A stretch of DNA of 64,000 bases, taken from Frankiales bacterium (GTDB lineage: Bacteria; Actinomycetota; Actinomycetes; S36-B12; CAIYMF01). Below the pieces are notes generated by a model. That model was given only the letters and a program-made list of their open reading frames with translations. It searched no databases and was not told the DNA's origin. The DNA lies in assembly GCA_016125335.1 (NCBI GenBank), contig WGLY01000025.1, forward strand, positions 62,001 to 126,000. The letters run 5' to 3'. Shown here piece after piece: positions 1 to 64,000 of the stretch (within the stretch, counting starts at the first letter, position 1; each line of letters begins with the position of its first letter). Both the position numbers and the translations under genes were made by a program.

Positions 1-28
1 GGTGGGGCTCGAACCCACGACCTGACGG
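1..28. repeat. Left attachment site (28-bp direct repeat of tRNA 3' half)
   Basis: This block is identical over 28 bp to 20,673-20,700. In the tRNA it covers the T arm, the variable region and part of the anticodon stem, read on the minus strand. It starts at the first base of the window, so the match may continue upstream out of view. It lacks the anticodon, D arm and 5' acceptor strand, so it is an att remnant and not a second tRNA gene. Confidence 0.85.
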
Positions 29-255
29 GTCGAAAAGGCGGGTTCTGGCCGGTTCAAGCAAGTACGAGATTTCCAGTATTTGCCACGCTTTTCGTCGCTT
101 GACGTCCAGGAACATCTGGGACTGTTTGACCAGCGTTGGTGTCACGGTTGGTGTCAAATGATCTTGGCGCTAGCGTCGAGATCGGCGGGGTCATGGATCG
201 TCCGCACCCGCATCTCCGGTGTGGCCCTTCCGAGCTGTGCCGGCCGCCCCGCTCA
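29..255. other. Non-coding left end of the element with two TTGGTGTCA repeats
   Basis: No convincing gene is seen here. Bases 136-144 and 148-156 are two copies of TTGGTGTCA set 12 bp apart. The 26-bp stretch 133-158 matches 20,586-20,611, the 3' end of the integrase gene, with one mismatch. The repeats could be integrase arm-binding sites placed at both ends of the element. They could instead be the remnant of another integrase 3' end from an earlier insertion. Confidence 0.5.
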
Positions 256-1392
256 TCATCGTCGCCAGACGAGGCCGCTGCGCACTCCGCGAACTGTTCC
301 GGCGCTGACCACGACCCAGAAGGTGAGGAGGCCGGCGTAGAGCAGGACGCCGAACCACTCGATGAGGCTGGTGTCCCAGGCTCGGGCGAGCGTCAAGGTG
401 GCGACGGTGAATGCGCCGAGGGGGAAGGTGAATCCCCACCAGCCCAGGTTGTAGGGCAGTGCGCCGGCTCGCAGGTAGCGCACGAGCAGCGCTACCGCCG
501 CGGCGAGCCACCAGATCCCGAATCCCCACAGCCCGGTTGCTGCGAGCTGGCTGATGAGTGTGACCGTCGCTGCGCTTGATCCGAACAGGGGTGCTCCGGC
601 GTGGGCTAGCGCGAGGAGGGCGAGCACTCCGACTCCGACCGGGCCGAGGCCGATCCACAGCGATGGGGCCATCGGTGCGCCTGGGAGGGGGTGCAGAACG
701 AGGCGGTCGTGGAGCAGGCTCATGACGAGCAGGAACAGCAGGAACCCCATGCCGTAGAGCGCGTACCCGAGCATCAGGAGCTGCCGCGCGGTGCCGGAAG
801 TGACGTGGGGCATCAGTGGGACGAGCGCCATCGGGATGATGATCGTCACGACCGGTGGGATGAACCAGCCGCCGTTGACCATGGCGGCCGGTGCCTCGCC
901 GGTGAACAGGACGTAGGCGAACGTCACGCTGATCGCGAGCGCGAGGACACCGCCGACGACGGCGAGCGTGGCGATGATCGCTGTCACAGCGGAGTCGGAA
1001 AGTACGGTCGGTCCGATGACCGAGGTCATGACAGCGAGGACCAGCAGTCCACCGGGAACGGTCCCGTAGAGGGCTCCCATCACCGGGTGTCGCAGGTCCG
1101 CGATCGCCGCGTCGGTGTGCCGGATCCAACGGGCGGCATACGCGAGGGACAACACGGCGGCGATCAGGTAGGCGAGGACCGCGATCACGACGCCGGCCGC
1201 GTGCGCGGCGCTCTGGAGGGCGGCGACGTTTCCGGGGTTGTCGTAGGTGGCGACTGCGAGGATCGCGGTCCCCATGACCGCGGCGAACCAGCCCGGGTGC
1301 AGCCCGCGCAGGCGCTGCAGTCCCTCGGGCGGCGTCGCGGTGGGCGTGGGTGGTGCCGAGTTCGTCATCTGAGCGTTCTGCTCAGTTCTCAT
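256..1392 (-). CDS. TDT-family (TehA/SLAC1-like) membrane transporter
   Basis: A 378-residue polytopic membrane protein with about ten hydrophobic segments. Residues 32-44 carry the family hallmark HPGWFAAVMGTAI near the first membrane span. Known members of the tellurite-resistance/dicarboxylate transporter (SLAC1, Ssu1, Mae1, TehA) family move anions such as malate, sulfite, chloride or nitrate. The substrate here cannot be read from sequence. It is the last gene of the leftward arsenic operon, 30 nt after the frameshifted CDF gene, so an anion linked to arsenic or sulfur stress is a reasonable inference. Start chosen at ATG 1392. A second in-frame ATG at residue 9 is possible. Confidence 0.8.
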   Translation of the reverse strand: MRTEQNAQMTNSAPPTPTATPPEGLQRLRGLHPGWFAAVMGTAILAVATYDNPGNVAALQSAAHAAGVVIAVLAYLIAAVLSLAYAARWIRHTDAAIADLRHPVMGALYGTVPGGLLVLAVMTSVIGPTVLSDSAVTAIIATLAVVGGVLALAISVTFAYVLFTGEAPAAMVNGGWFIPPVVTIIIPMALVPLMPHVTSGTARQLLMLGYALYGMGFLLFLLVMSLLHDRLVLHPLPGAPMAPSLWIGLGPVGVGVLALLALAHAGAPLFGSSAATVTLISQLAATGLWGFGIWWLAAAVALLVRYLRAGALPYNLGWWGFTFPLGAFTVATLTLARAWDTSLIEWFGVLLYAGLLTFWVVVSAGTVRGVRSGLVWRR

Positions 1393-1422
1393 CGCGGGTT
1401 CCTGTTCGTGTGTGCGGAGGAG

Positions 1423-2378
1423 TCATTCCCTGATGTCGGTGGCGCATTCGAGCTCGAGAGCCATGTGGGTGAGGGCGAAGTGCTCGGTCAAGGTGGTGCG
1501 CACGCTCTCGGCGGTGCGCTGGGCCTCGCGGAGGCTGGGCCCTCCGGCGAGCACGAGGTGCGCGGACAAGGTGGGGATGTCGGAGGCGAGGTTCCACAGG
1601 TGGAGGTGGTGCACGTCGGTGACTGCGTCGACGGCGAGGATCGCGTCCCGGACCCGTTCGCTGTCGATGCCACGTGGGGTGCCTTCCATCAGCACGTGAG
1701 TGGTGTCGCGGAGCAGACCCCAGCCGGCCCAGAGCACGAGCAGTGCGGTGGCCATGGACACCAGGGAGTCGGCGCGCAGCCAGCCGAAGCTGAGGATGAG
1801 CAGACCAGCCAGGACGGCGCCGAGGGATCCGGCGGCGTCGGTGGCCAGGTGGACGAACGAGGCCCGCATGTTCAGGCTCTCGCCCTGGGAGCGGTGGACG
1901 AGGAGCGCACTTCCGAGGTTGATGACCAGACCGAAGGAGGCCACGGCGGCCAGCCCGGCACCGTCGACGGGAACCGGGTCGGTGAGTCGGGTGATGCTCT
2001 CGAACAGGATCCAGCCGCCGGCGGCGATCAGCAGCAATGCGCTGACCTGCGCGGCGAGCACTTCGGCGCGGGCGAAGCCGAAGCTGTGCCGGGTGCTGAC
2101 CGGGCGCGCGGCCAGGATCACCGCGCCGAGCGCGATGGCGAGGCCGGCGACGTCGGAGACCAGGTGGGCGGCGTCGGCGAGCAGGGCCAGGGACCCGAAG
2201 ACGATCCCCCCGGAGACCTCGATGACCAGGAGGACACCGTTGAGCCCGAGTGCCCAGCCCAGGGCTCGGCGCTGGCCGGCCCTTCCGGCGTCGACGCCGT
2301 GCTCGAACTCGTGACCGTCCGCGGGGGTTACGGCAGGGCGGGTCTGGGGGCCACGGCGTCTGTGCCGGGCCTGGTCAT
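1423..2378 (-). CDS. Cation diffusion facilitator (CDF), frameshifted near the N-terminus
   Basis: The conceptual protein is a CDF metal exporter of about 318 residues. It has an N-terminal His/Asp stretch (ADGHEFEHG), the metal-site motifs LADAAHLVSDVAG and HLATDAAGSLG in the membrane domain, and a cytoplasmic C-terminal domain containing HHLHLWN. As sequenced it is interrupted. The only good ATG (2378) is in a different frame from the domain, and the domain frame has no ATG, GTG or TTG before a GTG at 2121, which would delete the first membrane span. Adding one base to the G5 run at 2346-2350 joins the two frames cleanly. The break may be a real mutation, phase variation or a sequencing error. 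The gene starts 10 nt after the preceding thioredoxin-fold gene, so it belongs to that operon. Confidence 0.7.
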
Positions 2379-2388
2379 GGCCGGGCGG

Positions 2389-2631
2389 CTATGCGGTCGC
2401 GGGGGCGAGCAGGGCGCGGAGCTCGGCGATCTTGGGGACGCGTCCGTAGACGACGACCTCCTCGTCGACGACGAGGGCGGGGGTCGACATGATCCCGTAG
2501 CCGGCGATCTCGGCGTAGTCCTCGACCTTCTCGATCGTCGCGTCGAGCCCGAGGTCGGCGACGGCCTCGCGGGTGACGCGTTCGAGGTTCTTGCAGTTGG
2601 TGCAGCCGGGGCCGAGGACCTTGATGATCAT
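2389..2631 (-). CDS. Small thioredoxin-fold protein (redox-active disulfide protein 2 family)
   Basis: An 80-residue protein with the CxxC motif GPGCTNCKNL at residues 8-17 and a cis-Pro STPAL at about residue 50, typical of the TM0996/MtGrx-like group of small thioredoxins. Such proteins often sit directly beside ArsP/UPF0718 permeases, as here (27 nt downstream of the permease). The likely role is thiol-disulfide exchange or handing a thiol-bound metalloid to the permease, which is inference from context. No signal peptide is seen, so it is cytoplasmic. The ATG at 2631 is preceded on the minus strand by AAGGAGAAC, a good ribosome site. Confidence 0.8.
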   Translation of the reverse strand: MIIKVLGPGCTNCKNLERVTREAVADLGLDATIEKVEDYAEIAGYGIMSTPALVVDEEVVVYGRVPKIAELRALLAPATA

Positions 2632-2658
2632 CGTGTTCTCCTTGGTGGTGGGGCGAAG

Positions 2659-3711
2659 TCAAGCAGCGAGCAGGAAGTTGAACAGGTAGCCGACAAGGAC
2701 GATCCCGGTGCCGACGACGCCGACGTAGGCGGCGAGGAGCTGGGGCTTGAGGACTCGGCGGAGCAGGATCATCTCGGGCAGGGAGAGCGCGACGACGGCC
2801 ATCATGAACGCGAGCAGGGTCCCCATCGGCAGGCCCTTCTCGTAGAGGGCCTGGACCAGCGGCATGATGCCCGCGGCGTTGGAGTAGAGCGGGATGCCGA
2901 TACCGACAGCGACCAGGACGCCGAAGGTGGAACCGGGTCCGGCGTACGTGGTGAAGAACTCGGTGGGCACCCAGCCGTGGATGACCGCGCCCAGGCCGAT
3001 GCCGACGAGCAGGTAGGGCCAGATCTTGCGCAGAATGGTGCCGACCTCCTCGACGCCCATCGCCACTCGGTCGTCGAAGGTAAGTCCGGCGGCGGGGTCG
3101 ATGGCCTTGCCGCGCAGCTTGGTCTCGAACACGAACGGCTCGACCCAGCGCTCCACACCAAGGCGTCCCAGGATCCAGCCCGCGACGATCGCGATGACCA
3201 GACCGGTGCCGATGTAGATGGCGGTGATCTTCACCCCGAACAGGGTGAGCAGCATGCCGATGGCGATCTCGTTGACCATCGGGGACGCGATGAGGAAGCT
3301 CAGGGTCACCCCGATCGGGACGCCGGCGGCGACGAACCCGATGAACGCTGGGACGGCGGAGCAGGAGCAGAACGGGGTGACGACGCCGAGGCCGGCGGCC
3401 ATCACATTGCCGACGCCCTCGCGCTTCCCGCCGAGCATCGCGCGGGTCCGTTCGACGCTCATGTAGGAGCGCAGGAAGGTGACGATGAAGATGATGAGGA
3501 CGAGCAGCAGGGTGATCTTGATCGAGTCGTAGACGAAGAAGTGGATCGTCTCGGTCACCCGCGCGGTGGGGTCCATCCCGAACCCGTTGAAGAGGACCCA
3601 GTCCCACAGGTGTTCGTTGAGCTGATACACCGCGAACCAGACGACCGCGGCGACGGCCAGGGTCAGTCCACGGCCGCGGCGGGTCTCCGGCATCCGCTCG
3701 AGCAGGGTCAT
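2659..3711 (-). CDS. arsP: ArsP/UPF0718-type permease, probable organoarsenical exporter
   Basis: A 350-residue membrane protein of the ArsP_1 (UPF0718) family. Key signs are the motif TPFCSCSAVPAF at about residues 117-128, with the paired cysteines conserved in the family, and a second half with IPLYSNAAGIMP near residue 280. Characterised ArsP proteins export trivalent organoarsenicals such as methylarsenite and roxarsone(III). The ATG at 3711 overlaps the ArsR stop codon by 4 nt (ATGA), which fixes the start and shows translational coupling. With ArsI on the opposite operon, the cell would have both export and demethylation routes for organoarsenicals. A different metal or thiol substrate remains possible, because the wider family is little studied. 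Confidence 0.8.
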   Translation of the reverse strand: MTLLERMPETRRGRGLTLAVAAVVWFAVYQLNEHLWDWVLFNGFGMDPTARVTETIHFFVYDSIKITLLLVLIIFIVTFLRSYMSVERTRAMLGGKREGVGNVMAAGLGVVTPFCSCSAVPAFIGFVAAGVPIGVTLSFLIASPMVNEIAIGMLLTLFGVKITAIYIGTGLVIAIVAGWILGRLGVERWVEPFVFETKLRGKAIDPAAGLTFDDRVAMGVEEVGTILRKIWPYLLVGIGLGAVIHGWVPTEFFTTYAGPGSTFGVLVAVGIGIPLYSNAAGIMPLVQALYEKGLPMGTLLAFMMAVVALSLPEMILLRRVLKPQLLAAYVGVVGTGIVLVGYLFNFLLAA

Positions 3712-4028
3712 GACCGATCGCCACCCAGGCTCGTCGGCAGCGCGGCAGTGATCCGGGCCTGCGCGTCGGGGGCGAGCGCGTAGTCGATCCACCTGCCGCG
3801 GCGGGTCGCGGTGACCAGACCGGCCTCGCGCAAGACCTTGAGGTGGTAGCTGAGCAGGTTCGCCGCGATCGGCACGTGCTCCTGGATGTCGCACACGCAC
3901 GACGGCTTGACCGCGAGACGGTGCAGCACGGTCCACCGGACCGGGTCCGCGACGGCCTGGAGCAGGCTCACGGACGCATCGGCGTCTACAGCCGACCAGG
4001 ACAGTTCAGTGCTCGTTGCTACAATCAC
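3708..4028 (-). CDS. arsR: ArsR-family repressor with CxC metalloid-site motif
   Basis: A 106-residue winged-helix protein. The recognition region reads LLSYHLKVLREAGLV, and the preceding helix carries SCVCDI at residues 43-48, the paired cysteines used by ArsR proteins to bind As(III). It is the first gene of the sub-operon ArsR, ArsP permease, thioredoxin-fold protein, CDF, TDT, and probably represses it. The GTG start at 4028 lies within a spaced inverted repeat (TTCAGT at 4005-4010 and ACTGAA at 4030-4035) that may be its operator. Upstream spacing to an AGGA is long, so a start at an internal GTG near residue 20 is possible. Confidence 0.85.
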   Translation of the reverse strand: MIVATSTELSWSAVDADASVSLLQAVADPVRWTVLHRLAVKPSCVCDIQEHVPIAANLLSYHLKVLREAGLVTATRRGRWIDYALAPDAQARITAALPTSLGGDRS

Positions 4029-4105
4029 AACTGAAGTATCGTCCTGGGCGTGGCGTTCAATCCCGCCGGGGAGCGGGTTGTGACCTACGGAACACGAGTG
4101 GTCGT

Positions 4106-4426
4106 TCAGCCGAGTGCGGTCACCAGGTCCTCGACGCTGGGGCAGCCGGACAGTCCGGTTGGGCTGCGGTACACCCGACAGCTCAGACCGGGAGCGCCCT
4201 CGCCGGTCGGGAACGGGTCGGTGCCGTTGATGAGGAAGCTCGGCGAGCCACGGAAGTTCGCCGCCACCGCGTCCTCATGGGTCTCGACCCGGCGCAGAAC
4301 GATCGACACGTCGTCGTGCCCGGCCCGTCGCAGCGCCTCCAGGAGTCGCTCCTGGGCGACGGTCCAGTTGGGGCAGCCGTCGAAGTACTGCAGCTCGACA
4401 TCCACGGGTCCGGCCCTTCCTGTCAT
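4106..4426 (-). CDS. Small thioredoxin-like protein of arsenic operons
   Basis: A 106-residue protein starting VDVELQYFDGCPNW at about residue 8. It resembles the thioredoxin-fold or alkylmercury-lyase-like small proteins that accompany ArsR genes in actinobacteria. It keeps one N-terminal cysteine (DGCPNW), a cis-Pro loop GSPSFLING, and two further cysteines near the C-terminus (LSCRVYR and SGCPS). There is no classical CxxC pair, so a metalloid-binding or accessory redox role is more likely than general disulfide reduction. The start at ATG 4426 is 7 nt after the stop of the upstream ArsR, so the two are one transcription unit. The function is inferred from fold and context only. Confidence 0.7.
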   Translation of the reverse strand: MTGRAGPVDVELQYFDGCPNWTVAQERLLEALRRAGHDDVSIVLRRVETHEDAVAANFRGSPSFLINGTDPFPTGEGAPGLSCRVYRSPTGLSGCPSVEDLVTALG

Positions 4427-4433
4427 CGTCGGC

Positions 4434-4787
4434 TCAGCGGAAGACGGAGGCGATCTCCGCGAGGCGCTCGGGGACCACGGAGTACCAGGCCCAGGTGCCG
4501 CGCTTCTCACGAGTGATCAGGCCGGCCTCGGTGAGGATCTTGAGGTGGTGCGAGACGGTCGGCTGGGACAGGCCGAGCGGCTCAGTCAGGTCGCAGGCGC
4601 AGGACTCGCCAGCCTCGCTGGCACGGATCAGGGCGATCAGCTGCAGCCGGGCGGGATCGGAGACGGCCTTGAGTAGCTGGGCGAGCGCCTCGGCGGAGGA
4701 GCGGTCCATCGGCTCGGTGAGACCCGACGGGCAGCACTCCGGACCGTCGAGGAGCACACCCTTGCGCGTGCGTGTCGTCGTGGCCAC
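4434..4787 (-). CDS. arsR: ArsR-family repressor, first gene of the leftward arsenic operon
   Basis: A 117-residue ArsR protein. Residues 62-67 read SCACDL, the As(III)-binding pair at the start of the DNA-binding region. The recognition helix reads SQPTVSHHLKIL. A second vicinal cysteine pair (ECCPSG, residues 18-19) near the N-terminus is typical of actinobacterial ArsR proteins of the Corynebacterium type, where it supplies additional metalloid ligands. It is transcribed away from ArsI with a 125-nt shared regulatory region, and is the best candidate to control both directions. The ATG at 4787 is preceded by AAGGAGACGTGACC (minus strand), a good ribosome site. Confidence 0.9.
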   Translation of the reverse strand: MATTTRTRKGVLLDGPECCPSGLTEPMDRSSAEALAQLLKAVSDPARLQLIALIRASEAGESCACDLTEPLGLSQPTVSHHLKILTEAGLITREKRGTWAWYSVVPERLAEIASVFR

Positions 4788-4912
4788 GTCACGTCTCCTT
4801 CACCTGTCGTTCACCGACACACCTGGGACATTGACATTCGTCGATACGTTCCGCGAGGATGCTTCGACAGACGTCAATGTAGACGATCGTCGATGTAGAT
4901 GGAGTGGTGAGC
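4788..4912. promoter_or_regulatory. Divergent promoter and operator region of the arsenic locus
   Basis: This gap lies between the leftward arsR and the rightward arsI. It contains an inverted repeat ACATTGAC (4828-4835) / GTCAATGT (4873-4880), a perfect 10-bp palindrome GACGATCGTC (4882-4891) and short repeats of ATGTAGA. A TTGACA at 4831-4836 followed 18 nt later by GAGGAT is a possible rightward promoter. A TTGACG on the minus strand (4878-4873) could serve the leftward one. ArsR dimers bind such dyads, so binding here would block both transcripts. The exact promoter assignments are tentative. Confidence 0.65.
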
Positions 4913-5431
4913 ATGTCGCGAGTCCAGCTGGCGCTCAACGTGTCCGACCTCGAGGCCTCGGTCACGTTCTACTCGACGATGTTCGGCGTCGAGCCGCACA
5001 AGCGCCGGCCCGGGTACGCGAACTTCGCGATCACCGAGCCGCCGCTCAAGCTCGTCCTCATCGAGGTCCCCGCTGACACCCGCGGGACCGGCGTCGCGGG
5101 CGCACTGAACCACCTGGGCGTCGAGGTCGCCTCCGTCGAGGACGTCGAGGAGGGCGCGGCCCGGCTGCGCGACGCCGGCCTGGCGACCTTCGACGAGAAG
5201 GACACCACCTGCTGCTACGCACTGCAGGACAAGGTCTGGGTGCATGACCCGGCCGGTGCGCCGTGGGAGATCTACACGGTCAAGGACGACGACCCCGCCA
5301 ACCCCCAGCCGGCTACCGCCTCGCTCCCGCTGCTCGCGACCGTCGGTGGCGATGGCGCCTGCTGCACCCCCGCATCCGGGTTCGTGACCGCCGACGCGGG
5401 TGCCGGCTCCGACGCCGCTGCCTGCTGCTGA
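4913..5431 (+). CDS. arsI: ArsI, VOC-fold C-As lyase
   Basis: A 172-residue vicinal-oxygen-chelate protein (CadI/ArsI family). ArsI is an Fe(II)- and O2-dependent dioxygenase that cleaves the C-As bond of trivalent organoarsenicals such as methylarsenite, giving As(III). The expected residues are visible: metal ligands Gln5, His67 and Glu119, and the vicinal cysteines Cys100-Cys101 that bind the arsenic. The Gln ligand in place of His is as in the Thermomonospora enzyme. A cysteine-bearing tail (ACC and a terminal CC) could add metal binding. Start at ATG 4913 is favoured because GGAG lies 8 nt upstream. A GTG at 4904 is the alternative. It heads the rightward operon. Confidence 0.88.
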   Translation: MSRVQLALNVSDLEASVTFYSTMFGVEPHKRRPGYANFAITEPPLKLVLIEVPADTRGTGVAGALNHLGVEVASVEDVEEGAARLRDAGLATFDEKDTTCCYALQDKVWVHDPAGAPWEIYTVKDDDPANPQPATASLPLLATVGGDGACCTPASGFVTADAGAGSDAAACC

Positions 5432-5457
5432 CCACGACAGAGGACAGGAACCGCCCC

Positions 5458-6099
5458 GTGACCGAGTCCGACCTGCCCGACCGGGCGACCTCGCCCGTGG
5501 CCGGCACCATCGACCAGCTCGCCTACCGGTTCGACGGCATCTTCAGCCGCGAGACCGTCGCCGCGTGCGTCCAGGAGTGCTACGACCTGCTCGCCGAGAA
5601 CGCCACCATCACCGGGTTCCTCCCCGTCTTGGCGGGCAAGTTCGCGCGGGAGCGGCTGACCGCGGTCGCCCGCCTCGAGGGGCTGACACAGGTGACGGTT
5701 CCCGAGGTGCTGTTCCTCTGCGTGCACAACGCCGGCCGCTCCCAGATGGCCGCCGCGCTGATGCACCAGCTCTCCGAGGGCCGGGTCCACGTCCGCTCGG
5801 CCGGGTCCGCGCCGAGCGGGCAGATCAACCCGGTCGTCACTGAGGTCATGGCCGAGATCGGGATCGAGCTGACCGAGGCGTTCCCCAAGCCGCTGACCGA
5901 CGACATCGTCCGCGCCTCCGACGTCATCGTGACCATGGGCTGCGGCGACGCGTGCCCGGTCTACCCCGGCAAGCGCTACCTCGACTGGGAGCTCCCCGAC
6001 CCGGCCGGGCTCCCGATCGAGGACATCCGACCCATCCGCGACCAGATCGAGACCCGGGTCCGCGGACTGCTCGACGAGCTCATCCCCGCCAACTCCTAG
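5458..6099 (+). CDS. arsC: Arsenate reductase (LMW-phosphatase type) with N-terminal helical domain
   Basis: A 213-residue two-part protein. Residues 1-75 form a helical extension like that found on some actinobacterial ArsC proteins. Residues 83-213 are a low-molecular-weight phosphatase fold with the active-site loop CVHNAGRSQ, nucleophile Cys88, and a second conserved block VTMGCGDAC. In Corynebacterium such enzymes are arsenate-mycothiol transferases that work with mycothiol and mycoredoxin. This enzyme would convert arsenate to arsenite for export by ACR3. GTG 5458 is preceded by AGGACAGG about 8 nt upstream and lies 26 nt after arsI. A second ArsC follows 35 nt later, with essentially the same catalytic loop but no helical domain. 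Confidence 0.88.
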   Translation: MTESDLPDRATSPVAGTIDQLAYRFDGIFSRETVAACVQECYDLLAENATITGFLPVLAGKFARERLTAVARLEGLTQVTVPEVLFLCVHNAGRSQMAAALMHQLSEGRVHVRSAGSAPSGQINPVVTEVMAEIGIELTEAFPKPLTDDIVRASDVIVTMGCGDACPVYPGKRYLDWELPDPAGLPIEDIRPIRDQIETRVRGLLDELIPANS

Positions 6100-6134
6100 T
6101 CCACCCAACCGCCCTTCCGCAGAGAGTGACCACT

Positions 6135-6551
6135 GTGAGCGAGAAGCCTTCCGTCCTGTTCGTGTGCGTCCACAACGCGGGCCGGTCCCAGATGGCCGCG
6201 GCCTACCTGACCCACCTGGCCGGTGACCGCATCGAGGTCCGCTCCGCCGGGTCCGCCCCCGCCAACACCGTGAACCCGGCTGTCGTCGAGGCACTAGCGG
6301 AGGAGGGCATCGACATCTCCGCCGAGACCCCCAAGGTCCTCACCACCGAGGCGGTCCAGGCGTCGGACTACGTCATCACGATGGGCTGCGGGGACGCGTG
6401 CCCGTTCTTTCCGGGCAAGACCTACCTCGACTGGGTCCTCGAGGACCCCGCCGGGCAGGGCGTGGAGTCGGTGCGCCCGATCCGCAACGAGATCAAGGCC
6501 CGCATCGAGGGGCTCATCGCCGAGATCGACGCGAAGGCGGCGACGTCGTGA
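6135..6551 (+). CDS. arsC: Arsenate reductase, single-domain LMW-phosphatase type
   Basis: A 138-residue ArsC with active-site loop [11 protein letters not shown] (nucleophile Cys11) and the distal TMGCGDAC block (Cys85 and Cys89). It reduces arsenate to arsenite, probably through mycothiol in this actinobacterium. It is a second reductase next to the two-domain one, and the pair probably arose by duplication, since sequence around the loop and the YLDW motif is nearly shared. GTG 6135 is chosen because AGAGAG lies 8 nt upstream. GTG 6126 in the same frame is possible. Its stop overlaps the next start by 4 nt (GTGA), so the reductase and the following flavoprotein are translationally coupled. 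Confidence 0.9.
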
Positions 6552-7519
6552 GCGACGTCCGCAACCTGATCATCATCGGGTCGGGCCCGGCGGGCTACAC
6601 CGCCGCGATCTACGCCGCCCGCGCCCAGCTCGCCCCACTGGTCTTCGAGGGCGCGGTGACCGCCGGCGGTGCGCTGATGAACACCACCGAGGTCGAAAAC
6701 TTCCCCGGCTTCACCGACGCGATCATGGGCCCCGCGCTGATGGAGAACATGCGCGCCCAGGCAGTCCGCTTCGGTGCCGAGATCATCACCGACGACGTCA
6801 CCGCCGTCGACCTCACCGGGCCGATCAAGTCGGTCACCGACGGCGAGGGCACCACCCACCGCGCCCAAGCCGTGATCCTGGCCATGGGGTCGGGTTACCG
6901 CGAGCTCGGCGTCGAGGGCGAGAAGCGCCTGTCGGGCCACGGTGTCTCGTGGTGCGCGACGTGCGACGGGTTCTTCTTCCGCAACCAGCACATCGCGGTC
7001 GTGGGCGGCGGTGACTCGGCCATCGAGGAGGCCACCTTCCTCACCCGCTTCGCGGAGACCGTGACTCTCGTGCACCGACGCGACAGCCTGCGCGCCAGCA
7101 AGATCATGCAGGAGCGGGCGTTCGCCAACGAGAAGATGCGCTTCGCCTGGAACTCCGAGGTCGCCGAGATCGTGGGCGGCGACAAGCTCGAGAGCCTCGT
7201 CCTGCGCGACACGTCGACGGGCGAGACCCGCTCGATCGAGGCCACCGGCCTGTTCGTCGCGATCGGCCATGACCCCCGCTCGGAGCTGATTCGCGGCCAG
7301 GTGGCGCTCGACGACGAGGGCTACGTTCTCGTCGAGGGCCGCAGCACCAGGACGAACCTCGAGGGCGTCTTCGCCTGCGGCGACCTGGTCGACCTCACCT
7401 ACCGGCAGGCCATCACCGCGGCCGGTTCCGGGTGCGCAGCCGCGCTCGACGCGGAGAAGTTCCTCGCCAACTTAGAGGCCGCCGAGAGCACCCATGACCC
7501 GCTGCAGGTCCTCGTGTAG
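6548..7519 (+). CDS. trxB: Thioredoxin reductase-like flavoprotein
   Basis: A 323-residue class II pyridine nucleotide-disulfide oxidoreductase of normal TrxB length. It shows the FAD-binding GSGPAG (residues 11-16), the redox pair C136-A-T-C139, the NADPH-binding [10 protein letters not shown] and the second FAD motif FACGDLVD. It would pass electrons from NADPH to a thioredoxin or mycoredoxin-type partner. In arsenic islands such genes are sometimes called arsT. The active site reads CATC, the pattern CxxC being intact. No thioredoxin of full size is encoded nearby, so the partner is likely chromosomal or one of the two small thioredoxin-fold proteins of the leftward operon, which is inference. 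Confidence 0.88.
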
Positions 7520-7572
7520 GTGTCCGGCTCCCACGGCGCTAGCGGGATGTCCGTGCGTCCCTCAGGCCTCAC

Positions 7573-8334
7573 ATGCAAGGAGATCTCGTGCTCGAGTCCG
7601 CACCGGTAGCCGTCGTGACCAGCGCAGCTGTGTCCCTGCCTCGTCGGTTGTTCGCCGAGGCGCTGGGCACTGCGCTGCTCGTGGCCGCCGTCGTCGGGTC
7701 GGGGATCATGGCTCAGCGACTCTCACCCACCGACACCGGGCTCGCACTGCTCGAGAACGCGATCGCCACAGGTGCGGTGCTGCTCGTTCTTATCGCCACG
7801 CTCGGCCCGATCAGCGGTGCGCACTTCAACCCGGTCGTCACGGCGGTGGATGCCTGGTTCGGCGGCATCGACCGCCGTGACATCGCCCCCTACGTGGTGG
7901 TTCAGGTCCTCGGCGCGTGCGCCGGCGCGATCCTCGCCAACCTCATGTTCGGGCTGTCCGCAGTGTCGATCTCCACCCACGATCGGACCGGCAGCGGGAT
8001 CCTGCTCTCCGAGGTGGTCGCCACATTCGGTCTACTGTGGGTGATCCTCGGCCTGGTCCGCGCCGGCCGGTCCAGTTGGATCGCCGCGTCGGTCGCCGCC
8101 TACATCGTCGGCGCCTACTGGTTCACCGCATCCACATCGTTCGCCAATCCGGCAGTCACCATCGGCCGAACCCTGTCGAACACCTTCGCCGGCATCGCCC
8201 CCGCGAGCGTGCCCGGCTTCGTCGTCGCGCAGTGCATCGGCGCCGTACTCGCCGTGCTCGCCACGGTTGTGCTCTGGCCCCGGCACTCGCCCTCCGGAGC
8301 GGTCGCCATCGACATCCACGAGGAGACCCGCTGA
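7573..8334 (+). CDS. aqpS: Aquaglyceroporin (MIP family), arsenite channel candidate
   Basis: A 253-residue six-span channel with the two half-helix signatures in MIP form: NPV at residues 86-88 (HFNPVV) and NPA at 192-194 (FANPAV). The Asn-Pro-Val variant and a glycine/arginine (TIGR) after the second motif resemble the AqpS/aquaporin Z-like proteins found in ars operons. AqpS of Sinorhizobium lets arsenite leave the cell down its gradient after arsenate reduction. The position between the reductases and ACR3 supports such a role here. ATG 7573 is followed by several in-frame GTG codons that could be alternative starts. Confidence 0.82.
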   Translation: MQGDLVLESAPVAVVTSAAVSLPRRLFAEALGTALLVAAVVGSGIMAQRLSPTDTGLALLENAIATGAVLLVLIATLGPISGAHFNPVVTAVDAWFGGIDRRDIAPYVVVQVLGACAGAILANLMFGLSAVSISTHDRTGSGILLSEVVATFGLLWVILGLVRAGRSSWIAASVAAYIVGAYWFTASTSFANPAVTIGRTLSNTFAGIAPASVPGFVVAQCIGAVLAVLATVVLWPRHSPSGAVAIDIHEETR

Positions 8335-8446
8335 CGGTGACGTGCCCGACTGCGCCCGCCATCGTGTTGGCGAACGGAGGAGACTGCTGACGACCACGCG
8401 ACAAGCACAAGGGTGCGCCGGTAGCGAGACGCACGGAGGAGGCCCG

Positions 8447-9550
8447 GTGAGCGACCACGGCGCGCCATCGACTCCGGCGTCCGCCGACGACGCGGTTCTC
8501 ACCCGGCTCTCGCGACTCGATCGGTTCCTGCCGGTGTGGATCCTGCTGGCGATGGCCGCGGGCCTGCTCATCGGCCGCACCTTCCCCGGCGTCCAGTCCG
8601 CACTCGACGCCGTCAAGGTCGGGCAGACATCGCTGCCGATCGCGCTCGGCCTGCTCTTGATGATGTACCCGGTGCTGGCAAAGGTCCGCTACGAGGACAT
8701 GGGCCACGTCACCGGCGACCGCAAGCTGCTGTGGCTCTCGCTGTTGCTCAACTGGGTCATCGGCCCGGCGCTGATGTTCGCCCTTGCCTGGATCTTCCTG
8801 GCCGACCAGCCCGAGTTCCGGACCGGGCTCATCGTGATCGGCCTGGCCCGATGCATCGCGATGGTCCTGATCTGGAACGACCTCGCCTGCGGCGACGGCG
8901 AGGCAGCGGCCCTGCTCGTCGCGCTGAACTCGGTGTTCCAGATCCTCGCCTACGCCCTGCTCGGCACGTTCTACCTCAAGATCCTCCCGGGCTGGCTCGG
9001 CCTGGACACCCAGATCGTGACGTTCTCCACCTGGGAGATCACCAAGGCCGTCCTGATCTTCCTCGGCATCCCCCTGCTCGCCGGCTACCTCACCCGCCGC
9101 ATCGGCCTGCGGACGAAGGGCCGTGACTGGTACGAGCAGAAGTTCATCTCGAGGATCAGCCCGTTCGCGCTCTACGGGCTGCTGTTCACCATCGTCGTGA
9201 TGTTCGCCCTGCAGGGCGACGCCATCACGTCGGACCCACTCGCCGTGGTCAGCATCGCGATCCCGCTGCTCGTCTACTTCGCCATCATGTGGGGCGTCTC
9301 CTTCCTCGCCGGCACCCGGTCTCACCTGGGCTACCCCAAGACTGCGACGCTCGCGTTCACTGCTGCCGGCAACAACTTCGAGCTCGCGATCGCCGTCAGC
9401 ATCGGTGTCTGGGGCGTCACCTCCGGACAGGCACTGGCCGGGGTGATCGGACCGCTGATCGAGGTCCCCGCCCTCGTCGCGCTCGTCTACGTGTCGTTGT
9501 GGCTGCGCCGCAAGTACTTCACCAAGCCCGTCATCCCCGCCACCACCTGA
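8447..9550 (+). CDS. acr3: ACR3-type arsenite efflux permease
   Basis: A 367-residue, ten-span transporter of the ACR3 (BASS superfamily) group. The residues known to be essential in ACR3 proteins are present: Cys136 in the span RCIAMVLIWNDLACGD, and Glu312 in AGNNFELAIAV. It extrudes As(OH)3 from the cytoplasm, alone by proton exchange or with ArsA as the energy source. ArsA and ArsD directly follow, which suggests an ATP-coupled pump. GTG 8447 is selected because a strong GGAGGAGG lies just upstream. Codons further upstream in the same frame are poor protein. Confidence 0.92.
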   Translation: MSDHGAPSTPASADDAVLTRLSRLDRFLPVWILLAMAAGLLIGRTFPGVQSALDAVKVGQTSLPIALGLLLMMYPVLAKVRYEDMGHVTGDRKLLWLSLLLNWVIGPALMFALAWIFLADQPEFRTGLIVIGLARCIAMVLIWNDLACGDGEAAALLVALNSVFQILAYALLGTFYLKILPGWLGLDTQIVTFSTWEITKAVLIFLGIPLLAGYLTRRIGLRTKGRDWYEQKFISRISPFALYGLLFTIVVMFALQGDAITSDPLAVVSIAIPLLVYFAIMWGVSFLAGTRSHLGYPKTATLAFTAAGNNFELAIAVSIGVWGVTSGQALAGVIGPLIEVPALVALVYVSLWLRRKYFTKPVIPATT

Positions 9551-9564
9551 GCAAGGAGCACCCT

Positions 9565-9972
9565 GTGCCCGCCATCCGCGTCTTCGAGCCCGCCCTGTGC
9601 TGCAACACCGGGGTCTGCGGCCCCGAGCTCGACCAGTCCCTGGTCGACTTCACCGCCGACCTGACCCACCTACAGACCCAGGGCGTCGACATCGCACGGC
9701 ACAACCTGGCCAACGACCCGATGGCGTTCGCCTCGGACGAGTCCGCGCGCGCGTTCCTGCAGGTCGCCGGCTCCGACGGCCTCCCACTGACCCTCGTCGA
9801 CGGCGTCACCGTGATGACCGGCACCTACCCGAGCCGCGCCCAGCTGCTGCGCTTCGCGGGCATCGCCGACGAGCAGCCGGTCACCCCCGCAGGAGCAGTC
9901 GGACTCGTCATGCTCGACGCCAGCACCGACGCCGCCGGCGAATGCGGTTGCGGCCCCGAAGGCTGCAGCTGA
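9565..9972 (+). CDS. arsD: ArsD arsenic metallochaperone
   Basis: A 135-residue ArsD with a thioredoxin-like fold. The arsenite-binding residues Cys12, Cys13 and Cys18 appear in LCCNTGVCG, exactly as in the enteric protein, and a second cysteine cluster Cys127, Cys129, Cys134 lies at the C-terminus. ArsD delivers As(III) to the ArsA ATPase and weakly represses its own operon. It begins 14 nt after acr3 with AAGGAG 6 nt before GTG 9565, and ends 5 nt before arsA, so the chaperone and the ATPase are made together. Confidence 0.93.
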   Translation: MPAIRVFEPALCCNTGVCGPELDQSLVDFTADLTHLQTQGVDIARHNLANDPMAFASDESARAFLQVAGSDGLPLTLVDGVTVMTGTYPSRAQLLRFAGIADEQPVTPAGAVGLVMLDASTDAAGECGCGPEGCS

Positions 9973-9977
9973 CCGCG

Positions 9978-11768
9978 ATGCGTTTCCTCACCGACCCGCC
10001 CCGTTTCCTGTTCTTCACCGGCAAGGGCGGCGTCGGCAAGACCTCCCTGGCCTGCGCCACCGCCCTGCACCTCGCCGAGCAGGGCAAGCGGGTCCTGCTG
10101 GTCAGCACCGACCCGGCGTCCAACGTCGGACAGGTCCTCGGCGTGAGTATCGGCAACACCATCACCGCGATCCCCGACGTCCCCGGCCTGACCGCGCTCG
10201 AGATCGACCCCGAAGCCGCGGCCGATGCCTACCGCGAGCGCATCATCGGACCAGTCCGCGGACTGCTCCCCGACAAGGAGATCGCCTCGATCACCGAGCA
10301 GCTCTCCGGGTCGTGCACCACCGAGGTCGCGTCCTTCAACGAGTTCACCGACCTGCTCGCCGACCCCGCCCTCACCGCGGCCTACGACCACGTCCTGTTC
10401 GACACCGCCCCCACCGGACACACCATCCGGCTGCTCCAGCTCCCCGGTTCGTGGACCGACTTCCTCGAGTCCGGCAAGGGCGATGCGTCCTGCCTCGGCC
10501 CGCTCGCCGGCCTGGACAAGCAGCGCGCGACGTATGCGGCCGCGGTGTCCGCGTTGAAGGACCCCGCCCGCACCAGGCTGATCCTGGTGACCCGAGCACA
10601 GGCCTCTGCCCTCGCGGAAGTGCACCGCACCTTCGGTGAGCTCGACCAGATCGGCATCCACGCCGCGCACCTCGTCGTCAACGGGATCCTCCCGGACATC
10701 GCGGGTGACGAACCACTCACTCTCGCGGTCCGCGACCGCGAGAGCGCCGCCCTGGCCGGCATGCCCGACGACGTCGCCGCCCTGACGCGCGACGCAATCG
10801 ACCTCAAGCCCGACAACATGATGGGCCTTCCTGCGCTGCGCTCACTGCTGACCTCGGACACCCCACCCGACACGGCGACGATGCCTACCGTCGAGGTCGA
10901 TCTGACCGGGCACTCGCTGGCCAGCCTCGTCGAGCAGATCGAGGCCGACGGCCATGGCGTCGTGCTGTGCATGGGCAAGGGCGGCGTCGGCAAGACCACC
11001 ATCGCCACCGCCATCGCCGTCGCACTGGCCCACCGAGGTCACGACGTCCACCTCGCCACGACCGACCCCGCCGCGCACCTCGACGAGACCCTCCACGGCG
11101 CCGTCGACCACATCACCGTCTCGCGCATCGACCCGGTCCAGGCCACCGCGGAGTACCGCGACCGGATCATGACGACCCGCGGGAAGAACCTCGACGACGC
11201 CGGACGCGCGAACCTCGCCGAGGACCTCCTCTCCCCCTGCACCGAGGAGGTCGCCGTCTTCCAGCAGTTCGCCCGCCTCGTCCTCGGAGCCAGCAAGCAG
11301 TTCGTCATCATCGATACCGCACCCACCGGCCACACCCTCCTGCTCCTCGACGCCGCCGGCTCCTACCACCGCGACGTCGCCCGCCAGATGGGCGAGACCA
11401 TGCACTACCGGACCCCCCTGATGGTCCTGCAGGACCCGGACCACACCAAGGTCGTCCTGGTGACCCTGCCCGAGCCCACACCGGTCATCGAGGCACGCGT
11501 GCTCCAAGACGACCTGCGCCGCGCCGGCATCACACCCTGGGCCTGGGTGGTCAACAACTCCGTCGCCGCCGCCGGACCCCAGTCACCCTTCCTGAAACAG
11601 CGCGCCGCAGCCGAGCTCGCGCAGATCACCGAGGTCGAGAACATCTCCGCTCGCATCGCAATCGTCCCCCTCCTGCCCGCCGAACCGATTGGCGAGGAGC
11701 GCCTCGGCGAATTGACGTTGGCCACCAGTCCCTTCCGCGATTGCCCTACGGGGGTGCTAGGCCCGTGA
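9978..11768 (+). CDS. arsA: ArsA arsenite-stimulated ATPase (two-half form)
   Basis: A 596-residue ATPase with two homologous halves, each with a deviant Walker A: GKGGVGKTS at residues 15-23 and GKGGVGKTT at 333-341. Each half also has a TAPTGHT switch II segment (DTAPTGHT). The metalloid-binding cysteines are visible in SGSCTTEVASF and LSPCTEEVAVF. It energises arsenite export by ACR3 and receives As(III) from ArsD, encoded immediately upstream. ATG 9978 is the first credible start after the arsD stop. It is the last gene of the rightward operon and faces the TauE gene across a 19-nt gap. No strong terminator hairpin is obvious there. Confidence 0.93.
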   Translation: MRFLTDPPRFLFFTGKGGVGKTSLACATALHLAEQGKRVLLVSTDPASNVGQVLGVSIGNTITAIPDVPGLTALEIDPEAAADAYRERIIGPVRGLLPDKEIASITEQLSGSCTTEVASFNEFTDLLADPALTAAYDHVLFDTAPTGHTIRLLQLPGSWTDFLESGKGDASCLGPLAGLDKQRATYAAAVSALKDPARTRLILVTRAQASALAEVHRTFGELDQIGIHAAHLVVNGILPDIAGDEPLTLAVRDRESAALAGMPDDVAALTRDAIDLKPDNMMGLPALRSLLTSDTPPDTATMPTVEVDLTGHSLASLVEQIEADGHGVVLCMGKGGVGKTTIATAIAVALAHRGHDVHLATTDPAAHLDETLHGAVDHITVSRIDPVQATAEYRDRIMTTRGKNLDDAGRANLAEDLLSPCTEEVAVFQQFARLVLGASKQFVIIDTAPTGHTLLLLDAAGSYHRDVARQMGETMHYRTPLMVLQDPDHTKVVLVTLPEPTPVIEARVLQDDLRRAGITPWAWVVNNSVAAAGPQSPFLKQRAAAELAQITEVENISARIAIVPLLPAEPIGEERLGELTLATSPFRDCPTGVLGP

Positions 11769-11787
11769 ACTGCAGCACTGCAACGGG

Positions 11788-12645
11788 TTACGCATGTCGC
11801 CAGACTTTGACGGCGGAGAAGAGCAGCAGTGCCACGATGAGCGGGACCAGGACGGCCTCGGAGACGACGCCGAGGAGGAGCGCCCCAAGGAACGTTCCCA
11901 GGATCGAGCCGCCGGCCATGACGGCGATGAAACTGGGGTGCTGCCCAAGAACGGTGAAGGCCTGGTCGCGGCTGTAGCCGAAGAACGCGACCAGCATTGT
12001 CGGCAGTGACACCAGCAGGGACAAGCTCCCCGCGAGCTTCGTGTCGACGCCGTAGAGCAGCACGATGGTGGGGATCAGGAGCTCGCCGCCCGCGACGCCC
12101 ATGATCGCGGCGACGACCCCGATGCCGAACCCCACAACGACCCCGGCCACGGCTTGTGCCACGGCGGGCAGGTTCAGTGTGGGGATCGCGCCGACATGCT
12201 CGGCGGCGAACACCGCGGCGATGCCGACGAGGAGGACCGCCAGCACCCGGTAGAGGGTGGCCGCGCGCATCCGGGTGGCCCATGACGCTCCCAGCCACGC
12301 GCCGACCAGAGAGCCGGCGAGCAGGTTGACCACGATCGACCAGTGGCTGGCGACATCGGCGAACGGGACCGCGAGAAGCCGGGACGGGATCGCGACCATC
12401 ACGACGATGAGGCTCATCGCCTTGTTGACGATGATGGCCTGCAGCGCGACGAACCCGAAGAGACCGATGAGCAGCGGCAGGCGGAACTCGGCACCGCCCA
12501 GTCCGACGAGGCCGCCGAGGAGACCGACGGCCGCGCCGGTCAGCCCGGCGAGCCAGAGCGGCCGGCCGACCACGTGGCTCGTCTCAGCGGCTCCTGAGCC
12601 GAGGTCGGCGGTCACGGCGACACAGTAGTGACCGGTCGGCCGCAC
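11788..12645 (-). CDS. TauE/SafE-family membrane transporter
   Basis: A membrane protein of up to 285 residues with about eight hydrophobic spans in two repeats: GLLGGLVGLGGAEFRLPLL near residue 40 and AAIMGVAGGELLIPTI near residue 180. This glycine-rich pattern is diagnostic of the TauE/SafE (DUF81) anion exporters. Family members move sulfite, sulfoacetate or other organosulfur anions. The substrate here is unknown. It is transcribed towards arsA and stands apart from both arsenic operons, so its link to arsenic is only by location. Start at ATG 12645 is the longest form. A GTG ten codons downstream (VTADLGSG) could be the real start. Confidence 0.8.
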   Translation of the reverse strand: MRPTGHYCVAVTADLGSGAAETSHVVGRPLWLAGLTGAAVGLLGGLVGLGGAEFRLPLLIGLFGFVALQAIIVNKAMSLIVVMVAIPSRLLAVPFADVASHWSIVVNLLAGSLVGAWLGASWATRMRAATLYRVLAVLLVGIAAVFAAEHVGAIPTLNLPAVAQAVAGVVVGFGIGVVAAIMGVAGGELLIPTIVLLYGVDTKLAGSLSLLVSLPTMLVAFFGYSRDQAFTVLGQHPSFIAVMAGGSILGTFLGALLLGVVSEAVLVPLIVALLLFSAVKVWRHA

Positions 12646-12704
12646 ATCGCCCGCCTCACCCCGCGCGACCTCAGTCGTTCACGGTGAGCGAGGCGTTCGG
12701 CACG

Positions 12705-13070
12705 CTAGGCGTCGATGACGACGGGGATGATGATCGGGTTGCGACGGCCGTTGTTCTGCGCCCATCGGCTGACGGTGCGGCCGATGATCTGCTTGAGCTG
12801 GTGGGTGTCGCCGATGCCTTCGGCCGCTGCCTTGGCCAGCGCTTTCTCGACGAGGGGGATGGCGGTGTCGAAGGTGTGCTGGTCGCGACCGAACCCGCGG
12901 GAGAGGAAGTCGGGCGGCTCGGCGAGGGCCCCGGTGTCGGCGTCGACGAGGGCGATGACGGTGATGACGCCCTCGGCGGCAAGGGTGCGGCGGTCGACGA
13001 GGGAGGCTTCGGTGATGTCGCCGACGGTGGAGCCTTCGACGTAGACGAGTCCGGCGGGGACCTTGCCGGT
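12705..13070 (-). pseudogene. Ribonuclease J remnant (C-terminal end only)
   Basis: Read on the minus strand, about 120 residues match the C-terminal part of RNase J. It starts at [16 protein letters not shown], continues through DRRTLAAEGVITVIALVD, and ends IIGRTVSRWAQNNGRRNPIIIPVVIDA-like (key blocks IGRTVSRW and RRNPIIIPVV). A full RNase J is about 550 residues with a metallo-beta-lactamase domain, and all of that is missing. Similarity stops abruptly near 13,070, where an oppositely oriented enolase fragment begins. The open frame continues upstream only as antisense of enolase. It is almost certainly non-functional. Confidence 0.75.
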
Positions 13071-13074
13071 CACG

Positions 13075-13296
13075 GTCGACGCGATGAGCATCTGCCACCG
13101 GGCCGGGTACGCGCAGATGGTCTCCCACCGCTCGGGCGAGACACCCGACACCTTCATCGCCGACCTCGCAGTCGCCACCGGCTGCGGCCAGCTCAAGACC
13201 GGCGCCCCCGCCAGGGGCGAGCGCGTCGCGAAGTACAACCGGCTCATCGAGATCGCGGCGACCCACCCGAACCTGCCGTATGGCCTCATGACCTGA
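13075..13296 (+). pseudogene. Enolase remnant (C-terminal end only)
   Basis: About 70 residues match the C-terminus of enolase: [17 protein letters not shown], then [21 protein letters not shown], then [15 protein letters not shown]. These contain the conserved SHRSGET loop and the KTGAP segment with the catalytic-site lysine. A full enolase is about 430 residues, and the first 350 or so are absent. Its truncated 5' end abuts the truncated 5' end of an RNase J remnant on the other strand. The chromosomal enolase is presumably elsewhere. This copy lacks most of the active site and should be inactive. Confidence 0.78.
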
Positions 13297-13328
13297 CCGG
13301 CAGGCGCTCGCGCCATCGGGAGGTAACC

Positions 13329-13751
13329 GTGGACGACGTTCTCGACCGAGGGGAACGCTTCGCGTTCCGGTCACCGCTTCGCACCCCGCTGCGGTTGCGT
13401 GTGCGACGTATGACTCCCGAACGGAGCGGAGTCACCGTTGGCGCGCAGACGGTGTGGGTGCAGGCGGGCACGTGGACGATGACGATCCGGTTCGAGGAGA
13501 TCGCCGCCGTCCGGGTGACCGAATGGCCCCCTCGAGCGCACGTCGGCGTGCATTACCTGCGACACGGGCGCTGGCTCGCGGCCGCCGCCCCGGGCCTACT
13601 GGCGACGCTGGACTTGGATCCCGTCGTGACGCCGACGACGGTCCCTCGCACGGCCCGCCTGGACCTCGGCCTCGCCGACCCCGAACGGTTCGTCAGCTGC
13701 CTCACGCCGCGACTGTCCAGCGATCACCGGACGCCGGACGCAGGAGGTTAG
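13329..13751 (+). CDS. Hypothetical protein, 140 residues
   Basis: Not recognised. GTG 13329 is preceded by GGGAGGTAACC, a strong ribosome site, and the frame is open for 140 residues, so it is probably a real gene. The protein is soluble and basic at first (PLRLRVRRMTPERSG). It has a possible beta-rich middle (VTVGAQTVWVQAGTWTMTI) and ends with an acidic stretch (LDLGLADPERFVSCL). There is no signal peptide, membrane span or cofactor motif. The alternating beta pattern is reminiscent of PH-like domains of actinobacterial membrane-associated proteins, but this is only an impression. It sits between the enolase stump and the toxin-antitoxin pair. Confidence 0.55.
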   Translation: MDDVLDRGERFAFRSPLRTPLRLRVRRMTPERSGVTVGAQTVWVQAGTWTMTIRFEEIAAVRVTEWPPRAHVGVHYLRHGRWLAAAAPGLLATLDLDPVVTPTTVPRTARLDLGLADPERFVSCLTPRLSSDHRTPDAGG

Positions 13752-13983
13752 AACCCCAGCACCGACGCTGGGTCAGCGTCCTCTTCGTACCCGCCGTCGT
13801 CAGGTTGTCTCGACCGTGAGCACAGCCCCCAGGCCTCAGTTGTCAGACCGTCGATCGGCACTCACCTTGCACTGGCCGCCTTGACCAGCGCTCACCCGAT
13901 TGCAGATGTCCCGATGTCATCACTGATCAATCGCTCGATCGGTGAAGCGCGGTTGACGTCGCTGACTGATCAAGGCATTCTCT

Positions 13984-14001
13984 GATACGACATCTCGTAT
14001 C
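13984..14001. promoter_or_regulatory. Inverted repeat operator before the XRE/nucleotidyltransferase pair
   Basis: GATACGA (13984-13990) and TCGTATC (13995-14001) are perfect inverted arms with a 4-nt spacer, ending just before the AAGGAG ribosome site of the HTH gene. This is the expected place for an autoregulatory antitoxin operator. The 260-nt gap 13752-14011 holds no other feature that can be supported, and it looks less GC-rich than its surroundings. Confidence 0.6.
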
Positions 14002-14011
14002 AAGGAGCCTC

Positions 14012-14587
14012 ATGTCGGCGTCGTCACTGCTGCGCACCGCGCGTCACTCGCGTGGTGTGTCGCAGCGTGCGCTAGCCCAGGCAGCGCACGTGAGCCAGCC
14101 GGGCATCGCCGCCCTCGAGTCGGGGGCACACGACACGACCTTCGACCGGCTCGAGCTGCTCCTAGTGCCGCTCGGCCAACGCGTATCTCTGCTCCCGACG
14201 CGATCCCGACCGGTGTGGCAGGTCGCGGTCGACCTTCGCGCCGCCCTTGATGCGGGTGACGACAAGCGGGCATGGCGCGAGATCATCCAGTGCTCCGACG
14301 ACCTTGCTCGCGAGACGTACGCGACGCGGGTGGCGCTGGCGGTCACGCAGCCGCTGCCGGTCGGAGACGCACGCTACGACGCTCTCCTCGCCGCTGTAAC
14401 TGACTACCACCTGAGCCGCGACGCGCTGCCCCGACCGCTCTGGCTCGACCTTCCCGACTATCGGCTTGCCGATCCGTGGGATGTCGAGGCGGTCCCGTCG
14501 CTGCGCGACCAGGCACGACACGACACCCCGCCGGCCATCGCCCGGCACGGGGTGTTCCTCGCCGCGGTTGAGTTCGAGAGCGTGTGA
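14012..14587 (+). CDS. XRE-type HTH protein, probable antitoxin
   Basis: A 191-residue protein with an N-terminal XRE helix-turn-helix (residues 5-60, core SQRALAQAAHVSQPGIAALESG) and a C-terminal helical region of unknown fold. Its last base overlaps the start of the following nucleotidyltransferase gene (TGATG), so the two are translationally coupled. HTH protein plus nucleotidyltransferase is a common toxin-antitoxin layout (AbiE/MenTA-like or DUF6036-linked systems). The perfect dyad in front of the gene fits autorepression. ATG 14012 with AAGGAG 6 nt upstream is a clear start. Confidence 0.75.
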   Translation: MSASSLLRTARHSRGVSQRALAQAAHVSQPGIAALESGAHDTTFDRLELLLVPLGQRVSLLPTRSRPVWQVAVDLRAALDAGDDKRAWREIIQCSDDLARETYATRVALAVTQPLPVGDARYDALLAAVTDYHLSRDALPRPLWLDLPDYRLADPWDVEAVPSLRDQARHDTPPAIARHGVFLAAVEFESV

Positions 14588-15111
14588 TGGCCGTCCTGCT
14601 CAGTCACGACGACGTCGAGATGCTCCTCCGAGAGCTCGCAGGACGGCTGCACACCGAAGGAGTCACCGCTGGCATCCGCATTGTCGGAGGCGCAGCGATC
14701 GCCCTGATGAACGCCGACCGGCGGTCCACGGCCGACATCGACGCGGTGCTGCTGCCCGCCGCACCGGTGCGCGCCGTAGCGGCCACGATGGCAGCTGAGC
14801 GGGACCTGCCCGCGGACTGGCTCAACGACGCCGCGATGGCCTACGTCCCGCTCCTCGGACTCGACGACTGGCACGAGATCTTCCGCGTCGGCGACGTCAC
14901 CGTGTCTGTCGGCTCTGTCCAGATGCTGCTCGCGATGAAGCTGCGCGCCAACCGTGGACGACGCGACACCGACGACATCGAATACCTCCTCGGACGTTGC
15001 GACGTGAACTCCGTGCAGGACGCCCAAGAGATCTACGAGCGCTACCACGCCCAGGACGTCCTGACGGACTCAGCCGTCACACGCGTCCAGACGTGGCTCA
15101 ACGCCCGCTGA
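14587..15111 (+). CDS. Nucleotidyltransferase-fold protein, probable toxin
   Basis: A 174-residue protein of the minimal nucleotidyltransferase fold (DUF6036/AbiEii-like). The catalytic pattern is visible: Gly34-Gly35 in VGGAAIALMNADRR and the acidic pair Asp50-x-Asp52 in STADIDAV. The motif MLLAMKLRANRGRRDTDDIEYLL follows, typical of this group. Such toxins transfer nucleotides to tRNA or other targets. The target here is unknown. It overlaps the HTH gene by one base and is presumably neutralised by it. On a mobile element the pair may act in maintenance or in phage defence, which is inference. Confidence 0.75.
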   Translation: MAVLLSHDDVEMLLRELAGRLHTEGVTAGIRIVGGAAIALMNADRRSTADIDAVLLPAAPVRAVAATMAAERDLPADWLNDAAMAYVPLLGLDDWHEIFRVGDVTVSVGSVQMLLAMKLRANRGRRDTDDIEYLLGRCDVNSVQDAQEIYERYHAQDVLTDSAVTRVQTWLNAR

Positions 15112-15355
15112 GCCCCCAGCAACCTGTCACGGCACGCGCGAACGTCAGACAACTTTCGAGGCCCTCTTTGACGAGGCATGTCGTCCACGTCAATCCGCCC
15201 GTGTCCACGACGCGCCACCCCGGGGCTACCTGTTCGTCACACGCGTTTCGTGACGGCCACCTGCCATGAATCGAAGCAGACATGTGCATCGGCGGCGTGT
15301 ACCGTCTGGCCCTGATTCTACTGTGGCACAACAGGTTTCCGGGTTGTGATGTTTC
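15112..15355. other. Gap before the relaxase, candidate oriT region
   Basis: There is no gene in these 244 nt. CGTCAC (15235-15240) and GTGACG (15250-15255) form a small inverted repeat, and short AT-richer stretches follow up to the relaxase start. MobF relaxases usually nick an oriT close to their own gene, often beside such a repeat, so this gap is one of two candidate sites. No nic sequence can be recognised. Confidence 0.35.
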
Positions 15356-18300
15356 GTGTTGTCCAGTGCGAAGATCGGCCGGTCCTCCTGGCGGTACTAC
15401 TCGCGCACCGTCGCCGGTGGTGCGTGTGAGTACTACGCCGAGCACGGCGACGCCCCCGGCCGCTGGCACGGCTCCGGCCTCGCGCAGCTCGGGCTGACTG
15501 TCGGTGCGAGGGTGGAGGAGCGCGAGCTCGAGGCGCTCTTCGGCCGTGCCTTGTCTCCGACGACAGGTTCCGCGTTGGGGTCGGCGTGGCGCGCGGATGC
15601 GGTGACCGGGTTCGACTTGACGTTCTCCGCCCCCAAGTCCGTGTCCACCCTGTGGGCGCTCGGCGATGCCCGCACGATGGCCGCTGTCGATGCCGCTCAC
15701 GGGGCCGCGGTGAGCGCGGCGCTCGGCTACCTGGAGGCGCATGCGTCGTTGTCGCGGCGCGGCCGCGACGGCGTCGAGCAGATCGGGTCCGCTGGGTTCA
15801 CGGCGGCCCTGTTTGACCATCGGACGTCGCGGACCGGGGACCCTCAGCTGCACACCCACGCCCTGGTGGTGAACAAGGTCCGCTGCGACGACGGTGCGTG
15901 GCGCACGTTGGACGGGCACGAGATCTACCACCACAAGAAGGCCGCCGGTGTGGTCTATCAGGCCGCGCTGCGGGCGGAGCTGACAACGCGGTTGCCGGTG
16001 GTGTTCGGGGCGGTGTCCGAGCATGGCCAGGCCGAGATCCAGGGGGTCCCCGAGGCGTTGATGTCGGCGTGGTCGTCGCGGACGTCGGCGGTGATGGCCG
16101 ACGCGGTCCCGACCATCGCCGACGCCGAGTCCGCCCTCGGCCGCCCGGTGTCGGCTGGGGAGCGGGCCAGGATCATCAAGACCGCCGTCCTGGCCACCCG
16201 GCCGGCCAAGGACGCGCCCGTTCCTGAGGGGGACCGTCGGGCGCGGTGGGCGGCGCAGGCAGCCGGGTTGGGGTTCGGGGCGGACGCGGTGACGGACGCC
16301 GTCTCGTCCGCCCACCGTGCGGCGCCCCGGCTGCGGCCGGTGCCGGGGTGGGAGCACGCGGTGGTGGCGGACGCGGTGACGGACATCGGGCGACGCAAGG
16401 CGATGTGGTCCCGTGCCGACCTGACCACCGCGATGGCCGCGAGGATCTCGACCGCTGGGATCACCGCCCCCACCACTGCGGCGGGGGCGGTCGCGTTGGT
16501 GGAGGTCCTCACCGACACCGCCCTGACCCGGGTCGAGATCTCCGGCGCCGTCGAGCTCGGCACCGAGCGGTCGGGCGTGACCGCGCGGGCGTCGGACGCG
16601 AGGTTCGCGTCCCGGGAACTGGTGGACACGGAAGCGCGGATCGTGGAGCGCGCTGTCGCCGAGGGGTTCCGTACACCGGACCGGCTACCTCGGGAGTTCC
16701 TCGCCGCCTTGTATGACGGGCCCTGCGCCGCGTTGAGCGCCGATCAGCGGGCCGCGGTGGTGCGCCTGGTCGCGTCCCGGGACCTCGTCACGGTGATGAC
16801 CGCACCGGCCGGGGCGGGGAAGACCACGACGTTGGCGGTCGCGGTCGCCGCGTGGCACTCGATGGGGATGCAGGTCACCGCGCTCGCCCCGTCGGCGCGG
16901 GCGGCATCGGAGCTGTCGGACGCGACCGGGGCACCCGGTCAGACCGTGGCGCGGTGGCTGCTCACCCACGACCACCTCGACGACCCGGAGCGGGCCAGGC
17001 ACCGGTTGCGGTTCCTCCCACCGCGGGAGGTGGTCATCGTCGATGAGGCGTCGATGTTGTCCACCGCGGACCTCGACCGCCTCACCGCCAGGGCCGTGAA
17101 CACCGGGTCACCGCTGGTCCTGGTCGGTGACCCCGCCCAGATCGGTGCGGTGAATGCACCCGGGGGCATGTTCGAACACCTCACCCACACCCTCGGCGGG
17201 CAAGTCATCGAGCTGACCGAACTCCACCGATTCACCCACCCGTGGGAGGCCGCCGCAACGCTGCGGCTGCGCGCCGGCGACTCCACCGTCCTGGACACCT
17301 ACGCCGAGCACGGCCGGGTCCACCCCGAGGCCTCCAGCGAGGACGCCGCGGACGCGGTGTTCGACCGGTGGCGCACCGCCACCGACCACGGTGCCGACGC
17401 CCTCATGCTCGCGCGGGCGTGGACCGACGTGAACGCGCTGAACGCCCGGGCCCGCGCCGTCGCCGTCGCGACCGGTCAGGTCACCGGACCGGACCTGGTG
17501 AGGGTGGCGACACGGTCGGCGTCGACCCGCGGCCAGCTCGAGGACCGCACGTGGCGGGCCGGGGACGTGCTGATCGCGAAGAAGAACACCGCCCGCATCC
17601 CCATCGGTGCCGACACCCTGCGCAACGGGGACCGCTTCCGTGTCGTGGCCGCCAACGACGCCGGTGGCCTCGTCGTGACGGACCTCCGCGGGAGGGGCAC
17701 GACCACCTTGCCGCACGGGTATCTCGCGGCGCATGCGGCGTACGGGTGGGCTGCCACCATCGACGGCGCCCAGGGCGCGACCGCCGACATCGGCATCGTC
17801 CTGGCCCGCAGTGGGCTTGATCGCGAGCACCTCTACGTCGCGATGACCCGCGGCCGCCTGGAGAACCACGTCCACACCACCCCGGAACTCGTCACCGGAG
17901 ACGCCGGCCCGCACCACCACCCATCGACACGAACCGGCACGGCGGCCAGGGCATGGCCAGACCGGCGGCAACCCCACCCCACGCATGGCCAGACCCGCGG
18001 CAAGGGTGCGGACAGGCCCCCGGCATGTGTCCAGCTGCCACTTCCGGACCTTGACAGTGCGCTCGCGCAGCTCGCCCGCGCCGTCGCGACCAGCGGGCGC
18101 GAACGCGCCGCGCACTCCCTGCTCGACCCGCCCGTGCAGGTAGCACGGGAAGCGGCCTGGGCCAAGGCCGACGCTGCACAACCGGGCCGGCAGGTCCCCG
18201 TCGAGCACCGCCGCCACCAAGCCGACCTCGACCGCGCCCGCGACGAACGCGACCGCGCCCGACGCCACCTCGACCGGCTCGCCGGCGAGCTCCGCACCGC

Positions 18301-18679
18301 CGAAACGGACCTGGGCAATGTGGGGTTCTTCGCCCGCAAGCGCCGCGCCGAGCTCACCGCGAAGGTGACCTTCACCCAACGAATCGTCGGCGATGCCGTC
18401 GACTCGCTCGAACGCGCCGAGACGAAGGTGACCCGCATGGCTGGTGTCGTCGACGCCGACACCCACGAGCGGACCCTCGGTGACGACAAGGACCGGCAGG
18501 TCCGCCTCGAGACCTGGCGAGCACGAGGCACCTGGCACATCGCGGACCCCAACACCCACACCGGCCCCGACGACCCCGCCCTCCAGCCCGCTCGGCCCGT
18601 CCCCTTCGTCGAGCCCTATGCGATCGAGCACGACCCACCGCATCGCGACCATGGCTACGACCTGGGAATCAGTCGGTAA
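15356..18679 (+). CDS. MobF (TrwC/TraI-type) conjugative relaxase-helicase
   Basis: A 1,107-residue protein with two main parts. Residues 1-300 are a TrwC relaxase domain. Tyr14-Tyr15 and Tyr26-Tyr27 are candidate nicking tyrosines, FDLTFSAPKSVS is family-typical, and the metal-binding histidines are His155, His166 and His168 (LHTHAL). Residues about 440-860 are an SF1 helicase like TraI/RecD, with Walker A PAGAGKTTT near 484-492, Walker B IVDEAS near 560, and GATADIGIV and YVAMTRGR late motifs. The C-terminal 200 residues are charged and helical. It nicks oriT and unwinds DNA during transfer. GTG 15356 gives the typical MLS-like N-terminus. No coupling protein gene lies beside it. Confidence 0.9.
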   Translation: MLSSAKIGRSSWRYYSRTVAGGACEYYAEHGDAPGRWHGSGLAQLGLTVGARVEERELEALFGRALSPTTGSALGSAWRADAVTGFDLTFSAPKSVSTLWALGDARTMAAVDAAHGAAVSAALGYLEAHASLSRRGRDGVEQIGSAGFTAALFDHRTSRTGDPQLHTHALVVNKVRCDDGAWRTLDGHEIYHHKKAAGVVYQAALRAELTTRLPVVFGAVSEHGQAEIQGVPEALMSAWSSRTSAVMADAVPTIADAESALGRPVSAGERARIIKTAVLATRPAKDAPVPEGDRRARWAAQAAGLGFGADAVTDAVSSAHRAAPRLRPVPGWEHAVVADAVTDIGRRKAMWSRADLTTAMAARISTAGITAPTTAAGAVALVEVLTDTALTRVEISGAVELGTERSGVTARASDARFASRELVDTEARIVERAVAEGFRTPDRLPREFLAALYDGPCAALSADQRAAVVRLVASRDLVTVMTAPAGAGKTTTLAVAVAAWHSMGMQVTALAPSARAASELSDATGAPGQTVARWLLTHDHLDDPERARHRLRFLPPREVVIVDEASMLSTADLDRLTARAVNTGSPLVLVGDPAQIGAVNAPGGMFEHLTHTLGGQVIELTELHRFTHPWEAAATLRLRAGDSTVLDTYAEHGRVHPEASSEDAADAVFDRWRTATDHGADALMLARAWTDVNALNARARAVAVATGQVTGPDLVRVATRSASTRGQLEDRTWRAGDVLIAKKNTARIPIGADTLRNGDRFRVVAANDAGGLVVTDLRGRGTTTLPHGYLAAHAAYGWAATIDGAQGATADIGIVLARSGLDREHLYVAMTRGRLENHVHTTPELVTGDAGPHHHPSTRTGTAARAWPDRRQPHPTHGQTRGKGADRPPACVQLPLPDLDSALAQLARAVATSGRERAAHSLLDPPVQVAREAAWAKADAAQPGRQVPVEHRRHQADLDRARDERDRARRHLDRLAGELRTAETDLGNVGFFARKRRAELTAKVTFTQRIVGDAVDSLERAETKVTRMAGVVDADTHERTLGDDKDRQVRLETWRARGTWHIADPNTHTGPDDPALQPARPVPFVEPYAIEHDPPHRDHGYDLGISR

Positions 18680-19222
18680 CGCCTCCCGTCCTTACGGGCG
18701 TCGAGACAAATGACGCGACATTCCTGACCATGCGCGCACACCACGCCTTGGAGGACAGACGACGACACGGACGCACGTGGACGTGCGTGGACTTCCGTAT
18801 GGGATCGTGTCCGGATCGTTGCGGAATCTCCCCGGTTTCCCCGGCCTGTCCTGCACTCCTCCAGATAGGGGGACATTTCGTTCCCACCTGATGGACCCCG
18901 GTGGAGGCAAGCCATGGATGCTCACGAGAAGTCAGCGCGGCTATGCCTGACCAGGCCGCCGCCGCGCACGCGGAGCACGCCGTCGGCCGCTCCTCGTCGC
19001 GCGGGTTGGGCCTGTCGACCTCCTCCGGCGCGCATCATCTCTGGTGAACCCCTGCACACGACGGCAGCGCCTGCACGACGACACGCACCTGTCCGCTGGC
19101 GTGATCCACAGCCAGCCTGCGCCGCTGAGCCGTCCACAGCACCAGCCCAGCGCACTTGCACGACTCATCCCCTCGAGCCCCGATGGACCGGGGCCGTCTC
19201 ATCACAAGCCCTTGGAGGAGCA
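18680..19222. other. 543-nt gap with palindromes between relaxase and excisionase genes
   Basis: There is no recognised gene. ACGCACGT (18771-18778) and ACGTGCGT (18781-18788) are perfect arms around GG, and GGATCGT occurs twice nearby. A ribosome-like GGAGG precedes ATG 18914, whose frame runs in phase into the excisionase gene, but the 103 intervening codons look like non-protein DNA. The region could hold oriT, control sites for the excisionase/integrase operon, or both. Confidence 0.4.
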
Positions 19223-19453
19223 ATGCCTCGTCGCGGAACCACGCCACCGACCGCCGATCCCGCATGCACGCTGCTGACCGTCGAGCAAGCGGCCCGCCGC
19301 CTCGGGGTCGGCCGGAGCACCATGTACGCGCTTCTCTCGCGGGGCGAGATCGAGAGCATCCAGATCGGTCACCTGCGCAGGATCCCGGTCGATGCGATCG
19401 GCATCTTCATCGACGAGCGACGGGCCGCTGCTGCCATGGCGTACGGGGTGTGA
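19223..19453 (+). CDS. xis: Excisionase-like HTH protein
   Basis: A 76-residue protein with a MerR-like winged helix of the excisionase/HTH_17 type: LLTVEQAARRLGVGRSTMYALLSRGE at residues 14-39, in short LGVGRSTMYALL, then IESIQIGHLRRIP. Such proteins bend attachment-site DNA and steer the integrase towards excision, and some also act as regulators. ATG 19223 is preceded by TTGGAGGAG. Its stop codon is 1 nt before the integrase GTG, so both are one operon. A longer in-frame start at 18914 also has a GGAGG, but its extra 103 residues resemble nothing. Confidence 0.8.
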   Translation: MPRRGTTPPTADPACTLLTVEQAARRLGVGRSTMYALLSRGEIESIQIGHLRRIPVDAIGIFIDERRAAAAMAYGV

Positions 19454-19454
19454 T

Positions 19455-20630
19455 GTGCCGCAGCACAACACTCTCGGACGCGGTCCGAAGCAGGGAAACG
19501 GTGCGGGCTCGATCACCGAGCGCAACGACGGACGCTGGATGGTGCGCGTCACCGACCCGACGTCCGGGAAACGGCGAACCGCCTACGCCTCGACCCACGC
19601 CGAGGCAGTGCGGAAGCGGCGAAGCATGCTGGCGAAGGCCGAGCGGCGCGAGTCCGTCCTCGACTCGGCCGCGACCCTGCGCACCTGGGCCGACGACTGG
19701 ACCGCCTCCGGCCGAGCCGCCCGGCGCCGGCGAGAGTCCACCGTTGGTGCGTACGTCTACCGGCTCGACGCCTACGTGCTCCCCACCATCGGCGGTGTGC
19801 GCCTGCGTGACCTCACGCCGCTCCATATCGACGACCTGTCCCACGGCTTGGCTGAGAAGGGCTTGTCGGCGGCCACGATCAAGGGCTCGTTGATCGCGCT
19901 CTCGGCGTGCCTCGACGATGCGGTGCGAGGTCGACTCCTCACCGCCAACCCGGCCCGCGGGGTGACCGTGCCCGAGTCGGCGCCGCGCACTGCCGAGGTC
20001 GTTCCCCCGACCACCGAGCAGGTTCGGGCGCTGCTGGCCGAGCTCGAGGGGACCGACCTCGAACGACTCGTCGCACTCATCGTGGGAACCGGGTGCCGGA
20101 TCGGTGAGGCCCTCGCGGTGCGCTGGGCCGACCTCGACCTCGACCTCGACGGCGGTTCGTGGCGAATCCGCGGCACCACCTCGCTCACCGTCTCCGGGTC
20201 CACCGTCGTCGGCAACCGCACCAAGTCCGGCGGCGCCCGGCGCGTGGCGCTGTCACCGCTGGTCGTCGCGCAGCTCGTCCGCCAGCGAGCCCACGTGGAC
20301 GGGCAGCGCCGAGCGGCTCGCTCCGCCTGGGTGGAGAACGATCTCGTCTTCCCCACCAGCATCGGCACCCCTCAGCACTCCGGCAACGTCCGGCGAGGAT
20401 TCCGCGAGGCAGCAACCGCCGCCGGCTTCCCGGGCTCGTTCCACGCTCTTCGCCACTACGTCGCGACAGCCGGCCTGTCGGTGCTCCCCCCGGCCGTCGT
20501 GGCCAAGCAGCTGGGCCACCGCCGTGCGTCCCTGACCATGGACGTCTACGGCCATCTGCTGGTCGACGACTCCGCCGTGCTCGCCGCGTTGGTGTCAGGG
20601 TTGGTGTCAAACCCAAACGCCTCTCCGTGA
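19455..20630 (+). CDS. int: Site-specific tyrosine integrase
   Basis: A 391-residue tyrosine recombinase. The N-terminal 60 residues fit an arm-binding domain, residues 70-175 the SAM-like core-binding domain (DWTASGRAARRRRESTVGAY), and 185-370 the catalytic domain. All catalytic residues are visible: Arg215 (TGCRIGEAL), Lys257 (RTKSGGARRV), His330 and Arg333 (HALRHY), His355 (LGHRRAS) and Tyr365 (DVYGHLL). Its 3' end lies 42 nt from the attachment repeat in the tRNA gene. The start is GTG 19455, next to the excisionase stop. Its terminator stem begins inside the last codons. Confidence 0.93.
   Translation: MPQHNTLGRGPKQGNGAGSITERNDGRWMVRVTDPTSGKRRTAYASTHAEAVRKRRSMLAKAERRESVLDSAATLRTWADDWTASGRAARRRRESTVGAYVYRLDAYVLPTIGGVRLRDLTPLHIDDLSHGLAEKGLSAATIKGSLIALSACLDDAVRGRLLTANPARGVTVPESAPRTAEVVPPTTEQVRALLAELEGTDLERLVALIVGTGCRIGEALAVRWADLDLDLDGGSWRIRGTTSLTVSGSTVVGNRTKSGGARRVALSPLVVAQLVRQRAHVDGQRRAARSAWVENDLVFPTSIGTPQHSGNVRRGFREAATAAGFPGSFHALRHYVATAGLSVLPPAVVAKQLGHRRASLTMDVYGHLLVDDSAVLAALVSGLVSNPNASP
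20589..20609. repeat. Pair of TTGGTGTCA repeats at the right end
   Basis: TTGGTGTCA occurs at 20,589-20,597 and 20,601-20,609, in the last codons of the integrase gene, with the same 12-bp period as the pair at 136-156. Their presence about 70-130 bp inside each att repeat suggests integrase arm-type sites. Confidence 0.45.
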
Positions 20631-20642
20631 CGAGAGGCGTTT
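20615..20642 (+). terminator. Integrase terminator
   Basis: AAACGCCTCTC (20615-20625) and GAGAGGCGTTT (20632-20642) form a perfect 11-bp stem with a 6-nt loop that contains part of the integrase stop codon. The stem ends in a short T run. It would end integrase transcription before the tRNA gene. Confidence 0.8.
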
Positions 20643-20662
20643 GCGCAGGTCACAGCGTTGGG

Positions 20663-20740
20663 TGGTGGGGCGGGTGGGGCTCGAACCCACGACCTGACGG
20701 ATTATGAGTCCGCTGCTCTGACCAGCTGAGCTACCGCCCC
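20663..20740 (-). tRNA. tRNA with CAT anticodon (elongator Met or Ile2)
   Basis: On the minus strand the acceptor GGGGCGG pairs with CCGCCCC. The D arm is GCTC...GAGC, the anticodon loop is CTCATAA, the T arm is GTGGG-TTCGAGC-CCCAC, and CCA is encoded (20663-20665). A CAT anticodon means methionine or, after lysidine modification, isoleucine AUA. The sequence does not settle which. The 28 bp at 20673-20700 are repeated at the left end of the window, marking this tRNA as the integration site. The gene is intact. Confidence 0.93.
20673..20700. repeat. Right attachment site inside the tRNA gene
   Basis: A 28-bp exact copy of bases 1-28. It covers the T arm, variable region and 3' side of the anticodon stem of the tRNA, so integration leaves a functional tRNA next to the integrase. 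Identity ends after 20,700, where the left copy reads G and this copy reads A. Confidence 0.85.
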
Positions 20741-20881
20741 GACGGCGGCAGCCTAGCCACGGCCCGCCGCGCCCCCGCGCCACACCGTTGCCGCTCCGTC
20801 CCGCGGCGCCGGGTGTCCGGACGACGGGACGAGGTCCGCGTCCGAGCGGAGGTCCGTGCCGCGGTGCGGCAGAGTGGGAGC

Positions 20882-21889
20882 GTGAGCGACGAGCGCAGCG
20901 ACGCCCCCGACGACGGGTCGGGCGGCGGCATCGGCGGGCTCGTCAACGGCGTGCGCGACTGGGCCGACGACTTCCAGCGCCGGCACTCGCTGTTCGGGTT
21001 CCCCTACGCCGTCATCAAGAAGTACGGCGACGACGAGGGCGGCCGCCACGCCGCGCTCATCACCTACTACGGCTTCCTCAGCCTGTTCCCGTTCCTGCTG
21101 CTCGTCACGTGGTCGCTCTCGCAGATCCTCCAGGACCCCGCGACGCGCGAGAAGGTCATCGCGGCGATCGTGCCGCCCGAGTTCGCCGACACCATCGACG
21201 CGGCCGTGCGCGCGCTGCCCTCCAGCGGCATCCCGCTGGTCATCGGCATCGTCGGCCTGCTGTTCTCCGGCCTCGGCGTGGTCTTCACGGCGTACCAGAC
21301 GCTCAACCACATCGCCGCCGTCCCGCACCGCAAGCGGCTCGAGTTCCTCCCGCGCTACCTGCGGGTGGTCGCGATGCTGCTCCTGCTCATCGTCGGCACC
21401 GCCGGCATCGGCTTCCTCACCGCGGCCGCGGGATCGATCCCCGGGCTCTCGTCGGTGTCCCGCGTCGCCGCCTACCTCGGCACCGTGGTGCTCGTGTTCC
21501 TGCTGCTGTGGGCCGCCACCGGTCTGCTGCTGCCGGGGCGCTCGGGGATCGGCGCGGTGTGGCCGGCCGCACTGGTCGGCGGCATCGTCGTCGCCGCCGT
21601 GCTGACCTTCGGCACCGCGCTGCTGACCCGCCTGGTGCAGCGCTCGGGCGCGGTCTACGGCAGCTTCGCCACGATCGTGGGCTTCTTCACCCTCATGTAC
21701 CTCGTGAGCCAGGTGCTCGTCTACGGCGGGGAGGTCGCCATGGTGCGCCGCCGGCGCCTGTGGCCGCGCGCGCTGGACACCATGAAGCCCACCGACGCCG
21801 ACCGTCGTGCGCTCGCGCTGCTCGCCCGCGAGCAGGAGCGGCTGCGCATCGAGCGCATCGGCACCCGGTTCGACGCCGACCCCGACTGA
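20882..21889 (+). CDS. YihY/BrkB-family inner membrane protein
   Basis: A 335-residue membrane protein with about six spans in the YihY/virulence factor BrkB family. Typical blocks are ALITYYGFLSLFPFLLL (first span), FTAYQTLNHIAAVPHRKR and GSFATIVGFFTLMYLVSQVLVYGGEV. Despite old names, these are not ribonucleases, and a transport or envelope role is assumed. GTG 20882 is preceded by GGGAG. It is the first chromosomal gene beyond the tRNA and its GC content appears higher than that of the element. Confidence 0.85.
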   Translation: MSDERSDAPDDGSGGGIGGLVNGVRDWADDFQRRHSLFGFPYAVIKKYGDDEGGRHAALITYYGFLSLFPFLLLVTWSLSQILQDPATREKVIAAIVPPEFADTIDAAVRALPSSGIPLVIGIVGLLFSGLGVVFTAYQTLNHIAAVPHRKRLEFLPRYLRVVAMLLLLIVGTAGIGFLTAAAGSIPGLSSVSRVAAYLGTVVLVFLLLWAATGLLLPGRSGIGAVWPAALVGGIVVAAVLTFGTALLTRLVQRSGAVYGSFATIVGFFTLMYLVSQVLVYGGEVAMVRRRRLWPRALDTMKPTDADRRALALLAREQERLRIERIGTRFDADPD

Positions 21890-21911
21890 CACCGGCGGGT
21901 CGCCCGGTTCC

Positions 21912-21917
21912 TAGGCT
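21912..21917 (+). promoter_or_regulatory. -10 element TAGGCT, leaderless start
   Basis: TAGGCT lies 6 nt before GTG 21924 with no Shine-Dalgarno sequence between. Transcription would begin at or next to the start codon. Confidence 0.5.
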
Positions 21918-21923
21918 GACGCC

Positions 21924-22784
21924 GTGATCACCGTGGACGTGCGCGAGGCTGCTCAGTGGTTCGGGTTCGGTGTCGCCGGCAACTTCGCCGGCCACCTCGA
22001 GCAGGCCGGCGAGGCGGCCGACTTCGTCAGCGTCGGGGGCGACGACACGGCGCCCAAGGGGATCTTCCCGTTCCACGTGCCCGGCGCCTCGACGTTCCTG
22101 GGGCAGTTCCCGCTCTCCTCCGACGCCGTCGTGCTGCCGGTGTCCGACGTCGCGCTGAACCTCCAGATCGAGCCCGAGGCCGCGCTCGTGGCACGGGTGA
22201 CCTACGACGCGGCCGGCGCCGTCAGCGGTCTCGCGCCCGTGGCGATCGGCGCGTTCAACGACTGCTCGATCCGTCGCGAGGGGGCGCGCAAGATCAGCGA
22301 GAAGAAGAACTGGGGGCCGGCGTCGAAGGGCCTGGCCGCCTCGCTGTTCGAGGTCGACAGCCTCGACGCCGACGGGCCCACGGCGCCGCTGCGCATCGCG
22401 AGCTTCCTGCGCCGCGGCACCGAGACGCACGCCTACGGCCAGGACAGCCCGGTGCTCGGCTACTCCTACTACGGCTCGCGGCTGCTCGACTGGGTCGTCG
22501 AGCGCCTCGTGAACCAGAAGGGCTCACCGGACACCCCGCTCGAGGACGTCGGCGCCCTGCTGGCCGCGGCCGGCTCTCCGACCACGGTGCTCGTCGGCAT
22601 CGGCGCGACGCGCTACACCGACTTCGGCGCCACGCACTTCCTCGTGGACGGCGACGACAGCGTGGTGATCGTCTACGACGGCACCGGGAGCACCCCGGAG
22701 CAGGTCGCCGCGGCCGTGGCCGCGGGGCGCGAGCACGACCTGCCCGCCGCGTCGGTGCTCACCCAGCGCGTCCGCACCGCCTGA
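21924..22784 (+). CDS. DUF5718-family protein
   Basis: A 286-residue soluble protein. The opening GFGVAGNFAGHLEQAGEA and APKGIFPFHVP match the conserved start of DUF5718 proteins, a family of unknown function with a remote look of the fumarylacetoacetate hydrolase fold. Further conserved-looking blocks are INDCSIRREGARKISEKKNWG-like (residues 112-131, core RKISEKKNWG), and ATHFLVDGDDSVVIVYD. Nothing indicates membrane location. The promoter sits 6 nt from the GTG, so the mRNA is probably leaderless. A hairpin at 22,806-22,833 probably ends the transcript. Confidence 0.65.
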   Translation: MITVDVREAAQWFGFGVAGNFAGHLEQAGEAADFVSVGGDDTAPKGIFPFHVPGASTFLGQFPLSSDAVVLPVSDVALNLQIEPEAALVARVTYDAAGAVSGLAPVAIGAFNDCSIRREGARKISEKKNWGPASKGLAASLFEVDSLDADGPTAPLRIASFLRRGTETHAYGQDSPVLGYSYYGSRLLDWVVERLVNQKGSPDTPLEDVGALLAAAGSPTTVLVGIGATRYTDFGATHFLVDGDDSVVIVYDGTGSTPEQVAAAVAAGREHDLPAASVLTQRVRTA

Positions 22785-22805
22785 GCCTGCGGCCTCCCGA
22801 CACGA

Positions 22806-22833
22806 CGGACGCCGCCCCGAGGGACGGCGTCCG
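22806..22833 (+). terminator. Terminator hairpin after the DUF5718 gene
   Basis: CGGACGCCG (22806-22814) and CGGCGTCCG (22825-22833) form a perfect 9-bp stem with a 10-nt loop between a rightward gene and the leftward tRNA-Asn gene. It has no U tract, as is common in high-GC actinobacteria, and could serve both strands. Confidence 0.6.
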
Positions 22834-22840
22834 GTGGTCG

Positions 22841-22916
22841 TGGCTCCCGCGATTGGACTCGAACCAATAACCGCCCGATTAACAGTCGGGAGCTCTGCCG
22901 ATTGAGCTACGCGGGA
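22841..22916 (-). tRNA. tRNA-Asn (GTT)
   Basis: Minus strand: acceptor TCCCGCG pairs with CGCGGGA, the D arm is GCTC/GAGC, the anticodon loop is CTGTTAA with anticodon GTT, the T loop is TTCGAGT, and CCA is encoded at the 3' end (22841-22843). It is complete and undisturbed. Confidence 0.95.
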
Positions 22917-23003
22917 TCGTGCACTGCCGCCGCACCTCGCGGTGCCGCGGCCGTCGGAGGATAGCAAGGGGCGAGCACGGGCCGGAAATCGCGGGCGGGC
23001 CGG

Positions 23004-23492
23004 TCAGACCCCGAGCGAGACCCTCAGCTCGGCCAGCGCCTCGTCCGCGCGGCGGCGCAGCTCGGGGTCGCGCGGGTCGAGCCCGGCGTCGAACACCACC
23101 GACCAGCGCAGCTCGGTCGACCCGGGCTGGCGGCGGGCCAGCACCCGGATCCCCCGCTCCCCCACCAGGTCCACCCGGCGCTGCACGACGATGCTGGCGT
23201 TGACCCGCTCGCGGACCACTTCCGGCAGCGAGCCGGGGTCCTCGTCGTAGCCGATGCGCGAGGTGACCGGCGGTCCGCCCGGCACCTCCTGGGCCACCAG
23301 CTCCAGCGCGCCCTCGACCCACGACGCGCGCACGACGAGATCCCACGGCACCCGCGTCGCGACGCCGTCGACCTCGGGCAGCAGCAGCGCGGTCTCGGTC
23401 GCGACCACGGACGAGCGCCCCGACGGCGCCCACGCGAGCACGCGCTCACCGGGCACCCGGGCGCGCACCTCCGCGGGCGGACGCAGCCTCAT
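23004..23492 (-). CDS. Conserved hypothetical protein, 162 residues
   Basis: A soluble protein with no motif I can name. It begins MRLRPPAEVRARVPGERVLAW and continues as alternating short strands (SSVVATETALLLPEV, TRVPWDLVVRASWVEG), then two helices with many charged residues. It probably folds as a small beta-sandwich or PH-like domain. ATG 23492 is preceded on the minus strand by GGGGGAG. It lies 25 nt downstream of dnaG in the same direction, so it is probably co-transcribed with the primase. Similar small genes accompany dnaG in actinobacteria, but their role is not known to me. Confidence 0.7.
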   Translation of the reverse strand: MRLRPPAEVRARVPGERVLAWAPSGRSSVVATETALLLPEVDGVATRVPWDLVVRASWVEGALELVAQEVPGGPPVTSRIGYDEDPGSLPEVVRERVNASIVVQRRVDLVGERGIRVLARRQPGSTELRWSVVFDAGLDPRDPELRRRADEALAELRVSLGV

Positions 23493-23517
23493 GCGCTCCC
23501 CCTCGACCCGGCCCGGC

Positions 23518-25410
23518 TCATGCGCTCGGCCCTCCGGCGACCTGCTCGCGCAGCTCGCGTCGCACCTTCTCCAGCGCGAGCACCTCGGCGAAGACCGCCT
23601 GGTAGGCGTCCGGGTCCGACGTCGGCTCCACGCGCTCGAGCCTGGCCTTGAGATCGGTGATGCGCCGCGCCGCGTCGATCTCGAGCAGGCGCGCGACCAC
23701 CGACTGCGCGTAGCGCTGGTCGACCTCGACCATGGGGATCGGGTCGACGGCGAGCTCGTGCACCACGGCGCGCACGGCGTCGTCCGGGCACGCCGCGAGC
23801 ACGGCGTCGAGCCACGCGCGGTCGACGAGCCCGGACGCCGCGCCGCCGGCGTCGACCACCGCCGCGTGCACCGCCGCGTAGGCCGGCGTGCGGAACGCCT
23901 CGGTCTCCAGGGCGTCGATCCAGGTGCCGCCGAGCTCGGGGGCCTGCAGCGCGACCTTGAGCGCCTCACGCTCGATCGCGGCCACCTTGTCGCGCGGGTC
24001 GGGGCGGGCCAGCCGCGGCACGGGCGGCGGGCCCACGGGCTCGCCGGTGGCCGGCGCCGGCCGGCGCGCGGGGGCCGGCTGGGCGCGGCCCGCGGCCTGC
24101 ACCGCGCGGCGCACCTCGTCGTCGGGCATCCCCAGCCAGCCGGAGAGCCGGCGCACGTACTCCGGGCGCAGGGCCTCGTCGCGGATCCGGGCGACCACGG
24201 GCGCGGCCGCGCGCAGCGCCGCGACGCGGCCCTCGGCGTGGTCGAGGTCGTGGCCGGCGAGCTCGGTGCGGATCGCGAACTCGAACAGCGGCACCTTGTG
24301 CTCGACGAGCGAGCGGACGGCGTCCGGCCCCTGGGCCATCCGCAGCTCGCAGGGGTCCATGCCCCCCGGCTCGACCGCGACGAAGGTCTGCGCGGTGAAC
24401 CGCTGGTCCTCGCCGAAGGCCCGCTGCGCCGCCTTCTGGCCGGCGGCGTCGCCGTCGAAGGTGAACACCACCTCGCCGGTGAACACGCCGTCGTCCATGA
24501 GCAGGCGGCGCAGCACGGCGATGTGGTCCGAGCCGAAGGCGGTGCCGCAGGTGGCCACGGCGGTCTCGACGCCGGACAGGTGCGCGGCCATGACGTCGGT
24601 GTAGCCCTCGACGATCACCGCCTGCTTGCGCCGGGCGATCTCGCGCCGGGCCAGGTCGATGCCGTAGAGCACCTGGCTCTTCTTGTAGAGCGGGGTCTCG
24701 GGGGTGTTGAGGTACTTCGGCCCGTCGTCCTCGTCGTAGAGCTTGCGCGCGCCGAACCCGACGACGTCGCCGGAGGTGTCGCGGATGGGCCACACCAGGC
24801 GCCCGCGGAAGCGGTCGTAGATCCCGCGCTGGCCGCCGCGGGCCACCAGGCCACCCTCGGCGAGGACGTCGTCGCTGAACCCTTTGCGGCGCAGGTGCGT
24901 GAGCAGGTTGTCCCAGCCCTTGGGCGCGTACCCCACCCCGAAGTGCGCGGCAGCCTCGGCGTCGAAGCCGCGCTCGGTCAGGAACCGGCGCCCGGCCTCG
25001 GCCTCCGGGCCGGCCAGCTGCTCGACGTAGAAGGCGGCCGCCTCCTTGTGCGCCTCCACCAGGCGACGGCGGTTGCCGGCGGAGCGGCTGGGCGCGGCGG
25101 GGCCGTCGGCGTAGCGCAGGGTGACGCCGTAGCGGCCGGCGAGCTTCTCGACGGTCTCGGTGAAGCTGAGGTGGTCGATCTTGCGCAGGAAGCCGATGAC
25201 GTCGCCGCCCTCGCCGCAGCCGAAGCAGTACCAGGCGCCCTTGGCGGGGTTGACGTTGAACGACGGGCTGCGCTCGTCGTGGAAGGGGCACAGGCCCTTG
25301 AGGCTGCCGCCGCCGGCCGACTTGAGGGTGACGTAGTCGCGGATCACCTCGTCGATGCGGGCCTTCTCGCGCACGAGGGCGACGTCCTCGTCGCGGATCC
25401 GGCCTGCCAC
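23518..25410 (-). CDS. dnaG: DNA primase
   Basis: A 630-residue primase of normal length. The CHC2 zinc finger uses Cys41, His44, Cys62 and Cys65 (CPFHDERSPSF...YCFGCGEGG). The DnaG core follows, with TOPRIM motifs VIVEGYTDVMAA and FTFDGDAAGQ. After a proline/alanine-rich linker near residues 445-475 (PAPARRPAPA) comes the C-terminal helicase-binding domain. It makes RNA primers at the replication fork. GTG 25410 is the start, because a -10 element lies 6 nt upstream and no ribosome site is seen. Confidence 0.96.
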   Translation of the reverse strand: MAGRIRDEDVALVREKARIDEVIRDYVTLKSAGGGSLKGLCPFHDERSPSFNVNPAKGAWYCFGCGEGGDVIGFLRKIDHLSFTETVEKLAGRYGVTLRYADGPAAPSRSAGNRRRLVEAHKEAAAFYVEQLAGPEAEAGRRFLTERGFDAEAAAHFGVGYAPKGWDNLLTHLRRKGFSDDVLAEGGLVARGGQRGIYDRFRGRLVWPIRDTSGDVVGFGARKLYDEDDGPKYLNTPETPLYKKSQVLYGIDLARREIARRKQAVIVEGYTDVMAAHLSGVETAVATCGTAFGSDHIAVLRRLLMDDGVFTGEVVFTFDGDAAGQKAAQRAFGEDQRFTAQTFVAVEPGGMDPCELRMAQGPDAVRSLVEHKVPLFEFAIRTELAGHDLDHAEGRVAALRAAAPVVARIRDEALRPEYVRRLSGWLGMPDDEVRRAVQAAGRAQPAPARRPAPATGEPVGPPPVPRLARPDPRDKVAAIEREALKVALQAPELGGTWIDALETEAFRTPAYAAVHAAVVDAGGAASGLVDRAWLDAVLAACPDDAVRAVVHELAVDPIPMVEVDQRYAQSVVARLLEIDAARRITDLKARLERVEPTSDPDAYQAVFAEVLALEKVRRELREQVAGGPSA

Positions 25411-25416
25411 GCACCG

Positions 25417-25422
25417 ATCCTA
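25417..25422 (-). promoter_or_regulatory. -10 element TAGGAT of dnaG
   Basis: On the minus strand TAGGAT ends 6 nt before the dnaG GTG, without a Shine-Dalgarno sequence. This fits a leaderless transcript. Confidence 0.5.
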
Positions 25423-25457
25423 CGGAGCCCGTCCAACCGGTCCCGCCCGAGCCGGAC

Positions 25458-25512
25458 GTCACTGGTGGAACGGTCGCTTCCGGGGCCGGGTGACGACCGT
25501 TCCACCAGTGAC
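25458..25512. repeat. Perfect 19-bp inverted repeat between divergent genes
   Basis: The arms are 25458-25476 and 25494-25512, perfectly complementary over 19 bp with a 17-nt loop. Each arm contains ACTGGTGGAACGGTC or its complement. It lies between dnaG (leftward) and an aminotransferase gene (rightward), both starting nearby, so it is not a terminator for either. It may be an operator, a dispersed palindromic repeat or a cruciform. Confidence 0.85.
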
Positions 25513-25537
25513 ATCGCGGGTGTGCTGGGATCGGGGC

Positions 25538-26743
25538 ATGCTCCCCGACCCCTCGGGCCTGTCCGACGCCGACCTCGAGCGGCTGCGCGACGACACCCCG
25601 GCCAGCCGCACCTGCCACCACCTCAACAACGCCGGCTCGGCGCTGCCCCCGCAGGTGGTGGTCGACACGATGGTCGGCCACCTGCGCCGCGAGGCGGAGA
25701 TCGGCGGCTACGAGGCGCACGACGAGGCGCAGGAGCGGCTGGCGGCCACCTACACGGCGCTCGGCCGGCTCGTGGGCGCGCCGCCCGAGCGGATCGCGCT
25801 CACCACGAGCGCCACCGACTCGTGGCTGCGCGGGTTCCTGTCGATCCCGCTGGACGCGGGCGACCGGATCCTCACCTCGCAGGCGGAGTACGCCAGCAAC
25901 GTCCTCGCGCTCCTGGCCGTCGCCCGGCGAACCGGCGCCACGGTGGAGGCCGTGCCCGACGACGCCACGGGCGTCCTGGACCTCGACGCGCTGCGCGACA
26001 TGCTCGACGAGCGCGTGCGCGTCGTCGCCGTCACGCACGCGCCCAGCCAGAACGGGCTGCTCAACCCCGTGACCGAGATCGGCGGCGTGCTGCGCGAGGC
26101 AGCGCCCGAGGCCTGGTACGTCGTCGACGCGTGCCAGTCGGTGGGCCAGCTGCCACTGGACGCCCCGGCCATGGGGGCCGACTTCCTCAGCGCCACCGGT
26201 CGCAAGTTCCTGCGGGGCCCGCGCGGCACCGGGTTCCTCTACGCCTCCGAGCGCGCGCTCACCCTCGAGCCCGCGCTGATCGACCTGCACGCGGCCACCT
26301 GGACCACCCCGACCGACTACGTCGTCGCGCCGACCGCGCGCCGGTTCGAGAACTGGGAGAAGTCCTACGCCGGCATGCTCGGCATGGGCGCCGCGGCCGA
26401 GTACGCGCTCGCGACCGGGCTGGACGTGCTCGCGGGCCGGATCGGGTGGATGGCCGAGCGCTGCCGCGAGGGGCTCGCCGAGCTGCCCCGGGTGCGCGTG
26501 CACGACCGCGGCACCCGACGCAGCGGGATCGTGACGTTCTCCGTCGCGGGCCGCGACGCCGCCGACGTCGCGCGCGAGATCAAGGCCGCCGGCGTGAACG
26601 TGTCGTACTCCCCCCGCGAGTACGCCGTGCGCGACTTCGACGCCCAGGGGGTCACCGGTCTCGTGCGCGTGAGCCCGCACGTGTTCACCTCGGACGACGA
26701 CGTGTCCGCGCTGCTCGACGCGGTCGCCGCCGCCTCCCGCTGA
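25538..26743 (+). CDS. PLP-dependent class V aminotransferase
   Basis: A 401-residue fold-type I enzyme related to isopenicillin-N epimerase and cysteine desulfurase-like proteins. Visible residues are the N-terminal LNNAGSALPP, the cofactor-binding Asp197 (VVDACQS) and the Schiff-base Lys223 (ATGRKFLRGPRGTGFLY). The end SPREYAVRDFD...VRVSPHVFTSDDD is typical of the SelA/CsdA-like epimerase subgroup. There is no catalytic cysteine loop of the IscS type, so sulfur transfer is unlikely. Substrate unknown. The ATG at 25538 lies 25 nt after the long inverted repeat. Confidence 0.85.
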   Translation: MLPDPSGLSDADLERLRDDTPASRTCHHLNNAGSALPPQVVVDTMVGHLRREAEIGGYEAHDEAQERLAATYTALGRLVGAPPERIALTTSATDSWLRGFLSIPLDAGDRILTSQAEYASNVLALLAVARRTGATVEAVPDDATGVLDLDALRDMLDERVRVVAVTHAPSQNGLLNPVTEIGGVLREAAPEAWYVVDACQSVGQLPLDAPAMGADFLSATGRKFLRGPRGTGFLYASERALTLEPALIDLHAATWTTPTDYVVAPTARRFENWEKSYAGMLGMGAAAEYALATGLDVLAGRIGWMAERCREGLAELPRVRVHDRGTRRSGIVTFSVAGRDAADVAREIKAAGVNVSYSPREYAVRDFDAQGVTGLVRVSPHVFTSDDDVSALLDAVAAASR

Positions 26744-26903
26744 GCCGCCGCGGCCGCCTCCCCCGGCGGCCGCCCCGGCCGCCCCTGCGGTCCGCGGGCT
26801 TCAGGCCCCGCCCGCACGCGCCGACCACAAGGAGGGGGACGCGCGCGTCCCCGACGGGTGCCGGCGACGCCGGTGCCGCCGGACGAGGGACGACGGGGGA
26901 GCC

Positions 26904-28295
26904 ATGGACCAGGAGCGCACGACGCCGGAACCGCCCGGCGAGGGCACGCCTCCCCCGGGTCCCGCAGGCCCCGCACCGCAGGCACCGCCCGTGGCCGGGC
27001 CGTTCCCGGGCCCGGTCCCGGGTCCCGTCCCGCCCGCCGCGCCCCTGCCTCCGCCGCCCGCCCCGCCCTCGTGGGGCCCGCCGCCCGTGCCCACGCCGGC
27101 CGCGCCCACTCCCCCGGTGGCCCCGCCGCCCGCCCCGCCCTCGTGGGGCCCGCCTCCGGTGCCTGCCGCGGCGTGGGCGCCGGCCGCCGCGCCGGGCTCG
27201 CCGCAGGCGCCCCCGCCCTCGTCGTGGGGAGGCGAGCTCCCGGTGCTCTCCCCGCTGGAGACCCTCGACGGGCCGGTGCTGCCGGCCGCCGAGCCGCCCC
27301 GCGGGTCCCACCGGCGGCGCTGGCTGGTCGCCACAGCGGCGTTCGTCACGCTCGTGCTCGCCGGGGGCGCCGTCGCCGCGGTCGTCGTGCTCAACCGGCC
27401 TGACGTCCGGCTCCAGCGGGCGCTGTCGGCCACCACCGACCAGCCGGTGGGCGACGTCACGGCGTCGCTGCGCATCGTCGGCAACGACGGCGAGGGCGCC
27501 GACCTCGCCGTGCTCACCTCGCCGTCGATGACCCTGGCGTGGGACCGCGACAGCGGCACGCGCGAGGTGACCGGCTCGTGGCAGGGCACCCGCGTCGTCG
27601 ACATGGTGGCCACGCCGGACACCCTCGTGCTGACCCTCAAGCTGCTGGCCCTGCACAACGCCGACGTGACCAAGGGCGTCGCGCAGATGCGCCGGGCCGC
27701 GACGTCGATCGGCCCCCAGGGCGCACCCATCACGGCTCTGCTCGACGGTCACCCCGTCCGCCTCCACACCGGGCCGGGCTCGGCGCTGGACACCCTGGTG
27801 AAGAAGGCGGCGGCGAACTCGACCACGATCTCGCCGGATCAGGCCGACGCGGTGCGGCAGCAGATGAGCGACGCGCTGGTGCGCAACGTCACGGTGACCG
27901 ACGCCGGCACCGACGCCGACGGCGACCACCTCGTCGCCACGTTCCCGCTCAAGCCCGTGATCCAGCCGGCGGTCGACGCGCTGCCCGCGTCCATGCGCAG
28001 CGGCCCGGGCGCCGCGCTGGCGAAGCTCGACGCCGCCGCCACGGTGTCGGTCGACGTCTGGGTGCGCGACGGCACCGTCGCGAAGGTCGTCGTGCCGCTC
28101 AACCAGCTGGTGCGCGACCTCGGCGGCGACGTCCACGGGGCGCCCGACGTCCAGCTGGTGCTCGCGTTCGGCTCCGACGGGCCGCAGGCACCCGCCGCGA
28201 CCGACGTCACCGACGTGCCCGACTCGCTGCTGACGACGCTGACCCAGGACTCCGGCGGGGGCAGCGGCGCGGGCGGCCTCGCCCTCGGCGGCTGA
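26904..28295 (+). CDS. Proline-rich, single-span exported protein
   Basis: A 463-residue protein. Residues 1-130 are cytoplasmic and rich in Pro and Ala, with a repeated PPAPPSWGPPPVP unit. One membrane span lies near residues 136-160 (LVATAAFVTLVLAGGAVAAVVVL). The remaining 300 residues are extracytoplasmic and resemble actinobacterial LppX/LprG-like lipid-binding or DUF-type envelope proteins in general pattern only. There is no lipobox. ATG 26904 has GGGGGAG upstream. The function is unknown. The next gene runs in the opposite direction and ends 3 nt away. Confidence 0.75.
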   Translation: MDQERTTPEPPGEGTPPPGPAGPAPQAPPVAGPFPGPVPGPVPPAAPLPPPPAPPSWGPPPVPTPAAPTPPVAPPPAPPSWGPPPVPAAAWAPAAAPGSPQAPPPSSWGGELPVLSPLETLDGPVLPAAEPPRGSHRRRWLVATAAFVTLVLAGGAVAAVVVLNRPDVRLQRALSATTDQPVGDVTASLRIVGNDGEGADLAVLTSPSMTLAWDRDSGTREVTGSWQGTRVVDMVATPDTLVLTLKLLALHNADVTKGVAQMRRAATSIGPQGAPITALLDGHPVRLHTGPGSALDTLVKKAAANSTTISPDQADAVRQQMSDALVRNVTVTDAGTDADGDHLVATFPLKPVIQPAVDALPASMRSGPGAALAKLDAAATVSVDVWVRDGTVAKVVVPLNQLVRDLGGDVHGAPDVQLVLAFGSDGPQAPAATDVTDVPDSLLTTLTQDSGGGSGAGGLALGG

Positions 28296-28298
28296 CCG

Positions 28299-28835
28299 CT
28301 ACTCGCCGGTGAGCCCGTCGATCGACTCGCGGAGCAGGTCCGCGTGGCCGTTGTGCCGGGCGTACTCCTCGACGAGGTGGCACAGGATCCAGCGCAGCGA
28401 CACGCGCCCGCCGTCCTCCTCCCCCTGAGACAGGGTCGACAGCCCGTCCGGGCCGGCGAGCGCCTCGGCGATGACGGCGTCCGACACCGCCACCGACTCG
28501 TCGAGCCAGGCGACCAGCTGCTCCGGCTCGGCGCCGATCGCGGTGGTGAACGACCACGACGGGTCGTCCGGGTCCATCTCCCCGAGCCACGACGGCCGTG
28601 CGACGCCGCCCGCGAAGGTGAGGTTGAGCCAGCCCGCTTCGACGACCGCGAGGTGCTTGAGCAGGCCGCCCAGCGTCATGGAGGTGGGCGGCAGCGGCGT
28701 GGAGAGCTGCTCGCGGGTGAGCCCGGAGCACTTCCAGCGCAACGTGTCGCGCTGGTAGCGCAGGAAGCCCAGCAGGGTGGCCGCCTCGTCGGCGGCGAAC
28801 GGCGGGTCGACCCGGTCCTCGGCACGGAACTGCAT
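28299..28835 (-). CDS. DinB-superfamily protein (DUF664, mycothiol-dependent transferase type)
   Basis: A 178-residue four-helix protein. The core RWKCSGLTREQLSTPLPPTSMTLGGLLKHL is the DUF664 signature (short form GLTREQL...TLGGLLKHL). Later come CHLVEEYARHNGHADLLRE histidines (HLVEEYARHNGHAD). The three histidines in LKH, EYARH and NGH would bind a divalent metal. Actinobacterial relatives act with mycothiol as S-transferases, but the substrate is unknown. ATG 28835 is preferred because a -10 hexamer lies 7 nt before it. An upstream in-frame ATG near 28,865 would sit on the promoter. Confidence 0.8.
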   Translation of the reverse strand: MQFRAEDRVDPPFAADEAATLLGFLRYQRDTLRWKCSGLTREQLSTPLPPTSMTLGGLLKHLAVVEAGWLNLTFAGGVARPSWLGEMDPDDPSWSFTTAIGAEPEQLVAWLDESVAVSDAVIAEALAGPDGLSTLSQGEEDGGRVSLRWILCHLVEEYARHNGHADLLRESIDGLTGE

Positions 28836-28842
28836 GCCCGCG

Positions 28843-28848
28843 AACCTA
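28843..28848 (-). promoter_or_regulatory. -10 element TAGGTT, leaderless start
   Basis: Minus-strand TAGGTT is followed by 7 nt and then ATG 28835, with no ribosome site between. Confidence 0.5.
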
Positions 28849-28933
28849 GCGACGGCCGCCGACATCGCGGGACGCGGGACGCTGCGTCCCCGACGTCGTC
28901 GCCGCCGGCGCGAGGGCCTCGCCGGGCGCGGCG

Positions 28934-30211
28934 TCAGCGGCAGAGCCGGGCGTGCCAGGCGAGCGCGCTGCGGTCGGTGAGGCTGGCCACCTGGTCCACC
29001 ACCACGCGGAGCCGGCCGGCGTCGTCCGGCGCGGCCTCGTAGGCGGTGCGCAGCACGGGATCGAGCGCGTCGGCGCCGGCCAGGCGCAGGGCCGCGACGA
29101 GCTCGCGCACCACGTCGCGCTGGCCGGCGTAGACCGACTCCGCTCCCTCGCGTCGCATCACCCAGCGGTTGGCCACCGCCTTGAGCACCGCCACCTCGAG
29201 TCGCTGCTCGTGGGGCACCACGAGGTCCGCGGCGTAGCGCGTGAGCCTGCCACCGCCGTGGGCCGCCCGGGTGGCGGACTCGGCCGCGCCGGCGAAGCGC
29301 CCGATCAGCTGCGACGTGAGGTTCTTCAGGGTCGCCAGGTCGCGCAGCGTCCCGTCGTACGACGACGGCCAGAACGTCAGCGCCGTCAGCCGCTCCACCG
29401 CCGCGCCGAGCTCGGCCGGGTCGACGCCGGGGGCGTAGCCCGCGGCGACGTCGAGCAGGCCCTCGGGGTCGAGCGGGTGCCCGGCACCGGTCAGCGCGCG
29501 GATGTCGAGGTGGCCGGCCACCACGGCGTCCTCGACGTCGTGCACCGAGTACGCGACGTCGTCGGACCAGTCCATCACCTGTGCCTCGAAGCAGGCGCGC
29601 CCGGGCGGCGCGCCCTCGCGCACCCAGTCGAGCACCTCGGCGTCCTCCGCGTAGGCGCCGAACTTGCGCTCCCCCGGCCGGCGCCGCCAGGGGTACTTCG
29701 ACGCCGCGTCGAGCGAGGCGCGGGTGAGGTTGAGACCCACTGGGCCGTCGGGCCGCGGGCCGTCGTGCGGGCTGAACGTCTTCGCCTCGAGCCGGGTGAG
29801 GATGCGCAACGACTGCGCGTTGCCCTCGAAGCCGCCGATCCCCGCGGCGACCTCGTCGAGGGCATCCTCGCCGTTGTGGCCGAACGGGGGGTGACCCAGG
29901 TCGTGCGCCAGGCACGCGGTCTCCACCAGGTCCGGGTCGCACCCGAGCGCCGCGCCGAGCTCGCGGCCCACCTGGGCGCACTCCAGCGAGTGCGTGAGCC
30001 GGGTGCGCAGGAAGTCGCTCTCCCCCGCGAGGATCACCTGGGTCTTGGCCGCGAGGCGGCGCAGAGCGGCCGAGTGCAGCACGCGGGCGCGGTCGCGCGC
30101 GAACGCCGTGCGCCCCGAGCGCTTGGGCGGCTCGGCGACCCAGCGCGCCTCGTCCGGCGGCGCGTACCCCGCCGAGGGACGGTCGTCGTCGTGCGCCGGT
30201 GGCTGGTCCAT
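28934..30211 (-). CDS. dgt: Deoxyguanosinetriphosphate triphosphohydrolase-like protein
   Basis: A 425-residue HD-domain hydrolase. The metal-binding set is visible: His in [16 protein letters not shown], then the HD pair in [19 protein letters not shown], and a distal Asp in [19 protein letters not shown] (core DWSDDVAYS). It cleaves dNTPs to the nucleoside and triphosphate. In bacteria with dnaG next in order it is a standard neighbour. Start at ATG 30211, which is 7 nt after TAGGGT. A GTG directly before it is equally possible. It is a nucleotide-pool enzyme in the cytoplasm. Confidence 0.92.
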
Positions 30212-30218
30212 CACGGCG

Positions 30219-30224
30219 ACCCTA
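30219..30224 (-). promoter_or_regulatory. -10 element TAGGGT of dgt
   Basis: Minus-strand TAGGGT lies 4 nt before GTG 30214 and 7 nt before ATG 30211. No ribosome site is present, consistent with a leaderless mRNA. Confidence 0.5.
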
Positions 30225-30250
30225 GCGACCGGCGGGACGCCCGCGCGGTG

Positions 30251-30916
30251 TCAGGCCGGCACGACCTGCGGGACGTCGCGGCGCTCGGCGGCCCAGAACC
30301 ACAGCAGCCCGAGCGTCTCGCGGCCCACGTAGTCCAGGGTCAGCGACGATCCGGCCCCCTCGCTGGTGGCCGACCCGTGCGCTCGGATGCCCAGCGCCCG
30401 CGCCATCGCCAGGCTCCGGGCGAGGTGCGCGGGGTCGGTGACGATCGTGGCGCTCGACCAGCCGTGGGAGCGCATGAGGCCGGCGACCGCGGTGAGGCTC
30501 TGCAGCGTGTCGTGCCCGGTGGGCACTGCGGTGACCGCGGACGACGGCGCCCCGGAGTCCACCAGCCACTGCTTGCCGGCCTGCGCCTCGGTGGTCACGT
30601 CGCCGGGCTGGTTGCCGCCCACCGTGACGATGCGCGGCGCCACGCCGTCGCCGAGAAGGTCCCGGGCGTGGCGCAGCCGCGCCTCGAGCACAGGGCTCGG
30701 GCGGCCGTTGAACTGCGACGCCCCGAGCACCACCACGACATCCGTGGGGGTGCGGTCGTCGTCGCGGGAGGTCGCGACGACGAGCGCCACCGCGAGCAGC
30801 GGCACCACGAGCACGAGAGCGAGGCCGAGGGCCAGCACCCACGCAAGCGCGCGCCGCACCGGCTTCGGGCGGCGACCGGCGCGAGCCGCGGGCTCGGCGT
30901 CGACGGTCGCGGTCAC
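30251..30916 (-). CDS. YdcF/DUF218-family membrane-anchored protein
   Basis: A 221-residue protein with a basic N-terminus (RRPKPVRRALAW), one membrane span near residues 25-45, and a DUF218 domain on the outside. The domain shows VVVLGASQFNGRPSPVLEARLRHA (core VVLGASQFNGRPSPVL), IVTVGGN, and TLQSLTAVAGLM...IVTDPAHLARS. YdcF/SanA-like proteins are linked to envelope integrity and vancomycin sensitivity, but their reaction is unknown. GTG 30916 is preferred because it precedes the basic stretch. A longer start at 30991 has no support. Confidence 0.8.
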   Translation of the reverse strand: MTATVDAEPAARAGRRPKPVRRALAWVLALGLALVLVVPLLAVALVVATSRDDDRTPTDVVVVLGASQFNGRPSPVLEARLRHARDLLGDGVAPRIVTVGGNQPGDVTTEAQAGKQWLVDSGAPSSAVTAVPTGHDTLQSLTAVAGLMRSHGWSSATIVTDPAHLARSLAMARALGIRAHGSATSEGAGSSLTLDYVGRETLGLLWFWAAERRDVPQVVPA

Positions 30917-31115
30917 CGCACCAGTGTCGCCGATGCGACGGTGCGAGCCCAACACCCCGGCGGACACCTCTGCCCAGCAGCCGGTCGGCACAGCGGTCAG
31001 ATGGTCCGCTCAGGTCCCGCACCCCGGACGTGACAGGTCGCTCACACCTGTCGCGCCCACGGTGGTCGCACCCCACCAACCCGGGGAGCGATCCCCCACA
31101 GCACGAGGAGTCCCC

Positions 31116-31748
31116 ATGATCGACGACAGCACCCGTGCGGAGACCGCCCGCTCCGCCCGCCGTTGGGGCGCCGGAGCGGCGCTCGCAGCCGGCGGCCTCG
31201 CCGCCGGCATGGTCCTCGCCGGCACGCTCACCGCCAACGCGGCCACCACCTCCCCGAGCCCCTCGACGAGCAGCTCCGCCAGCTCCACGGAGGCGTCCGG
31301 CGAGACCGGCGCCGTCGGCTCGTCGTCGGACGGCTCGTCCTCGGACGGGTCGACCGCCGGCGCGGGCAGCACCTCGACCGGCTCCGCACCCGCCCAGGGA
31401 TCCGCGATCGACCCGTCGCAGCCGCAGCGGCCCGACGAGACGCTGCTCACCGGCGACACGGCGACGAAGGTCACGGCGGCGGCCCTTGCGGCCTACCCGA
31501 ACGCCACCATCGAGCGGGTCGAGACCGACTCGGAGGGCGTGTACGAGGCGCACGTCGTCACGACGGCCGGTGAGCACCTCATCGTGCAGGTCGGTTCCGA
31601 CTTCTCGGTGACCGGCACCCAGTCCGGCCCCGGTGCCGGCCACATGGGCGGCGGCACCGGCACGGACCCCGACCCGCACGACGGCGACGGGCCGGGCACC
31701 GGCGTCCCCGGCGGCTCCCTGCCGTCGAACTCGTCCACCGGCGGCTGA
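31116..31748 (+). CDS. Secreted PepSY-domain protein
   Basis: A 210-residue exported protein. Residues 15-42 are a signal peptide or anchor (GAGAALAAGGLAAGMVLAGTLTANA, core AALAAGGLAAGMVLAG). A low-complexity Ser/Thr/Gly linker spans about residues 45-100. A PepSY-like domain follows at 105-165: LLTGDTATKVTAAALAAYPNATIERVETDSEGVYEAHV, in short AALAAYPNATIERVETD and YEAHVVT. The tail is rich in Gly and Asp. PepSY modules are thought to inhibit peptidases at the cell surface. ATG 31116 has GAGGAG upstream. A strong hairpin ends the transcript. Confidence 0.82.
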   Translation: MIDDSTRAETARSARRWGAGAALAAGGLAAGMVLAGTLTANAATTSPSPSTSSSASSTEASGETGAVGSSSDGSSSDGSTAGAGSTSTGSAPAQGSAIDPSQPQRPDETLLTGDTATKVTAAALAAYPNATIERVETDSEGVYEAHVVTTAGEHLIVQVGSDFSVTGTQSGPGAGHMGGGTGTDPDPHDGDGPGTGVPGGSLPSNSSTGG

Positions 31749-31834
31749 CCGGTCGGACCGTCCGCGACCGCGCGTCCCCCCGCGCAGCGGTCGCCCGCCC
31801 CACGGCCGTCCTCTCCCCCCGGCGGCCGGGGCGC

Positions 31835-31876
31835 ACGACGGGGGCGGACCCCTCCCGCAGGGCCCGCCCCCGTCGT
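31835..31876. terminator. Bidirectional terminator between convergent genes
   Basis: ACGACGGGGGCGG (31835-31847) and CCGCCCCCGTCGT (31864-31876) form a perfect 13-bp stem with a 16-nt loop. It lies between the PepSY gene (rightward, ends 31748) and the pyruvate phosphate dikinase gene (leftward, ends 31899), so it can serve both. Confidence 0.85.
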
Positions 31877-31898
31877 CATGCCGTGCGCCGGCGCCCGC

Positions 31899-34610
31899 TC
31901 AGCGCGTGTCGGAGCCCGCGGCCTCCAGCGCCGCCCGACCGGCCTCGAGCCGTGCCACAGGGACGCGGAACGGCGAGCAGGAGACGTAGTCGAGCCCCAC
32001 CCGGTGGAAGAAGTGCACCGACTCCGGGTCGCCGCCGTGCTCGCCGCAGACGCCGAGCTTGAGGTCGGGCCGGGTGCGCCGGCCCTCCTGTGCGGCGATC
32101 TCCACGAGCCGGCCGACCCCGTCCTCGTCGAGGGACTCGAACGGCGACACCGTGAACACGCCCTTGTCGAGGTAGGCCGCGAAGAACTCGGCCTCGACGT
32201 CGTCGCGCGAGAAGCCCCACGTGGTCTGGGTGAGGTCGTTGGTGCCGAAGGAGAAGAACTCCGCGACCTCCGCGATGCGGTGGGCGGTCAGGGCGGCCCG
32301 CGGCAGCTCGATCATCGTGCCCACCGGGATGTGCAGGTCGACGCCCTCGCGTGCGGCGATCTCGTGCACGATGCCGTCGGTCTCGTCCGCGACGAGGTGC
32401 AGCTCCATCACCGAGCCGACGAGCGGCACCATGATCTCGACGCGGGGATCGCCGCCGTCCTTGATCCGCTGGGCCGCGGCCTCGGCGATCGCGCGCACCT
32501 GGAGCCCGAACAGACCCGGGACGACGAGCCCGAGCCGCACGCCGCGCAGGCCGAGCATCGGGTTGGACTCGTGCAGCCGCTCGACCGCGGCCAGCAGGGC
32601 GAGCTCCTTGGTGTCCGGCTTGCCCTCCGCGTGCGCCACCGCCACCCGCACGGACAGCTCCGTGTAGTTCGGCAGGAACTCGTGCAGGGGCGGGTCGAGC
32701 AGGCGGATCGTGACCGGAAGTCCGTCCATCGCCTCGAGCAGCTCGTAGAAGTCCTTGCGCTGCAACGGGAGCAGGGCGGCCAGGGCGAAGTCGCGGTCCT
32801 CGCCGGACTCGGACAGGATCACCCGCTCGATGAGCACCCGGCGGTCGCCGAGGAACATGTGCTCGGTGCGGGTCAGCCCGATCCCCTGGGCGCCGAGGTG
32901 CCGGGCGCGCAGCGCGTCCTCGGCGGTGTCGGCGTTCGCACGGACCAGCAGGCGACGCGTGTCGTCCGCGTGCTTCAGCAGGCGGTCGACCGAGCGCACG
33001 AGCTGCTCGGTCTCCGGGTCGGCGTCGGCCACCGCGTGGTCGACGCCGTGCTCGAGGTAGGTCACGACCGGCGACGGGCGCACCGGCACCTCGCCCAGGA
33101 AGACCTCGCCCGTGGATCCGTCGATGGACACGACGTCGCCCTCGAGCAGGGTGACGTCGTCGATGCGGGCCATCTTGGCCGCGGCGTCGACGTCGATCTC
33201 CTCGGCGCCGCAGACGGCGGTCTTGCCCATGCCGCGCGCGACGACCGCCGCGTGGCTGGTCTTGCCGCCGCGCGAGGTGAGGATGCCGGCGGAGGCGATC
33301 ATGCCCTCGAGGTCGTCGGGGTTGGTCTCCTTGCGCACGAGGATGACGTCCTCGCCGCGCGCGGCCCAGGCGACCGCGGTCGCGGAGTCGAACACGGCCC
33401 TGCCCACCGCCGCGCCGGGCGAGGCGGCCATGCCCTTGGCCACCAGCGTGCGCGGGGTGCCCGAGTCGAACTGCGGGAACATCAGCTGCGCGAGCTGTGC
33501 GCCGGTCACCCGCTCGAGCGCCTCGTCCTCGGTGATGAGGTGCTCGTCGACGAGCTGGGTCGCGATGCGGAAGGCCGCCGCGGCCGTGCGCTTGCCGACG
33601 CGGGTCTGCAGCATCCACAGCTTGCCGCGCTCGATCGTGAACTCGATGTCGCACAGGTCGCGGTAGTGGGTCTCGAGCCGGCGCATCACGGTCATCAGCT
33701 CGGCGTGGGCCGCGGGGTCGAGCTCGCCCAGGTCGTCGAGGCTGAGCGTGTTGCGGATGCCGGCCACGACGTCCTCGCCCTGGGCGTTGACGAGGTAGTC
33801 GCCGTAGACGCCGGGCGCGCCGGTGGAGGGGTCGCGGGTGAACGCGACCCCGGTGCCGCTGGTCTCGCCGAGGTTGCCGAACACCATGGTGCAGATGTTC
33901 ACCGCGGTGCCGAGGTCGTGCGGGATCCGCTCGCGGCGCCGGTAGATGCGGGCACGGTCGGTGTTCCACGAGTCGAACACCGCGCGGATCGCCTCGTCGA
34001 GCTGCTCGCGCGGGTGCTGCGGGAAGTCGCGCCCGGTCTCGTCGCGCACGATGTCCTTGAACCGCTGCACGAGCGCCATGAGGTCGGTGACGTCGAGGTC
34101 CACGTCGGACACGACGCCGCGGGCGGCCTTGGCCTTGTCGAGCGCGTCGGAGAACAGGTCGCCCTCGACGCCGAGCACGGTCTTGCCGAACATCTGGATG
34201 AGCCGGCGGTAGGAGTCCCACGCGAAGCGGTCGCTGCCCGAGGCCTCCGCCAGGCCGATCACCGAGGCGTCGTTGAGCCCGATGTTGAGGACCGTGTCCA
34301 TCATGCCGGGCATCGAGAACTTGGCGCCGGACCGCACGCTCACCAGCAGCGGGTCGTGACGGTCGCCGAGGCGACGGTCGACGGCGTCCTCGAGGTGGCG
34401 CAGCGACTTGGTGACCTGCACCCGCAGGTCAGCCGGCTCCTTGCCGTTGGCGAGGTAGGCACGGCAGGCGTCCGTGGTGATCGTGAAGCCCGGCGGCACC
34501 GGCAGCCCGAGGCGGGTCATCTCGGCGAGGTTCGCGCCCTTGCCGCCGAGGAGGTCCTTCATGTCCTTCGAGCCCTCGGAGAAGTCGTAGACGTACTGCG
34601 TGCCGGGCAT
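31899..34610 (-). CDS. ppdK: Pyruvate, phosphate dikinase
   Basis: A 903-residue enzyme of normal length interconverting pyruvate + ATP + phosphate and PEP + AMP + PPi. The N-terminal nucleotide-binding domain has GGKGANLAEMTRLGLPVPPGF (core GGKGANLAEM) and SVRSGAKFSMPGMMDTVLNIG (core SGAKFSMPGMMDT). The swivelling phosphohistidine domain has GGKTSHAAVVARGMGK with His453. The C-terminal PEP-binding barrel has GTNDLTQTTWGFSRDD and the catalytic cysteine in GVCGEHGGDP. ATG 34610 has GGAGGCACTC upstream. It would support gluconeogenesis or PPi-linked glycolysis. A tandem TetR regulator is divergently transcribed and may control it. Confidence 0.96.
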   Translation of the reverse strand: MPGTQYVYDFSEGSKDMKDLLGGKGANLAEMTRLGLPVPPGFTITTDACRAYLANGKEPADLRVQVTKSLRHLEDAVDRRLGDRHDPLLVSVRSGAKFSMPGMMDTVLNIGLNDASVIGLAEASGSDRFAWDSYRRLIQMFGKTVLGVEGDLFSDALDKAKAARGVVSDVDLDVTDLMALVQRFKDIVRDETGRDFPQHPREQLDEAIRAVFDSWNTDRARIYRRRERIPHDLGTAVNICTMVFGNLGETSGTGVAFTRDPSTGAPGVYGDYLVNAQGEDVVAGIRNTLSLDDLGELDPAAHAELMTVMRRLETHYRDLCDIEFTIERGKLWMLQTRVGKRTAAAAFRIATQLVDEHLITEDEALERVTGAQLAQLMFPQFDSGTPRTLVAKGMAASPGAAVGRAVFDSATAVAWAARGEDVILVRKETNPDDLEGMIASAGILTSRGGKTSHAAVVARGMGKTAVCGAEEIDVDAAAKMARIDDVTLLEGDVVSIDGSTGEVFLGEVPVRPSPVVTYLEHGVDHAVADADPETEQLVRSVDRLLKHADDTRRLLVRANADTAEDALRARHLGAQGIGLTRTEHMFLGDRRVLIERVILSESGEDRDFALAALLPLQRKDFYELLEAMDGLPVTIRLLDPPLHEFLPNYTELSVRVAVAHAEGKPDTKELALLAAVERLHESNPMLGLRGVRLGLVVPGLFGLQVRAIAEAAAQRIKDGGDPRVEIMVPLVGSVMELHLVADETDGIVHEIAAREGVDLHIPVGTMIELPRAALTAHRIAEVAEFFSFGTNDLTQTTWGFSRDDVEAEFFAAYLDKGVFTVSPFESLDEDGVGRLVEIAAQEGRRTRPDLKLGVCGEHGGDPESVHFFHRVGLDYVSCSPFRVPVARLEAGRAALEAAGSDTR

Positions 34611-34711
34611 GAGTGCCTCCGGGCGTCCTCGTGGCGGCGGCGCGGCTGCGTGGCCGCGTCCTTCGTCACGACGCTAGTGATGCAACCGCTTCCGTTTCCT
34701 GGCCGCTTCAC

Positions 34712-34738
34712 CTGGTGGCACGTGATCCGTGCCACCAG
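34712..34738. promoter_or_regulatory. Operator-like palindrome between ppdK and the tandem TetR gene
   Basis: CTGGTGGCAC (34712-34721) and GTGCCACCAG (34729-34738) are perfect 10-bp arms with a 7-nt spacer. A single CTGGTGGC half-site recurs about 100 bp to the right. The position between two divergent genes, one a TetR-type regulator, suggests autoregulation. Confidence 0.55.
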
Positions 34739-34915
34739 CGGACACGCTCCCGGACGGGGGTGTCGACGGCCGACGCCGCGGCCGACGTCCTCGATGGACC
34801 GCTCGCTCCGGTGAATGGGCGCGTTCCGCTGGTGGCGGCCCTACGAGGGACGTAGCCTCGGACCCGTCCCCGACCCTGCCGGAGGGTCGGCCCGTGCCAC
34901 GAGGAGCCGTGCCAG

Positions 34916-36274
34916 GTGCCGCCGAAGACCGAGCGCAGGCATCGTCAGGGGGCCGAGTCCCGCCAGCGGATCCTGGAGGCGGCGCTCGAGATCGCCGCGG
35001 AGCGCGGCTACGACGGCATGACCGTCGCATCGGTGACCGAGCGCACGGGTCTGCCGGCGTCCTCGGTCTACTGGCACTTCCGCAACAAGGACGCGCTGGT
35101 GGCCGAGACGCTGGAGTACAGCTACGAGCGCTGGCTGGTCTCCTCGCTGACCTGGCCCCAGGAGGAGGCCGGCCTCGAGCCGCTCGAGCGGCTGCGCCGC
35201 CGCCCGCGGCTCAACCACGAGCGCCTCGCCGCCCAGCCGGAGTTCTGGCGCATCGGGCTCATGCTCGGCCTGATCGACCCGCCGCAGCCGATCGCCGGCC
35301 GCGACCGCTACCTCGAGGTGAGGGCGCAGGCGCAGGCGCGCACCCTCGCCTGGGTGGGCGAGCAGCTGCCGGCCACGCTGCGCAGCCGCCGTCCCGACCT
35401 CGTCCTGCATCTCGCGCAGCTGCTGACCGCCTGCACCGACGGGCTGTTCCGGGCCGACCAGGCCGGCCGCGAGTGGGACTTCGGCCGGCTGGCCGACGAC
35501 GTCGGCGCGGCTCTGGCCGTCTACAGCCAGAGCCCGCCCGGGCGGCGGTCCCGGCGCACGCCCACCGGCCACCGGCACCAGTCCGCCACGCGCGAGCTGC
35601 CCGCGGACTCCCGCGACCGGCTGCTCGCCGCCACGTCGCAGATCGCCGCCGAGCGCGGCTACATCGGCGCCACGATCTCCGCCATCTGCGACCGCTCGGG
35701 CCTGCCCGTGAGCTCGCTCTACTGGTTCTTCAGCGACAAGGACGAGCTCATCTCCGAGGTCGTCGACCGCAGCTTCCGGCAGTGGCGCCAGAACCAGGGA
35801 CGGTGGACGCCGTCGGACTCGCGCAACCGGGTGCGCACGCTGCGGCGCGTGCTGCGCCGGGCGGCGCACGCGCTCGACGTCGACGCGCCGGACTTCCTGC
35901 GGATCGGGATGCTCGCGACGCTCGACCACCACGACGGCGAGACCTCCGTGCGCAGCCGGTTCCTCTCGATCCGGCGCGCCTCCGAGGACCAGCTGGCCGC
36001 GTGGTGGACGAGCACTCTCACCGACGAGCAGCGGGCGGCGGACCCCGACGTCGGTCGCGAGCTCGCCCAGCTGGTGCTCGCGTTCATGGACGGGCTGTTC
36101 CTCGGCCGGCGCATGGACGAGTGGGACCACGACACCGACACCTTCGTCGAGGGCGTCATCGCGCTCCTCGAGATCGTGCTCCAGCAGCGCACCGGCGCCA
36201 CCGACCTGCGCGACCGCCTCGCCGCGCCTCTCCCGGAGCGCGAGGGCGCCGAGCCCGAGGAAGCCTCGGCCTGA
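34916..36274 (+). CDS. Tandem TetR-family regulator (two TetR units in one chain)
   Basis: A 452-residue protein made of two TetR proteins in series. The first HTH covers residues 15-62 (RILEAALEIAAERGYDGMTV, VTERTGLPASSVYWHFRNKDAL) and the second 232-280 (RLLAATSQIAAERGYIGATI, ICDRSGLPVSSLYWFFSDKDEL). Each is followed by a ligand-binding type C-terminal domain containing LxxLxxAxxDGLF (QLLTACTDGLF, QLVLAFMDGLF). A linker of about 25 basic residues (GRRSRRTPTGHRHQ) joins them. Usual TetR proteins are 190-230 residues and dimerise. This chain is an internal pseudo-dimer. GTG 34916 follows GAGGAGCC. The target is unknown, with ppdK and its own promoter the nearest candidates. Confidence 0.88.
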   Translation: MPPKTERRHRQGAESRQRILEAALEIAAERGYDGMTVASVTERTGLPASSVYWHFRNKDALVAETLEYSYERWLVSSLTWPQEEAGLEPLERLRRRPRLNHERLAAQPEFWRIGLMLGLIDPPQPIAGRDRYLEVRAQAQARTLAWVGEQLPATLRSRRPDLVLHLAQLLTACTDGLFRADQAGREWDFGRLADDVGAALAVYSQSPPGRRSRRTPTGHRHQSATRELPADSRDRLLAATSQIAAERGYIGATISAICDRSGLPVSSLYWFFSDKDELISEVVDRSFRQWRQNQGRWTPSDSRNRVRTLRRVLRRAAHALDVDAPDFLRIGMLATLDHHDGETSVRSRFLSIRRASEDQLAAWWTSTLTDEQRAADPDVGRELAQLVLAFMDGLFLGRRMDEWDHDTDTFVEGVIALLEIVLQQRTGATDLRDRLAAPLPEREGAEPEEASA

Positions 36275-37270
36275 TCAGGCACCCGTCCTGGGCCGGGGCG
36301 CCGCGTCACGGTTCCGCCGGCGCCGCCGGCGCAGGGTGCGGACGAAGCCACCCGCGGCGACGGCACCGGCCGAGACGAAGAGGAAGCCTCCCAGGTCCCT
36401 GGGGTGGAGGCCCTCGATCGCCACGCGGCCGGGATCCGCGGCATCGACACGGACCTCGACCACGTCGCCGACGGGGAGGTCGGCGACGCCACCGAGGTCG
36501 ACGCACCGGGCGGCCGGCGAGGACCCCTCGGCGCCGCCCGAGCCGTCCTGGGCCAGGGCGAGGCAGACGTAGGAGGTCTGCGCTCCTCGTGCAGTCGAGT
36601 GCGTGGAGTCGGAGGTCACCACGGCGGACGAGGGCACGCCGTCGTGCTGAAGGACCCAGTCCAGATACGTGGTCTCCCCCGAGCCTCCGGCGAGCACGAC
36701 CAGCACGACGAAGGCGATGGCCACACCCCGGTAGCCGACGGTCGAGCCGACTGCTCGGGCTCCGGCGACCGCTGCCAGCCGGTCCCGCTCCACGTCCGTC
36801 AGCTCGGCACCCACGTCGCCCAGCAGACGGGCGACAGCCATGACGAGCGGGTCGGTGGCGTCTCCGCCCGGAGTCCTGAGCATCACCCGTCCGCCGTCGA
36901 GATCCGTCAGCAGGAGGACCGTGCCCGCCGTCCGACCCTGGGAGAATGTCGGCGACACCTGCACGGACGCGAGCCGGTCGAGATCGCAGCGGACCCTCGT
37001 CGGCCAGGTCCGGACCAGTACCGACCCGGCCAGGGTGAACCGCGGAGTGATCAGCGGCAGCAGCAGTGCCAGGCCGCCGAGCGTCGCTGCCACCCACCCC
37101 AGCAGCACCTGTCTCGGCGGCAGCACGATGAGGACGTACGCCGACAGGAGGAACAGGCATCCCACGACGGCGGATGCCGCACGCCCGCGCCAACCCATAG
37201 GACCGACGACCTGGTGAACCCCGGACCGCCGCGCGTCCTGTCCCCCGCGCATGGACCCATGCTGCCGCAT
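36275..37270 (-). CDS. Membrane protein of unknown function
   Basis: A 331-residue protein with paired hydrophobic segments near residues 30-75 (GCLFLLSAYVLIVLPPRQVLLGW), one near 180-195 (GVAIAFVVLVVLAGG) and one near 300 (LGGFLFVSAGAVAAGGFV). A cytoplasmic PH-like section is suggested by VRCDLDRLASVQVSP. The C-terminus is a basic RRRRRRNRD tail. Two cysteines in YVCLAL and ARCVDL may form an external disulfide. Similarity to any named family is not apparent. ATG 37270 has GGAG at good distance. Its last base meets the stop of the TetR gene with no gap. Confidence 0.65.
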   Translation of the reverse strand: MRQHGSMRGGQDARRSGVHQVVGPMGWRGRAASAVVGCLFLLSAYVLIVLPPRQVLLGWVAATLGGLALLLPLITPRFTLAGSVLVRTWPTRVRCDLDRLASVQVSPTFSQGRTAGTVLLLTDLDGGRVMLRTPGGDATDPLVMAVARLLGDVGAELTDVERDRLAAVAGARAVGSTVGYRGVAIAFVVLVVLAGGSGETTYLDWVLQHDGVPSSAVVTSDSTHSTARGAQTSYVCLALAQDGSGGAEGSSPAARCVDLGGVADLPVGDVVEVRVDAADPGRVAIEGLHPRDLGGFLFVSAGAVAAGGFVRTLRRRRRRNRDAAPRPRTGA

Positions 37271-37331
37271 CTGCGCTCCGGCGTTCCCCGCCCCGGCGCC
37301 GTCCTGACGCCGGCCTGCCGGCGACGACCGC

Positions 37332-38522
37332 TCAGCCGCCGGAGACGGAGAGCTCAGCGGCGCTGATGTCGGCGAGGAACCCGTCGAGGTCGTCGGGGTC
37401 GTCGAGCCAGCCGTCCGGCAGGGCCACCCGCTTGCCGGGCTGCGTGCGCCCGCGCGGGCCCTCGGACACCTCGCCGGGCCAGGGCTGGTCGAGGTCGAGC
37501 TCGGCGAGGTACCCGTCGATCTCCTCGAGGCTGCTCGCCATGGCCAGGCCCTGGCGCAGCTCGCGGCGGACGGCGAACCCCTTGAGGTACCAGGCGATGT
37601 GCTTGCGGAAGTCGCGCGGGCCGCGCTCGGGCCCGAGCACCTCCGCGAGCAGCGCCGCGTGATGGTGCATCACCTCGGCCACGGTGCGCAGCCCGGGGTC
37701 GGCGGGGACAGGGAGGCCGGAGAAGTCCGCGGCGAGCTGGCCGAACAGCCACGGCCGGCCCAGGCACCCGCGGCCGACGACGACGCCGTCCGCGCCGGTC
37801 TGCTCCACCATGCGGCGCGCGTCGCGGTGGGTCCAGATGTCGCCGTTGCCGAGCACCGGCACCCCGTAGGGCGCGAGCTCCTCGACCAGCCGCGCGATCG
37901 CCGTCCAGTCCGCCGTGCCGCCGTAGAGCTGGCTCGCGGTCCGGCCGTGCAGCGCCACCCAGGCGGCCCCCTCCTCGGCGGCGGCGCGACCGGCCTCGAG
38001 GTAGGTGAGGTGCTCGGGGTCGACGCCGGTGCGCATCTTGACGGTGACCGGCACCGGTTCGCGACCCACGGCCCGCGCCGTGTCGTCCGCGGTGCGGACC
38101 GCCTCGCGCACGATCGCCCGGAACAGCCCGCGCTTCCACGGCAGGGCGCTGCCGCCGCCCTTGCGGGTGACCTTGGCGACCGGGCAGCCGAAGTTCAGGT
38201 CGACGTGGTCCGCACGGTCCTCGGCCACGAGCAGGCGCACCGCCGCCCCCACGGTGGCCGGGTCGACCCCGTAGAGCTGGACGCTGCGCGGCGACTCGTC
38301 GGGGTCGGTGGCGATCATCGCCATGGTCTCGTCGTTGCGCTCGACCAGGGCGCGCGAGGTGATCATCTCGGTGACGTAGATGCCAGTGGCCGATCCGGAG
38401 GTGGCGCTGCGCGCCTGCTCGCGGGCCAGCCGGCGGAAGGCGCGGTTGGTGATGCCGGCCATCGGGGCGAGCACCACCGGGACGCCGCCGCGCCGGAGCA
38501 GCTCGTGGCCGGGAGAGGTCAT
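37332..38522 (-). CDS. dusB: tRNA-dihydrouridine synthase
   Basis: A 396-residue flavoenzyme. The TIM barrel starts [18 protein letters not shown]. The tRNA- and FMN-binding motifs are [20 protein letters not shown] (core NFGCPVAKV) with its catalytic Cys, then [23 protein letters not shown] (core HGRTASQLY), and VLGNGDIW with [13 protein letters not shown]. It reduces uridines in tRNA. The protein has a C-terminal helical extension, normal for actinobacterial DusB. Start at ATG 38522. A longer in-frame start exists but adds nothing family-like. The neighbours are unrelated. Confidence 0.93.
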
Positions 38523-38604
38523 GGGCCCATTGTCGTGCATCGACGCAGGCACCTGGCGACGGCGACCGGACGGCCGTCCCCGCGCGAGACCCGCGCCCCG
38601 TGGC

Positions 38605-38610
38605 TAGGGT
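38605..38610 (+). promoter_or_regulatory. -10 element TAGGGT, leaderless start
   Basis: TAGGGT is followed by six C residues and GTG 38617. No ribosome site is present. Confidence 0.55.
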
Positions 38611-38616
38611 CCCCCC

Positions 38617-39384
38617 GTGTCGGACTGGTACCAGGACAACGTCGTCGCGTCCGGCCGCTCGCCGGCGCTGTGGATGCTGCTCGGGTTCCTGGTGACCTAC
38701 ACGGTCACCCGGTGGGTCACGCTGCGGATCCGCGCCCGGGCCGCAGGTCCGCAGCCGGAGCCGGCCGACGGAGAGGGCGGGGGCCTCATCGGCGACATCC
38801 ACATCGGCGGGGTGCACGTGCACCACCAGGTGTGGGGGATCCTGCTGGTGCTCACCACCGGGCTGCTGTCGTTCCGGTACTCGCCACAGCCCCCGTGGCA
38901 GGAGGTCCTCGCGGCGCTGTTCGGCGTCGGCGCGGCCCTCGCCCTCGACGAGTTCGCCCTGTGGCTGCACCTCGAGGACGTGTACTGGACGCCGGAGGGC
39001 CGCAAGTCGATCGACGCGGTGATGATCGCCGTCGTCGTCGGCATCCTCCTGCTCGTGGGCTCCGCGCCCCTCGGCATCGACAGCTCGACGACCAACCTCG
39101 GCTGGGTGTCCGTCAGCGTCCTCGTGGTCGTCCACGTGGGCTACACCCTGATCTGCCTGCTCAAGGGCAAGCTCGTCACCGGCCTGGTGGGGCTGGCCAT
39201 GACGATCCTGTCTCTGGTGGGGGCGATCCGGCTCGCGAAGCCCGACTCCTTCTGGGCCCGCCGCTTCTACAGCCCGGCCAAGATGGAGCGGGCGAGCGCG
39301 CGGTTCGCGGGCGAGGCCGCCCGGCGCGAGCGCTGGCGCGCCCGACTCGGGGCCGGGCCGCCCGGCTCGCAGACGGTGGGCTAG
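38617..39384 (+). CDS. Multi-span membrane protein, unknown function
   Basis: A 255-residue protein with about six hydrophobic segments (PALWMLLGFLVTYTVTRW, VLTTGLLSF, VMIAVVVGILLLVGS, VSVSVLVVVHVGYTLICLL). A histidine-rich motif GDIHIGGVHVHHQVWG lies at residues 60-75, followed by an acidic LDEFALWLHLEDVYW. This pattern is known in uncharacterised actinobacterial integral membrane proteins, and the clustered His/Asp/Glu could bind metal. No function can be given. Its stop shares the CTAG sequence with the stop of the response regulator on the other strand. Confidence 0.7.
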   Translation: MSDWYQDNVVASGRSPALWMLLGFLVTYTVTRWVTLRIRARAAGPQPEPADGEGGGLIGDIHIGGVHVHHQVWGILLVLTTGLLSFRYSPQPPWQEVLAALFGVGAALALDEFALWLHLEDVYWTPEGRKSIDAVMIAVVVGILLLVGSAPLGIDSSTTNLGWVSVSVLVVVHVGYTLICLLKGKLVTGLVGLAMTILSLVGAIRLAKPDSFWARRFYSPAKMERASARFAGEAARRERWRARLGAGPPGSQTVG

Positions 39385-39986
39385 AGCCAGCCGCGGTCCT
39401 GGGCCACCCGGACCGCCTCGGCCCGGGTCCGCGTCCCGGTCTTGCTGATCGCCGCCGACAGGTAGTTGCGCACGGTGCCCTCGGACAGGTGCAACCCCCG
39501 CGCCAGGTCCGCCACCGTGCCGCCGTCGCTCGCCGCGACGAGCACCTCGCGCTCGCGCTCGGTCAGCGGGCTCTCGCCCATCGCCAGGCTCTCGGCGGCC
39601 AGCGCGGGGTCGACCACCCGCTCCCCCGCCGCCACGCGGCGGATGGCGTCGGCGAGCTGCGCGGCCGGGGCGTCCTTCACCAGGAACCCGCGCGCGCCCG
39701 CCTCCATCGCGCGGCGCAGGTAGCCGGGGCGCCCGAAGGTGGTGAGCACGAGCACCGCGCACTGCGGCGCGCCCTCGCGCAGCACCGCTGCCGTCTCGAT
39801 CCCGTCGAGGCCCGGCATCTCGACGTCGAGCAGCGCGACGTCGGCGCGCGAGGCCAGCACGGCCTCGAGCACGGTGTCACCACGGCCCTGCTCGGAGACC
39901 ACCTCGAGGTCCGGCTCGAGGGAGAGCAGCGCCGCGAGCGCACCGCGCACGAGGTGCTGGTCGTCGGCGAGGAGGACGCGGATCAC
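39381..39986 (-). CDS. NarL/DesR-type response regulator
   Basis: A 201-residue regulator. The receiver domain has the acidic pair DD at residues 8-9, phosphoacceptor Asp54 (VALLDVEMPGLDG), the threonine in VLTTFG and the lysine in FLVKDAP. The C-terminal LuxR HTH is LTEREREVLVAASDGGTVADLARGLHLSEGTVRNYLSA (core SEGTVRNYL). GTG 39986 overlaps the kinase stop by 4 nt. It is the last gene of an operon ABC ATPase, permease, histidine kinase, regulator, like the DesKR layout, and probably controls the transporter in response to membrane state or an exported compound. Confidence 0.92.
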   Translation of the reverse strand: MIRVLLADDQHLVRGALAALLSLEPDLEVVSEQGRGDTVLEAVLASRADVALLDVEMPGLDGIETAAVLREGAPQCAVLVLTTFGRPGYLRRAMEAGARGFLVKDAPAAQLADAIRRVAAGERVVDPALAAESLAMGESPLTEREREVLVAASDGGTVADLARGLHLSEGTVRNYLSAAISKTGTRTRAEAVRVAQDRGWL

Positions 39987-41161
39987 GACGCCGCCCCCCG
40001 GTGGGCGGCGAGGCGGAAACCGCCCGTGGGCAGTGGCCCTGCCTCGATGACCGCACCCGCCGCCGCGGCCCGGCTGCGCAGGCCGGCGAGCCCGTGACCG
40101 TCGTGCGTCGGGCCGCCCCCGCGCCCGTCGTCGAGCACCTCGACCGAGGCCGGGCCGAGGCGGACGGTGCACGTGCCGGCGCCGCTGTGGCGCACGACGT
40201 TGGTGACCCCCTCGCGCACGACGTAGGCGAACAGCTCGCGCAGGTCGCCTGGCACGGCGTCGACCGCCGACGGGAGGTCGGGGTCGACCCCGGCCGCCTC
40301 CAGCGCGCTGCGCGCCGAGGCGAGCTCCGCGGCCAGCGACACCTCGCGGTAGTTGCCCACGGTGGCACGCACGTCGGCGAGCGCCACGCGCGCGAGCCGC
40401 TCGATGTCCTCGACCTCGCGCCTGGCCCGCTCCGGGTCGAGCCCGACGAGCTTGCCCGCCAGCTCGGACTTCACCGCGATCACGGTGAGGCTGTGGCCCA
40501 GGATGTCGTGCAGGTCCCGAGCGAACCGCTCGCGCTCGGCGAGGACGGCGTAGGCCGCGCGCTCCTCGTGCGCCTCCACGAGGGCGCGGTTGCGCTCGGC
40601 CATGCGTGCGACGCCGAACATCGCCATCCCGGCGGCGACGATGGAGAACGCGTAGCTGCCCCAGTCCGGCCACCCGGCCGCGCGGCTGACGAGCGCCTCG
40701 AGCGCCACGAGGGCCACCGTCGCGAGGATCGCCCAGCGCCACGGCAGCACGAGCTGCACGACGACCGCCACGAAGATGAACGTCGTCAGCCCCGACGGGC
40801 CGGCGAACGGCAGCACGGCGAGCGCCAGCGCCAGCAGCACCACGGCCAGTGCGCCCGCACGACGACGCCCAGCCGGGCTGCGGTCCCACGCGAGCACCAC
40901 GAGCACGAGGTAGAGCACGGCGAACGCGACGAGCAGGCCGAGGCCCACCACGGTGCCGACGGGCGAGCCGGAGCGGTCCACGACGTCGCCGGCCGGCCCG
41001 AGCAGCACGACGAGCCACACCCCGGCGAAGGGGACGGCGTAGCGCCACCGGCGCGCCCGCCACTCGCGTTCCGCGTCGGCCAGGGCGTCCGGCGGCGCGG
41101 TCACGACGTCGTCGGGCACCGCGCGCACCTCCTCCGGACCTCGGGCCACCGGGACGGTCAT
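39983..41161 (-). CDS. NarL-type (HisKA_3) sensor histidine kinase
   Basis: A 392-residue kinase. Residues 45-185 form about five or six membrane spans, the sensor part. The dimerisation box ERERFARDLHDILGHSLTVI has the phosphoacceptor His218. The ATPase domain ends with VREGVTNVVRHSGAGTC and LDDGRGGG...GHGLAGLRSRAAAAG (N and G boxes). It resembles DesK in length and layout. ATG 41161 overlaps the permease stop by 4 nt and its own stop overlaps the regulator start, so all four genes are coupled. The stimulus is unknown. Confidence 0.92.
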   Translation of the reverse strand: MTVPVARGPEEVRAVPDDVVTAPPDALADAEREWRARRWRYAVPFAGVWLVVLLGPAGDVVDRSGSPVGTVVGLGLLVAFAVLYLVLVVLAWDRSPAGRRRAGALAVVLLALALAVLPFAGPSGLTTFIFVAVVVQLVLPWRWAILATVALVALEALVSRAAGWPDWGSYAFSIVAAGMAMFGVARMAERNRALVEAHEERAAYAVLAERERFARDLHDILGHSLTVIAVKSELAGKLVGLDPERARREVEDIERLARVALADVRATVGNYREVSLAAELASARSALEAAGVDPDLPSAVDAVPGDLRELFAYVVREGVTNVVRHSGAGTCTVRLGPASVEVLDDGRGGGPTHDGHGLAGLRSRAAAAGAVIEAGPLPTGGFRLAAHRGAAS

Positions 41162-41895
41162 CGTCCCGTGTCGCGACGGTAGGCCCAGCGGGCCAGCCGG
41201 GCGAGCACCGCCGTCCACACCGCGATGACCAGCCAGGCCTTGAGCGGCCACGAGTCGCCGGTGAATGCCGAGTGCGCCGCCTGGGTGAGCCAGTACGACG
41301 GCAGCAGCTCCACCAGGTCGTGCAGGACGCCGGAGTCCCCCGCGATCGGCCCCCAGGAGCCGCCCAGGAGCGCGAACAGCGCCGTGATGCCGCCCAGCGC
41401 CGGGCCCATCGCGTCGGTCGAGACGAGGTGGCCGAGCAGGATGCCGAGCACCGCGAAGGGGATCAGGCCCACCAGGATGAGCAGCGTCATCCGGACCCAG
41501 CCGTCCCACGGCATGCGCACGCCGAGCGCGAGGCCCGCGGCGTACAGCACCGCCATGGTGATCGCCGCGGTCGCGTAACCGCTGAGGACCTTGGCGGAGA
41601 AGTACGTGCGCACCGGCAGCGGGGTGACGCGCAGCTGGCGGATCCACCCCACGGAGCGCTCGAGCGCGATGCGCGCCCCGCCGGCCATCACCGCCGACAT
41701 CGCGCCCCAGGAGACCATGCCGACCATGAAGTAGAGGGCGAACGAGATGCCGCTGCCCGCGAAGTCGGTGACGTCGCGGTTCGCCCCCGCCGTCACCAGG
41801 AACAGGATGAGCGGGAAGGCGAGCGAGAAGACGAGGAACCGCCGGTTGCGCAGCATGCGCACCAGCTCGTAGCGCACGTACGTCGTCGAGCTCAT
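41158..41895 (-). CDS. ABC-2 type transporter permease
   Basis: A 245-residue protein with six spans of the ABC-2 membrane type (YVRYELVRMLRNRRFLVFSLAFPLILFL at the N-terminus, core LRNRRFLVFSLAFPL). The motif SVGWIRQLRVTPLPVRTYFSAKVLSGY follows (core QLRVTPLP), typical of exporters of lipids, drugs or antibiotics. It pairs with the ATPase encoded immediately upstream (4-nt overlap) and is followed by a two-component system. The substrate is unknown. DrrB/YfiN-like export is a fair guess. Confidence 0.9.
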   Translation of the reverse strand: MSSTTYVRYELVRMLRNRRFLVFSLAFPLILFLVTAGANRDVTDFAGSGISFALYFMVGMVSWGAMSAVMAGGARIALERSVGWIRQLRVTPLPVRTYFSAKVLSGYATAAITMAVLYAAGLALGVRMPWDGWVRMTLLILVGLIPFAVLGILLGHLVSTDAMGPALGGITALFALLGGSWGPIAGDSGVLHDLVELLPSYWLTQAAHSAFTGDSWPLKAWLVIAVWTAVLARLARWAYRRDTGR

Positions 41896-42842
41896 GCCGC
41901 GCCCCCCACCTTCTCGTCGATTCCGGTCAGCAGCCGGAACGCCTGGTCGAGCCCGGCGCCCGAGATCTCGATGTCGCGTGCCTGCGGGTAGGCCGGCAGC
42001 AGCGCCCGGACGGCGTCGTCGGAGCTCGTGCACGTGAGCGTCACGGCCTCGCCCTGGCGCAGCACCGACTGCACGCCGGGCAGCGCCGCGAGGTGCTCCT
42101 CGGGGACGCCCGGCAGCGTGGCCCGCAGCGTGCGCAGGCCGACCACCGCCTTGATCTCCGTCGCCGGCCCGTCGGCGACGACGCGCCCCGCCGCCATCAG
42201 CACGATGCGGTCGGCGAAGGCGTCGGCCTCCTCGAGGTAGTGCGTCGCGAACAGCACGGTGCGGCCGGCGCCGGCGTACTCCCGCATCGCCGACCAGAAC
42301 TCGTGCCGTCCCTCGACGTCGAGCGCCACCGTGGGCTCGTCGAGCACGAGCAGGTCCGGGTCGCTCACGAGCGCGATCGCGAAGCGCACCCGCTGGGTCT
42401 GGCCGCCGGACAGCTTCGACGCCTGGCGGTCGGCCACCGCCGCGGTGCCGGTGCGGCGCAGCACGTCGTCGACGTCGAGGGGGCTCGGGTAGAGCGAGGC
42501 CATCATCGTGACCAGCTCGCGCACGGTGAGGTTCTGCACGAGCCCCCCGGTCTGGAGCATCGCGCCGACCTGGCCGCGGGCGACCGCGTCGCGCGCGGAC
42601 GAGCCGAACACCTCGACGCGTCCCTCGTCGGCGTCGACGAGCCCGAGCATCATGTCGATGCTCGTGGACTTGCCGGCGCCGTTCGGGCCGAGCAGCGCGA
42701 CGACTTCGCCGCGACGGATGGACAGGTCGACGCCGGCCACCGCGTGGGTGTCGCCGTAGCGCTTGTGCACGCCGGCCAGTCGTACGGCGTCGCCGGGCAC
42801 CGGGCCCGCGCCGGGCACCGGCCGGGCCTCTGCTGGAGTCAT
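41892..42842 (-). CDS. ABC transporter ATP-binding protein
   Basis: A 316-residue ATPase of the DrrA/CcmA type. It has Walker A LLGPNGAGKST, Q-loop MLQTGG, signature LSGGQTQRVRFA, Walker B LLVLDEPTVALD and the switch His in FATHYLEEADAFADRI (core ATHYLEEAD). A C-terminal extension of about 80 residues is common in DrrA-like proteins. It forms an exporter with the ABC-2 permease encoded next. ATG 42842 is the first gene of the operon. A TGACA-GG-TGTCA dyad lies about 60 bp upstream. Confidence 0.93.
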   Translation of the reverse strand: MTPAEARPVPGAGPVPGDAVRLAGVHKRYGDTHAVAGVDLSIRRGEVVALLGPNGAGKSTSIDMMLGLVDADEGRVEVFGSSARDAVARGQVGAMLQTGGLVQNLTVRELVTMMASLYPSPLDVDDVLRRTGTAAVADRQASKLSGGQTQRVRFAIALVSDPDLLVLDEPTVALDVEGRHEFWSAMREYAGAGRTVLFATHYLEEADAFADRIVLMAAGRVVADGPATEIKAVVGLRTLRATLPGVPEEHLAALPGVQSVLRQGEAVTLTCTSSDDAVRALLPAYPQARDIEISGAGLDQAFRLLTGIDEKVGGAA

Positions 42843-42902
42843 GCCGCCAGCCTGCCGCGGCGTGCCCGGCGGCCCCCAGTGCCAGGCATCCGGACCTCGG
42901 CG

Positions 42903-42914
42903 TGACAGGTGTCA
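42903..42914. promoter_or_regulatory. Candidate operator TGACAGGTGTCA before the ABC/two-component operon
   Basis: Two perfect 5-bp arms around GG, 61-72 nt upstream of the ATPase start. NarL-type regulators bind such short dyads. The site lies in the gap between glyS and the ABC operon. Confidence 0.35.
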
Positions 42915-42961
42915 TGCCGGGCCGCCGCGGCGCCGGCCGGCCGCTCGGCGCGGGCGGCGGG

Positions 42962-44344
<1,383 letters not shown>

Positions 44345-44410
44345 GGGGGCTCCGTCCGGCTGGTGTGTCGGCGAGTGGGACGTGCGCGCCCGCGGGCGCG
44401 GAGGCTCAGG

Positions 44411-44845
44411 CTACGCGAACGTGTCGTAGTGCCACTGCAGGGATCTGCGCTCGAGCGGTCGCACGAGTGCGACGACCTCGTCGTAGCGGGTCCGCAGGTC
44501 GGTCTCCGCCTCCTGCGGGCACACCGGGACGGCGAGCACGAGGCTGCTCGCCCCGGCGGTGCGCAGGGCCGCCGCGACCGCCCGCGCCGCCGTGCCGCTC
44601 TCCACGCCGTCGTCGACGACGACCACGCGACGGCCGGCCACGTCCAGCGGCAGCTCGACCCGGACGCCCGCGTCCGAGCGCGTGGTGACCAGCGGCACCA
44701 CCGCGATGCCGAGCGCCTGCGCGACGGCGCGCCCGGTGACCAGGCCGCCGTCGCCGGCGCTCACGACGACCGCGTCCGGTGTCAGCGCCGCGGCGACGAG
44801 CGGTGCCAGGCGCCGGCCGCCGTCGGCGAGGTCGACGAACCTCAT
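44411..44845 (-). CDS. Phosphoribosyltransferase-like protein
   Basis: A 144-residue protein with a PRPP-binding loop VVVVDDGVESGTAARAVAAAL near residues 78-98 (core VVVDDGVESGTAA) and the GDGGLVTG segment. This is the type I phosphoribosyltransferase core in a short form lacking the usual hood domain. The specificity is unknown. In similar short proteins the role is nucleotide salvage or regulation. ATG 44845 overlaps the stop of the upstream monooxygenase-like gene by 4 nt (ATGA), so the two are coupled. It lies downstream of neither purine nor pyrimidine genes. Confidence 0.75.
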   Translation of the reverse strand: MRFVDLADGGRRLAPLVAAALTPDAVVVSAGDGGLVTGRAVAQALGIAVVPLVTTRSDAGVRVELPLDVAGRRVVVVDDGVESGTAARAVAAALRTAGASSLVLAVPVCPQEAETDLRTRYDEVVALVRPLERRSLQWHYDTFA

Positions 44846-45246
44846 GCCGGGGGCACGCCTCCGTAGACCGGGACGTGGGCCGCGGCCGCGTGGCCGAGCC
44901 CCACCGTGCCGGCGTCGGCCGCCCGGGCGGAGGACGCCTCGACGACGTGGTCCGGCGTGCGCGCCACGAGCACCTCGTAGGCGGTCGGCTCGTCTGTGGC
45001 GGTCTGAAGGAACGGCGAGCGCAGCTTCACGTCGTAGGCGGACAGGGCCCGGCGGTAAGAGCCGACGTCGTCCCACTCGTGAGCCACGACGAGGACGTCG
45101 GGGTCGTCCACGGCGCGGCCGACCCAGCCCCGCACGTACCCCGGGCGCGCGGCGAGCACCGCCAGCAGGTCGCGGGCCGCCTCGAGCGCCGCAGGGGCGC
45201 CCTCGAAGCCGGGCAGCGGCAGCCGGTGGCGGGTCAGCGCGAGCAC
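44842..45246 (-). CDS. Antibiotic biosynthesis monooxygenase-like (ABM fold) protein
   Basis: A 134-residue alpha/beta ferredoxin-like protein. The segment LLAVLAARPGYVRGWVGRAVDDPDVLVVAHEWDDVGSYRRAL (core GYVRGWVGRAVDDPD...VAHEWDDV) is the ABM/dimeric alpha-beta barrel pattern, followed by a tail of about 40 residues without homology that I can recognise. Such proteins are often cofactor-free oxygenases or heme-handling proteins, and the substrate here is unknown. It starts at GTG 45246 and overlaps the phosphoribosyltransferase-like gene. Confidence 0.75.
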   Translation of the reverse strand: MLALTRHRLPLPGFEGAPAALEAARDLLAVLAARPGYVRGWVGRAVDDPDVLVVAHEWDDVGSYRRALSAYDVKLRSPFLQTATDEPTAYEVLVARTPDHVVEASSARAADAGTVGLGHAAAAHVPVYGGVPPA

Positions 45247-45354
45247 TCCCCCACCGTACGGTCCCGCGGGGATGCGACGATGGGCGACGGCCGGTGCCCG
45301 CCCTGTGCGGCCCGGCCCGGCCCACCCGACCGACCGACCCACCCGAGGACCGCC

Positions 45355-45741
45355 GTGCCCCAGAGCAAGCGCCACCCGGCCCGCCGACCCGCGAAGCGCC
45401 CGGCACGCACGGTCCACCGCAACCCCGCCGCCCCTGCCACCCCGGTGCCCGCCGGCAGCCCGTGGCGGCGAGCCCTGGAGCGCTGGAGTGCCGGCCCGCT
45501 GGTGGTGCTGCACCGGATGCCCACCTGGCTGGTCCCCGCGCTGCTCGCGGTCTTCCTCGTGGCCGGCCTCGCCCTCCCGTTCCCGGCGGCCGGCATCCTC
45601 CTGCTCGTCCCGGCCGTGTTCCTCACCTGGCTGCTGCTGCTGTCGTGGCCGGCGGTCTCGCCGTCCGGGCGGCTGCTGCGCCTCATCGCGGTGCTGGCGG
45701 TGTTCGGCGCGGCCGTGGCTCGGCTCGCCGGCGCCTTCTGA
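45355..45741 (+). CDS. Small membrane protein (possible DUF6703)
   Basis: A 128-residue protein with a very basic N-terminal 35 residues (SKRHPARRPAKRPARTVHR) and three closely spaced hydrophobic segments (LVPALLAVFLVAGLAL, AAGILLLVPAVFLTWLLLL, LLRLIAVLAVFGAAVARLAG). This agrees with the actinobacterial DUF6703 family of unknown function, though I give that name with caution. GTG 45355 starts in a GC-rich stretch without a clear ribosome site. The next gene is a ZIP transporter with its own promoter. Confidence 0.6.
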   Translation: MPQSKRHPARRPAKRPARTVHRNPAAPATPVPAGSPWRRALERWSAGPLVVLHRMPTWLVPALLAVFLVAGLALPFPAAGILLLVPAVFLTWLLLLSWPAVSPSGRLLRLIAVLAVFGAAVARLAGAF

Positions 45742-45767
45742 CGCCGCCCGGCGGGGCTTCACGCAAT

Positions 45768-45782
45768 TGACAATCATTCTCG
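45768..45782. promoter_or_regulatory. Fur/Zur-like box over the ZIP promoter
   Basis: TGACAAT-C-ATTCTCG is a 7-1-7 dyad of Fur-family type, overlapping a TTGACA -35 element (45767-45772). It lies 20 nt before the ZIP transporter start, and a Zur-type regulator gene follows the transporter. Zinc-dependent repression is the likely reading. Confidence 0.65.
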
Positions 45783-45801
45783 TTAAGCGCAGACTCCCGC
45801 C

Positions 45802-46533
45802 ATGGCTCTCGTGCTGGCGCTCTTCACGGTCGTCTCGACGACCATCGGCGGTCTGGTCGCCCTGCGGGCCCGCGACCGCATGCACCTCGTGCTCGGCGCG
45901 TCCGCCGGCGTGCTGCTCGGCCTGGTCGCCTTCGACCTGCTGCCGGAGATCTTCGACCTCGGCGCCGGGGGCACGGCGGGCGGCGTCCGGGTGCCCTGGG
46001 CGATGGTCGCGCTCGTCGTCGGGTTCCTCCTGCTGCACATCATCGAGCGGGCGGCCGGCGTGCACGAGCCGGTCGACAGCGACTACGGCGAGCACCGCCA
46101 CTCCCTCGGCGGCACGCTGGGCGCCGCCGGGCTCATCACCCACTCGTTCCTCGACGGCCTCGGGATCGGGCTGGCCTTCCAGGTGAGCACCGCGGTCGGG
46201 TGGAGCGTGGCGATCGCCGTGCTGGCGCACGACTTCGCCGACGGCCTCAACACCGTCACGCTCATGCGCCGCGCGGGGCACGACCGCGGACGGGCCCGGA
46301 TCGCGCTGGCGCTCGACGCCCTGGCCCCCGTCGCCGGCGTGCTCGTGGCCACGCTGCTGGCCCCGTCCGACGCGTTCCTGGCGATCTACCTCGGCGGGTT
46401 CACCGGCCTGCTCATCTACCTCGCCACCGCGGACATCCTCCCGGAGGCGCACGCGCACCACCCCTCGCGCCTCACGCTGCTGATGACCGTCCTGGGCGTC
46501 GGCTTCATGTACGTCGTCACCTCGTTCGCCTGA
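45802..46533 (+). CDS. ZIP-family metal permease
   Basis: A 243-residue transporter with about eight spans. The two metal-site helices are recognisable: HSFLDGLGIGLAF and HDFADGLNTVTLM, with the His-x3-Asp-Gly pattern. ZIP proteins import zinc or other divalent metals, and the neighbouring Zur-type gene and upstream box suggest zinc. A histidine loop (DIEHRHS-like, YGEHRHSLGG) lies between. ATG 45802 is the start. The next gene follows after 10 nt, so the transporter and regulator form an operon. Confidence 0.88.
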   Translation: MALVLALFTVVSTTIGGLVALRARDRMHLVLGASAGVLLGLVAFDLLPEIFDLGAGGTAGGVRVPWAMVALVVGFLLLHIIERAAGVHEPVDSDYGEHRHSLGGTLGAAGLITHSFLDGLGIGLAFQVSTAVGWSVAIAVLAHDFADGLNTVTLMRRAGHDRGRARIALALDALAPVAGVLVATLLAPSDAFLAIYLGGFTGLLIYLATADILPEAHAHHPSRLTLLMTVLGVGFMYVVTSFA

Positions 46534-46543
46534 GGAGGTCACC

Positions 46544-46966
46544 GTGCCCGCGAGCCCCCCTCCCCCCAGCCCGCGCCGCAGCACCCGCCAGCAGGCGGCG
46601 GTGCGGCGTGTGGTCGACGACGCCGAGGCCTTCCGCTCCGCGCAGGAGATCCATCACGAGCTGGTGGACCGCGGGGAGGCCGTGGGCCTGAGCACGGTCT
46701 ACCGCTGCCTCGCGACCCTCGCCGCCTCCGGCGAGATCGACACGCTGCTGCGCGACGACGGCGAGACGGTCTACCGGCGCTGCAGCGCCGGCCGGCACCA
46801 CCACCACCTCGTCTGCCGGCTGTGCGGCGCCACGGTGGAGGTCGACGGCCCCGCCGTGGAGCGCTGGGCCGACCGCACCGCCGAGCAGCACGGGTACGAC
46901 GAGGTCAGCCACACGCTGGAGATCTTCGGGCGCTGCGCCGAGTGCCGCGCAGCCGGCCGGGCCTGA
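46544..46966 (+). CDS. zur: Fur-family regulator, Zur type
   Basis: A 140-residue Fur protein. The winged helix reads RSTRQQAAVRRVV and STVYRCLATLAASGE. The metal region reads CSAGRHHHHLVCRLCG (Cys91, Cys94), and the C-terminal pair Cys131/Cys134 (CAEC) completes the structural zinc site, typical of Zur. It is expected to repress zinc uptake genes when zinc is sufficient, including the ZIP gene in front of it. GTG 46544 follows GAGGAGG at 5 nt. A different metal (iron, manganese) cannot be excluded by sequence alone. Confidence 0.85.
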   Translation: MPASPPPPSPRRSTRQQAAVRRVVDDAEAFRSAQEIHHELVDRGEAVGLSTVYRCLATLAASGEIDTLLRDDGETVYRRCSAGRHHHHLVCRLCGATVEVDGPAVERWADRTAEQHGYDEVSHTLEIFGRCAECRAAGRA

Positions 46967-46975
46967 CGGCCCCGG

Positions 46976-47812
46976 TCACCCCGGCGGCAGCGGGTTGGGC
47001 TCGGCGCCGCCGTACCGGCGGTCGCGGGAGGCGTACTGCTCGCAGGCCCACCACAGGTGCCGTCGGTCGAAGTCCGGCCACAGCGTGGGCACGAAGACGA
47101 GCTCGGCGTAGGCCGACTGCCAGAGCAGGAAGTTGCTGGTGCGCTGCTCGCCCGACGAGCGCACGAACAGGTCGACGTCGGGCATGTCCGGCTCGTCGAG
47201 GTGCCGCGACACGGTGCGCTCGTCCACCTTCGACGGGTCGAGCCGCCCGGCCGCGGCCTCCGCGGCGATCGCCCGGGCGGCGTCGGCGATCTCGGCCCGC
47301 CCGCCGTAGTTGACGCACATCGTGAGCGTGAGCGTGGTGTTGGCCGCCGTGAGCCGCTCGGCCTCCTCGAGCTCGTCGACGACCGACTTCCACAGCCGCG
47401 GCCGGCGGCCGGCCCAGCGCACGCGGACGCCGAGCTCGTGCATCTCGTCGCGCCGGCGACGGATGACGTCGCGGTTGAAGCCCATGAGGAAGCGCACCTC
47501 GTCCGGCGAGCGCTTCCAGTTCTCGGTCGAGAAGGCGTAGGCCGAGATCCACCCGATCCCCAGCTCGATGGCCCCGTGCACGCAGTCGAGCAGGCTCGCC
47601 TCGCCGGCCTCGTGGCCCGCGGTCCTGGGCAGGCCGCGGTCCTTGGCCCAGCGGCCGTTGCCGTCCATCACCACCGCCACGTGGCGCGGCACGAGCTCCG
47701 GCGCGATCTGCGGCGCCCGGGCCCCGCTGGGGTGCGGGGTGGGCGGGCGCAGCGGGGGTCGACCCTGCGCGCGCGGGCGCGAGCCCCTCATCCGTCCGGC
47801 CACGGGCCCCAT
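46976..47812 (-). CDS. uppS: Isoprenyl transferase (undecaprenyl diphosphate synthase type)
   Basis: A 278-residue cis-prenyltransferase. The family blocks are [27 protein letters not shown] (core VMDGNGRWA, catalytic Asp50), [12 protein letters not shown], and the C-terminal [21 protein letters not shown] (core SGEQRTSNF). It makes the lipid carrier used for cell-wall synthesis. It lies next to recO, the usual actinobacterial order. A non-homologous N-terminus of about 35 residues precedes the fold. Starts at residue 8 or later are possible. Confidence 0.93.
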
Positions 47813-47867
47813 CGTGGCACCCCCGTCGCCGCGCCCGGTCGCGCGGCGCGCGGCGTCGGCGGGCGGC

Positions 47868-48599
47868 TCAGCCGCGCTCGACCAGCGGCAGGCTGCGCAG
47901 CCCGCGCTCGAGCTGCCACGACAGGTAGGCGGCGACCAGGCCGGACGCCTCGCGCCGGGCGCGGTCGTCGCTGGCGTCCGCGTCGTCCCAGTCGCCGGAG
48001 AGCAGCGACCCGAGCAGCCGGAACGTCTCGGGCGCGGGGGCGGCCGATCCCGGCACCCGGTGCTCCGCGCACAGTGCCCCGCCGGCCGGCACCGAGAAGG
48101 CCCGGTGCGGGCCGGGCAGCCCGCAGCGGGCGCAGGCGTCGAAGCTGGGCGCCCAGCCGGCGACCGACAGCGAGCGCACGAGGTAGGCGTCGAGCACGAG
48201 GCCGGCGTCGTGCTCGGCGGCCACGAGCGCGCGCAGGCCCCCCACCAGCAGGAGGTACTGCTGCACCGCGGGCTCGCCCTCCTCCGGCGTGAGCCGCTCG
48301 GCGGTCTCGAGCATGGCCTGGCCCGCGGTGTAGCGGGCGTAGTCGTGCACGAGCCGGGCGCCGTAGGACGCCAGGGTCTCCACCTGGGTGACGCCGTCGA
48401 GCGTGCGACCGGTGTAGAGCTGCACGTCGACGTGGCCGAACGGCTCGAGCCGGGCCCCGATGCGCGAGGTGGTGCGCCGCACGCCCTTGGCGACCGCCCG
48501 GATCCGGCCGTGGTCGCGGGTGAGCAGGGTGACGATGCGGTCGGCCTCGCCCAGCTTCTGGGCGCGCAGCACCACGCCCTCGTCCCGGTAGAGGCTCAC
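47868..48599 (-). CDS. recO: DNA repair protein RecO
   Basis: A 243-residue protein starting [23 protein letters not shown], the OB-fold domain of RecO. The central helical domain contains [11 protein letters not shown], and the zinc motif [10 protein letters not shown]...ALCAEH is partly kept with three cysteines and a histidine (CARC and LCAEH). It loads RecA onto SSB-coated DNA with RecR. GTG 48599 gives the family-typical start. It is followed by uppS and preceded by a divergently transcribed membrane gene. Confidence 0.93.
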
Positions 48600-48665
48600 G
48601 CTGCATTGTGCCCCGCCGGGGTGACGACGCGGACGTGGCGCGCGGGACCGGCCCGTCCCGGCGGG

Positions 48666-48671
48666 TAGCCT
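48666..48671 (+). promoter_or_regulatory. -10 element TAGCCT, leaderless start
   Basis: TAGCCT is followed after 7 nt by ATG 48679, and no ribosome site is present. Confidence 0.5.
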
Positions 48672-48678
48672 CCGCAGC

Positions 48679-50076
48679 ATGGACGCCGAGAAGCCGGAGG
48701 AGAGCTCCTCGCTGTCCTTCCTCGTCACCGACGAGGAGGAGCGGGCGCTGCGCGCCGAGCCGCACGTCACCACGATCCGGTTCGAGACGCGGTCCTTCCG
48801 CCGCGCGGTGGTGGCGGTCCTGCTGCTGCTCCTGGCCTTCATGGCGGTGCTCTGGATCTACACCACGCTCGCGTCGTTCCTGTTCCTGCTGCTCCTGGCG
48901 TGGCTGCTCTCGATCGCGATGGAGCCGGCGGTGGCCTGGTTCGCCAACCGGGGCATCCGCCGCGGCCTGGCCACCGGCATCGTCGGCCTGATCGTCATCG
49001 TCGCCTCGATCGCGTTCATGGCCGTGTTCGGCAGCCTGTTCTTCTCCCAGATCTCCGAGCTGATCAAGGGCCTGCCCGGCTACGTCGAGCAGACGGTCAC
49101 CTGGCTGAACTCGACGTTCCACCTCCACCTCGACAGCACCACCATCCTCGACCAGCTGCAGATCACGCCCGCGAAGGTCGCCGAGTGGGCCAGCAGCGTG
49201 GCGGGCGGGGTGTTCGGGTTCGTCGGGGCCGCCTTCGGGGTGGTCTTCGACTTCATCACGGTGCTGGTCTTCGCGTTCTACTTCTCCGCCGACGGGCCGC
49301 GCCTGCGCCGGGCGATCGGGTCGTGGCTGCCCGAGCGGTCCCAGCGCGTCTTCATCACGGTGTGGGACATCGCGGTCACGAAGACCGGCGGCTTCGTGGT
49401 GTCCAAGGTCGTCCTCGCGGCGATCTCGGCGTTCTTCCACTGCGGCTTCTTCTACCTGATCCAGGTGCCCTACTGGCTGCCGATGGGCATCTTCGCCGGC
49501 ATCGTGAGCCAGTTCATCCCCACGATCGGCACCTACATCGGCGTGGCCATCCCCGCGCTGTTCGCGGCCTTCGCCGAGCCGCTCGACGTCGTGTGGATCA
49601 TCGCCTTCGCCACCGCCTACCAGCAGGTGGAGAACTACGTGTTCACCCCGCGCGTGAGCCGGGCGACGATGGACATCCACCCCGCCATCGCGCTCGGCTC
49701 GGTGTTCGTGGGCTTCGCGTTCTTCGGGCCGATCGGCGCGATCATCGGCATCCCGCTGGCAGCTGCCGTGATGGCGGTGATCGAGACGTACGGCCAGCGC
49801 CACGAGCTCGTGCCGGAGCTGCGGGCGCGCACCCGGGGCGAGCGACCGCCCCGGCCCGGCGACGCGCTCAGCGGCGATCCCGGCACGGTCGTCCCGGCCG
49901 GCAAGCCCCTCTCCCCCGAGGGTGCGGCGGTGGCGCCCGGGGACACTCCCACCGCGAGCGAGGCGGCGCGCGAGGAGGAGGCGCAGGAGCCGCAGGGCTC
50001 CGGCGACCGGGCGCAGCCCGTGGAGGTCGCACCGGCGGACCGGGCCGAGGGGACCGCCCCGCCCTCCGGGGACTGA
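48679..50076 (+). CDS. AI-2E family transporter
   Basis: A 465-residue membrane protein with about eight spans of the AI-2E (PerM/YdiK) family. The spans include [19 protein letters not shown] (core [15 protein letters not shown]) and the signature [19 protein letters not shown] (core IPTIGTYIG). The family late motif [22 protein letters not shown] (core [12 protein letters not shown]) is complete. An 80-residue acidic, Pro/Gly-rich cytoplasmic tail follows. Family members export small solutes or Na+, and the substrate is unassigned. The GNAT gene starts 3 nt later. Confidence 0.88.
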
Positions 50077-50079
50077 GCC

Positions 50080-50916
50080 GTGACCGACGTCGAGGCCCTC
50101 CTGCGCCGGGTCGACGGCTACCTCGACGCCGCACCCCGCGCTGCGGCGCGACCGGTCGACGCGGGGCCGCTGCGCGCGTTCGTGTCCACCGCGCCGTGGC
50201 CCTACTACGTGCGGCCCCGGCCGGACCTCGACCTGCGCGCGCCGGGCTCCGTGACGGCCGCCGACGTCCGCGCCGCCGCGCAGGTGCTGCGCGAGGCGGG
50301 CCAGGCGGTGGCGTTCGAGTGGGTCGAGGAGCTCGCCCCCGGGCTCGGGGCGGTGCTGCTCGCCGAGGGCCACGAGGTGCGCCGGTTCCCGCTCCTGGTG
50401 CAGCCGCTGCCGGCCGCCGGCCGCGCGGCCGCAGGGACGGCGGCGCGCCTGCTCGACCCGGACGACGAGCAGCTCCCGGCCGCGCTGGCGGTCCAGTCCC
50501 TCGGCTTCGGGGCGCCCGGAACGGCGACCGGCCCGGCGGGGTCGGCGGAGCGCGACGCGCACGTGCCGGAGCCCGGGCTGCTCGAGCACGTGCGGTCGAC
50601 CCTGGCGGCCGGCAGGTCCGTCGCCGCGGTGGCCGAGCTCCCCGGCGACGGCGTCGTCGCCACCGGCTGGCACACGCCGGTGGGCCCCACCACCGAGGTG
50701 GTCGGCGTCGCGACCCTGCCCGCGTTCCGGCGGCGCGGCGCGGCCGCCGCCGTGCTCGAGGTCCTGGTGGCCGACGCCGAGCGCCGTGGCTGCACCCTCG
50801 CCCTGCTCTCCGCCGGCGACGACGACGTCGCCCGCCTCTACGAGTCCGCCGGGTTCCGCCGGATCGGCCACGTCGGGGCGGCCGAGCCCCGGGGGCCCGA
50901 GCCGGACCGGGCCTAG
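50080..50916 (+). CDS. GNAT-family N-acetyltransferase
   Basis: A 278-residue protein with a C-terminal GNAT domain. The acetyl-CoA binding motif is VVGVATLPAFRRRGAAAAVLEVLVADAERRG (core TLPAFRRRGAAAAVL), followed by LYESAGFRRIGH. The N-terminal 110 residues are a second, degenerate alpha/beta unit, as in many actinobacterial two-part acetyltransferases. The substrate is not known. GTG 50080 directly follows the AI-2E gene. Its stop shares CTAG with the stop of era on the opposite strand. Confidence 0.85.
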   Translation: MTDVEALLRRVDGYLDAAPRAAARPVDAGPLRAFVSTAPWPYYVRPRPDLDLRAPGSVTAADVRAAAQVLREAGQAVAFEWVEELAPGLGAVLLAEGHEVRRFPLLVQPLPAAGRAAAGTAARLLDPDDEQLPAALAVQSLGFGAPGTATGPAGSAERDAHVPEPGLLEHVRSTLAAGRSVAAVAELPGDGVVATGWHTPVGPTTEVVGVATLPAFRRRGAAAAVLEVLVADAERRGCTLALLSAGDDDVARLYESAGFRRIGHVGAAEPRGPEPDRA

Positions 50917-51827
50917 AAGCCGAGCCGGCGCAGCTGACGGGGGTCCTGCTGCCAGTCCTTGGCCACCTTGACCCGCAGGTCGAGGTGCACCCGTGTGCCG
51001 AGCAGCGCCTCGATGTGCCGGCGTGAGGTCGTGCCCACCTCGCGGAGCCGGGATCCCTTGTGCCCGATGACGATCGCCTTCTGGCTGTCGCGCTCGACGT
51101 AGAGCGAGGCGTGCACGTCGAGGAGCGGGTCGTCGGCGGGCCGCCCCTCGCGCGGGATCATCTCGTCGACGACGACGGCGATCGAGTGCGGCAGCTCGTC
51201 GCGCACCCCCTCGAGGGCGGCCTCGCGGATCAGCTCGGCGCACATCACGAGCTCCGGCTCGTCGGTGAGCTCGCCGTCGGGGTACAGCGCCGGCCCCTCG
51301 GGCAGCAGCCCGACCAGCAGGTCCGCGAGCAGGCCCACCTGGTCGCCCGACACGGCCGACACCGGCACGACCTCCGCCCAGTCGATCCCGGTGGACTCGC
51401 CGAGCCGGGCCACCTCGAGCAGGCGGTCGGCGACCGTGACGCGGTCCACGGCGTCGGTCTTGGTCACCACGGCCACCTTGGGGGTGCGCCGCGCCGCGGC
51501 GAGCTCCTGCGCGATGAAGCGGTCGCCCGGCCCCACGGGCGCGTCGGCGGGGATGCAGAACCCGATGACGTCGACCTCCGCCCACGTCTCGCGCACGAGC
51601 GCGTTGAGCCGCTCCCCCAGCAGCGTGCGGGGCTTGTGCAGCCCCGGGGTGTCCACGAGCACGAGCTGCGCGTCGTCGCGGTGCACGATGCCGCGCACCG
51701 TGTGCCGGGTGGTCTGCGGTCGGCTCGACGTGATCGCGACCTTCTCCCCCACCAAGGCGTTGGTGAGCGTGGACTTGCCCGCGTTGGGCCGTCCCACGAG
51801 GCAGGCGAATCCGGAGCGGTGGGTCAC
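50913..51827 (-). CDS. era: GTPase Era
   Basis: A 304-residue GTPase. G1 GRPNAGKS at residues 12-19, G2 region TTRHTVRGI, G3 DTPGLHKP, and G4 VVTKTDAVD. The C-terminal KH domain ends SQKAIVIGHKGSRLREVGTTSRRHIE (core VIGHKGSRLREVG). It binds the 3' end of 16S rRNA during 30S assembly. GTG 51827 has GGGAGG upstream and overlaps the stop of an EamA transporter gene (GTGA). This is the expected location between recO and the ybeY/CBS genes. Confidence 0.95.
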   Translation of the reverse strand: MTHRSGFACLVGRPNAGKSTLTNALVGEKVAITSSRPQTTRHTVRGIVHRDDAQLVLVDTPGLHKPRTLLGERLNALVRETWAEVDVIGFCIPADAPVGPGDRFIAQELAAARRTPKVAVVTKTDAVDRVTVADRLLEVARLGESTGIDWAEVVPVSAVSGDQVGLLADLLVGLLPEGPALYPDGELTDEPELVMCAELIREAALEGVRDELPHSIAVVVDEMIPREGRPADDPLLDVHASLYVERDSQKAIVIGHKGSRLREVGTTSRRHIEALLGTRVHLDLRVKVAKDWQQDPRQLRRLGF

Positions 51828-52804
51828 AGCGGCAATCCTCCCGCGGTGAGGTCGTCCTCGACGAACCGCGCCCGCGGCCCGCGCGAGGCCACGACGCCCT
51901 GGAGCGCCAGACCGGCCAGCACGCACGCGGCGCCCACCCAGCCGGCCGGCGCCAGGGTCTCGTCGAGGACGAGCACGCCGAGCAGGGTGGCGACCACCGG
52001 CTCGGCCAGCACGAGGGTGGTGACCGGTCCCGCGGGCAGGTGGTGCAGGCCGCGGCCGAAGAGCACGTAGGCCAGCGTGGTGGTGCCCAGACCGAGCCAG
52101 AGCGCCATGGCCAGGCCCGACGGTGTGCTGACCCAGGCGATCGGCTGGGTGACCAGCACCACGAGCAGGAGCGCGCCGCCGAGGCCGAAGCTCGCCGCCA
52201 TCACCTCGTCGCTGCGGTGGCCCTCGTTCATCAGCCGCTTGGCCGCCACGGTGTAGACGGCGTAGCCGAAGCCGGAGGCCAGCGCCAGCAGCAGGCCGAC
52301 GGGGTCGACCGAGGGGCTCGACGCCCCGCTGGCCACCAGCAGCGCCAGCCCCACCACGCACACCGTGGTGGCCAGCGCCCACGACGCCTGGGGCCGCTCG
52401 CGCAGCATCAGCCACGAGAGCAGGCCGGTGAACACCGGGCCGCTGCCGATGGTGACGAGCGTGCCGAGCGCGACCCCCGCCCGCGAGACGCCGCCGAAGA
52501 AGCACACCTGATAGAGCGCCGTGGTCACGCCCGCGAGCACGCCCCATCGGGTGCGCCACAGTGCCAGCGCCGCGGACCTGCGGCCGCCGACCCACGGCAG
52601 CACGGCCAGCAGCCCCGCGCCGCCGATCACGATGCGCGCCGCACCCACGCCCAGCGGCGTGGTGCCGGAGGGGCCGAGCGCCTGGGTGGTGCCGGTGGTG
52701 CCGAACAGCACGGCCGCGCCGAGCACCATGAGCACGGCCTGGCCGCGCCCGCCCGCGCCGGATCGCGGGTCGCGCACCTCCGCCGTCCCGGCCGTGTCCG
52801 CCAT
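51824..52804 (-). CDS. EamA/DMT-family transporter
   Basis: A 326-residue protein with ten hydrophobic segments in two EamA repeats: GAAVLFGTTGTTQALGPSGTTPLGVGAARIVIGGAGLLA (core GTTGTTQALGP) and GLLLALASGFGYAVYTVAAKRLM (core GYAVYTVAAKRL). Members of the drug/metabolite transporter group export amino acids or other metabolites, and this substrate is unknown. It sits between the cytidine deaminase-like gene and era, where many actinobacteria have no transporter, so it may be a later insertion. The stop overlaps the era start. Confidence 0.88.
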   Translation of the reverse strand: MADTAGTAEVRDPRSGAGGRGQAVLMVLGAAVLFGTTGTTQALGPSGTTPLGVGAARIVIGGAGLLAVLPWVGGRRSAALALWRTRWGVLAGVTTALYQVCFFGGVSRAGVALGTLVTIGSGPVFTGLLSWLMLRERPQASWALATTVCVVGLALLVASGASSPSVDPVGLLLALASGFGYAVYTVAAKRLMNEGHRSDEVMAASFGLGGALLLVVLVTQPIAWVSTPSGLAMALWLGLGTTTLAYVLFGRGLHHLPAGPVTTLVLAEPVVATLLGVLVLDETLAPAGWVGAACVLAGLALQGVVASRGPRARFVEDDLTAGGLPL

Positions 52805-52812
52805 TGGGCGGC

Positions 52813-53178
52813 TCAGGTGACCAGCGAGCCGGAGACGACCCCGTCGACGCCGACCACCACGACGGGCACGCCGGCGCCCCCGAGGTCGCGCACGGCGGCG
52901 AGGTCGTCGGCGTCCACGTCGGCGTCGCGACGGACCACGACGGCCGCCTCGAGCCCGCGCGCGCCCGACGCCGCCGCCTGCGCCACGGCCAGGCGCAGCG
53001 CCGACAGGCCCAGGCTCGGGAGGTCGACGGTGGCGCCGGAGTAGGTGCGGCCGGTCTCGTCGCGCACCGCCGCCCCCTCGGCGGCGCCGACCCGGCCGCG
53101 CGCCCCGCGGGCGAGCGTGGCGAGCTTGGCGTCCTCGGGCCCGAGGTCCGACGCCGGGGTGCCGACCGCCGCGGTCAT
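52813..53178 (-). CDS. Cytidine deaminase-like protein without catalytic motifs
   Basis: A 121-residue protein in the position where actinobacterial era clusters often carry a cytidine deaminase-like gene. The fold pattern is kept (GRTYSGATVDLPSLGLSALRLAVAQAAASGARGLEAAVVV, core GATVDLPSLGLSALRLA). The zinc-binding HAE/CAE and PCxxC motifs are absent: no Cys occurs in the whole protein. It is therefore unlikely to deaminate cytidine and may have a structural or regulatory role. ATG 53178 is the start. Confidence 0.7.
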   Translation of the reverse strand: MTAAVGTPASDLGPEDAKLATLARGARGRVGAAEGAAVRDETGRTYSGATVDLPSLGLSALRLAVAQAAASGARGLEAAVVVRRDADVDADDLAAVRDLGGAGVPVVVVGVDGVVSGSLVT

Positions 53179-53208
53179 CGCCGGCCGTCCGTCGTGCCCG
53201 GGTGGGGC

Positions 53209-54522
53209 TCACGCATCGGTGGTGTCCTTCGCCTCGTGGTCCTCGTCGCGCCGGACGACCGGCTCCGCCAGAACCGTACCGATGCGGTTGCGCCGCCCGG
53301 CCGCGGACTCGGCGGTGAGGTCCCAGCCGTCGACCGTCGCCCGCGCCCCGGGGATCGGCACCCGGCCCAGCCGCTTGGCGATCAGGCCGCCCACGGTGTC
53401 GACGCCCTCGGCCTCGGCGTCGAGGTCGATGCCGATGAGGTCGGCGAAGTCCTCGACGTGCATCCGCGCGTGCACCCGGTAGCAGCCGTGCCCGAGCTCC
53501 TCGACCTCGGGCGCCTCGGTGTCGTACTCGTCGGCGATCTCCCCGACGATCTCCTCGACGACGTCCTCGATGGTCACGATGCCCGCGGTGCCGCCGTACT
53601 CGTCGACGACGACGGCGAGGTGGGTGCGCGCCGACTGCATGTCGTGCAGCAGGTCGTCCGCGCGCTTGGTGTCCGGCACCATGAACACCGGTCGCATGAT
53701 GCTGGCGACGCGCTCGCTGGTCTCGGCGTCGTGGTGCTCGAAGGTGCGGCGGGCGAGGTCCTTGAGATACACGACGCCGACGACGTCGTCGAGGTTCTCG
53801 CCGATGACGGGGATGCGCGAGAACCCGCTGCGCAGCGCGAGCGAGAGTCCCTGCCTCAGCGTCTTGGTCGCCTCGATGAACACCATGTCGGTGCGCGGCA
53901 CCATCAGCTCGCGGGCCAGGGTGTCCCCCAGCTCGAACACCGAGTGGATCATCTGGCGCTCGTCGTCCTCGATGACGTCGCTGGCCTCGGCGAGGTCGAC
54001 GAGCTCGCGCAGCTCGGCCTGGCTCGCGAACGGGCCTTCGCGGTAGCCGCGGCCGGGGGTGAGCGCGTTGCCCACGAGGATCAGCAGCTGCGTCAGCGGC
54101 CCGAGCAGCGCCGCGAGCAGGCGGGCCGGCGCCGCGGCCCGGATCGCGATGCGGTCGGCGTGCTGCACGCCCAGCGTGCGGGGGGCGACCCCGAGGACGA
54201 CGTAGCCGACGACCACCATCACGAGGGCCGCCGCCACGAGCTGCCACCAGATCGGTCCGCCGACGAGCACCAGGAACGAGCGGGTGACCAGCACGATCGC
54301 CGACACGAACAGCAGCATGTGCAGGAACAGGAGCACGTTGACGTACCGCGCGCGGTCGTCGAGGAGCACGAGCAGGCGCGCGGCACCGCGCTGTCCCTCG
54401 CGTGCGAGCTCGTCCACGCGGGCCCGCGACACGCGCGCGAACGCCGTCTCCGCCGCCACGAGGAAGCCCGCGATCACCACGAGCACCGCCGCGACGACGA
54501 GCGAGACGACGTCCGGGCTCAT
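53209..54522 (-). CDS. CBS-domain membrane protein (CNNM/hemolysin C family)
   Basis: A 437-residue protein. The N-terminal DUF21/CNNM domain has three to four spans ([18 protein letters not shown], core ETAFARVSR). Two CBS domains follow ([11 protein letters not shown]-like [45 protein letters not shown], core [13 protein letters not shown]). A CorC/HlyC transporter-associated domain ends the chain ([15 protein letters not shown]). These proteins are linked to magnesium or cobalt export. ATG 54522 overlaps the ybeY stop by 4 nt. Confidence 0.9.
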
Positions 54523-54983
54523 CGGGACCGGCCCTCGAAGGCGACCCACTCGGCGAGCAGCCGTGCCTGGAGCCCGAACATCTCGGCGTGCTCCTCCGGC
54601 TCGGCGTGGTCGTAGCCGAGCAGGTGCAGGATGCCGTGGGTGAGCAGCAGGGACATCTCCTCGTCGCGGGAATGACCGGCCGCGGCGGCCTGCCGCTCGG
54701 CCACGCTGGGGCACAGCACCACGTCGCCGAGCATGCCCGGCTCGGGCTCGTCGTCGTCGTCCGGCTGGCGCAGCTCGTCCATCGGGAACGAGAGCACGTC
54801 GGTGGGGCCGGGCTCGTCCATCCAGCGCACGTGCAGCTCGGTCATCGCGACCTCGTCGACGCACACCACCGAGAGCTCGGCCTGGGGGTGGATGCGCAGC
54901 CGGTCGAGCACGAACCTCGCCTGCGCGGCGAGCGCGTCGAGGTCGACGTCGGCGTCGGTCTCGTTGAGCACCTCGATCGTCAT
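54519..54983 (-). CDS. ybeY: Endoribonuclease YbeY
   Basis: A 154-residue protein with the metal-binding motif [20 protein letters not shown] (His-x3-His-x5-His, core HLLGYDH). Its earlier part [10 protein letters not shown] and LGDVVLCP is typical of YbeY. It takes part in 16S rRNA maturation and ribosome quality control. It ends in ATGA overlap with the CBS gene and starts 7 nt downstream of the phoH stop, so phoH-ybeY-CBS is one operon, as in other actinobacteria. Confidence 0.94.
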
Positions 54984-54990
54984 GACGGCG

Positions 54991-56010
54991 CTACCGGCGG
55001 GTGCGGCGCGAGCCTCGGCCGGGCAGCTGGGCGGCCGCGGCCGTCTCGGCGTCGAACTTCGCGTAGGCGTCGACGATCCGCCCCACGAGCTTGTGCCGCA
55101 CGACGTCCTGGCTGTGCAGCCGGCAGAACGCGACGTCGTCGATGCCGTCGAGGATGCTCTCCACCACCTTGAGCCCGCTGGCCGTGCCGCTGGGCAGGTC
55201 GATCTGGGTCGTGTCGCCGGTGACCACCATGGTGGACCCGAAGCCGAGCCGGGTGAGGAACATCTTCATCTGCTCGGGCGAGGTGTTCTGCGCCTCGTCG
55301 AGGATGATGAACGCGTCGTTGAGCGTGCGGCCGCGCATGTAGGCCAGCGGCGCCACCTCGATGACCCCGCTGGTCATCAGCCGCGGGATGGAGTCCGGGT
55401 CGACCATGTCGTGCAGCGCGTCGTAGAGCGGGCGCAGATAGGGGTCGATCTTCTCCGACAGCGTGCCGGGCAGGAACCCGAGCCGCTCGCCCGCCTCGAC
55501 GGCCGGTCGGGTCAGGATGATGCGGGTGACCCGCTTGCTCTGCAGCGCCTGGACCGCCTTCGCCACGGCGAGGTAGGTCTTGCCGGTGCCCGCGGGACCG
55601 ATGCCGAACACCACCGTGTGCTCGTCGATCGCGTCGACGTAGCGCTTCTGGTTGAGGGTCTTGGGCCGGATCGTGCGCCCTCGGTTGGACAGGATGTTGG
55701 CCGTGAGGACGTCGGCGGGACGCACCCCCGAGTCGTCGCGCAGCATGGCCACGGAGCGCTCGACGGCCTCCGGGGTGAGCCCCTGGCCGGTGCGGACGAC
55801 GGCGAGCATCTCGCCCACGACGCGGTCGAACAGCGCCACCTCGTCCACCGGGCCCGACACCGTGATCCGGTTGCCGCGCACGTGGACGTCGACGGAGGGG
55901 AAGGCGCGCTCGATCACCCGGAGGTTCTCGTCGCCGGAGCCGAGGACGCTCACCATGTCCAGGGACGCGGGGACGACGATCGTGGCCTGCGTGTCAGTCT
56001 CGGTGGTCAT
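54991..56010 (-). CDS. phoH: PhoH-family ATPase
   Basis: A 339-residue protein. The N-terminal small KH-like domain ([15 protein letters not shown]) precedes a P-loop at residues 138-145 (GPAGTGKT). The Walker B and sensor parts are [23 protein letters not shown] (core ILDEAQN) and [12 protein letters not shown]. PhoH proteins are putative ATPase/helicases acting with YbeY in RNA metabolism. ATG 56010 starts the operon phoH-ybeY-CBS protein. No phosphate-box was recognised upstream in 56,011-56,160. Confidence 0.93.
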
Positions 56011-56160
56011 GGGTCGGCCCCGTTCGGGCCGCTGCTGCCCTTCGTCGCTCGGTCGCCGTCCGGGCGGACGGCCCGTCCATCGTACGGCGCGCGGCCGCCC
56101 CGGCCACCTACGTTCGCCCAGCGGCGAACGTCCGGCGGACGTCGGGGACCGGCGAAGGCG

Positions 56161-56880
56161 TCAGCCGAGCTGCGCGACGACCGTCGTCGCCTGGGCCTCC
56201 AGGGCGCTGCTCGACGGTGCGGGGCTGCCCAGGGCCAGGCCCTCGAAGCCCACGAAGGTCGGGCCCTTGAGCAGGTAGATGCCGCTGGCGCTGATCGTGC
56301 GGCCGAGCACGGTCCCCGACCCGCTCAGCAGCGCCGCACGGTCGCCGTACCCGGACAGGTCCTTCACGGAGGTCCTGAGGTGCAGGGCCGCCGGTGCGTT
56401 CGCGGAATTGGCGATCAGCTGCGGGACGCGGGCCTCCTCCTGGGTCCACACGGACTGCGCCGCGGTTGCGCTCGCGGCCGTGGCCACCTGGACGGTGAGC
56501 ACCTGGAGCCCGGACGAGTAGATGCACTCCTTCGTCCCGCCGGACAGGGACTCCTCCTTGCCCCGGAACGTGCCACCACCGAACAGCGTCGACGCCTGCG
56601 CGGCCGTGACGAGGCGGCACGGGTCGTAGGAGGTCGGCGCGGCGGCAGCGGACGCCGGCGGGCTCGACGCCGACGCGCTGCTGGTCGCCGGCGTCGGGCT
56701 CGAGGCCGGCGTGCTGGCGTCGCTCGTCACCGAGGTCACCGGGGCTGCGGTGCCGGTGCCGCCGCTCGACGGGTTCGTGGGTGCGGACGAGCAGGCCGCC
56801 ATCGTCAGCGCGAGGGCGCCGAGAGCGACCATCGGCAGGGCACGCGAGCGCCGGACGGAGGTGGAGGAACGACCGGTCAT
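56161..56880 (-). CDS. Putative lipoprotein with DUF3558-like domain
   Basis: A 239-residue exported protein. The signal peptide ends in the lipobox LTMAAC at residues 25-30, so Cys30 would be acylated. A Ser/Thr/Pro-rich spacer to about residue 84 follows. Then comes a domain starting DPCRLVTAAQASTLFGG with a second cysteine (KECIYSS), as in DUF3558-type actinobacterial lipoproteins. ATG 56880 has no strong ribosome site. The 230-nt upstream gap 56,881-57,110 holds the palindrome TTCTTAAGAA (57,018-57,027), a possible control site, and nothing else that I can support. Confidence 0.8.
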   Translation of the reverse strand: MTGRSSTSVRRSRALPMVALGALALTMAACSSAPTNPSSGGTGTAAPVTSVTSDASTPASSPTPATSSASASSPPASAAAAPTSYDPCRLVTAAQASTLFGGGTFRGKEESLSGGTKECIYSSGLQVLTVQVATAASATAAQSVWTQEEARVPQLIANSANAPAALHLRTSVKDLSGYGDRAALLSGSGTVLGRTISASGIYLLKGPTFVGFEGLALGSPAPSSSALEAQATTVVAQLG

Positions 56881-57110
56881 GGCAACCCCCTGATCCCTGC
56901 ACCCCGGCCGCGCGGACGCCGTGCGATCAGCGCCCGACGCCGAGAGCTCTCGAGGCCGAGGTCAGGATCCGCCCGCGCGGGCCTGCTGTCCATAGGGTGC
57001 GACGGTCGCCGGCCGGATTCTTAAGAAGGAGAGGCGTTCTCGCGGTCGCAGGACCATCGGTACCCCCGTCACGAGGTGCGGCGCGAGGCCGTGGGCGGGC
57101 CGCGCGGGCG

Positions 57111-57452
57111 TCAGCCCGGGGGCCAGGTCATCGAGCGGCCGCCGAGCACGTGCAGGTGCACGTGGAACACCGTCTGGCCGCCGTCGCGCCCGGTGTTGAA
57201 CACGAAGCGGTAGCCGTCGTCGAGGCCCTCCGCGGCCGCGACCGCGGCCCCGGCCGCGAGCAGGCGCCCGGCGAGGCCGGCGTCCGCCGCGGCGAGCTCG
57301 GCCACGTTCTCGTGGTGCTCGCGCGTCACCACGACCACGTGCGTCGCGGCCTGGGGGTTGATGTCGCGGAAGGCGACGAACTCGTCGGTCTGGTGCACGA
57401 CCGTGGCCGGGACGTCGCCGGCCACGATGCCGCAGAACAGGCAGTCGCTCAT
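57111..57452 (-). CDS. HIT-family (histidine triad) nucleotide-binding protein
   Basis: A 113-residue protein with the triad HVHLHV (His97, His99, His101) and the N-terminal zinc-type CLFCGIVAGDVPA. It is of the HinT/PKCI group, hydrolysing nucleotide phosphoramidates. It lies in the conserved rsmE...phoH stretch of actinobacterial chromosomes. A -10 hexamer lies 6 nt before ATG 57452, so the mRNA appears to be leaderless. Confidence 0.92.
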   Translation of the reverse strand: MSDCLFCGIVAGDVPATVVHQTDEFVAFRDINPQAATHVVVVTREHHENVAELAAADAGLAGRLLAAGAAVAAAEGLDDGYRFVFNTGRDGGQTVFHVHLHVLGGRSMTWPPG

Positions 57453-57458
57453 GCCCCG

Positions 57459-57464
57459 ACGCTA
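57459..57464 (-). promoter_or_regulatory. -10 element TAGCGT of the HIT gene
   Basis: Minus-strand TAGCGT is followed by CGGGGC and ATG 57452, without a ribosome site. Confidence 0.5.
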
Positions 57465-57537
57465 GTCGACACGGGTACCGCCGCGGGCCGCACCCGCGAC
57501 AGCCGCCGCACCCGATGCCCGCGCCGCGGGCGCCGGG

Positions 57538-58020
57538 TCAGCTCCGCGGGCGCCAGCGCTTCCACAGCGCGGCCGCCGTCGCCCGGGTCTTGCCGTCGAA
57601 GACGAGCTCGACGTCGACGGTCATCTGCCCCTCGTCGGCCGCGGTGACGACGGCCCGCAGCTCCACCGGCTCGTGCAGCGGCGAGGGCCGCAGGTAGCGC
57701 ACGTCGAGCCCCGCGGTCACGTACGACAGGGCCGCACCGGGCAGCACCGGGATCCCGAGCCGCTGCGACTCGAGCATCACCGCCGCCGCGCTGTGGCAGT
57801 CGAGCACCGTCGAGATGATGCCGCCGTTGAGGTAGCCCAGGCCGTTGTCGTGCTCGGGCCAGGGCATGAACGCCGCCGTCACGACGTGGTCGTCGTCGTA
57901 CGCCGGGCCAGGGTAGCTGCGCAGCCGCAGGCCCTTCGGGTTGCCGTGGCCGCAGCCGAAGCACGGCAGGTCCGGGTACAGCTGCTCCTGGATGCTCAGC
58001 CCGTCGGTCACCGGGGTCAC
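57538..58020 (-). CDS. PaaI/hotdog-fold thioesterase
   Basis: A 160-residue hotdog-fold protein. Conserved features are CFGCGHGNPKGL near the start, LNGGIISTVLDCHSAAAV (the catalytic region, core GYLNGGIISTVLD) and DVRYLRPSPLHEPVEL. It resembles PaaI-type acyl-CoA thioesterases, with a possible zinc-like CxxC (CFGC). GTG 58020 overlaps the nitroreductase stop by 4 nt, so the pair is coupled. The acyl substrate is unknown. Confidence 0.82.
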   Translation of the reverse strand: MTPVTDGLSIQEQLYPDLPCFGCGHGNPKGLRLRSYPGPAYDDDHVVTAAFMPWPEHDNGLGYLNGGIISTVLDCHSAAAVMLESQRLGIPVLPGAALSYVTAGLDVRYLRPSPLHEPVELRAVVTAADEGQMTVDVELVFDGKTRATAAALWKRWRPRS

Positions 58021-58622
58021 CACCCGTTCCGGTGCACGAGCTCGTCGACCGGGCGCCGGCGGCGCGTGCGCGCGGAGGACGTCTGCGACAGCGGGTCGGC
58101 GTCGGCCGCGAGGCCCAGCGCGATGTAGCCGGCGGGCCGCAGCCCCTCCGGCACGCCGAACCTGCGCAGCACCTCCTCCTCGCCGTGGGCCACGCCGAAG
58201 AACCAGGCCCCGAGTCCCTCCTCGACCGCCGCGAGCAGCATGCACATCGAGGCCATGCCGGCGTCGACGTACCAGAAGGGCACCGGCCACCGCTGCTCGT
58301 CGCCGAGCCCGTGCGGCTCCTTGTCCGGCAGGGAGTAGCGCGCCAGGTAGGCGGCCTTGTGCGCCAGCGGGACGACGACCACCGGCGCGAGCCGGGACCG
58401 GTCCTCGTCGTCCATGGGGTCGTCCGGGTCGTCGGTGGCGGTCCAGAACCAGGCGACCGCCTCGGGATCGTCGAGCACGAGGTACTCGTTGCCCTGCGTG
58501 AAGCCCGCGGACGGCGCGTGCAGCACGCTGGCCAGCACGCGGTCGAGGGCGTCCCGCGGCACCGTGTCCGGCCGGAAGGCCCGCACCATCCGTCGTCGGC
58601 GCAGCGTCTCCCACAGCTCCAT
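58017..58622 (-). CDS. Nitroreductase-family FMN oxidoreductase
   Basis: A 201-residue flavoprotein with the family opening LRRRRMVRAFRPDTVPRDALDRVLA (core RRMVRAFRPDTV), APSAGFTQGNEYLVL and the late GLGAWFFGVAHGEEEVLRRFGVPEGLRPAGYIALG (core GLGAWFFGVAHG...PAGYIALG). It would reduce a nitro- or quinone-like compound with NAD(P)H. ATG 58622 follows GAGGAGGGACGCG. It is translationally coupled with the thioesterase. The natural substrate is unknown. Confidence 0.88.
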   Translation of the reverse strand: MELWETLRRRRMVRAFRPDTVPRDALDRVLASVLHAPSAGFTQGNEYLVLDDPEAVAWFWTATDDPDDPMDDEDRSRLAPVVVVPLAHKAAYLARYSLPDKEPHGLGDEQRWPVPFWYVDAGMASMCMLLAAVEEGLGAWFFGVAHGEEEVLRRFGVPEGLRPAGYIALGLAADADPLSQTSSARTRRRRPVDELVHRNGW

Positions 58623-58680
58623 CGCGTCCCTCCTCGTCGGTCGACCCGGTCAGGCTAGGACGTCGGCGGCCGGCCGGCCC

Positions 58681-59439
58681 TCAGTCCCAGCGGCCCGACG
58701 CCGCGAGCAGCACCGCGGCGGCCACGGCGCCGGCCGTCGAGGTGCGCAGCACCGACGGCCCGAGCCGCACCGCGACGGCGCCCGCGGAGGCGAACCGCGC
58801 CACCTCGTCGTCGGTGAGGCCGCCCTCGGGCCCGACGACCAGGAGCACGTCGCCCTCGGCCGACGGCCGCAGCGTTGAGAGCCGCTCCGCCGCCTCCTCG
58901 TGGAGCACGAGCGCCGTGCCCCCGGCTTGCACCGTCGCGGCCACGAGCGCCGCCACGTCGCCGGTGCCCGCGACGTCGAGCACGTCGGGCACCCACGGCC
59001 GGCGCGACTGCTTGGCCGCCTCGCGCGCGGTCGCCCGCCAGCGCTCCAGCCCGCGCGCCACCTTCTCGCCGCGCCACTGGGCGACCGAGCGCGACGCGGC
59101 CCACGGCACCACGGCGTCGACACCCACCTCGGTCATCAGCTCGACCGACAGCTCGCCCCGCTCCCCCTTGGCGATCGCCTGGACGACGACGAGCCTCGGC
59201 GCCGGGACGGGGTGGTCCGTGCAGGAGGTGACCGTCACCTCGAGGCGGTCGCGCCCGGGCACAGCGGCGACGAGCCCGCCGACGACGCGGCCACGGCCGT
59301 CGCCGAGCAGCACCGCCTCCCCGACTCCGAGGCGCTTGACGGTCGCCGCGTGCCGGCCCTCCGGGCCCTCGAGGGTCACCAGAGCGCCGACGTCCCCGAC
59401 GAGGGACGCCGGCGGCACGAGGAAGAACGGCGCGGTCAC
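58681..59439 (-). CDS. rsmE: 16S rRNA (uracil-1498-N3)-methyltransferase
   Basis: A 252-residue SPOUT methyltransferase. An N-terminal PUA-like part (EGRHAATVKRLGVGEAV) is followed by QAIAKGERGELSVELMTEVGVDAVVPW (core KGERGELSVELMTEVG). The trefoil-knot loops read LLVVGPEGGLTDDEVARF (core VGPEGGLTDDEV) and RLGPSVLRTSTAGAVA (core LGPSVLRTSTAG). It methylates U1498 in 16S rRNA. It normally follows dnaJ. Here a LacI regulator and a beta-helix gene separate the two. Confidence 0.94.
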   Translation of the reverse strand: MTAPFFLVPPASLVGDVGALVTLEGPEGRHAATVKRLGVGEAVLLGDGRGRVVGGLVAAVPGRDRLEVTVTSCTDHPVPAPRLVVVQAIAKGERGELSVELMTEVGVDAVVPWAASRSVAQWRGEKVARGLERWRATAREAAKQSRRPWVPDVLDVAGTGDVAALVAATVQAGGTALVLHEEAAERLSTLRPSAEGDVLLVVGPEGGLTDDEVARFASAGAVAVRLGPSVLRTSTAGAVAAAVLLAASGRWD

Positions 59440-59497
59440 CCGCCCATCATGGCGGGTGACCGCGCCGTGTCCTGGCCCTGCCGGACCCGGTGTCAGG

Positions 59498-61384
59498 TCA
59501 GGGGAAGCTGACGACCGTGACCGGGACGTCCGGGTTGGCGATCGACGACGAGCCGCCGACGTCGTTGATCACGTGGTCGATCGCCCCGTGCCCGTTCACG
59601 GCGTCGAGGAAGATCGTGAGCATGTCGTGCATCGCGATGCCTGGACCCGACGGCGCCTGGAAGGCCCTGGAGGCGTGGATGTCGGGGCCGACGTTGAAGA
59701 ACGAGTAGCTCCCGAGCCCCCATGCCTCGTGGCTCTCGACCGAGCCGCCCACCTGGTAGGCCGCATACCCGTCCGACCCGCCGTGGCGCCACGAGCGCTG
59801 GTCCGGCACGTCGTAGGGCATCTCGTTCTGGAAGAAGATCGTCCGGCCGCGCTCACCGTTCCAGACGACCTCCGTCTTCTGGTAGTGCTCCACGAAGAGC
59901 CCGGTGGCCTGGACGTCGTCGCCGTTGACCACGAGCCCCGTGTCGGCCGTGTTGCTCGTCCAGCCGACCCCCGATCCGTGATCGGCCCGCCAGGCCCACA
60001 CGTCGTCGAGCAGCGTGTGGTCGGCGTTCACCACGAGGCTCTTCGACGCCTTGCCCGCGTGCGGGCCGCCGATGCGGAAGAAGACGTCCTGGAGCGCGGT
60101 CGGGACCGCGGCCTGGGCGGGCGACTCCGAGTCGTCGTCCCCCACCACCATGAGGGCCGAGGCGTTGCGCGGACCGGCGTCGATCATGAGACCGGCGACC
60201 GTCACCGACGGCGCCTCGGTCCGCAGGACGGTGGCTCCGCGGGCCGAGGTCAGCGTGGCCATGCCCATGCCGAGCACCACGGTGCCGGCGCGCTCGACCT
60301 TGATGGTGCGGTCGACCGAGTAGACCCCGGGCTCGAACAGCAGGTTCCGGCCGCTGCGCAGGGCCCGGTTGATCGCGGCCACCGAGTCGCCCGGCGCGGC
60401 GACGTAGAAGCTCGACAGCGGCAGGGAGGTGCCGGCCTGCGACCCGGACGCCCAGGTCGTCCCGGAGGAGTCGTGGCGGACCGCCGGCACGAAGACGTTC
60501 CACGATCCGTCGTCCGCGACGTAGAGGAACGGCTTCTCGCGACTCACCGGGGTCGTGCTCAGCGTGGTGTACGGACCGCCGCACGAGGCGTCGGCGGGGA
60601 AGCAGGTGCCGGGAGCGCCGGTGACGCCCGAGAACACCTGGTTCCAGACGCCGTTGCTCCATCCGCCGATCTCGCTGTCGCGCACGTAGTACTGCTGCTG
60701 CGAGCCGTTGATGACGAATCCGGTGCGGGAGTCGGCCATGAACCCGCCGCTCGCGAACGACGGGCCGCTGCAGTAGTCCATGAACGTGAGGTTGCCGCCC
60801 TCGATGTTCACGCGACGGACCGGCGCAGCCTGCGACGCCGCCCAGAAGTCCCCGGACGCGTAGCAGCCGGACTGCCCCATCACGTTGATGGTGAGGTTCG
60901 ACATCGAGCGCCAGAAGTTGTTGAGCGCCACGCAGTAGCCGTTGTCGCACTGGTTGTAGACGTCCACGTGGCCGTTGATGACGACGTCGGTCGGGCTCAG
61001 GCCGAGCCCGGCCACCTCGGTGTAGTAGCCGACCTGGATGACCAGCGGCTGGTCGACCGTGCCGTAGGTGCCCGGCTTGAACAGCAGCGAGTACCGCTGC
61101 TCGCCGAACTGGTTGGTGACCTGCTGCGCGGCGACGGCGTCCACCCGGGCCTGGATGTCGCTCACCGGCATCGACGGGTCGAACACCAGCACGTTCGGGC
61201 CGAGGTCGGGGTCGCCGGCCGGCACGGCGGCCGCTGGGCCGACCGCGGCCACACCGCCGAGCGCCACGGTGGCTGCGGCCAGGGCCGCGAGGGCGGCCCG
61301 GCGCCACCGTCGGCGGCGCGTGACGGGGACGGGCACGGGAGCCGAGAGAGCGCTCTCTCGACGGAGCTGCACAACCATCTGCAC
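59498..61384 (-). CDS. Secreted right-handed beta-helix protein (pectate-lyase/GH55-like)
   Basis: A 628-residue exported protein. Residues 22-53 form a signal peptide (RRRRWRRAALAALAAATVALGG, core ALAALAAATVAL). The mature part has repeated strands typical of a beta-helix: LLFKPGTYGTVDQPLVIQVG, GSWNVFVPAVRHD, NLLFEPGVYSVDRTIKVERAGTVVLGMGMATL (core LLFEPGVYSVDRTI). Two such units resemble the twin-helix layout of GH55-like enzymes. The substrate is not identifiable. GTG 61384 and ATG 61378 are candidate starts. An 18-bp palindrome lies over the first codons, and a LacI-family gene is directly upstream, which suggests sugar control. Confidence 0.75.
   Translation of the reverse strand: MQMVVQLRRESALSAPVPVPVTRRRRWRRAALAALAAATVALGGVAAVGPAAAVPAGDPDLGPNVLVFDPSMPVSDIQARVDAVAAQQVTNQFGEQRYSLLFKPGTYGTVDQPLVIQVGYYTEVAGLGLSPTDVVINGHVDVYNQCDNGYCVALNNFWRSMSNLTINVMGQSGCYASGDFWAASQAAPVRRVNIEGGNLTFMDYCSGPSFASGGFMADSRTGFVINGSQQQYYVRDSEIGGWSNGVWNQVFSGVTGAPGTCFPADASCGGPYTTLSTTPVSREKPFLYVADDGSWNVFVPAVRHDSSGTTWASGSQAGTSLPLSSFYVAAPGDSVAAINRALRSGRNLLFEPGVYSVDRTIKVERAGTVVLGMGMATLTSARGATVLRTEAPSVTVAGLMIDAGPRNASALMVVGDDDSESPAQAAVPTALQDVFFRIGGPHAGKASKSLVVNADHTLLDDVWAWRADHGSGVGWTSNTADTGLVVNGDDVQATGLFVEHYQKTEVVWNGERGRTIFFQNEMPYDVPDQRSWRHGGSDGYAAYQVGGSVESHEAWGLGSYSFFNVGPDIHASRAFQAPSGPGIAMHDMLTIFLDAVNGHGAIDHVINDVGGSSSIANPDVPVTVVSFP
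61343..61360. promoter_or_regulatory. LacI-type operator, 18-bp perfect palindrome
   Basis: CGAGAGAGCGCTCTCTCG is a perfect palindrome with the GAGCGCTC centre typical of LacI-family operators. It lies in codons 9-14 of the beta-helix gene if GTG 61384 is used, and a LacI regulator gene lies about 200 bp upstream. Repressor bound here could block elongation. Confidence 0.75.
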
Positions 61385-61403
61385 GGACCTGCCTCTCGGA
61401 AGA

Positions 61404-61415
61404 GCTCACGTGAGC
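61404..61415. promoter_or_regulatory. Palindrome GCTCACGTGAGC before the beta-helix gene
   Basis: A 12-bp perfect palindrome 20 nt upstream of the beta-helix start. It may be a second binding site of the same or another regulator. The remaining gap to 61,576 shows no other supported feature. Confidence 0.45.
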
Positions 61416-61576
61416 GGGGAGCTCTCGGACGTGGGTGCAGCGGGCCTGCACCCCGGGCGCCGAGCCGCCCGCGGCGTCGTCGCGGCGGGGGCGGGGCCCC
61501 GCCTTTCTACTGGCCCTGCGCGGAGCGGTCAACAGATGTCGCCGATCCCGCCCCGATGGGACGCCCGGCGCCACCG

Positions 61577-62656
61577 TCAGGCGGACTCCCGCACGACGAG
61601 GCCTACCGGCAGCACGACCGCCCCACCGAGCAGGTCGACGTCCTCGAGCCCGGGAACAGGGTCCAGCAGCAGCTCGGGCCGCTCGTGGGCGACCAGCATC
61701 CGCACCATGGCGCGGCCCTGGAGCACGGTCTCCTGGCGCACGGTCGTGAGCGCCGGAGTGGACACGGCGGCCGCGTCGATGTCGTCGAAGCCGACGACGG
61801 CGACGTCGTCGGGCACCCGGCGTCCGGCGGCGGCCAGGGCTCGCAGCGCACCGAGCGCCATCAGGTCCGAGGCGGCGAACACCGCGTCGAGGTCCGGGAC
61901 CCGGTCGAGCAGCCGCCGCGTCGCGGCCTCGCCCCCGGCCGTGGTGAAGTCGCCGTGCTCGACCCGGGAGGCACGGAACCGGCGCCCCAGGCCGGCTCGG
62001 TATCCCGCGAGGCGGTCGATGCCCGCGCTCATGTCCTGCGGCCCGGTGACCGTGCCGACCACGCTGCGACCGGACGCCAGCAGGTGGCGGACCGCGAGGG
62101 TGGCCCCCGCGACGTTGTCGTTGTCGACGTACCGGATCTCCTCGTCGGGCACGACGGGCCGGCCGCCGACGACGAACGGCACGCCGCGTCGACGGAACGA
62201 CCGCGGCCACGGATCGTCCTGGGCGTGCTCGGAGATGAGCAGGACCCCGTCGATCGGTGCCGTGGCGAGGTAGCGGTCGACGCGTCCGCGGTCGGACGTG
62301 GACTGCGCCATCAGCAGCAGCATGTGCAGGCCTGCGGCCTGGCACTCCTGGTTGATGCCGCGGACGATGCCGCTGAAGAACGGGTCGCCGAACACGCGGT
62401 GGTCCGGCTCGGCCACCACGAGGGCGACCGTGTCGGTGCGGCGGGTCACGAGCGAGCGGGCGGCATGGTTGGGCGTGTAGCCCAGCTGCGTCACGGCGGC
62501 CTCGACCCGGGCGCGCAGCTCCGCGTCGACGCTCGGCAGCCCGTTGACCACGCGCGACACGGTCGCCCGGGACACGCCTGCGAGCGCCGCCACCTGCTCG
62601 AGGTTGGGTCGCCCGCTCGCCGCGTCTCGCCGCTGCACGCCAGGAGTCTGCTGCAT
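61577..62656 (-). CDS. LacI-family transcriptional regulator
   Basis: A 359-residue regulator. Residues 18-60 hold the LacI HTH and hinge (NLEQVAALAGVSRATVSRVVNG, core LAGVSRATVSRVVNG, then YTPNHAARSL). Residues 65-340 form the periplasmic-binding-like sensor domain (VALVVAEPDHRVFGDPFFSGI, VVGFDDIDAAAVSTPALTTVRQ, core FDDIDAAAVSTPALTT). Sugar binding is expected, but the ligand is unknown. ATG 62656 or GTG 62662, 4-10 nt after dnaJ, are the possible starts, so it may be read through from dnaJ. It probably represses the beta-helix gene at the GAGCGCTC palindrome. Confidence 0.9.
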   Translation of the reverse strand: MQQTPGVQRRDAASGRPNLEQVAALAGVSRATVSRVVNGLPSVDAELRARVEAAVTQLGYTPNHAARSLVTRRTDTVALVVAEPDHRVFGDPFFSGIVRGINQECQAAGLHMLLLMAQSTSDRGRVDRYLATAPIDGVLLISEHAQDDPWPRSFRRRGVPFVVGGRPVVPDEEIRYVDNDNVAGATLAVRHLLASGRSVVGTVTGPQDMSAGIDRLAGYRAGLGRRFRASRVEHGDFTTAGGEAATRRLLDRVPDLDAVFAASDLMALGALRALAAAGRRVPDDVAVVGFDDIDAAAVSTPALTTVRQETVLQGRAMVRMLVAHERPELLLDPVPGLEDVDLLGGAVVLPVGLVVRESA

Positions 62657-62666
62657 CGGCACCCGG

Positions 62667-63788
62667 TCAGGAGTTGAAGGCGTCCTTGAGGCGCGAGAAC
62701 AGGCCGCCGTGGCTCGCGTTGGACTGGACCGCCCCGGCGGGGCGCTCCTCGTCGCGCAGGGCCGCCAGCTCGCGCAGCAGCTCGGTCTGGCGCTCGTCGA
62801 GCTTGGTCGGCGTCACGACGTCGACGTGCACGTGGAGGTCGCCGCGGCCGGCGCCGCGCAGGTGCGCGACCCCCTTCTGGCGCAGGGTGATGACGTGGCC
62901 GGACTGCGTGCCCGGGCGCACGTCGAGCGACTCGGCGCCGTCGAGCGACTCGAGCTCGATCGTGGTGCCCAGCGCCGCCGCCGTCATGGGCAGCGAGACC
63001 GTGCAGTGCAGGTCGTCGCCCTGCCGCGTGAAGACCTCGTGCGGGGCCTCCACCACCTCGAGGTAGAGGTCGCCGGCGGGGCCGCCGCCGGGCCCGACCT
63101 CCCCCTCGCCGGACAGCTGGATGCGGGTGCCGGTGTCGACGCCGGGCGGCACCTTCACCGTGAGCGTGCGGCGGGTGCGCACCCGGCCCTCGCCCGAGCA
63201 CTCCGGGCAGGGGTGCGGGATCAGGTTGCCGTAGCCCTGGCACTGCGGGCACGGGCGCGAGGTCATCACCTGGCCGAGGAACGAGCGCTGCACGGACTGT
63301 ACCTCGCCGCGACCGTGGCACATCGAGCACGGGACCGGCTCGGTGCCCTCCGCGGTGCCTGCACCGGAGCACACCCCGCACACCACCGCGGTGTCGACGG
63401 TGAGCTCGCGGGTCGCCCCGAACGTCGCCTCGGCCAGGGTCACCTGGAGGCGGATCAGCGCGTCCTTGCCCCGCGCCGCGCGCGGGCGCGGGCCGCGGGA
63501 CTGGGTGCCGAAGAACGCGTCCATGATGTCGCCGAAGCCGAAGCCCTGGCCGAACCCGCTCGGGCCGCCGCCACCGCGCGGGTCGCCGCCGAGGTCGTAC
63601 ATCTGGCGCTTGTCCGGGTCGGAGAGCACCTCGTATGCGGCGGTGACCTCCTTGAAGCGGTCCTGCGTCTCCGGGTCCGGGTTGACGTCCGGGTGCAGCT
63701 CGCGCGCGAGCCGCCGGTAGGCGCGCTTGATCTCCTCGGACGTCGCGTCGCGCGACACGCCGAGGACCCCGTAGTAGTCGGTGGCCAC
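62667..63788 (-). CDS. dnaJ: Chaperone DnaJ
   Basis: A 373-residue type I DnaJ. J domain with HPD at residues 32-34 ([10 protein letters not shown]), a Gly/Phe-rich linker ([16 protein letters not shown]), and four zinc-finger repeats [24 protein letters not shown] and CPECSGEG. A substrate-binding C-terminal domain follows with [14 protein letters not shown]. It works with DnaK and GrpE. It lies 8 nt downstream of hrcA, the heat-shock arrangement of actinobacterial DnaJ2. ATG 63788 is the start. Confidence 0.96.
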
Positions 63789-63796
63789 CGTGCTCC

Positions 63797-64000
63797 CTAC
63801 TGCTGGTCGGTGAGGATGCGCCCGAGGTAGCGGGCGACGGCGCGCACCGAACCCATCGTCCCGGGGTAGTCCATGCGGGTCGGGCCGACGACGCCGAGCT
63901 GCGCGACGACCTCGTCGCCGCGCGCGTAGCCGACCGTGACGACGGAGGTGGAGGTGAGCCCCTCGACCTCGTTCTCCCGGCCGATGCGCACCGTGAGCGC
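63797..64000 (-). CDS. hrcA: Heat-inducible repressor HrcA, C-terminal end (partial)
   Basis: The last 67 residues of HrcA, cut by the window edge. The visible part has [59 protein letters not shown] (core [21 protein letters not shown]), the diagnostic HrcA end. The protein represses class I heat-shock genes by binding CIRCE elements, which must lie outside the window. Confidence 0.95.

Follow-up and report, generated by a model that had tools for sequence, protein, structure and literature searches.

The gene at positions 34,916-36,274 of the window, a 64,000-nucleotide stretch of contig WGLY01000025.1 from a Frankiales bacterium, encodes two TetR modules in one 452-residue chain, and its product is probably an old pair of duplicated subunits joined head to tail, in which one chain serves as an asymmetric, DNA-binding, ligand-released dimer similar to Mce3R. 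A TetR protein normally recognizes a palindrome as a homodimer with subunits of about 200 residues, and to our knowledge double TetRs are uncommon and, Mce3R apart, have received little study. The tandem protein would instead fold as an asymmetric dimer from one chain, with two helix-turn-helix (HTH) units and one shared dimer interface. This single-chain pseudo-dimer would most likely bind its control region and act as a repressor, with release by a small ligand that occupies one C-terminal pocket or both.

The tandem TetR gene lies on the forward strand as an open reading frame that begins with GTG and ends with TGA. In all nine successive 150-base blocks, third-position GC is 0.92-1.00, and neither the reading frame nor this block-wise measure revealed a stop or break at the module junction. 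A sequence-only reading had proposed two TetR regulators in one chain, open to the objection that an overlooked stop or frameshift splits the gene; none was found, and the proposal was borne out by the intact frame, two TetR_N domains, and two C-terminal domains. The protein matches Pfam TetR_N (PF00440) in two stretches with 92.3 bits against a cut-off of 24. The first 212 residues align to the rest with 62 of 176 positions identical (35%, E 5e-32), and the halves are therefore duplicates of one ancestral TetR. The window's own genome carries a single full-length copy, together with 11 short, weak matches, as expected for other TetR genes. No NCBIfam TetR subfamily model reached its cut-off (best NF041196, 88.2 bits vs 150).

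The N-terminal module (residues 1-208; 34,916-35,539, forward strand) runs in the AlphaFold2 model from helix H4-30 to helix H189-205 and includes the TetR_N/HTH domain, for which the best PF00440 stretch is residues 19-64 (34,970-35,107, forward). The C-terminal module (residues 232-426; 35,609-36,193, forward) has its helix-turn-helix at residues 254-271 (35,675-35,728, forward; model helices H254-261 and H265-271), within which C258, S266, S267, Y269, and W270 are invariant across 18 aligned fused proteins. Between the modules is a low-confidence linker (about residues 206-231; 35,531-35,608, forward) that lacks helix, has block pLDDT means of 53 and 69, and is rich in R, K, and H, in agreement with the basic linker originally described. 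An all-helical C-terminal ligand/dimer domain is present, according to AlphaFold2 secondary structure and PDB matches spanning whole modules. The tandem TetR of the window is a well-formed, otherwise ordinary regulator.

A search for homologues with the same tandem organization recovered full-length fused relatives that share the start position and two-module layout of the window protein. At the thresholds used, matches occurred in 4 of 17 genomes of the window's family, all in the window's genus, where the tandem gene is found in 4 of 11 genomes; in 9 of 394 genomes of the class; in 15 of 147 genomes of the genus of Nocardioides ferulae; and in 15 of 250 genomes of the family of an Actinomadura genome. 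A scan of named genomes gave 29 loci, comprising 2 fused genes in Nocardioides, 11 split pairs in Actinomadura, and 16 short-stretch matches to ordinary TetRs. The classed loci, a set that leaves out 22 loci repeating the same place or genome stretch, show four arrangements: a single gene, a split pair, a fused gene, or two adjacent fused genes. The last was observed in genomes G007 (locus L008) and G011 (locus L007), where the two genes encode four TetR modules in two chains. One Nocardioides genome (G402) has both a fused and a split copy. At 19 of the 20 split loci, which include near-identical strains, the in-frame start of the second gene overlaps the stop of the first (RTGA); the remaining locus, L085, has a longer overlap. 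Because the second gene of these loci is in another frame, fusion was not a simple read-through, and fusion or fission needed a frame change.

Module trees, quick trees made without bootstrap, point to an old common origin of the split and fused forms. The trees exclude the exact duplicates L018 and L079, as well as L078, and the 88-row tree also excludes L047, which has a very long branch. In that tree, one branch (SH-aLRT 98) sets 35 C modules apart and another (SH-aLRT 65) does so for 35 N modules; the 90-row tree gave similar groupings, and support for the N grouping is modest in both trees (65 with 88 rows, 84 with 90 rows). The five labels of the 90-row tree (fused N, fused C, split N, split C, and single) require five changes against a minimum of four, and the fused/split label in the 88-row tree changes once on N rows and twice on C rows. 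As N modules group with N modules and C with C over split and fused forms, one old duplication must predate the split/fused difference, supporting the proposed origin by duplication of the homologous halves. The N and C modules appear to have travelled together since then, a single duplication accounting for both forms, and this joint history is the chief ground for supposing that they pair. The split relatives, with their separate overlapping genes, likewise point to halves that function as a matched pair.

Operator-like sequences were found beside many of these relatives. Palindromes resembling CTGTAGYGATCRCTACAG lie beside the split pairs and beside half of the single-gene relatives, and the consensus CTGKAGYGATCRCTMCAG was read from these two groups. 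Scoring it on the same split loci is partly circular, and on that footing it occurs with at most two mismatches upstream of 19 of the 20 split loci (L059 fails), none of 300 shuffles being as good in each case. Nine of 18 single loci carry it at up to three mismatches. Upstream of fused genes, 15 of 17 loci have nothing better than five mismatches, the exceptions being L047 (three) and the window (four). In the fused Nocardioides loci, which are mostly close relatives, at least one site with three or fewer mismatches occurs in 12 of 12 loci, compared with 0.21 expected in all. Two of these sites in L013 (7877 and 7946) shortly precede an IclR gene, and in L012 and L013 a site precedes a gene that shares 55% identity with a PF08028 flavin-dependent-monooxygenase-like gene. 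The Actinomadura split loci have two CTGKAGYGATCRCTACAG sites 21 bp apart; a further site near 7.33-7.35 kb was found in the three that were scanned whole (L014, L016, and L022), and in L014 this site lies 33 bases before the flavin reductase start.

The gene neighbors of these relatives bear on what they control. The Actinomadura pairs lie beside a branched-chain-type ABC transporter and a flavin reductase, the single relative L048 is beside FAD monooxygenase and FAA-hydrolase genes, and CoA-transferase, thiolase-like, IclR, and MFS genes are near the fused gene in G007 or G011. Together with the operator-like sites, these neighbors indicate that the relatives probably control catabolic genes, among them a flavin-dependent monooxygenase, a flavin reductase, and an IclR regulator. 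In the window's lineage, those catabolic partner genes are gone.

The sequence-only reading had also held that a covalent pseudo-dimer allows two different half-sites to be read together. This idea is weakly supported: the recognition helices of the two modules of the window protein are nearly identical (LPASSVYWHF and LPVSSLYWFF), and the operator-like sites of the split relatives are near-palindromic with one arm less regular. The sole hint of half-site asymmetry is a more variable left arm in Actinomadura.

In the window's genus, the palindrome is nearly absent: four loci totalling 71 kb contain one site with three mismatches, compared with 0.22 expected, and none with two or fewer, so the operator there must differ. 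The best match to the split-family palindrome near the window gene (34,794-34,811) has four mismatches, with 5 of 300 shuffles as good, and is not claimed as its operator. A different candidate, at 34,712-34,738 between the divergent ppdK and tandem TetR genes, consists of two 11-bp arms in perfect inverted repeat around a 5-bp spacer, CTGGTGGCACG-TGATC-CGTGCCACCAG; the split relatives have near-palindromes with one variable arm. When the 305-base intergenic region was shuffled 1000 times with its dinucleotides kept, 11-bp arms were reached in 4 shuffles. The repeat is the sole copy in its own genome at up to three mismatches and has no match in ten genomes of the same genus at up to two; a regulon search with it gave three matches in other genomes of the genus, each with three mismatches and not above the reversed control. 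Seen in one genome, the repeat beside ppdK is a suggestive candidate and the only one in the window's lineage.

The position of this repeat bears on the target of the protein. The divergent neighbor ppdK (pyruvate phosphate dikinase by Pfam; 31,899-34,610, reverse strand) is a putative target by location, and a tentative alternative, limited to the target and compatible with a single-chain asymmetric dimer, is that the tandem TetR is mainly a local regulator of ppdK. The two genes form a divergent pair in the window and in G006, and the perfect repeat adjoins a conserved part of the ppdK upstream sequence that is retained in G010, a genome in which both the tandem gene and the repeat are absent. 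However, ppdK is present in all 11 genomes of the genus and the tandem gene in four, about 7.8 kb separates the two in G007, and an IclR gene intervenes in G011. Regulation of ppdK as the ancestral role was rejected as unproven, ppdK being universal in the genus and the tandem gene not.

The surroundings of ppdK also argue against a fixed partnership. The interval from ppdK to dusB (31,899-38,552) is a variable slot in the genus, its other border being the tRNA-dihydrouridine synthase gene dusB (Pfam Dus; 37,332-38,552, reverse). Six genomes that lack the tandem gene have a gap of about 0.26-1.7 kb between the two, with the value near 0.26 kb in two genomes; the gap measures 2.7 kb in the window and reaches 7.7 kb in G006. 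Six ppdK-flanking stretches from genomes that lack the gene held no remnant of it at E 1 or below. Because the slot varies in content, the adjacency of the tandem TetR and ppdK is probably positional. In the window, the slot also holds a convergent gene of 331 amino acids (36,275-37,270, reverse) with a DUF3592-like Pfam match below cut-off and no homologue in the neighborhoods compared. An HbpS-like gene (PF03928) follows the fused gene in G006, G007, G011, and Nocardioides oceani; in G010, the slot holds an HbpS-like gene on its own (L113, 265-720), without the tandem gene, and the window keeps the tandem gene without an HbpS-like gene. Elsewhere in the window, positions 1-16,000 have a GC content of about 0.69, compared with 0.72-0.76 in the rest, and contain frames that by eye resemble ArsR-type regulators and transporters; this part is possibly acquired DNA.

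Structure prediction, a check suggested at the outset, bears on how the two modules pair. The AlphaFold2 model, a single-chain prediction made from the 18 aligned fused proteins, has a mean pLDDT of 87.6 and a pTM of 0.88, is weakest at the linker and the ends, and packs both halves as one unit. When the model was compared with the PDB by VIA-align, the top match was the whole chain of Mce3R (9b7y_A; Z 24.8, 376 of 385 residues, rmsd 5.5 Å, 17% identity), and all other listed matches were single TetRs covering one module with Z of 13.7 or less; Foldseek also ranked 9b7y first (E 1.5e-7). The predicted halves are arranged as in the Mce3R protomer, an intrachain pseudo-dimer (Z 24.8, rmsd 5.5), in a single-chain model that fits pairing of N and C within one chain and an equivalent interchain arrangement alike. 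The covalent pseudo-dimer originally proposed is supported by this model, the whole-chain match, and the split and fused relatives, and we infer that N and C of the window protein pair within one chain.

An unlikely alternative is symmetric pairing between two chains, in which N contacts N and C contacts C, to make a two-headed regulator bridging two different palindromic operators. In its favor, both modules are complete TetRs, there are relatives with one domain that would be homodimers, and the Actinomadura loci have two sites 21 bp apart. Against it stand the structural match to Mce3R over the whole chain, the intrachain pairing of the Mce3R halves described in the available text of PMC11667970, the pTM obtained for one chain, and the strict retention of N and C together in split forms. 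Poorer still are the prospects of a protein in which one half is a non-binding scaffold or pure sensor, leaving one HTH per chain and a conventional dimer of chains: the C module of the window does lie on a long branch (1.03 in the 90-row tree), but both HTHs retain the same kind of invariant residues in the 18 aligned fused proteins and are predicted at high confidence. An assembly artefact or misread junction is hardly conceivable, given continuous codon-position GC over the junction and independent fused homologues in other genomes.

The preferred reading, a single-chain asymmetric dimer, has a precedent in Mce3R (Rv1963c, PDB 9b7y), the "double TFR" of M. tuberculosis. As described in the available text of PMC11667970, one Mce3R chain forms an asymmetric TetR fold with a four-helix bundle within the protomer and reads a non-palindromic site, and such protomer units form a dimer. 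The same text terms double TFRs infrequent and cites 204 predicted in actinomycetes; with this number and a solved structure, the unusualness at first ascribed to the window protein is tempered. Both proteins have two TetR modules per chain, similar length, and non-identical halves, yet they share 17% identity and the window gene has other neighbors. The Mce3R halves M1 and M2 are assigned in that text to distinct TFR subgroups, whereas the window halves are recognizable duplicates.

Orthology with Mce3R, or membership in its sequence subfamily, was not supported: Mce3R gained 54 bits from the family profile, fewer than the 97 bits of two single TetRs. These are the M. tuberculosis proteins AcrR (6a4l) and Rv0302 (5d18), which give the best PDB sequence matches to either module but have one module of about 200 residues per chain and, by the general rule for TetRs, act as homodimers. 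Engineered single-chain Tet repressors likewise place two TetR domains in one polypeptide but, according to the available text of PMC1797012, were man-made from Tn10 TetR. In the open literature searched, a limited library in which absence is unproven, only papers on Mce3R reported a naturally occurring double TetR or a TetR pair with split and fused forms. The architecture is thus already known through Mce3R, and the window lineage looks, from sequence comparison, to be separate from it.

The part worth following is the series of single, split, and fused forms. The chances are about even that one actinobacterial lineage has persisted as single genes, a translationally coupled obligate-heterodimer pair, a fused pseudo-dimer, and a four-module doublet, passing from homodimer to asymmetric repressor with a fusion independent of that of Mce3R. 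Because the family provides single, split, and fused versions of one pair along with candidate operators, the path from a homodimer through a heterodimer to a single-chain asymmetric repressor is open to direct testing.
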